Shown here piece after piece: positions 1 to 20,755 of a stretch of DNA of 20,755 nt. Under the pieces are notes generated by a model, which was not told where the DNA came from, did no database searches, and worked only from the letters and a program-made list of their open reading frames with translations. A program made the position numbers and the translations under genes. The stretch spans positions 1-20,755 of IMG/VR virus record IMGVR_UViG_3300049484_000380. One strand, 5' to 3'. Source of the DNA: a virus. How positions within the stretch are numbered: the stretch's first letter is position 1; each line of letters begins with the position of its first letter.

Positions 1-4
1 CTCA

Positions 5-1441
5 TTAGTCGCTCCCCTCGACGATGGGAGTTTGTGAGCCGGGCTTAAACCACTGTGATGGGTAGCCTGCGCGTCCGCTACCAACCGGACTTTGCATCGG
101 CGTCGAGGGTGGACCGTATCGCGGCGTCGTCTTGCGCGGAGGCGCACCACCTGACCCACTGGCGGTGGGCGTATCGACGGCCGGCGCTTGTGACTGGAGC
201 GTAAAGATCGCGCGCTCGATGTTGGCGGCAAGCGTGCGGCGCTTCTCTAAAAGCGCTGGCATCGCGGGCGTCTTTGAACTTTCGCCGCCCTCATTTGCGA
301 TAGCCTTCTCGTTCTCTTCGTACATGAAGCGCGCCGCACTCAACACTTCCTTGGCGATTGTTTGCCCTTCCAGGCGCATTCCGCGAGCCGCGCTCTCCTC
401 GCCACGACGCATCATTTCGTTGGAGTTCTTGAGCATCGTCTCCGCATTCTTTTGGGCGACTTCGAGACGAGCGAGTTCTGCCTTATCAGTGGCTTGCTTC
501 TGTACGAGTTCACGCGCCTTCGTATACTGCGTGTGAATCGTTTCCATCGTCGGCGTACCGGCCGGCAACTCGTAGCCCTGCGAGCGCACCATCGTCGCTG
601 CACGTGCATCAACAAGATCGCTCGGCGTGACGTTGTAGATTTTTGCGAGGCCGGCGAACGTTGTGGTTGTGCCGTCAGGCGCGGTGATTTGCTTGCCCGA
701 CTGCGCGTCTTGAAGAATTTGGCGTCGAGCGGCCTTCATCGCTTCGGCTACCTGAGGTTGATTAAGTTGCTGAGGCGTGGGCGGCACGTCCTTCACCGAC
801 ATGCTCTGTTCGAGCCCTTGCGGCCCCATCTTCATGCCAAACTCGCGCAGCGGCTGAGGTCCGGCGGGGCGTGCGGGAGCGGCCGCACTCGGAGGCGGTG
901 CGTAATCCGCGTAACCTGTGCGATCCATCGCCTCACCCTCTGGCGTCGGCGGCATACCTTGCGCGGCGCTCTGCGGAGCGGGCGCACCACCTTGTCCACC
1001 GAACTGCCCAAAGAGCCTTGAGCCCTCGCGCAGTCGATTCATCAACGCTTCTTCTTTGAGCATTTCGACGATGACAGATGCCGGCATTCCCACATATTGG
1101 GGATAACGACGCCACAACTCTTGTGTTGCTTTGACTCCCATTTCTTCTTTAGTTGGCGGCATTCCTTGAAAGTCGATGCCGCCGAGACCAGCCTGCTGCG
1201 TGAGCCCTTGTGCACCGGGTTGACGCAGCGCGCCGGGCATATGTCGCCCGACGACTTCGAAGCCGACGAGCGCCTGACGACGTGCATCCTCCTCCTGCTG
1301 CTTTTGATAGAGGGCCGCCGCGATCAAGTTCGAGACCAGGGTGTTTGCACCAGCGCCCACGCCGTAAGCCGCACCCTGTGGATAGGGTGTCGTCTGTCCT
1401 TGGTACGGCGGTGGAACCACGTTGCCGAAGTACCCTGCCAT
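5..1441 (-). CDS. Probable internal virion or ejection-type structural protein
   Basis: This 478-residue protein has no enzyme motif that I recognise. Residues 1-50 are rich in Pro, Gly, Tyr and Gln. A Pro/Ala-rich linker lies around residues 140-200. A long charged helical stretch, probably a coiled coil, spans about residues 300-385, and a Gly/Pro/Ser-rich tail follows. The start at 1441 is chosen over an in-frame ATG at 1528 because GAGGAGGTAG sits just upstream and contains the stop codon of the preceding gene. The stop is written TAATG, so another gene probably begins at position 5 and leaves the window. As the last of three low-complexity genes after the tail hub, it fits the position of podovirus internal virion proteins, but that role is inferred from order and composition only. 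Confidence 0.75.
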   Translation of the reverse strand: MAGYFGNVVPPPYQGQTTPYPQGAAYGVGAGANTLVSNLIAAALYQKQQEEDARRQALVGFEVVGRHMPGALRQPGAQGLTQQAGLGGIDFQGMPPTKEEMGVKATQELWRRYPQYVGMPASVIVEMLKEEALMNRLREGSRLFGQFGGQGGAPAPQSAAQGMPPTPEGEAMDRTGYADYAPPPSAAAPARPAGPQPLREFGMKMGPQGLEQSMSVKDVPPTPQQLNQPQVAEAMKAARRQILQDAQSGKQITAPDGTTTTFAGLAKIYNVTPSDLVDARAATMVRSQGYELPAGTPTMETIHTQYTKARELVQKQATDKAELARLEVAQKNAETMLKNSNEMMRRGEESAARGMRLEGQTIAKEVLSAARFMYEENEKAIANEGGESSKTPAMPALLEKRRTLAANIERAIFTLQSQAPAVDTPTASGSGGAPPRKTTPRYGPPSTPMQSPVGSGRAGYPSQWFKPGSQTPIVEGSD

Positions 1442-1443
1442 GT

Positions 1444-2343
1444 CTACCTCCTCAACATCATCAGTGCGCGCATGAGCGCGTTCTTGACTTCGGCCTCCGG
1501 GCCTTGCAGCCCGGGTTGTGACATCCATTGTGGAATGAAGATACCAAGCTCACCGCCCGTGGAGGGTTCGCCCCATCGGGTAGTGCGCGGCGACGTTGCG
1601 TATTCGACACCGCCACGGGCGCGATCTGATCCGCCCCGATCGTTGCCACCAGCACCGCCGGCGGAGCCGCTTCCCATACCGGCGCCGCCCATACCGCCGG
1701 GGCCAGTGCCGCCTTCACGGTTCATACCGTAGTCGGTTGATAATCCCGGCGGACCTGACGCTCCCATCCAACCACCAGGAGTCGTTTTGCCCGTCGAAGG
1801 GCCTTCTGGCGTCTCAATACCAAAGCTGCGTGTTGCATTGTATGAGTCGATTTGCGCTTGGTTTTCGGCGGCCGCTTTCATTCCAGCGTATGCACCATAT
1901 GTATCGGTGATACCTTGCACGTCTTGGAGGCCATAGGCTGGGTCCATCGTTTGCGGCCCACCAAGAAGCGAACTCGCCATCGACATTACTGAAAACGGTG
2001 ATAGCACCCCGGACATAATGCCAAGCGCTGGCACCGACGCTCCCATCAATCCAGCAATCATTGAACCGAGGCCGACACCGCGCTTGCCGAGAGAAGCCGC
2101 ACCCATCGCCGTAGCAAGTCCGCCTTCCATCTTACCGGATTCGGCGGTGCCTTTTACTCCACTTGGGTTCTCGCCCCATCCTCCACCAGGCTCCTGCAAG
2201 AAATTCGGCTTAAACGGATAGAGCGTCTTGGAGCTGGACGTGGTATTAGGGCTTTGGATTTGTTGAAGGAGCGTCGAAATATCGTAGCCGCTCAACAACA
2301 AACGGATCAACGGATTTGTGCTTGAGTATCCGCTGAGGTCCAT
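1444..2343 (-). CDS. Glycine-rich virion-associated protein with a hydrophobic centre
   Basis: This 299-residue protein is of unknown family. About residues 75-130 form a hydrophobic, Gly/Ala/Met/Ser-rich stretch that could insert into a membrane or bury in the virion. About residues 175-255 are very rich in Gly, Ser and Pro and probably disordered. No signal peptide is visible. Its ATG follows the upstream stop by one base (TAAC then ATG), with only a weak G-rich SD. Its own stop lies inside the SD of the next gene, so expression is probably coupled. It sits between two other low-complexity proteins downstream of the tail genes. A role as an ejected or internal virion protein is inference. 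A tail-tip or chaperone role is equally possible. Confidence 0.72.
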   Translation of the reverse strand: MDLSGYSSTNPLIRLLLSGYDISTLLQQIQSPNTTSSSKTLYPFKPNFLQEPGGGWGENPSGVKGTAESGKMEGGLATAMGAASLGKRGVGLGSMIAGLMGASVPALGIMSGVLSPFSVMSMASSLLGGPQTMDPAYGLQDVQGITDTYGAYAGMKAAAENQAQIDSYNATRSFGIETPEGPSTGKTTPGGWMGASGPPGLSTDYGMNREGGTGPGGMGGAGMGSGSAGGAGGNDRGGSDRARGGVEYATSPRTTRWGEPSTGGELGIFIPQWMSQPGLQGPEAEVKNALMRALMMLRR

Positions 2344-2344
2344 G

Positions 2345-3223
2345 TTACCAGCCCCCGCTCTGACCGATGAGTGTATCCAACCAGTTGGCAGCGCCGCCGC
2401 CGGCGCCCATTACATCACCACCCCAATCGTACACGTTACCCCATGCGTCTAAGTTTGGATCAACGCCGTTACCGCCGAAGAGTTGTTGAATCCAATCGTA
2501 GCCGGTTGAGGCCATGTTACCGAGAGAAGGGAGCGACTTCGACAACCCGAGCCACGGAAGGGCCGATGCGCCCGCCTGTAACAACTGAGAACCAAGGCTA
2601 GCGCCGTATTGCGTCGAAGCAAGATTACCTTGCGACGCAAGATTCGCCAACAACTGTACAACCGGATCAGCCGTTTCACGCATCGTGTTGCCGGATTGCA
2701 CCGCGCCGAGAGCGGCGTTCACGGGTAGTTGTGCGTACGGCAGGAGTTGCTGCGCCGCGTTAACTTGTCGTCCCGCCTGTGCCTCTCCCGCCTGCAAGTA
2801 ATACGGCGCAAGCGTCGCGGTAATATCCGTCTGCGCCTTACCGGCCGTTTCTGCAAGGATTCGTGCGAGGTCGGTGTCGCCGCCCATTCCACGAGCGGTA
2901 AGTTGCTCTGTAACACCGGCCATTTGTTCAGGTAACTGTTGCATCCGTTGCGATTCAAGAGACTTCAACATGTCGAGACTGATAGGCAGTCCCGTCTGTG
3001 ACGCCTGCTCAAGCGTGTTTTGGCCCGTCGTGTAAGCGCTACCGAAGTTGGAGCCCATCAGTCCGGTGAGCATTTGCGCTCCAGCGTTCTGAAGCGGAGC
3101 CGGACCCTGCGTCATCGTAGAACGGGCGTTCAACGAATCCAACAACTTTTGACGCGACTCGTCCACACCTGACGGCGAAGTCCATTGTGGCGTTGACGAC
3201 GGACTCTGGAATAAGTTAGACAC
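2345..3223 (-). CDS. Ala/Gln-rich virion protein, candidate ejection protein
   Basis: This 292-residue protein has a Ser/Pro/Thr-rich N-terminus (1-40). A long Ala/Gln/Leu-rich helical region follows (about 45-220) and a Gly/Trp/Asp-rich C-terminus closes it. It has no catalytic motif that I recognise. Helical Ala/Gln-rich composition is common among podovirus proteins ejected with the genome, which is the reason for the tentative call. The start is GTG at 3223. A GGGAGGA SD lies at good spacing, and the gene overlaps the last 8 bases of the acetyltransferase gene in another frame. The next gene starts one base after this stop. Confidence is high that it is a gene and low for its function. 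Confidence 0.72.
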   Translation of the reverse strand: MSNLFQSPSSTPQWTSPSGVDESRQKLLDSLNARSTMTQGPAPLQNAGAQMLTGLMGSNFGSAYTTGQNTLEQASQTGLPISLDMLKSLESQRMQQLPEQMAGVTEQLTARGMGGDTDLARILAETAGKAQTDITATLAPYYLQAGEAQAGRQVNAAQQLLPYAQLPVNAALGAVQSGNTMRETADPVVQLLANLASQGNLASTQYGASLGSQLLQAGASALPWLGLSKSLPSLGNMASTGYDWIQQLFGGNGVDPNLDAWGNVYDWGGDVMGAGGGAANWLDTLIGQSGGW

Positions 3224-3818
3224 CGGCTTCCTCCCTCACCATACCGAAGGCCATCATGTCAATGTATTGCCCTTGATAGAGGGCGGCGCGCCGAAGAGTC
3301 CCTTCGAGCCGCATTCCAATTCGCTTTGCAAACTTGCACGCGGGGCGATTCATTTCAGGAATGAAGGCGCTCACGCGCTTGAGGTCAAACTCTTTGAAGA
3401 ACTTCTTGAGGAGGTCGCGTGCGACGCCATCACGCCCCTGGAACGACCGGTCCCAAAACACGCAGTGAACCTCAGCCATATGATGAGGTAGAATGTTCGA
3501 CGCGCTCAACATGCCCACCGGCCGTAGTCCGGCGTAGTCGGCGTAGATTTCGATGAAGACACTATTACGTTGACCGAGGACGCCACAGAACGCCTGGAAG
3601 TTTCCAGCCATGTAGTCGTCCCACGCCTGCGGAAACTCCAGGAAGCGCTGCCACAACCAGTTGAGCTTCTCGTTCGTCAACTCTAACTCTTTGACGAAGT
3701 ACTCGACGGGCTTTTCTTCGACAACGGCTACACTGTCTCCGTTGGAGGGGCTAGAAGGAACGCTGTGAACGTCATGCTCGTTACCGAGCACTTCAGGCTG
3801 ATCTGTGTGGTTGTCCAT
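3216..3818 (-). CDS. GNAT-family N-acetyltransferase
   Basis: This 200-residue protein matches the RimJ/RimL-like branch of GNAT acetyltransferases, which move acetyl from acetyl-CoA to an amine. About residues 1-40 are acidic, Ser/Pro-rich and probably disordered. The fold follows: a beta strand around 115-121, a degenerate acetyl-CoA loop (GRDGVA, 128-133) leading into a helix, then NRPACKFAKRIGM at 157-169, the usual Asn-containing motif B helix followed by the EGTLR strand. The substrate is unknown. The ATG at 3818 has a GGGAG SD, which places the first 91 bases inside the preceding gene in another frame. GNAT genes do occur among phage tail genes. Whether this one acetylates a virion or a host protein cannot be seen. 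Confidence 0.8.
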   Translation of the reverse strand: MDNHTDQPEVLGNEHDVHSVPSSPSNGDSVAVVEEKPVEYFVKELELTNEKLNWLWQRFLEFPQAWDDYMAGNFQAFCGVLGQRNSVFIEIYADYAGLRPVGMLSASNILPHHMAEVHCVFWDRSFQGRDGVARDLLKKFFKEFDLKRVSAFIPEMNRPACKFAKRIGMRLEGTLRRAALYQGQYIDMMAFGMVREEAGV

Positions 3819-4129
3819 GCTGTGCTCCCGGCGTAAATTACGCCTGCCTTATCTCGCTTAACAACGAGAATGCCAACGGGAATGACGCCAAGGTTGTGAT
3901 CGTACACAATTTCTGTGTCGGCTGTAGCGTGTGACGTTTGGTCAGTGAGCCATTTACCGCTGATGTTGTCGTTGAACGTTCCGTCGCCGAGGGTCAGTCG
4001 ATCCGCAAACAAGTTTTTGATGCGGACTAGCTCTTCAGTGAGCGCGCGATAGAAGTCGGACGCCCACCCTCTCCACTCGGTGTAGCCGCTCGGCTGTGGA
4101 ATAAACGGGTTCATCGGCAACTGGCTCAA
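3728..4129 (-). CDS. Small phage virion-associated protein
   Basis: This 133-residue protein has a helical N-terminal half, with a Trp-rich patch and a short amphipathic helix. The beta-rich C-terminal half contains a His-Asn-Leu-Gly turn and an IPVGILVV strand, a pattern I associate with small virion proteins next to podovirus tail-hub genes. Its exact function is unknown. The start appears to be TTG at 4129. That codon overlaps the stop of the hub gene as TTGA, and an AAAGGAGG SD lies 9 bases upstream. The first ATG, at 4114, is too far from that SD. The last 91 bases overlap the acetyltransferase gene out of frame, yet the C-terminal strands look authentic, so the overlap seems real. Confidence 0.7.
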   Translation of the reverse strand: MSQLPMNPFIPQPSGYTEWRGWASDFYRALTEELVRIKNLFADRLTLGDGTFNDNISGKWLTDQTSHATADTEIVYDHNLGVIPVGILVVKRDKAGVIYAGSTAWTTTQISLKCSVTSMTFTAFLLAPPTETV

Positions 4130-5730
4130 TACGTATCGCCTCCTTTCATAAAGATTGGGTGAAACGCTACGATACGAACGTTTTCTCCGGTGTTCACGTT
4201 ACGGACGCGATAGCGCAACTTCGTCCCGCTGACGGTGAACCACGCCCACGCAATTTTAGCAGAGCCGTCAGCTGATCCACCGATAGTGAGGTTCTTGCCC
4301 GTGGTCCACGAGAGGCCGCCATTCTTTGAGTATTCGACGAGAAGGGTCGCCGGTCCCATATCGTCGTACTCGATGCCGATGCCCGAGAGCGACACCATTT
4401 GGCGTGGGCCTTCGGCGACGTAATCCTTCGACTGCCACTCTACCGGGATGGCCGACGATTGATCGTTGACGCTGTTAACGTCCATCTTGCAAATGGCGCC
4501 GTCCGACAGCCCGAGAAGATACAACCCACTATGCACCTGCGAGAAGGCCGAATCGAACGAGTACGCTTGCGCATCCATCGTGCCAGATGTACCGTCGATC
4601 GTCGTTGCGGCGACTGTTGGGTGTTCAAGAATCGAGCCGACGCCCGCGCCGTACCAGAACGACGTCCACGTGTTACTGGGTTCGTGGTAGACGTAGAAGG
4701 TTCCGGCTGACGACTCGTCGCCCATTGGAACGCCGAGGATGTACGACTGCCAAGGCGCCAAATAATAACCGACGCACATCGACAGCCGATTCGTGTTCGC
4801 CCCGTCGAGAATGGCGCGATCAACTTTGCCGAAGCCAATCGGCTTAAACTGTGAGCCGTCGTAGGAGAACACGCCGTCTTGAAAGAGCCCGAAGTGAATG
4901 ACGCCGTTCGACGCGAGAGAGCGAGACGCGAACAGCCCCCGCCCGCGCACCCACGCTTGATCGTACTGAAACGGCGTTGCGCCGTAGCCGGTCGCGACGA
5001 TCTTCGTGATCGACCGCTCCTTATAGACGAGCATCGTGCTACCGATACGAGCGGCGTTCATGATGTAGTCGTCGTTGTCGTTGAGGTCTTTGTAGCCGCT
5101 TCCGACGCCGGTCCAATCCGTGATGTCGCCGTTGATGCAGTAGCGATGACGTTGCGCTTTCGTGTCGCCCGTCTCGTACGTCTTGAAGAGGTTGAGGCGG
5201 TTATTGAAAACACGCACGATCCACGCCGCTGGGCAGTTTGCGCTCAACGTCAAGTAGTTAGCGACCGTCGATGGAAGATACTTAACGGTATCAACACCTT
5301 GAGAGAAACAAAATCGTTCGGTATACGGCCACACGCACATTGAAAATGGGTGATAATCATCGCCCGTCAACGACGCGCCACCACTAGCGGCGATCTCCGT
5401 CCACGTACCGGAACTGTAGTAGTACACCTTATCTTTGGTAAGGGCGATGGAGTACGTGCTTCCACTCCGAAGGTAGAAGATGCCTCCACCCAAGATGATA
5501 CCGTTGAGAGAGCTGCCGAGCTTCGTCGATCCCGGGCGCTTCGACAACTTTCCGTCGCGCCACATAAAGTTACGAATAAGCGGGGACGACGACTCGTCAA
5601 TCTCCGTTGGAGGCATGTCGGCAATCATCATAGACTTGCCGGGAATCGACTTTGATTGCTGCGGCGAAGCGGCCTGTAACGCCTTCGTTGAAAGACCGCT
5701 GAACGGATTGGCTGAAAGTCGTGATTTCAT
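4126..5730 (-). CDS. Podovirus-like tail hub / DNA stabilization protein
   Basis: This 534-residue protein is rich in beta strands and aromatic residues, like the propeller-type tail hub proteins of short-tailed phages (P22 gp10, T7 gp12). Those proteins close the head after packaging and build the tail channel. The N-terminus has an LIRNFMWRDG segment followed by KRPG, typical of this group. Mid-protein are a MLVYKERSITKI segment and a GVFSYDGSQFKPIG blade-like motif, followed by a YEPSNTW-like element (seen as YHEPSNTW). The frame stays open upstream to 6237, but that part lies inside the collar gene. The start at 5730 is chosen because it comes one base after the collar stop (TAAC then ATG), although the SD is weak. 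The family call comes from recalled patterns, not a search. Confidence 0.72.
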   Translation of the reverse strand: MKSRLSANPFSGLSTKALQAASPQQSKSIPGKSMMIADMPPTEIDESSSPLIRNFMWRDGKLSKRPGSTKLGSSLNGIILGGGIFYLRSGSTYSIALTKDKVYYYSSGTWTEIAASGGASLTGDDYHPFSMCVWPYTERFCFSQGVDTVKYLPSTVANYLTLSANCPAAWIVRVFNNRLNLFKTYETGDTKAQRHRYCINGDITDWTGVGSGYKDLNDNDDYIMNAARIGSTMLVYKERSITKIVATGYGATPFQYDQAWVRGRGLFASRSLASNGVIHFGLFQDGVFSYDGSQFKPIGFGKVDRAILDGANTNRLSMCVGYYLAPWQSYILGVPMGDESSAGTFYVYHEPSNTWTSFWYGAGVGSILEHPTVAATTIDGTSGTMDAQAYSFDSAFSQVHSGLYLLGLSDGAICKMDVNSVNDQSSAIPVEWQSKDYVAEGPRQMVSLSGIGIEYDDMGPATLLVEYSKNGGLSWTTGKNLTIGGSADGSAKIAWAWFTVSGTKLRYRVRNVNTGENVRIVAFHPIFMKGGDTY

Positions 5731-5731
5731 G

Positions 5732-6742
5732 TTAGTACTTGATGATGTAGTTAAGGATGAGAGTCGGCTGAATATTATTGTGTGCTGATCCACTTCCAGA
5801 ATATCCCGTTTCAGTCGCACCGGATACTGGAAAGCCGGTCGTGGTTCCAAATCCACCACCTGTGCTTGTTTGAAGTGCCGTCGGTGAAATCGTGTGATTG
5901 TGAGACGCCAACTCCGCAACAGAAAGCGTATGCGTTTCTTCACCGCCAGTCGCACCGAGAGTATCGCCGTCCATCCCCGACCCAGTTGCCGTGATTCGAT
6001 CGGCTGACGTACCACCCATGTCGTCTTGACCAGCGACGACTCGGCCACGAAGATCGGGAAGGTTAAAGTGGGTACCGTCAGCGGAACCGTACGTCGTGCT
6101 GAGGACAGCGAAGAGCGCGGCGTAATCGGCCCGAAGCAAAGACTGCCCGTAACAGAAAAGCCAACCGGAGGGAGCATTCCAACCGGCGTAAGGAAGCACA
6201 GCGCCGACTGGAACAAGCGGACCCCACGCACCTCCACTATCTTTCGACTCGATTACGCCCGAGTTATCTCGGAGGCCGTAACCGTTTGCGCCCGACGTCG
6301 CACCAAAATTAATGTGCGCGTTCGCGGCGAGGGACATATTCCCCGCTTCGAGCATCAGCGTGAAAGCATTCGTGATCGTCGCGTTCGCGCCAGCGGCTGG
6401 AGGCCCCGCAATCGCAACCGTCGCGGCCGTCGTGAGCGTGGATGCGGCCGCGAACGCGTACGTTGGAAGCGTCACTCGCATCGCACGTTGAGTTGTGAGC
6501 GCTCCCGTTGACCAAGTCATCGTGCGTGCAAGATCGACCAAGAAGTCGACGACCTCGACGCTCGCAGTCAGTCCTGTTTCAGCGATGGGCTGTATTCGTG
6601 ATCGCCCCGTGTTCCACGCAGCACTGCCGGCCGCCAGGCGTTCGCGCAGGTCCAGCTTCAGCGCGCGAATCACGTCGTCCACGGTCGAAACCATGGCCGA
6701 TCCTAGTGGCGCTGTTTCGTCCCAAGTATTCGTGAACGCCAT
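5732..6742 (-). CDS. Tail fibre with phage tail-collar domain
   Basis: This 336-residue protein is a probable receptor-binding or short tail fibre. Its N-terminus (1-40) has the FTNTWDETAPLGS and VDDVIRALKLDLRERL segments common to fibre proteins of short-tailed phages, probably for virion attachment. A Thr/Ala-rich shaft follows. A clear phage tail-collar domain lies at about 177-240, with a GAVLPYAG strand, SGWLFCYGQ, and FNLPDLRGRVVAG. The C-terminus has ELASHNHTIS (about 277-286), recalling the HxH metal site of T4 gp12, and ends in NNIQPTLILNYIIKY, a typical collar-fibre ending. The ATG at 6742 has an AGGAGG SD that merges with the upstream stop (TAGGAGG). The hub gene begins one base after the stop. 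Confidence 0.88.
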   Translation of the reverse strand: MAFTNTWDETAPLGSAMVSTVDDVIRALKLDLRERLAAGSAAWNTGRSRIQPIAETGLTASVEVVDFLVDLARTMTWSTGALTTQRAMRVTLPTYAFAAASTLTTAATVAIAGPPAAGANATITNAFTLMLEAGNMSLAANAHINFGATSGANGYGLRDNSGVIESKDSGGAWGPLVPVGAVLPYAGWNAPSGWLFCYGQSLLRADYAALFAVLSTTYGSADGTHFNLPDLRGRVVAGQDDMGGTSADRITATGSGMDGDTLGATGGEETHTLSVAELASHNHTISPTALQTSTGGGFGTTTGFPVSGATETGYSGSGSAHNNIQPTLILNYIIKY

Positions 6743-6751
6743 CTTGTCCTC

Positions 6752-7429
6752 CTACGAAAGGTCAGGCGCCAAGGCAAAATCGGCGTACGCATCCTCGACT
6801 TCTTCGGACGTCGTGATAAGCTCAAGCGCTTCACGGCGCTTCGTCGAATAAAAGCTCGATCGGTCTAGCACCCCAATCGTGGCGTTGATGTCGGCGGCCG
6901 CGCCCCACACGACAACCCAATCAAATTCGGGCGGAATGACGGTTACATCAGGTGCGTTTGAGAGCTGATTTGGACGGAGTCGCCAACGTAATTGAATCGA
7001 ATAAACGGCGTCGGGCGTCGGCTCCAACTCAATCCCATCCCCAGTGTGAGCGAACCAGTACGGCTTCCCTGATGTCGTAAACTTTCCGTCGAAGTCTTGA
7101 ACAGAGCTGGCTTTGATACGGCGACTGTTAGTTCGGTCGCGCATTGGAGAAAAGATAGCCATTGGATCAATGATGCCGCCAACAATCGCATCACCTCGAT
7201 CAAACCCCGTCGTAATCGTCGTTGAGGCAAATGGGTAGAACCGTTGAGCGGCCACCGTAGAGAACCGCCCCGGCCCCTGGTCCAACTCGCGGAACGATAC
7301 TCCACGAAGCGCGCAGACTTGGCGATACGCTTGATTTATCGCCTGCGCGATCTCGGTGTCGAGGTCGTCACGATTGTTAATCGTGCGCTTGACCAGCGTC
7401 TGCATTTGTTGAAAAGTAAGGGCGCCCAT
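6752..7429 (-). CDS. Phage adaptor-like protein (head-tail connector)
   Basis: This 225-residue protein resembles adaptor proteins that bind under the portal ring and join head to tail in short-tailed phages. The N-terminal 40 residues have the helix pattern LTFQQMQTLVKRTINNRD followed by IAQAINQAYRQVC, typical of this group. The C-terminal part carries IPPEFDWVVVWGAAADI followed by a helix with many charges, also characteristic. The middle (about 60-160) is beta-rich. Its ATG at 7429 shares one base with the upstream stop (TAATG), so translation is likely coupled. The collar fibre follows 9 bases later. The assignment rests on pattern recognition. Another minor virion protein of similar fold is possible. 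Confidence 0.72.
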   Translation of the reverse strand: MGALTFQQMQTLVKRTINNRDDLDTEIAQAINQAYRQVCALRGVSFRELDQGPGRFSTVAAQRFYPFASTTITTGFDRGDAIVGGIIDPMAIFSPMRDRTNSRRIKASSVQDFDGKFTTSGKPYWFAHTGDGIELEPTPDAVYSIQLRWRLRPNQLSNAPDVTVIPPEFDWVVVWGAAADINATIGVLDRSSFYSTKRREALELITTSEEVEDAYADFALAPDLS

Positions 7430-7698
7430 TATTCATCCCCATGAAGTCCGCCAGGAGGCGACGGCGAAGTAACAGTTACTGGGCTAACGTGATCGTCGTC
7501 ATCGTTGGAATCGGCGACCTCCGTCGGATCACGTTCTAGCGGAACACGGGACAGCCGACGGTAGTAATCCGCGCCCTTTTCGTAAAGGCAATTCGCCACG
7601 CATACAATAAGTCCGTGCTGCGTCGTCATCTTCGAAAGTGGATATTCGAAGCCACAACGAGAGCACTCTGCCCACTGTTCACCGACGCGCCCGGCCAT
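7429..7698 (-). CDS. Small zinc-binding phage protein
   Basis: This 89-residue protein has four cysteines spaced as a treble-clef or ribbon zinc site: C12 and C15 (CSRCG), then C33 and C37 (CVANC). The second knuckle has three residues between its cysteines instead of the usual two. A short helix with KGADYYRRL follows, and then a Pro/Asp/Ser-rich tail. Proteins of this type, with a CxxCG plus YPLS opening, are frequent near phage head-tail genes, but their job is unknown. The ATG at 7698 lies 2 bases after the upstream stop without a strong SD, and its stop overlaps the adaptor start (TAATG). It may help assembly or bind nucleic acid. This is inference. Confidence 0.7.
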   Translation of the reverse strand: MAGRVGEQWAECSRCGFEYPLSKMTTQHGLIVCVANCLYEKGADYYRRLSRVPLERDPTEVADSNDDDDHVSPVTVTSPSPPGGLHGDE

Positions 7699-7700
7699 CG

Positions 7701-8000
7701 CTAACCCAATGTAATGTTGAGTTCACCACTAGAGAGCGTCGGCACGATCAGCCCTTGAATCCAACGCTCGACCAACTCCGATTCTGAGTAGTGAGAGCCC
7801 GTGGCATCCGCCTTCCACACCCGTCGTCCATCGGCGTCGGTGACGACCGCAGAGTGGCCCGCAGCAGCTGATGGCGCAATCCACCGGATCGACTTGACGT
7901 ACACGCGAGTCTGCTTGCCGTAGATTTGCGCCGTCAGTTCGGTTGCACCAGCGTCACCGCTTTCGATGACGATTGTATTGCCTGAGAGTTCAAGTGCCAT
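7701..8000 (-). CDS. Small conserved phage virion protein
   Basis: This 99-residue protein is beta-rich. An YVKSIRWIAPSAAAG segment is followed by a D-DGR-VWKADATG strand pair, and then by a helix with ERWIQGLIVPTLSSGEL. I recognise this layout as a frequent short protein in phage structural operons, but no function is established that I can name. The ATG at 8000 is one base after the stop of the large repeat protein, and a CGGAGGG SD lies within the end of that gene, so expression is coupled. It may bind the repeat fibre or be a minor virion part. That is speculation from adjacency. Confidence 0.72.
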   Translation of the reverse strand: MALELSGNTIVIESGDAGATELTAQIYGKQTRVYVKSIRWIAPSAAAGHSAVVTDADGRRVWKADATGSHYSESELVERWIQGLIVPTLSSGELNITLG

Positions 8001-8001
8001 G

Positions 8002-10377
8002 TTATGCCCTCCGCCAGATGTTCATGAAGCGTTTGCCGCCGCTAGATTGGAACCACCCTGAGTACGAGCCGGGGCCAGCAATCAAACGATACGTTCGCTT
8101 CTTTTCCACGTCCGCGCCAGAAATCTCGTAAGCTTCACCCGCGGCAGCGATGGACATTCCGTACGACATTCGAGCATCGACGCCCGTGATGGCGTAATCG
8201 TCGTCGCCGATCACAAGCTCTTTATCGTATATGGGATGTGTGAGAGTGACGTTATCTCCTGAAACGGCGTAGCTTTCGTCTCCAGCAACGACGCCACGAA
8301 CTGAAGAGATTGAAACCGCCGTTCCTTCAACGCTATAAGATCCGGCGTCGGGGACGAACTTCTTAACAAATTTCAGCGTCGCTTGTGCGCCGTCGATCGC
8401 GTAAACGCCTTCTCCGATTGACAAAAAGTTAATTATTGACATCGAAATGGCGTCGCCAGACAATTCATATTCGCCCGAATCGGCGGTAATTGAAGGCGGC
8501 GTTCCAGCATCCAATCCTGCGGCGACTCCCGTTACACTGTAGTCGCCAGCTTCGATCGCGAGTTTGTACGTCCGTCCAACAAAAACTTCGGCGCCGACTA
8601 TTTCAAATAATCCGACCTCAGGCTGAAGAGCGACTCGATTAAGTTTCAGGGCCGCTGCAGAAAGCTCCATCTCATATGAATGATGAAGCCCCGGTGGAAG
8701 AAGCAAACCGCGCGCATCAATAAGACGGTCAACTCTGAAATTTACTTCATCGCTTCCAGCATCTGTATAGGTGTACGATCCGGCGCCGATTCCAACTTGA
8801 TAACCGGAAGCAACTCCGTGGGCGAGAGCCGCAGGCGTTCCTGTAATCGCAAACGCGCCCGCAGCACACGGCATCCCAATTTCAAGCTTAAGCGTCGTCC
8901 CGCCCGTAACGGCGTAACTCCCCGCTGCTGCCGTCAAGCGATACCGAATGTAAAGAAGGTTGGCCGACGTACCTGTTATAAAGTAGTTACCGGGGTCAAA
9001 CCAAACATCGTGAACGAGGCCGGCGGCGCCCCCCGTAATCGCGTACGATCCGCCCGCGGCCGTGAATGACGCTTGACTATACTGAAGAGTGACGTTTGAT
9101 CCAGTAAGATCGTAGTCACCATAATCTGCCGGGACGCTTCGAGTCATCGCAACGGCGGTGCCCGAAAGCGCGTACGCCTCTCCGCCAGCGGAAATTGACT
9201 TTGCGCCAGGAGTAGCGAGGGTTAAGGTGGCAGCCGTTCCGGTTAACTCAACAGAGCCGCCTTCAAGCGAAACGTAACCGACTCTTTTTAATGTAACATT
9301 CGTTCCAGTAAGCCCGTAAGAGCCTCCTGCAGCATCGCCAGCCGATCCACGAATTAACGAAACATCCTGTCCGCTAATCTCGTATGATCCCGCTCCCCCG
9401 GCGACACTTTGGCCCCAACGGAGTGAAGCGGCGGTTCCTTGAATTGGGTACACGCCGCTGTTTACGGGAATGCTTATGGTGAAGGCTGCTGCAGTACCGT
9501 TTAACGAATATGATCCATCGCCCCCGGTAATAGTTCTTGCCGTCGCGCCGAACGTAATTGCTGAGCCAGAAACGCTATACGAATCAGTGGCGGGAACGAT
9601 TTTCTTAGTAAACTTGAGGGTTACATCTGTTCCGCTAATCGAATACGATCCGGCACCAGCGGGAAGCTTAAATGTGTGTTTGAGAGTGGCGTCGGTGCCC
9701 GATTGAGAATAAGAGCCGGCCTCGGGCGATAGTGGACCAGCGCCCTTTCCCATTGTGACGGCGCCACCCGTGATCCCGTAGACGGCCGACAGCATCGGGA
9801 GAGCAATCGCCATTGCGACAGCCGTACCAGTAACCCCATACGATGTCGTTCCGGCGACAATGGGCTCTCGATACGTTACTTCAAGCGTAACGAAGTCAAT
9901 ATAAACGTCGGTGTCAGTACCGGTTGAAAGACACCCAATCGCAACACCGAAGTCGGCGTCCTTTATCCAAGCGGCGGTGAGCGCGTTGCTCCAAAGATCG
10001 GTCGTTCCTCCAAATGTATAGTTGGCTTGAGAGGTGGTTAAGGCTTGAGGAGTCGAGGCTTTATTTGTTCCGACCTTCGCTCGTGAGGCGTCAAGAAGCT
10101 GAACGAGGTCGATCGACCCAGTGCCGTTTGCGTACCACGCACGCACCACGCACGTTACACCGAGGATTTGAGAGCCGTTGGGGATTGCGGAGAAGTCGAA
10201 GTTGTACGCCTTCAACACATACGACTGGTCGTCGGTGTCGTATGAAGTAGCAGTAATGCTAGCGTAATTGGTATCGTCGGCAACAACATATCCAGCGTTG
10301 GACCAGTTGTTGTCGGACCACGGCGATTCAGATGCCGTTGCGGTCGAACCTGGATATTTTACGCCAGTAGTTGACAT
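8002..10377 (-). CDS. Large repeat fibre protein (about 26 repeats of 22 residues)
   Basis: This 791-residue protein has two parts. Residues 1-170 form a beta-sandwich-like head rich in Asp, Thr, Tyr and Trp, similar in style to jelly-roll domains of phage and surface proteins. From about residue 177 to the end it is built of repeats with the core G-S-Y-x-I/V/L-x-G-T-x-x-x-L, a period of roughly 22 residues, and the Tyr and Gly nearly always kept. The period suits a beta-solenoid or stacked hairpins, hence a rigid fibre. There is no signal peptide or membrane segment, so it is probably virion-bound. The last repeat is broken off and followed by a basic tail ending FMNIWRRA. It starts 3 bases after the upstream stop with a poor SD. 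A role in adhesion is inferred. Confidence 0.82.
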   Translation of the reverse strand: MSTTGVKYPGSTATASESPWSDNNWSNAGYVVADDTNYASITATSYDTDDQSYVLKAYNFDFSAIPNGSQILGVTCVVRAWYANGTGSIDLVQLLDASRAKVGTNKASTPQALTTSQANYTFGGTTDLWSNALTAAWIKDADFGVAIGCLSTGTDTDVYIDFVTLEVTYREPIVAGTTSYGVTGTAVAMAIALPMLSAVYGITGGAVTMGKGAGPLSPEAGSYSQSGTDATLKHTFKLPAGAGSYSISGTDVTLKFTKKIVPATDSYSVSGSAITFGATARTITGGDGSYSLNGTAAAFTISIPVNSGVYPIQGTAASLRWGQSVAGGAGSYEISGQDVSLIRGSAGDAAGGSYGLTGTNVTLKRVGYVSLEGGSVELTGTAATLTLATPGAKSISAGGEAYALSGTAVAMTRSVPADYGDYDLTGSNVTLQYSQASFTAAGGSYAITGGAAGLVHDVWFDPGNYFITGTSANLLYIRYRLTAAAGSYAVTGGTTLKLEIGMPCAAGAFAITGTPAALAHGVASGYQVGIGAGSYTYTDAGSDEVNFRVDRLIDARGLLLPPGLHHSYEMELSAAALKLNRVALQPEVGLFEIVGAEVFVGRTYKLAIEAGDYSVTGVAAGLDAGTPPSITADSGEYELSGDAISMSIINFLSIGEGVYAIDGAQATLKFVKKFVPDAGSYSVEGTAVSISSVRGVVAGDESYAVSGDNVTLTHPIYDKELVIGDDDYAITGVDARMSYGMSIAAAGEAYEISGADVEKKRTYRLIAGPGSYSGWFQSSGGKRFMNIWRRA
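8025..9849 (-). repeat. Coding array of about 66-base degenerate repeats
   Basis: The DNA encodes about 26 tandem repeats of roughly 22 codons in one frame. Each has the protein core GxYxxxGTxxxL. Well-kept units read AGSYSISGTDVTL, GGSYGLTGTNVTL and AGDYSVTGVAAGL. Divergent units carry a changed core: HHSYEMELSAAAL, VGLFEIVGAEVFV and a unit with an inserted acidic loop (AGSYTYTDAGSDEVNF). At DNA level the units are well diverged and I see no long exact repeats. The array is therefore old and held by selection on protein, not a recent expansion. Confidence 0.8.
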
Positions 10378-10380
10378 TAA

Positions 10381-10962
10381 CTATGGCTTTCGATAACGGA
10401 GCCAACCGTGGCCGCCGTGAAGGAGATTGGACTCGGCGCCGCTAATTGAATATGAAGAGGTGCCAACGGTGAGGGTCGTCGCCCCCCCGCCCGCCGTGTA
10501 GGTCATGTATAACGACACTGACCATGCTAATTCGGAGTCTTTTTCCAGAGTCGTTGGAGACGCATAACTGTTTTCTGCTCCCGTGCCTGCATTATCGACT
10601 GCGGTTTGGTTCGCCGATCCCGCCTCGTAATATCCCCATGTACCGTTGCCACCGGAGATGAGGCCAAAATAGTATTGGGTATTCGCGGACACCGACAACG
10701 CCGACCCGAAGGTGAACGTCGTCAATGCGGCAGAGGCTGGAGCGGCGTTCGCGTTCGTTGCCCCTACAAAGACGCCACCTGTCGTCCACACGACGCCTTT
10801 ACAGTTCGTCGGTCCCCCCTGGCAATAGAACCGAATATCCGTGATCGCGGTGCAGTCGGCGGGCGTCGTGAACAGGCATCCGGCGGCATCGTTGGTGTCG
10901 AGCACGCCATACGACCCGCCCGGGGTTCCGAGAATCATATTGGCGTTTCCAAAGGTCGCCAT
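10381..10962 (-). CDS. Jelly-roll virion protein ending in one fibre repeat
   Basis: This 193-residue protein is mostly beta strand. About residues 1-155 look like a jelly-roll or carbohydrate-binding-type domain: a FYCQGGPTNCKGVVW segment, then SVSANTQYYFGLISGG and a strand with AWSVSLYMTY. Residues about 165-180 (TLTVGTSSYSISGAESNLL) are a single copy of the repeat that fills the next gene, so the two proteins share a module. There is no signal peptide. The ATG at 10962 has a GGGAG SD about 9 bases upstream. With the 791-residue protein 3 bases downstream it probably forms one adhesion or fibre unit, with the shared repeat as a docking end. Binding to sugar is inferred from fold style only. 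Confidence 0.75.
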   Translation of the reverse strand: MATFGNANMILGTPGGSYGVLDTNDAAGCLFTTPADCTAITDIRFYCQGGPTNCKGVVWTTGGVFVGATNANAAPASAALTTFTFGSALSVSANTQYYFGLISGGNGTWGYYEAGSANQTAVDNAGTGAENSYASPTTLEKDSELAWSVSLYMTYTAGGGATTLTVGTSSYSISGAESNLLHGGHGWLRYRKP

Positions 10963-10983
10963 CTATTTGCGCTCCCGCTCTAT

Positions 10984-11595
10984 CTAATACAGTGACCCAA
11001 TGGGGGACGTTTTCACAAGGAATTGGTCGATGAGGTATTCATACGATGACCCATGATAGGTCGTTAGTCCGACACCATTGGTTCCCGAATAACTGCCCGG
11101 AATCGGCAACCCGCTCCAGGTGATGCTGTTTGTCGTTGGCTGGACCGGAGATTGACTGATCTTGACCCACCCCGATCCGTTCACCCGATTCACGTACCAC
11201 CAGATGTAATAGGGCTGACCGATCACGAGCGCAGTTGTGCTGGCGGACGTTTCTGTGCCCCCGCACCGCATCTTGAGATTCCCAGTGTTCCCCAGCTCCA
11301 GGACCTCGTGCGCCTCGTAACTCGCCCCACCATTCCAAAAGTGATAGAGCGTGAGAAATTCCCAATAGCCAGTGATGGGGAGGTCCAGCACCTTCATCAG
11401 AAACGCGCCGTAAAGTTCCGTATACCCAGCGCCGGTGTCAAAATAACAGACGGCCCACGTGCCTTCCGTGGCATCGTCTTTCATTCGAAGTGAATAGGTT
11501 CCCCGCAGCGGAGTGACCGCGTAGGACGGATCTGCCACCCCAACCGCTCCGGCGTAGGTCTGCCATTTCGAGGTTTCCCCGTTATCGAACGGCAT
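10984..11595 (-). CDS. LamG/concanavalin-like jelly-roll protein
   Basis: This 203-residue protein has the strand pattern of a LamG or concanavalin-A-like domain. The N-terminal segment ends with GTYSLRMKDD, a Phe/Leu-rich strand set follows (YGAFLMKVLDL), then GNLKMRCGG and an YYIWWYVNRVNGSGWVKI strand that is typical of such lectin-like folds. These domains usually bind sugars or surfaces. No signal peptide is visible, and the domain seems to start abruptly at residue 3. That could mean the N-terminus is short or that upstream sequence was lost. Its ATG overlaps the stop of the small upstream gene as TGATG, so the two are translated together. It likely belongs to the virion adhesion block. 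This is inference. Confidence 0.75.
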   Translation of the reverse strand: MPFDNGETSKWQTYAGAVGVADPSYAVTPLRGTYSLRMKDDATEGTWAVCYFDTGAGYTELYGAFLMKVLDLPITGYWEFLTLYHFWNGGASYEAHEVLELGNTGNLKMRCGGTETSASTTALVIGQPYYIWWYVNRVNGSGWVKISQSPVQPTTNSITWSGLPIPGSYSGTNGVGLTTYHGSSYEYLIDQFLVKTSPIGSLY

Positions 11596-11801
11596 CAGAT
11601 CCTCCGCACAAACTCAACCACGGTGGTTTTCAGCCGGGCCACGATGGACACCAGCCACGACCAATTCCGCGTCGGGCGCACACTGTGGAGAATCCACCAC
11701 ACGCTGAGCTTGGTGGAGAGACGCTGCGGCAGGCCCGTCCACAGGAACAGGTTGACGAGGTTGCTCCACAGGATGCGTAGGGTCGTCAGGAGAAATGACA
11801 T
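11595..11801 (-). CDS. Trp-rich basic small protein
   Basis: This 68-residue protein is of unknown family. It has six Trp, many Leu, Val, Arg and Lys, and two amphipathic or weakly hydrophobic stretches (about 3-22 and 33-62), so it may sit at a membrane. Two features support it as a gene. Its stop overlaps the next start as TGATG. In addition, 58 of its 68 codons end in G or C, clearly more than the competing frame of the beta-helix gene that covers the same DNA. The SD before the ATG is weak, and an alternative ATG in frame lies at 11840. It could be an accessory to the membrane-anchored beta-helix protein encoded just upstream, but nothing shows this directly. Confidence 0.6.
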   Translation of the reverse strand: MSFLLTTLRILWSNLVNLFLWTGLPQRLSTKLSVWWILHSVRPTRNWSWLVSIVARLKTTVVEFVRRI

Positions 11802-13161
11802 GTCGCGCCGTCCGTTTCTGCTGGCGGTATGCCATCGCACAACCGGCTGTCAAGAGACTCACGGCAATCGCTATGGGGATGATCCATGGGAGCAACGATC
11901 GCACGGTGAGTGTCACGACGCCCACCGGAGGCGTGGCCCCTCCGGACGATTCAAAGTTCTGGAAGACGGCGAAGTCTCCCGCAACCAACGTATATACGCC
12001 ACGATTATATCCGTCCGAGGCGTTCTTATATCCCAAGGAGCTTGACGTCAGGAGAAACCCGGCCCAGGTTGTAGGTGACGCGCCTCCGGTCCATGTCGGG
12101 GTGCCGGTAAGGTCGTTGCTTCCCCAGCCGTTGACGTTGGTACTTGCCGAATCGTGTAGGTTGTAACTGACAACGCATCCACTTCCGCAATGGTCCTGAA
12201 CTTGGCTTCCGTCAACGATGGCGCTGTTGACCCAGATATTGTTTCGGATGATCCACCCTGTATTCGATCCGCCGCTTTTGCTCCCAAAGCTGCTGAGAAT
12301 ATCGTGGAAGGTATTGTGTTCGATCAGCATCCCCGCCATGTCACCAATTTGCAGCGACTGGTATCCGAGGCTATTTGACGAATTGAAGGCGTTGTTGAGA
12401 ATCTGATACCCTTGGCCACCGTCATAGATACCCACGTTGACGGTGTTGTTCTTGAAATAATTCCCGGCAATCGTGTTCGGCCCACCGCCTCCATTGTCCT
12501 GGAATACGTCTACGTGATTCCCGCAACTCCCCTGGACAAAATCGGTAAAGGAGTTACCAACGCCAATAAGGACTCCCCCGGTGCCCCCGAGGGTGCAGAT
12601 GCCGTCTGAACAACTCGATCCCCCCGTGAAGACCGAGTTAGAGATGATGATACCGCTCGTGGAGCTTGCCGTGTAAATGCCAATCATGCACGGCCACGTC
12701 CCCTGCGGGACGTTATTCATCGTTAATTGGTCAAAGAGCAGGTCCCAGTTATAGGTACTCCCGCAACTTTCCCCTCGGATGGTGATCGCATCGGTGATCG
12801 TGACGTTGACGACCTGAATATGCTGGGAGCATTCCATGACATCGAGTCCGTTGAGGTTGACGTCCTCAATCCGTACATACTTGGAGTTCCAAAGCTGGAT
12901 TCCGTTAATCGTCGCCCCGCGAGTGTTGGTGGATCGCACAGTCACGTAATTGGTTTTTGTGATGTTGGCGATGTCTTGATAGGCATAGGAACCATTGTTG
13001 AGGCAGATGACCGCCCCGGCCGACGCGCTGGAGATTGCGGACACGATATTGGCACCGGGATTGAGTGTGGTGGTACAGGCGGCAGTCCATGCGGTCGGGA
13101 CGGAGACGCAGAGCAGTCCTGCCAATCCCACGAAAACTGAAACGAGATACTTTGTGACCAC
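11614..13161 (-). CDS. Exported right-handed beta-helix protein with C-terminal membrane anchor
   Basis: The frame encodes 515 residues. Residues 1-28 are a Sec signal peptide: Lys near the start, a hydrophobic core, and a small-residue end before Cys29. About residues 50-400 are a right-handed parallel beta-helix, with short strands and many stacked Asn/Gly/Ser turns (for example VRIEDVNLNGLDV, IIRNNIWVNS). Such folds bind or cut polysaccharide. No catalytic set is identified. Residues 424-445 are a transmembrane helix followed by RQQKR, so the protein would sit in a membrane with the helix outside. The GTG start at 13161 has an AGGAG SD. The tail after residue 453 overlaps the Trp-rich gene in another frame and looks non-native, so the original stop may be lost. 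Export is odd for a virion protein. Confidence 0.8.
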   Translation of the reverse strand: MVTKYLVSVFVGLAGLLCVSVPTAWTAACTTTLNPGANIVSAISSASAGAVICLNNGSYAYQDIANITKTNYVTVRSTNTRGATINGIQLWNSKYVRIEDVNLNGLDVMECSQHIQVVNVTITDAITIRGESCGSTYNWDLLFDQLTMNNVPQGTWPCMIGIYTASSTSGIIISNSVFTGGSSCSDGICTLGGTGGVLIGVGNSFTDFVQGSCGNHVDVFQDNGGGGPNTIAGNYFKNNTVNVGIYDGGQGYQILNNAFNSSNSLGYQSLQIGDMAGMLIEHNTFHDILSSFGSKSGGSNTGWIIRNNIWVNSAIVDGSQVQDHCGSGCVVSYNLHDSASTNVNGWGSNDLTGTPTWTGGASPTTWAGFLLTSSSLGYKNASDGYNRGVYTLVAGDFAVFQNFESSGGATPPVGVVTLTVRSLLPWIIPIAIAVSLLTAGCAMAYRQQKRTARHVISPDDPTHPVEQPRQPVPVDGPAAASLHQAQRVVDSPQCAPDAELVVAGVHRGPAENHRG

Positions 13162-13218
13162 GTCAGCGTCTCCTATCCCACTCTTCCACCTTGCACCGCA
13201 CCCACGAGAGGAAGGCGT

Positions 13219-13581
13219 CTAGTTCACGGTAAGCAGGACGTCTCCCGCAGGAAGAGCTAAAGGGAAGTCTTTCCCCGCCACGTTCGACCACGTTCCAAAC
13301 TGAATGGAGGTGGGATCGTTCGCGTACATGAGGTTCCACGCCCGGATGCGATAGCAATATTTGTTCCCCTCGACGGGCGTGTTGTCGATATAGGTCTTGA
13401 CGTCCTTCGCCGTCTCGCCAATCTTCACGAAGTTCGTCGGCAAGGGCGTACACACCCCAGGAGAGCGTTCGATGAAATAGCCCGCCTCGTTGGCGATGGT
13501 GTCGGTCCACGTCAGCGTGGCCGTGGCGGCGAAGGCCGGGACGGCGCAGAGAACGAACAGGAGAGCAATCACGATCTTCAT
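13219..13581 (-). CDS. Secreted fibronectin type III protein
   Basis: This 120-residue protein has a clear signal peptide, MKIVIALLFVLCAVPAFA, with an AFA cleavage site before residue 19. The mature part is one fibronectin type III domain: ATLTWTD as strand A, AGYFIERSPG with the usual I-E-R, then KTYIDNTPVEGNKYCYRIRAWN, the canonical Y-D plus Y-R-I-R-A-x-N signature. The remaining 40 residues have no recognised motif. Its destination is the periplasm or outside the cell. The ATG has a GAGGAG SD that overlaps the end of the upstream gene. It is followed after 57 bases by the exported beta-helix gene, so both probably act on the cell surface. It has no anchor of its own. A partner for the beta-helix protein is plausible. 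Confidence 0.8.
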   Translation of the reverse strand: MKIVIALLFVLCAVPAFAATATLTWTDTIANEAGYFIERSPGVCTPLPTNFVKIGETAKDVKTYIDNTPVEGNKYCYRIRAWNLMYANDPTSIQFGTWSNVAGKDFPLALPAGDVLLTVN

Positions 13582-13583
13582 GG

Positions 13584-13859
13584 TTATCTCCTCAAACGAA
13601 AGTGACCCATATCAGCAATAACAGTAACTTCACCGCTATCGCCAAACTCTTCGGAGCCGTTCCAAACTTTCAGCTTCGCAAAGTAAGTTCCAGGCGCTGA
13701 AAAAACGTCGTGGATGTCAACCTCTGATATTGCGGCAGCGTAGGCGTTCATGTTCGGCCACGACCCTTGCGACGTTCCCCAATACAACCGAAAGTAGGTA
13801 AACGGGTCACCGGTGGCAGCGAACATTAACTTCCCGGTATTAAACGATCCAGCAGGCAT
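13584..13859 (-). CDS. Small beta-sandwich-like protein, function unknown
   Basis: This 91-residue protein is beta-rich, with several aromatic strands (FTYFRLYWGTS, then GTYFAKLKVWNGSEEFGDSG). The second strand pair is reminiscent of a PKD or Ig-like domain, as found in phage virion surface proteins. No signal peptide or catalytic motif is present. The frame remains open upstream to 13907, but the start at 13859 is chosen because its ATG shares one base with the upstream stop (TAATG) and GGTGAG lies in front. The end carries AGGAGATAA, which gives the SD for the fibronectin gene. Role unknown. A virion decoration is a guess from fold style. Confidence 0.65.
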   Translation of the reverse strand: MPAGSFNTGKLMFAATGDPFTYFRLYWGTSQGSWPNMNAYAAAISEVDIHDVFSAPGTYFAKLKVWNGSEEFGDSGEVTVIADMGHFRLRR

Positions 13860-14218
13860 TATCTCACCGCAATAGGCGCACCAAAGATGCGCCCCGGCTC
13901 GGCCCACACTCTACGATGATGGCAGCCGCAAATCCGGCACACATACGTTTTCAAGTCGTACTTGCGGCTCTTGAAGATGAGATTACGAGGGTCTTGGCAG
14001 CAATCCTTGACTTGACCGTTTTGAAACTTCATCTGCTGACGGTCGTACAAAAGAAACTGTGCCTGATTCCAACGATCGGCAATTTCAGCATCCGTCTGTC
14101 CGACGGTATGCGCCGTACAACTCGGGCAACGAATCTCCCACACCTTACTATCAGTTTGCGTCAGCGCGAGAGATTCGCTGCCACAAGAGCACGGACGAAA
14201 TCGCTTTGAGGTCTGCAT
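13859..14218 (-). CDS. Double zinc-ribbon protein with Lar-like N-terminal half
   Basis: This 119-residue protein has two cysteine clusters. The first resembles the Lar restriction-alleviation ribbon: PCSCGS (C10, C12), W27-x-I-x-CPSC (C31, C34), then a helix with TDAEIADRWN (42-51), the usual Trp-Asn end. The knuckle is CxC instead of CxxC. The second is C73/C74 with a DPRNL motif and C94-C97-C99 followed by HH, a pattern I associate with small phage proteins of unknown role. The start at 14218 is preferred over an upstream ATG at 14278 inside the neighbour because TAAGGAG lies directly in front. It may bind DNA or protein. Anti-restriction activity would be inference from the Lar-like half only. 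Confidence 0.75.
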   Translation of the reverse strand: MQTSKRFRPCSCGSESLALTQTDSKVWEIRCPSCTAHTVGQTDAEIADRWNQAQFLLYDRQQMKFQNGQVKDCCQDPRNLIFKSRKYDLKTYVCRICGCHHRRVWAEPGRIFGAPIAVR

Positions 14219-14228
14219 CGCAGACTCC

Positions 14229-14654
14229 TTACGCCAGGGTGAAGACGCTCGCTCCGAAGTCAACGGTGAAGGTCTCACCGGTGTTGACGGTGACGGCAGA
14301 GCCGTAATCCCACCACGCGATCAGCGGATCGGCCGGCGACGTCTGAGTGTCGTTGTAGAGGGCGATGTACTGCAGCGCGCCGAACGATCCGCCCGAGGCG
14401 GTCCAAACGACGTCAACAGCGGTCAACGTCGCGGTACCGGTCGTTTCGGTGTAGTCGTTCTGCACGTCGGAGCCGCCAGACGGATAGCCGTTCTGGGCGG
14501 TGATTTCGGCGAGGTCGGTCTTCACCGCATCAGCGGACGCCGAAGGCGCCGCGTTCGACGCATACACCTTCAAAGTGTGGCCGGCCGCGTGAAGCTGGTG
14601 GCTCCCCTGACCGAGATCGAGAACGAACTCCTGGAACTTGTTGTAAGTGGCCAT
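14229..14654 (-). CDS. Small conserved phage virion protein
   Basis: This 141-residue protein is beta-rich and matches a very common phage structural pattern. Its N-terminus reads MATYNKFQEFVLDLGQGSH. LKVYASNAAPSASADAV follows, then DLAEITAQNGYPSGG. The C-terminal part has QYIALYNDTQT, PLIAWWDYGSAVTVNTGE and TFTVDFG. I recognise the type from many phage virion operons, where it lies near tail or baseplate genes, but no precise function is established that I can name. The ATG follows the glycosyltransferase stop directly, with an AGGAGGA SD about 10 bases upstream. It is a structural gene flanked by an enzyme block and accessory genes. Confidence 0.85.
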   Translation of the reverse strand: MATYNKFQEFVLDLGQGSHQLHAAGHTLKVYASNAAPSASADAVKTDLAEITAQNGYPSGGSDVQNDYTETTGTATLTAVDVVWTASGGSFGALQYIALYNDTQTSPADPLIAWWDYGSAVTVNTGETFTVDFGASVFTLA

Positions 14655-15548
14655 CTAACTTAATCCTCCTAAGACGCGGTTTTTGAGCCAACCTTCGATC
14701 TGGTTGACAACTTCAAATGGCTCGACCCACTGCGAAGCGATGTACGAATGTTCCTTCAACATCTCTGGCGGCGCCCACGACGTTGAAAGCTCAGCTTGAT
14801 GTCGAGGCCACAACATCACCGTTGGCCGCGACAACAACGTGGACAGCACCCCTAACCCACTACTAAAACCGATGTAACCATCGAGCAACTTGTGCAACTC
14901 ATAAGCCTGTCCGATTGTCGTCTTTCCGACGAGTTCGATAGCGTCCCACCGCTTCGACAACGCGAAGGTCAAATCGTCCCAAAAACCGCCGAGGAGCACG
15001 AACCGGAGGCGCTTGTCGGCGACCTCTTGCAAAAGGTCCATGAAGCGATTCCACTTCGGAGAGCGCCAAGTGTCCCACGCTTCGCTCCCGCGATAGGAAG
15101 CGGCGCTGACGCCGATCAATCGAACGCCGACATCGACTCCACCTTTGGGGTTGATGAGCTCGAAGGCCGTCTTCATGTCATCGCCCATCGTCACAACTGG
15201 ATAATGAAAGTCCGTCTTCAAGTCAGGTAGCCAATCTTCGAGCCGCTTCCCCTGCTCCAGGTGCTCGTTGCACGAAATGAACGTGCGCCCAAAGCCGTTC
15301 GTCGCCACCCCTTCGAAGGTCGTGATGTTGTTCACGCGCTGAAAGCTCAAGATGTCCTTGTAGTTAAAATCCTCGTAATCGGAGCGCACGACGCGCGGCA
15401 ACATTCGACAGAACTCGACGCTTCGGTGAGGCCATCCGTCCGCCACAAAAAGCTCGAAATCGAACTCCGGCGGCGCACAATGCAACTTGGAATAAATCCA
15501 GCTGATGTCTCCGATGCCAGACGGCACGCAAAGGCTGATTGTTTTCAT
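14655..15548 (-). CDS. GT9-like glycosyltransferase
   Basis: This 297-residue protein resembles the heptosyltransferase-type GT9 family (GT-B fold). The N-terminus MKTISLCVPSGIGDISW carries the Gly-Asp-x-x-Trp motif of that family. The second half has LRFVLLGGFWD, then ELVGKTTIGQAYELHKLLDGYIGFSSGLGVLSTLLSRPTV in two pieces, which matches the family's T-x-x-x-S-G-x-x-x-x-A/S region near the sugar-nucleotide site. Such enzymes add sugars to lipopolysaccharide core or other acceptors. Here the acceptor is unknown. The frame stays open to 15671, but the start at 15548 is chosen for its CAGGAG SD and family-like N-terminus. It is the last of four neighbouring enzymes. Confidence 0.75.
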   Translation of the reverse strand: MKTISLCVPSGIGDISWIYSKLHCAPPEFDFELFVADGWPHRSVEFCRMLPRVVRSDYEDFNYKDILSFQRVNNITTFEGVATNGFGRTFISCNEHLEQGKRLEDWLPDLKTDFHYPVVTMGDDMKTAFELINPKGGVDVGVRLIGVSAASYRGSEAWDTWRSPKWNRFMDLLQEVADKRLRFVLLGGFWDDLTFALSKRWDAIELVGKTTIGQAYELHKLLDGYIGFSSGLGVLSTLLSRPTVMLWPRHQAELSTSWAPPEMLKEHSYIASQWVEPFEVVNQIEGWLKNRVLGGLS

Positions 15549-15582
15549 GTTGTCTCCTGGGGGTAATTCTACCCCTATGTCG

Positions 15583-16548
15583 TTAAACGCCAGCCACTCC
15601 GCCGATTCGGCAGAACCCCGGTCCAATACGGTCGATCCACTTATAAATGCTTTCGACTTGCTTTGCGCCACTTTGTTCAGCGGTCATTCCCGTCGCTGCG
15701 TAAAAATCGTTCACGTACTCTTGTGACTCACCGAAGTGCCACGATTGCGCGCCGAGATGGATGAATCCTCGTCCTGGCACCGCGACGTTGAACCATCGTC
15801 CCGACGTCCACACCTGATGGCTGAACACATCATCTTCGGCCCAGTACGCTTCGGTAAAGCCTCCAAGGTCGTCGTATGCGGCGCGATTTATCATCATGCA
15901 CGCGCCAAACGGATTCTTGTAAAGGGCCGGGCACGTCGAGTACTGGGGGTGTTGCGATAGTCGCAAGCACCGATATGGGTCGTCTAGTACCTGCTCCCAA
16001 GAATCGTAGCCCATCGACTTATAGTTCTCAAACGTTGACCAGATAGGAAAGCCCACAGCGGCCAACTTCTCATTGATCGTATTACGAATGATGTGGTACC
16101 ACCGTAAACCGTCGTAGGGCGTTTCAGGAAACAGCCATGTATCGTCGTTGAGGAAGAGCACGGGGTCGAAGTCGTGACAGACCATCGTATGGATTGCGTT
16201 TTTTGCACGCCCTCCCCACGGAGTGCTATGCACAAACTTCGCCCCGTGATGCTCGCATACCTGACGGTCGCCCTCGATATCGCGCTCGTCAATGGAGTCG
16301 GACGACACGACGACGGGCAAATTCTCAGGCAACGACGACAACAACACCGACAACCGGCCGTTACTGTATCCACGATGCGTCATGATTGCAGCGCCGAAGT
16401 TATACCCGCGCAACGACGGTGCGACTTCGATAGCCGGCTGACGACGTGGGAGGTCGTAGCGTGGCCCCCACGGCCGACTTATCTCCATCTTCGGCGCACG
16501 CATCTCAACTTCTTCACTCACGCCCGGGCGCTCCCAAGGGTACATCAT
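15583..16548 (-). CDS. GT-A type glycosyltransferase
   Basis: This 321-residue protein fits the GT2-like GT-A glycosyltransferases, which use a nucleotide sugar and a metal ion. After a 45-residue disordered lead come GAAIMTHRGY and a set of helices, then VLFLNDDTWLFP with N134-D135-D136 at the place of the DxD metal motif. Later NPFGACMMINRAAYDDLGGF and AEDDVFSHQVW (237 onward) give the acceptor-side GF-E/D-x-x-x-x-ED pattern of the family, followed by an IHLGAQSWHFG segment. An in-frame ATG lies at 16605. The start at 16548 is preferred because ATGA overlaps the methyltransferase stop. The donor and acceptor are unknown. A GT9-like gene follows 34 bases later, so a two-step glycan is possible. 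Confidence 0.78.
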   Translation of the reverse strand: MMYPWERPGVSEEVEMRAPKMEISRPWGPRYDLPRRQPAIEVAPSLRGYNFGAAIMTHRGYSNGRLSVLLSSLPENLPVVVSSDSIDERDIEGDRQVCEHHGAKFVHSTPWGGRAKNAIHTMVCHDFDPVLFLNDDTWLFPETPYDGLRWYHIIRNTINEKLAAVGFPIWSTFENYKSMGYDSWEQVLDDPYRCLRLSQHPQYSTCPALYKNPFGACMMINRAAYDDLGGFTEAYWAEDDVFSHQVWTSGRWFNVAVPGRGFIHLGAQSWHFGESQEYVNDFYAATGMTAEQSGAKQVESIYKWIDRIGPGFCRIGGVAGV

Positions 16549-17147
16549 CGCCGGAATCCCCACACCGCAACACCGAACCAATATCCAAAGTGATGGGGGG
16601 CACAAGTAACGCCGTCAGTGTATTCAGGCATCTCTCGCAGGAGCTGCCAACGATGGTCGTCCTTCGTCGCATCAAACACTCCAGAGCGAACAGATGTACG
16701 GTCCCAATCGTCGAACACAACAACGGCCTCTCCCGCCAACCGTGGCGTCACCCAGTCGATGAACTCACCGTTCGTGAGCGCGTCGTGCGCACCGTCGTAA
16801 AACACAACTCCGATAGGTCGCTCGAAATTATCAAGTGCGGCAAAGGATCGCTGAAAGAAACGAACATTCTTACTAAAACCGATTGGAACGATTGCGTACT
16901 TCTCGCAAGGATCGCAGGCCACGAACGTTTTGTCTTCATTTCGAGACGCAGCCGCTTCAAGAGTGCGCCCAGCCATCGTTCCGACTTCGAGATACACCTC
17001 GTCCCGCGGCATCATACGAGCAAGGCTGTTCAACAAGTGCTCGACCCTGCTGGAGCTGAAGCCCAATCGCTTCGACAACGCTGGAAGGTACAGCCTCGTA
17101 TCCTGACGAAGAAACTCTACCGCTGCGTTCGCACTCGACCATTTCAT
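16545..17147 (-). CDS. Class I SAM-dependent methyltransferase
   Basis: This 200-residue protein has the core of the Methyltransf_24-like group. Motif I is YLEVGTMAGRTL (52-63), which binds S-adenosylmethionine. It is followed by FVACDP (75-80), the acidic strand, then VVFYDGAHD (114-122) and VVVFDDWD (142-149). The first 45 residues form a helical lead. Substrate unknown. Related enzymes in sugar clusters methylate sugars. The ATG at 17147 is supported by the strong SD AAGGAGGTG at 17152-17160, although the gene's first 191 bases lie inside the epimerase frame. The stop overlaps the next start as ATGA. It sits between the epimerase and two glycosyltransferases, so it probably modifies the same glycan. 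That last point is inference. Confidence 0.8.
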   Translation of the reverse strand: MKWSSANAAVEFLRQDTRLYLPALSKRLGFSSSRVEHLLNSLARMMPRDEVYLEVGTMAGRTLEAAASRNEDKTFVACDPCEKYAIVPIGFSKNVRFFQRSFAALDNFERPIGVVFYDGAHDALTNGEFIDWVTPRLAGEAVVVFDDWDRTSVRSGVFDATKDDHRWQLLREMPEYTDGVTCAPHHFGYWFGVAVWGFRR

Positions 17148-18144
17148 TCAGCACCTCCTTGACGCCAATCTGGCGTTTCCACGACGGGAAGTCCCGCTCG
17201 AAACGAGCGGTGTTGGTGATCCACCACTTATGATCTGCGAAGCGCGCGGGGCCGCCCCAATCAACGAAGCAACAAAGGCCAAGTTGGCCTTCGAGATAGT
17301 TGACGGCCTCACGAATACTCAACGAATTGTCGTAACCCCCGCCCATATTGTAAACGCCCGATTTGGGCGACTGTAACCATAGCAAGATTGCAGCGGTAAG
17401 ATCGACGGCCGCGATATTATCACGAACCTGGAAGCCTCGGTGGCCGTAAACCGTATACGGCTGCTCAGAAACCGCCCGCTTTACAAGATAACCGAGAAAA
17501 CCGTGCATTTCAAGAGGTGTTCCAGTCGATCCTGTGATGCAACTGCATCGAAATACGCACGTTTGCGCGCTGTAGGTGTGCGCCCACTCCTGAACCATGA
17601 AGTCAGCGGCCAATTTCGACGCGCCGAAGGGTGTTCGCGCACACGGTTCGATCGGAAAGCTCTCATCAACGCCTAAGTTGGAGATGCTGAGGCAATCATT
17701 GTCAGGAAAAACGAAGCGATCGCCTTCTTGAAAGAATAAAAACTGATTTATGAGATCGCCGTACACCTTATTCGTGCTCAAGAAGACGATTTTTGGCTTC
17801 GACGTCGAATAATGATGCGCTGTCAATATGGCCATCGTGGTTTCGACGTTCGCTCGATAGTCGATGTTGGGTGACTTAACGGAAAAGTCATGCGACGGCT
17901 GTCCTGCACAATGCACAACCGCATCAACTTCGTCGATCAACTCTTGGGCGCACATCGAAATATCCCGCTCGATTACAGAAATGTCTAAACTTCGAAGACG
18001 TTGCACGGTAGGTCGTACATCGCCGCCGAGAATACGCCCTCTAAAATTATTCTCGACGGCGATGACGGTATGCCCAAGCCGTGCCGAAATCTCGGACACG
18101 GCCGATCCAACCAAACCACCCGCTCCTGTAACCAGGATTCGCAC
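16957..18144 (-). CDS. NAD-dependent sugar epimerase (CDP-paratose/tyvelose 2-epimerase-like)
   Basis: The frame encodes 395 residues with the short-chain dehydrogenase fold. A GxxGxxG NAD loop (GAGGLVG, 7-13) is followed by HCAGQPSHDF (78-87), the STNKVYGD strand (123-130) and FGASK at 173-177 in place of YxxxK. Then come RCSCITGS, HGFLGYLVKRAV (214-225), YTVYGHRGFQVRDN and YNMGGG. The QPSHD and QVRDN elements point to the CDP-paratose or CDP-tyvelose 2-epimerase type, so it probably makes a nucleotide sugar for the two downstream transferases. The usual Tyr is Phe173. The GTG start at 18144 has a TAGGAG SD over the upstream stop. The family normally ends near residue 340. The last 55 residues overlap the methyltransferase out of frame and look non-native. 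Confidence 0.82.
   Translation of the reverse strand: MRILVTGAGGLVGSAVSEISARLGHTVIAVENNFRGRILGGDVRPTVQRLRSLDISVIERDISMCAQELIDEVDAVVHCAGQPSHDFSVKSPNIDYRANVETTMAILTAHHYSTSKPKIVFLSTNKVYGDLINQFLFFQEGDRFVFPDNDCLSISNLGVDESFPIEPCARTPFGASKLAADFMVQEWAHTYSAQTCVFRCSCITGSTGTPLEMHGFLGYLVKRAVSEQPYTVYGHRGFQVRDNIAAVDLTAAILLWLQSPKSGVYNMGGGYDNSLSIREAVNYLEGQLGLCCFVDWGGPARFADHKWWITNTARFERDFPSWKRQIGVKEVLNEMVECERSGRVSSSGYEAVPSSVVEAIGLQLQQGRALVEQPCSYDAAGRGVSRSRNDGWAHS
17152..17160 (-). promoter_or_regulatory. Ribosome binding site of the methyltransferase
   Basis: AAGGAGGTG lies 4 bases before the ATG at 17147. It is a near-perfect SD located inside the epimerase reading frame. It sets the methyltransferase start and shows that the long overlap with the epimerase is not a mis-called start. 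Confidence 0.75.
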
Positions 18145-18153
18145 GGAACGCTC

Positions 18154-18405
18154 CTACGATTGGGCGCCTACGACTGTTCCACCACTCAACCAGTTGAAGG
18201 CGGCCGCTTCAGCCGTCGCTGCGTCAGTGATTCGAAGGTCGCCGGTGGTATCTACCCAAAGATAGTAGTCATACCCGTCGGCGTCTTGGAGGATGATACC
18301 TGACGGCTTTGCCGGACCAGGTACACCACCAATGACTCCAAACCCAGTAAATCGGGTGAAGCCTGGAACTGGAGGATTCACGGCGCCAGAAATACTCTGC
18401 GTCAT
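18154..18405 (-). CDS. Small conserved virion protein following the capsid gene
   Basis: This 83-residue protein has a Gly/Pro-rich first half, then GIILQDADGYDYYLWVDTTGDLRI and a short helix TAEAAAFNWLSGG. I recognise this small type as frequent in phage virion operons close to capsid or tail genes, often with the DYYLWVD-TGDLRI core, but its function is not known to me. The ATG at 18405 comes 3 bases after the capsid stop, with GGAGGG just upstream. Its stop TAG forms part of the SD for the epimerase (TAGGAG). It is the last head-type gene before the enzyme cassette. Confidence 0.78.
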   Translation of the reverse strand: MTQSISGAVNPPVPGFTRFTGFGVIGGVPGPAKPSGIILQDADGYDYYLWVDTTGDLRITDAATAEAAAFNWLSGGTVVGAQS

Positions 18406-18408
18406 GGC

Positions 18409-19314
18409 CTACCCTCCTGACGAACCGTACACTCCGCGCCACTCGTCGTAGCCGGCAACGATGCGGAAGTACGTCTTGAACTTGGCGTCCCCGGTGTCGA
18501 AGTCGTCACTGGACTCGAACGTGGGGGCCTTGCTGATGACGACCATCAACCCCAAATCAGACTTCGGCCCGAACACGAACCACTGGTCGGTGTCGGTGAA
18601 GCGATGACTGAGGAAGTACTTCAGGTCTTCATCGGTGATCGGGTTGATCTCGTTGTTCGCCGTGTACGGCTTGTACTCGGAGTCGAGAATCTCCCGGAAC
18701 GACCAGCGGTAGCGATAGTCGCCGACGATCAACCGAGGGTTGATCGGACGCGGCATCGACACTTCGTTGAGGTTCCCCGACATCGCATCGCAAGCGGCCT
18801 GCACTGCGGACAGGGAGAAGTCAACATCGGTCGAAGGCCGGTTGGCGGCCGTACCGCCAGCAAGAAGCGCGTGAGATGTGCTACAGAGCGACTCCGTCGA
18901 AACGAAGCCACCGTAAGACGTGTTGAAAGCGTTGTTGAGGATCGACATGGAAACGATTTCCATGCGGTCCCGAGCGCTCTCAGCAAGCTGCTTCGACATA
19001 CGCTTCATCGGGCCGTAAAGGTCGAAGTCGTACATCTCACGGGTGATGCGGAAGCCGAGGCCGTAGGGCACCTGAGTCATGCGCTTCAACGAAGAGATCG
19101 TTGCATGCACATAACTGATGGCGGTACCTTCCGGCTTCTCGACGGCGCTCGGGAGCTCTCCAACCTTCATCGTCTCCTCGTACTGACGGTCGGACGAAAT
19201 GACGTTGAAGAGAACGTCGCGCTCGTTCTGCGACTTCTTGAACACGTCGAACCAGACCTTCCGAAGGCCGGGAGCGACGAGGCTAGCGAAGTTCTCAGTT
19301 CTCGCGGGAGGCAA
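18409..19314 (-). CDS. Major capsid protein, Mu gpT-like
   Basis: This 301-residue protein fits the gpT-like major head subunit family with the HK97 fold. Diagnostic parts are GLGFRITREMYDFDLYGP (about 85-102), then the helix with ARDRMEIVSMSILNNAFN, which is the N-terminal capsid helix with the N-N-A-F pair. LCSTSHALLAGGTAANRP and a set of strands follow, then HRFTDTDQWFVFG and the end YDEWRGVYGSSGG, matching the usual W-R-G-x-Y-G ending. The start is TTG at 19314: an in-frame TGA lies three codons upstream and the next Met is residue 49. An AAAGGTGG SD precedes it. Shell genes flank it on both sides. I see no separate protease domain here, so scaffold/protease is expected upstream. Confidence 0.88.
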   Translation of the reverse strand: MPPARTENFASLVAPGLRKVWFDVFKKSQNERDVLFNVISSDRQYEETMKVGELPSAVEKPEGTAISYVHATISSLKRMTQVPYGLGFRITREMYDFDLYGPMKRMSKQLAESARDRMEIVSMSILNNAFNTSYGGFVSTESLCSTSHALLAGGTAANRPSTDVDFSLSAVQAACDAMSGNLNEVSMPRPINPRLIVGDYRYRWSFREILDSEYKPYTANNEINPITDEDLKYFLSHRFTDTDQWFVFGPKSDLGLMVVISKAPTFESSDDFDTGDAKFKTYFRIVAGYDEWRGVYGSSGG

Positions 19315-19323
19315 AGTAAATCA

Positions 19324-19331
19324 CCACCTTT
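19324..19331 (-). promoter_or_regulatory. Ribosome binding site for the TTG-started capsid gene
   Basis: AAAGGTGG lies 9 bases before the TTG at 19314. It supports the rare start codon. No ATG or GTG start in frame is available between it and residue 49 of the capsid protein. Confidence 0.55.
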
Positions 19332-19334
19332 CGT

Positions 19335-19835
19335 TTAAGAAGTGATGCCGGTCTGGCTGTTGTTCTGCTTGAACTTCACCAGTACGCGGCCACCAGTGTC
19401 CCCGACCACATCTTGCCCGCTGAGGCCGACGCAGTACACACGGCCGTTGGCGCCATCGAGCGGAGTGCTGAGCACCTGCAACAGAGAGTTAGTCGTGTCG
19501 CGCAGAAGGGCCATCGCACGACCAACCATCGTCACGGCCGAAGCCGCACGGGTGCCGGCTGCCGAACACACCTGCGCACGGAAGATGTTACGTTCGTCGG
19601 CCAGAAGCACCGGAACGTTGTACGCACCAGCCGTGGTGTTGTGCGCCGGGCCGTTGGCGATACCGACGATCAACGCGGGGTTGTCGCCGCACTCAACGAG
19701 ATACCCGTTCAACAGATAAACGGGCTCACCGGCAACGAACGCTTGCGAAGCTCCTTCCGGGAAGTACAGTTCGGTCGGAGGACCGCCATCGGTCGTCTTC
19801 GCAATTTCGAAAGCACTAAGAGGAATGGTTGCCAC
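19335..19835 (-). CDS. Probable capsid decoration or stabilization protein
   Basis: This 166-residue protein has the beta-rich pattern of small head proteins encoded just before gpT-like capsid genes: AFVAGEPVYLLNGYLVECG, then ALIVGIANGPAHN, VPVLLADERNIFRAQV and a C-terminal strand set ending GGRVLVKF. These often trim or decorate the head. Here that is an inference from position and style. The GTG start at 19835 has an excellent SD, TAAGGAGGTGA, 6 bases upstream, which includes the stop of the preceding gene. The capsid gene starts 20 bases after its stop. High expression is likely, in step with the capsid. Confidence 0.75.
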   Translation of the reverse strand: MATIPLSAFEIAKTTDGGPPTELYFPEGASQAFVAGEPVYLLNGYLVECGDNPALIVGIANGPAHNTTAGAYNVPVLLADERNIFRAQVCSAAGTRAASAVTMVGRAMALLRDTTNSLLQVLSTPLDGANGRVYCVGLSGQDVVGDTGGRVLVKFKQNNSQTGITS

Positions 19836-19849
19836 CGAGACTCACCTCC

Positions 19850-20410
19850 TTATTTTACGAGTTGGCCTTTACTATCGAATTTGGCGCCTGCCCACACCTT
19901 ACGATGGGGTTTGACAGCGGGGCGTCGTTCATTGCCGTCGCCGTCAGTTTCGAATGTGGTGACGCCAGGTCCGGTGAAGCCTGCATCGCGAGCTTCACGG
20001 TTGGCTGCCTCACCTGCCTCGTGGAATGTTTTCGCGGGCGAACCTTCGATCTGCTCGCGAAGCGCCGTTCGGCGGGCCCTACGCTGATCACCGACTGAAA
20101 TCGGCCGTCTGGCCAGTACGGTGTCTCCGACGATACGAGTGCCGTCGGGTTGTCGAACGCCAGCAATTTCTGGGCTATCGCCCTTGATGATCTCGTAGCC
20201 TTCGATCATCTGCTTGCGGTTGATGTTCATGTCGTTGCGATTGAGGAAACGGTATTCGAAGCCATCGACTTTGTCACGAACGTTGAAGATGTCCGGCTCC
20301 GCCGGAGCGACACCAGATGCCTCACCTTCAAATTCGACGGGCGTGCCGGCGTCTTCTGGACGCAGCGCGTCAGGAACGTGTCCAACCATCATATCGGGCT
20401 TGTCAGCCAT
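19850..20410 (-). CDS. Conserved head-module protein of unknown function
   Basis: This 186-residue protein has an acidic Pro/Glu-rich lead (1-40). A YRFLNRNDMNINRKQMIEGYEII segment follows in two pieces, with a GTRIVGDTVLARRP segment after that and a helical, Arg/Ala-rich part (about 105-140). A charged tail ends in GKFD-type residues (seen as AKFDSKGQLVK). I associate the layout of an NR-Asn segment, a GYE-I/V motif and G-D-x-V-L-A-x-x-P with small proteins beside phage capsid genes. They may be virion parts or assembly helpers, but the function is unknown. The ATG at 20410 has a TAAGGAG SD. Its stop overlaps the SD of the decoration gene. The region upstream is the window's only real intergenic gap. 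Confidence 0.72.
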   Translation of the reverse strand: MADKPDMMVGHVPDALRPEDAGTPVEFEGEASGVAPAEPDIFNVRDKVDGFEYRFLNRNDMNINRKQMIEGYEIIKGDSPEIAGVRQPDGTRIVGDTVLARRPISVGDQRRARRTALREQIEGSPAKTFHEAGEAANREARDAGFTGPGVTTFETDGDGNERRPAVKPHRKVWAGAKFDSKGQLVK

Positions 20411-20430
20411 CGCGGTGCTCCTTACGTTTG

Positions 20431-20449
20431 CGTGATTGTCCGTGATTGT
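20431..20449 (-). repeat. Tandem direct repeat in the head-gene leader
   Basis: On the minus strand ACAATCACG occurs twice with a 10-base period, about one helical turn, some 20 bases before the start of the next gene. It could be a regulator or ribosome-site element, or chance. No promoter boxes could be assigned to it. The gap from 20411 to 20538 holds this, a GC palindrome and the hairpin listed below. Confidence 0.4.
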
Positions 20450-20462
20450 TTCCTAGTGCTCC

Positions 20463-20477
20463 GCGCGCTGCGCGCGC
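20463..20477 (-). other. GC-only hairpin in the intergenic gap
   Basis: The sequence gcgcgc-tgc-gcgcgc can fold on itself with a 6-base stem and 3-base loop. No T-run follows on the minus strand, so it is not a standard terminator. It may form a structured leader for the transcript of the gene that starts at 20410. Confidence 0.35.
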
Positions 20478-20503
20478 TCCGCTCGGAAAAGACGCCAGGA
20501 AGG

Positions 20504-20540
20504 AAAAACAAAGAAGGGAAGTGCGTGCAAATGTTCCCTT
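20504..20540 (-). terminator. Weak rho-independent-like terminator
   Basis: On the minus strand AAGGGAA, a 13-base loop and TTCCCTT form a perfect 7-base stem that starts at the stop of the upstream gene. A T-rich run (CTTTGTTTTT) follows. The stem has only three G-C pairs and the loop is long, so termination would be partial. It could lower expression between the scaffold gene and the capsid genes. Confidence 0.45.
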
Positions 20541-20755
20541 ACCCTGGCGTTCCAGTCTTCCACTCGTGGTACTCTTCGGCGCTCATTCCCATACCACGCG
20601 CCACCCGCATCTCGTCGGCGTCCAACACAATCTTAGGTGCACCCGGCGTACCTGGCGCTCCACCCGCTCCCTCAATCGGCGGCGCACCCTGCGCCCGCGC
20701 CTCCTCCGTTAGCTCGTCGAAATGCGCCCCCACCACAAAGTTATAGGCGCTCTCC
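20539..20755 (-). CDS. C-terminal part of a probable scaffold/protease-type protein (partial)
   Basis: Only the last 71 or so residues are in the window. The frame is open to position 20755 with no start needed inside. The visible part has a helix (HFDELTEEARAQ), a Pro/Gly/Ala-rich linker, and a C-terminal segment KIVLDADEMRVARGMGMSAE followed by EYHEWK. That ending, with L-x-x-D-E-x-x-V-A-R-x-M-G-x-x-x-E-E-Y, is like the tails of phage scaffold or Mu gpI-like protease/scaffold proteins, which bind the capsid subunit. The gene lies before the capsid set, which fits. A hairpin follows the stop. An internal GTG near 20736 could start a shorter product, but the open frame makes a longer protein more likely. 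Confidence 0.6.
   Translation of the reverse strand, partial: ESAYNFVVGAHFDELTEEARAQGAPPIEGAGGAPGTPGAPKIVLDADEMRVARGMGMSAEEYHEWKTGTPG

Follow-up and report, generated by a model that had tools for sequence, protein, structure and literature searches.

Predicted Sec-type export of an FnIII-type and a beta-helix protein encoded in the tailspike slot of a podovirus-type phage

Organisation of the late operon

The window, that is, the whole stretch of DNA analysed here, is an entire virus record of IMG/VR type, 20,755 bases long, and probably represents a genome fragment. It contains one late operon, on the minus strand, in which the major capsid protein gene is followed by a gene for a small protein, a module encoding an epimerase, a methyltransferase and two sugar transferases, three small genes, and then the FnIII-type and beta-helix genes that form the pair considered here (Table 1). 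The coordinates given for the two genes in the preliminary description are correct. On the 3' side of the beta-helix gene, the operon encodes further appendage-like proteins, a tail protein, a collar fibre, and a stabilisation-type protein. The capsid relatives of the window are podovirus-type phages, one of which has an annotated Pam1-type adaptor, and a search for such relatives in Acidobacteriota genomes returned one short contig only. Other products of the window include a 791-aa protein (8002–10377) with many GxYxxxGxxxxL-type repeat units, and a Cys-rich, zinc-finger-like protein with weak similarity to Lar (13859–14278), encoded within the virion operon.

A search with the GT9-like sugar transferase identified relatives of the window phage that have the capsid-sugar module in common, and the sugar-enzyme context to which the preliminary description had drawn attention recurs in relatives. 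In the relatives L004, L054, L055, and L056, the sugar-transferase module (14655–18144 in the window) is likewise located between capsid and tail genes, and it is perhaps concerned with virion glycosylation or with a change of surface sugar.

Table 1. Features of the window that bear on the FnIII-type and beta-helix gene pair
Feature	Coordinates	Strand	Basis or remark
Trp-rich 68-aa ORF, uncertain gene	11595..11801	-	Lies across the beta-helix C-terminus, in a different frame; its stop codon shares bases with the ATG of the next gene (TGATG)
ORF of 515 codons with a signal peptide, a right-handed beta-helix and, towards the C-terminus, an apolar segment	11614..13161	-	Signal test, AF2
C-terminal apolar segment LLPWIIPIAIAVSLLTAGC, residues 423-441, then RQQKR	11839..11895	-	Mean KD 2.07 over 19 residues
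Beta-helix domain, 10 Cys	11977..13077	-	Homologues: gp17 of Tunturi, L022 of IMG/VR, and a protein from each of two acidobacterial EPS loci; AF2 fold
CGxHxDxxQ motif, candidate active or binding site	12496..12525	-	Invariant in all aligned family members
Beta-helix protein signal peptide, GTG start	13078..13161	-	Rule-based test; predicted cleavage TAA↓CT
FnIII-type protein, 120 aa, Sec signal peptide; two Cys in mature part	13219..13581	-	Shine-Dalgarno, signal test, hhalign
FnIII-type protein signal peptide MKIVIALLFVLCAVPAFA	13528..13581	-	Rule-based test; predicted cleavage AFA↓AT
GT9-like sugar transferase	14655..15671	-	Upstream landmark of the slot, conserved in relatives
Glycosyltransferase, methyltransferase-like and NAD-epimerase-like genes of the sugar module	15583..18144	-	Functions read from sequence; gene order as in L004
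Major capsid protein, operon landmark	18409..19314	-	phrog_371; 21 phage records match, several annotated major capsid protein

Export signals and predicted folds of the two proteins

Both proteins had been described as carrying export signals, and this is confirmed by a rule-based signal-peptide test, which requires a positive n-region, an apolar core, and small residues at positions −3 and −1, in combination with starts that are supported by Shine-Dalgarno sequences (gaggagataacc-ATG for the FnIII-type gene and ataggagacgctgac-GTG for the beta-helix gene). Among the 27 operon genes, these two alone pass the test. The false-positive rate is 0.3–1.1% (3/920 internal Met starts and 56/5280 shuffled N-termini), which gives a chance of about 0.0003–0.003 for two adjacent hits. 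None of 73 genes in three annotated, capsid-related phages passed, and in Tunturi 3 and 4 the test was passed by 3 of 103 genes, none of them an annotated tail gene. Because Shine-Dalgarno sequences are present at both starts, an artefact of start choice is unlikely, and it was rejected for the window pair on the strength of these sequences and of conservation in relatives. The number of Cys residues is even in the mature part of each protein (10 in the beta-helix domain, and 2 in the FnIII-type protein). Taken as sequence-based predictions, these observations support the view that the pair consists of proteins that leave the cytoplasm by Sec-type export.

The FnIII-type protein shows a remote match to host FnIII domains (hhalign probability 78, E-value 1.7e-5), no match in Pfam, and none in the annotated phages; an AF2 model from the single sequence has a pLDDT of 38. 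Searches of viral contigs with exact peptide patterns returned no close relatives of either window protein.

For the beta-helix protein, AF2 with three sequences yields the beta-helix expected from the preliminary description (pLDDT 70.5 overall, pTM 0.78); the first 100 residues have pLDDT values above 90, and the C-terminal half is uncertain. The nearest solved folds are PL6 lyases, the AlgE epimerase, inulin fructotransferase, and RbmB, where the TM scores, mostly 0.4–0.55, are generic for beta-helices. Among viral proteins, the fold is matched by beta-helix tailspikes and by proteins resembling pectate lyase. Since the nearest folds are of the lyase/epimerase type, the fold can be regarded as polysaccharide-acting, with the reaction left unspecified by the fold itself; the relation to the PL6 polysaccharide lyase family is one of fold resemblance, with no sequence match in Pfam or the PDB. 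Besides the CGxHxDxxQ motif, several Cys residues are kept by all aligned members of the family.

A transmembrane helix with basic residues on its inner side had been proposed near the C-terminus. The apolar segment and the RQQKR sequence are indeed present, but the segment is peculiar to the window phage, as homologues either stop earlier or continue differently, and the last 60 codons of the ORF (beyond 11801) overlap another frame, where coding-frame scores are ambiguous. The Trp-rich ORF in that region is possibly genuine and might encode a small membrane-active protein; no tie was found between it and the proposed surface-remodelling module.

Relatives of the beta-helix domain and occupants of the tailspike slot

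A tblastn search of 50,697 phage records with the window beta-helix returned only gp17 of Tunturi_1 and Tunturi_2, which are isolated Acidobacteriota podoviruses. The gp17 protein is of secreted type and begins with MKKLILILPLLATSLAGA↓Q. In Tunturi_1, signal peptides are found on five of the six consecutive tailspike/fibre-type genes gp12–gp17 (L012, 10371–23028), namely gp12, gp13, gp14 (tailspike/pectin lyase), gp16, and gp17. The annotation of the Tunturi_1 record does not note them, and the main text of the Tunturi paper makes no mention of signal peptides. In the uncultured virus L022, the beta-helix domain is part of a 2173-residue signal-peptide protein. Its gene closes a row of four whose products all have signal peptides, and is followed by genes for a membrane protein and an endolysin-type protein.

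The family extends to bacterial chromosomes. A profile search of genomes identified a gene in X5P2, the Tunturi host strain, whose product has a signal peptide and is 83% identical to the gp17 N-domain over 390 residues; it adjoins genes for a GT1 sugar transferase, an FkbM-like methyltransferase, a Wzy-like protein, and AsnB, and on its other side a gene for an ASH-repeat protein with a terminal FnIII domain. In a second acidobacterial genome, G363, a homologue 32% identical to the window beta-helix lies within a complete exopolysaccharide (EPS) locus; the identity to the window protein is 30–32% for the two homologues. The proposed link between an exported beta-helix and surface polysaccharide is supported by these secreted homologues in Acidobacteriota EPS loci and by the lyase/epimerase-like fold. 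With respect to recurrence of the pair in other genomes, X5P2 provides partial agreement, with an FnIII domain 1.7 kb away, but the pair was not seen in G363, and there is little to suggest that FnIII and beta-helix are regularly paired in bacteria. The family is not a generally common one in Acidobacteriota, as it was found in 1 of 297 genomes of the phylum, 3 of 250 of the family, and 3 of 399 of the class, at different thresholds.

In the relatives retrieved with the GT9-like transferase, the slot after GT9 is occupied by different proteins. L004 and L053 have a 149-aa signal-peptide protein of FnIII-like appearance and with a weak profile match to FnIII; BLAST gave no match between the L004 protein and the window FnIII-type protein. 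The slot holds a fibre-like protein with the signal MKKLWVTLLILLFAASASA in L054, and two signal-less proteins in L056, the starts of which resemble a classical head-binding domain, and one of which has tail fibre/spike PHROG matches further on. In L055, the slot holds neither of these types of protein. Because the slot in relatives holds signal-peptide or tailspike-like proteins, we assign the window pair to the tailspike slot. The window record is not among the hits of the head-binding searches, and its two proteins begin with FnIII or beta-helix.

The N-terminal part of Tunturi gp12 is homologous to that of the second gene of L022, and a profile search of solved structures with this type of domain points to tail spike proteins (1e-4) and to the "Tailspike head-binding domain" of 7eeq (0.025). 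A search with the gp12 N-terminal domain gave 19 viral loci, which include near-identical copies, and in 18 of these, with L043 as the exception, a signal peptide is present at the homologous start. In total, about 15 distinct phage proteins have a signal peptide directly preceding a tailspike head-binding homologue. Runs of four to six signal-peptide genes occur in Tunturi 1, L022, and L042, the latter with up to six in a row (2761–12379; five by score, one by eye). A tailspike with a signal peptide and gp12-type architecture is also encoded near polysaccharide export genes in a Terriglobia genome (L050, 10093–12285), in what looks like a prophage remnant. In signal-less homologues, represented by the Serratia MTx tailspike and tail proteins of Serratia MQ-4, Klebsiella KA2-1, and E. 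coli ep3, the domain is at the extreme N-terminus. In the members that bear a signal, one Cys lies in an additional N-terminal stretch and another in the PxCTVTVY strand. This Cys pair is present in 13 of 15 signal-bearing and 0 of 5 signal-less homologues (Fisher p = 0.0014, a guide only as the sequences are related), and its co-variation with the signal argues that the signal is used. The preliminary description had set virion parts against exported proteins. Because in many phages a tailspike head-binding domain follows immediately upon a signal peptide, that opposition is not supported, and an exported protein need not be a non-virion protein.

Interpretation and comparison with known systems

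We give an approximately even chance to the explanation that the window pair are extracytoplasmic, polysaccharide-acting proteins derived from the tailspike slot, exported by Sec and disulphide-bonded. Extracytoplasmic action on polysaccharide is favoured because no head-binding domain is recognisable in the pair, and because proteins of EPS loci are among its best relatives. Both genes occupy the place of receptor-binding or tailspike genes in the virion operon, and their products would exit by Sec, presumably late in infection, with disulphides forming outside the cytoplasm. The beta-helix, for which the C-terminal segment possibly serves as an inner-membrane anchor, would there cleave, epimerise, or bind the host's own exopolysaccharide, and the FnIII-type protein may serve as a small accessory or binding module. 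A likely benefit would be that surface sugar is altered before or at lysis, which could ease the release of progeny, reduce re-binding to debris, or exclude rivals. The generic fold match, the viral tailspike matches, the remote support for FnIII, and the non-conserved anchor count against this explanation.

The main rival is that the pair are exported tailspikes: as receptor-binding proteins, they would reach their folded and disulphide-bonded state outside the cytoplasm and would be captured by virions at lysis. The phage proteins with a signal directly before a head-binding homologue and the distribution of the Cys pair speak for this; the window slot is the place of tailspike-like genes in L056, and the signal-peptide block precedes lysis genes in Tunturi 1 and L022. 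Against this, the window pair has no recognisable head-binding domain and the sequences behind the Fisher test are not independent, and for the pair itself we judge such a role rather unlikely. As a wider and tentative proposal, a podovirus group that lives at least partly on Acidobacteriota might export its tailspikes by Sec, with disulphide maturation outside, its virions not being complete until lysis has brought head-binding domains into contact with released particles; the pair studied here would then be a polysaccharide-acting branch.

It is unlikely that the two proteins come from a host and act at the cell surface in superinfection exclusion or lysogenic conversion, by masking or remodelling receptors in the manner of lambda Lom, phi80/N15 Cor, or T5 Llp. 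They are predicted to be exported, adjoin sugar-modifying genes, and have a host homologue in an EPS locus, but the genes belong to the late virion operon and not to a separate moron unit, and several such genes occur in a row in plaque-forming isolates. Apolar ends occur in some virion proteins, and since the signal test used here is rule-based, the N-termini could in principle serve virion assembly or membrane contact at infection, as in injected or tail-tip proteins, instead of export. The n-h-c layout and AxA↓Q-like sites conserved over divergent phages, the Cys residues gained together with the signal, and the signal peptides of the host homologues make this quite improbable. Chance or wrong start codons, for which just the general false-positive rate speaks, are very improbable in view of the Shine-Dalgarno sequences at both starts, the low probability of an adjacent pair, and the conservation in relatives.

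Tailed phages are taught to assemble entirely in the cytoplasm. Exported phage proteins are known, as are tailspikes. In the open-access literature we found no description of signal peptides on tail fibres or spikes, on a tailspike-slot block, or in front of a head-binding domain, although absence there is not proof. Phage DGR target proteins are noted to be without signal peptides (PMC6199706). If the signals are used, either some phages send their receptor-binding parts by a separate route, or the envelope is loaded with free sugar-acting proteins; if true, this would constitute an unrecognised step in phage building or host-cell change, and it would be necessary to re-examine the output of annotation pipelines in which such proteins are simply labelled "tail fibre" or "virion structural". 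Both options are open to trial with the cultured Tunturi phages.

Among known systems, lambda Lom, phi80/N15 Cor, and T5 Llp are also exported, phage-encoded envelope proteins, but differ from the window pair in function class and genomic place, and do not form a block in the tailspike slot. PL6 lyases, AlgE, and Vibrio cholerae RbmB have a right-handed beta-helix like that of the window protein, but no sequence similarity to it was found; they are secreted and act on acidic or biofilm polysaccharide, and RbmB is encoded together with EPS genes. The EPS-locus proteins of X5P2 and G363 resemble the window beta-helix in the signal peptide, the conserved CGxHxDxxQ motif, and Cys residues, but are chromosomal and have no TM segment. 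Gp17 of Tunturi_1 and Tunturi_2 is also a signal-peptide beta-helix protein, homologous over about 375 aa and encoded in a virion operon near tailspike genes, but gp17 is the longer protein; it includes domains of chitobiase C-terminal-like and Ig-like type, and has no C-terminal TM. Classical P22/Pam1-type tailspikes have no signal peptide, and the window pair lacks their head-binding domain, but they occupy the same operon slot as the pair, and in many other phages the homologous domain is found behind a signal.
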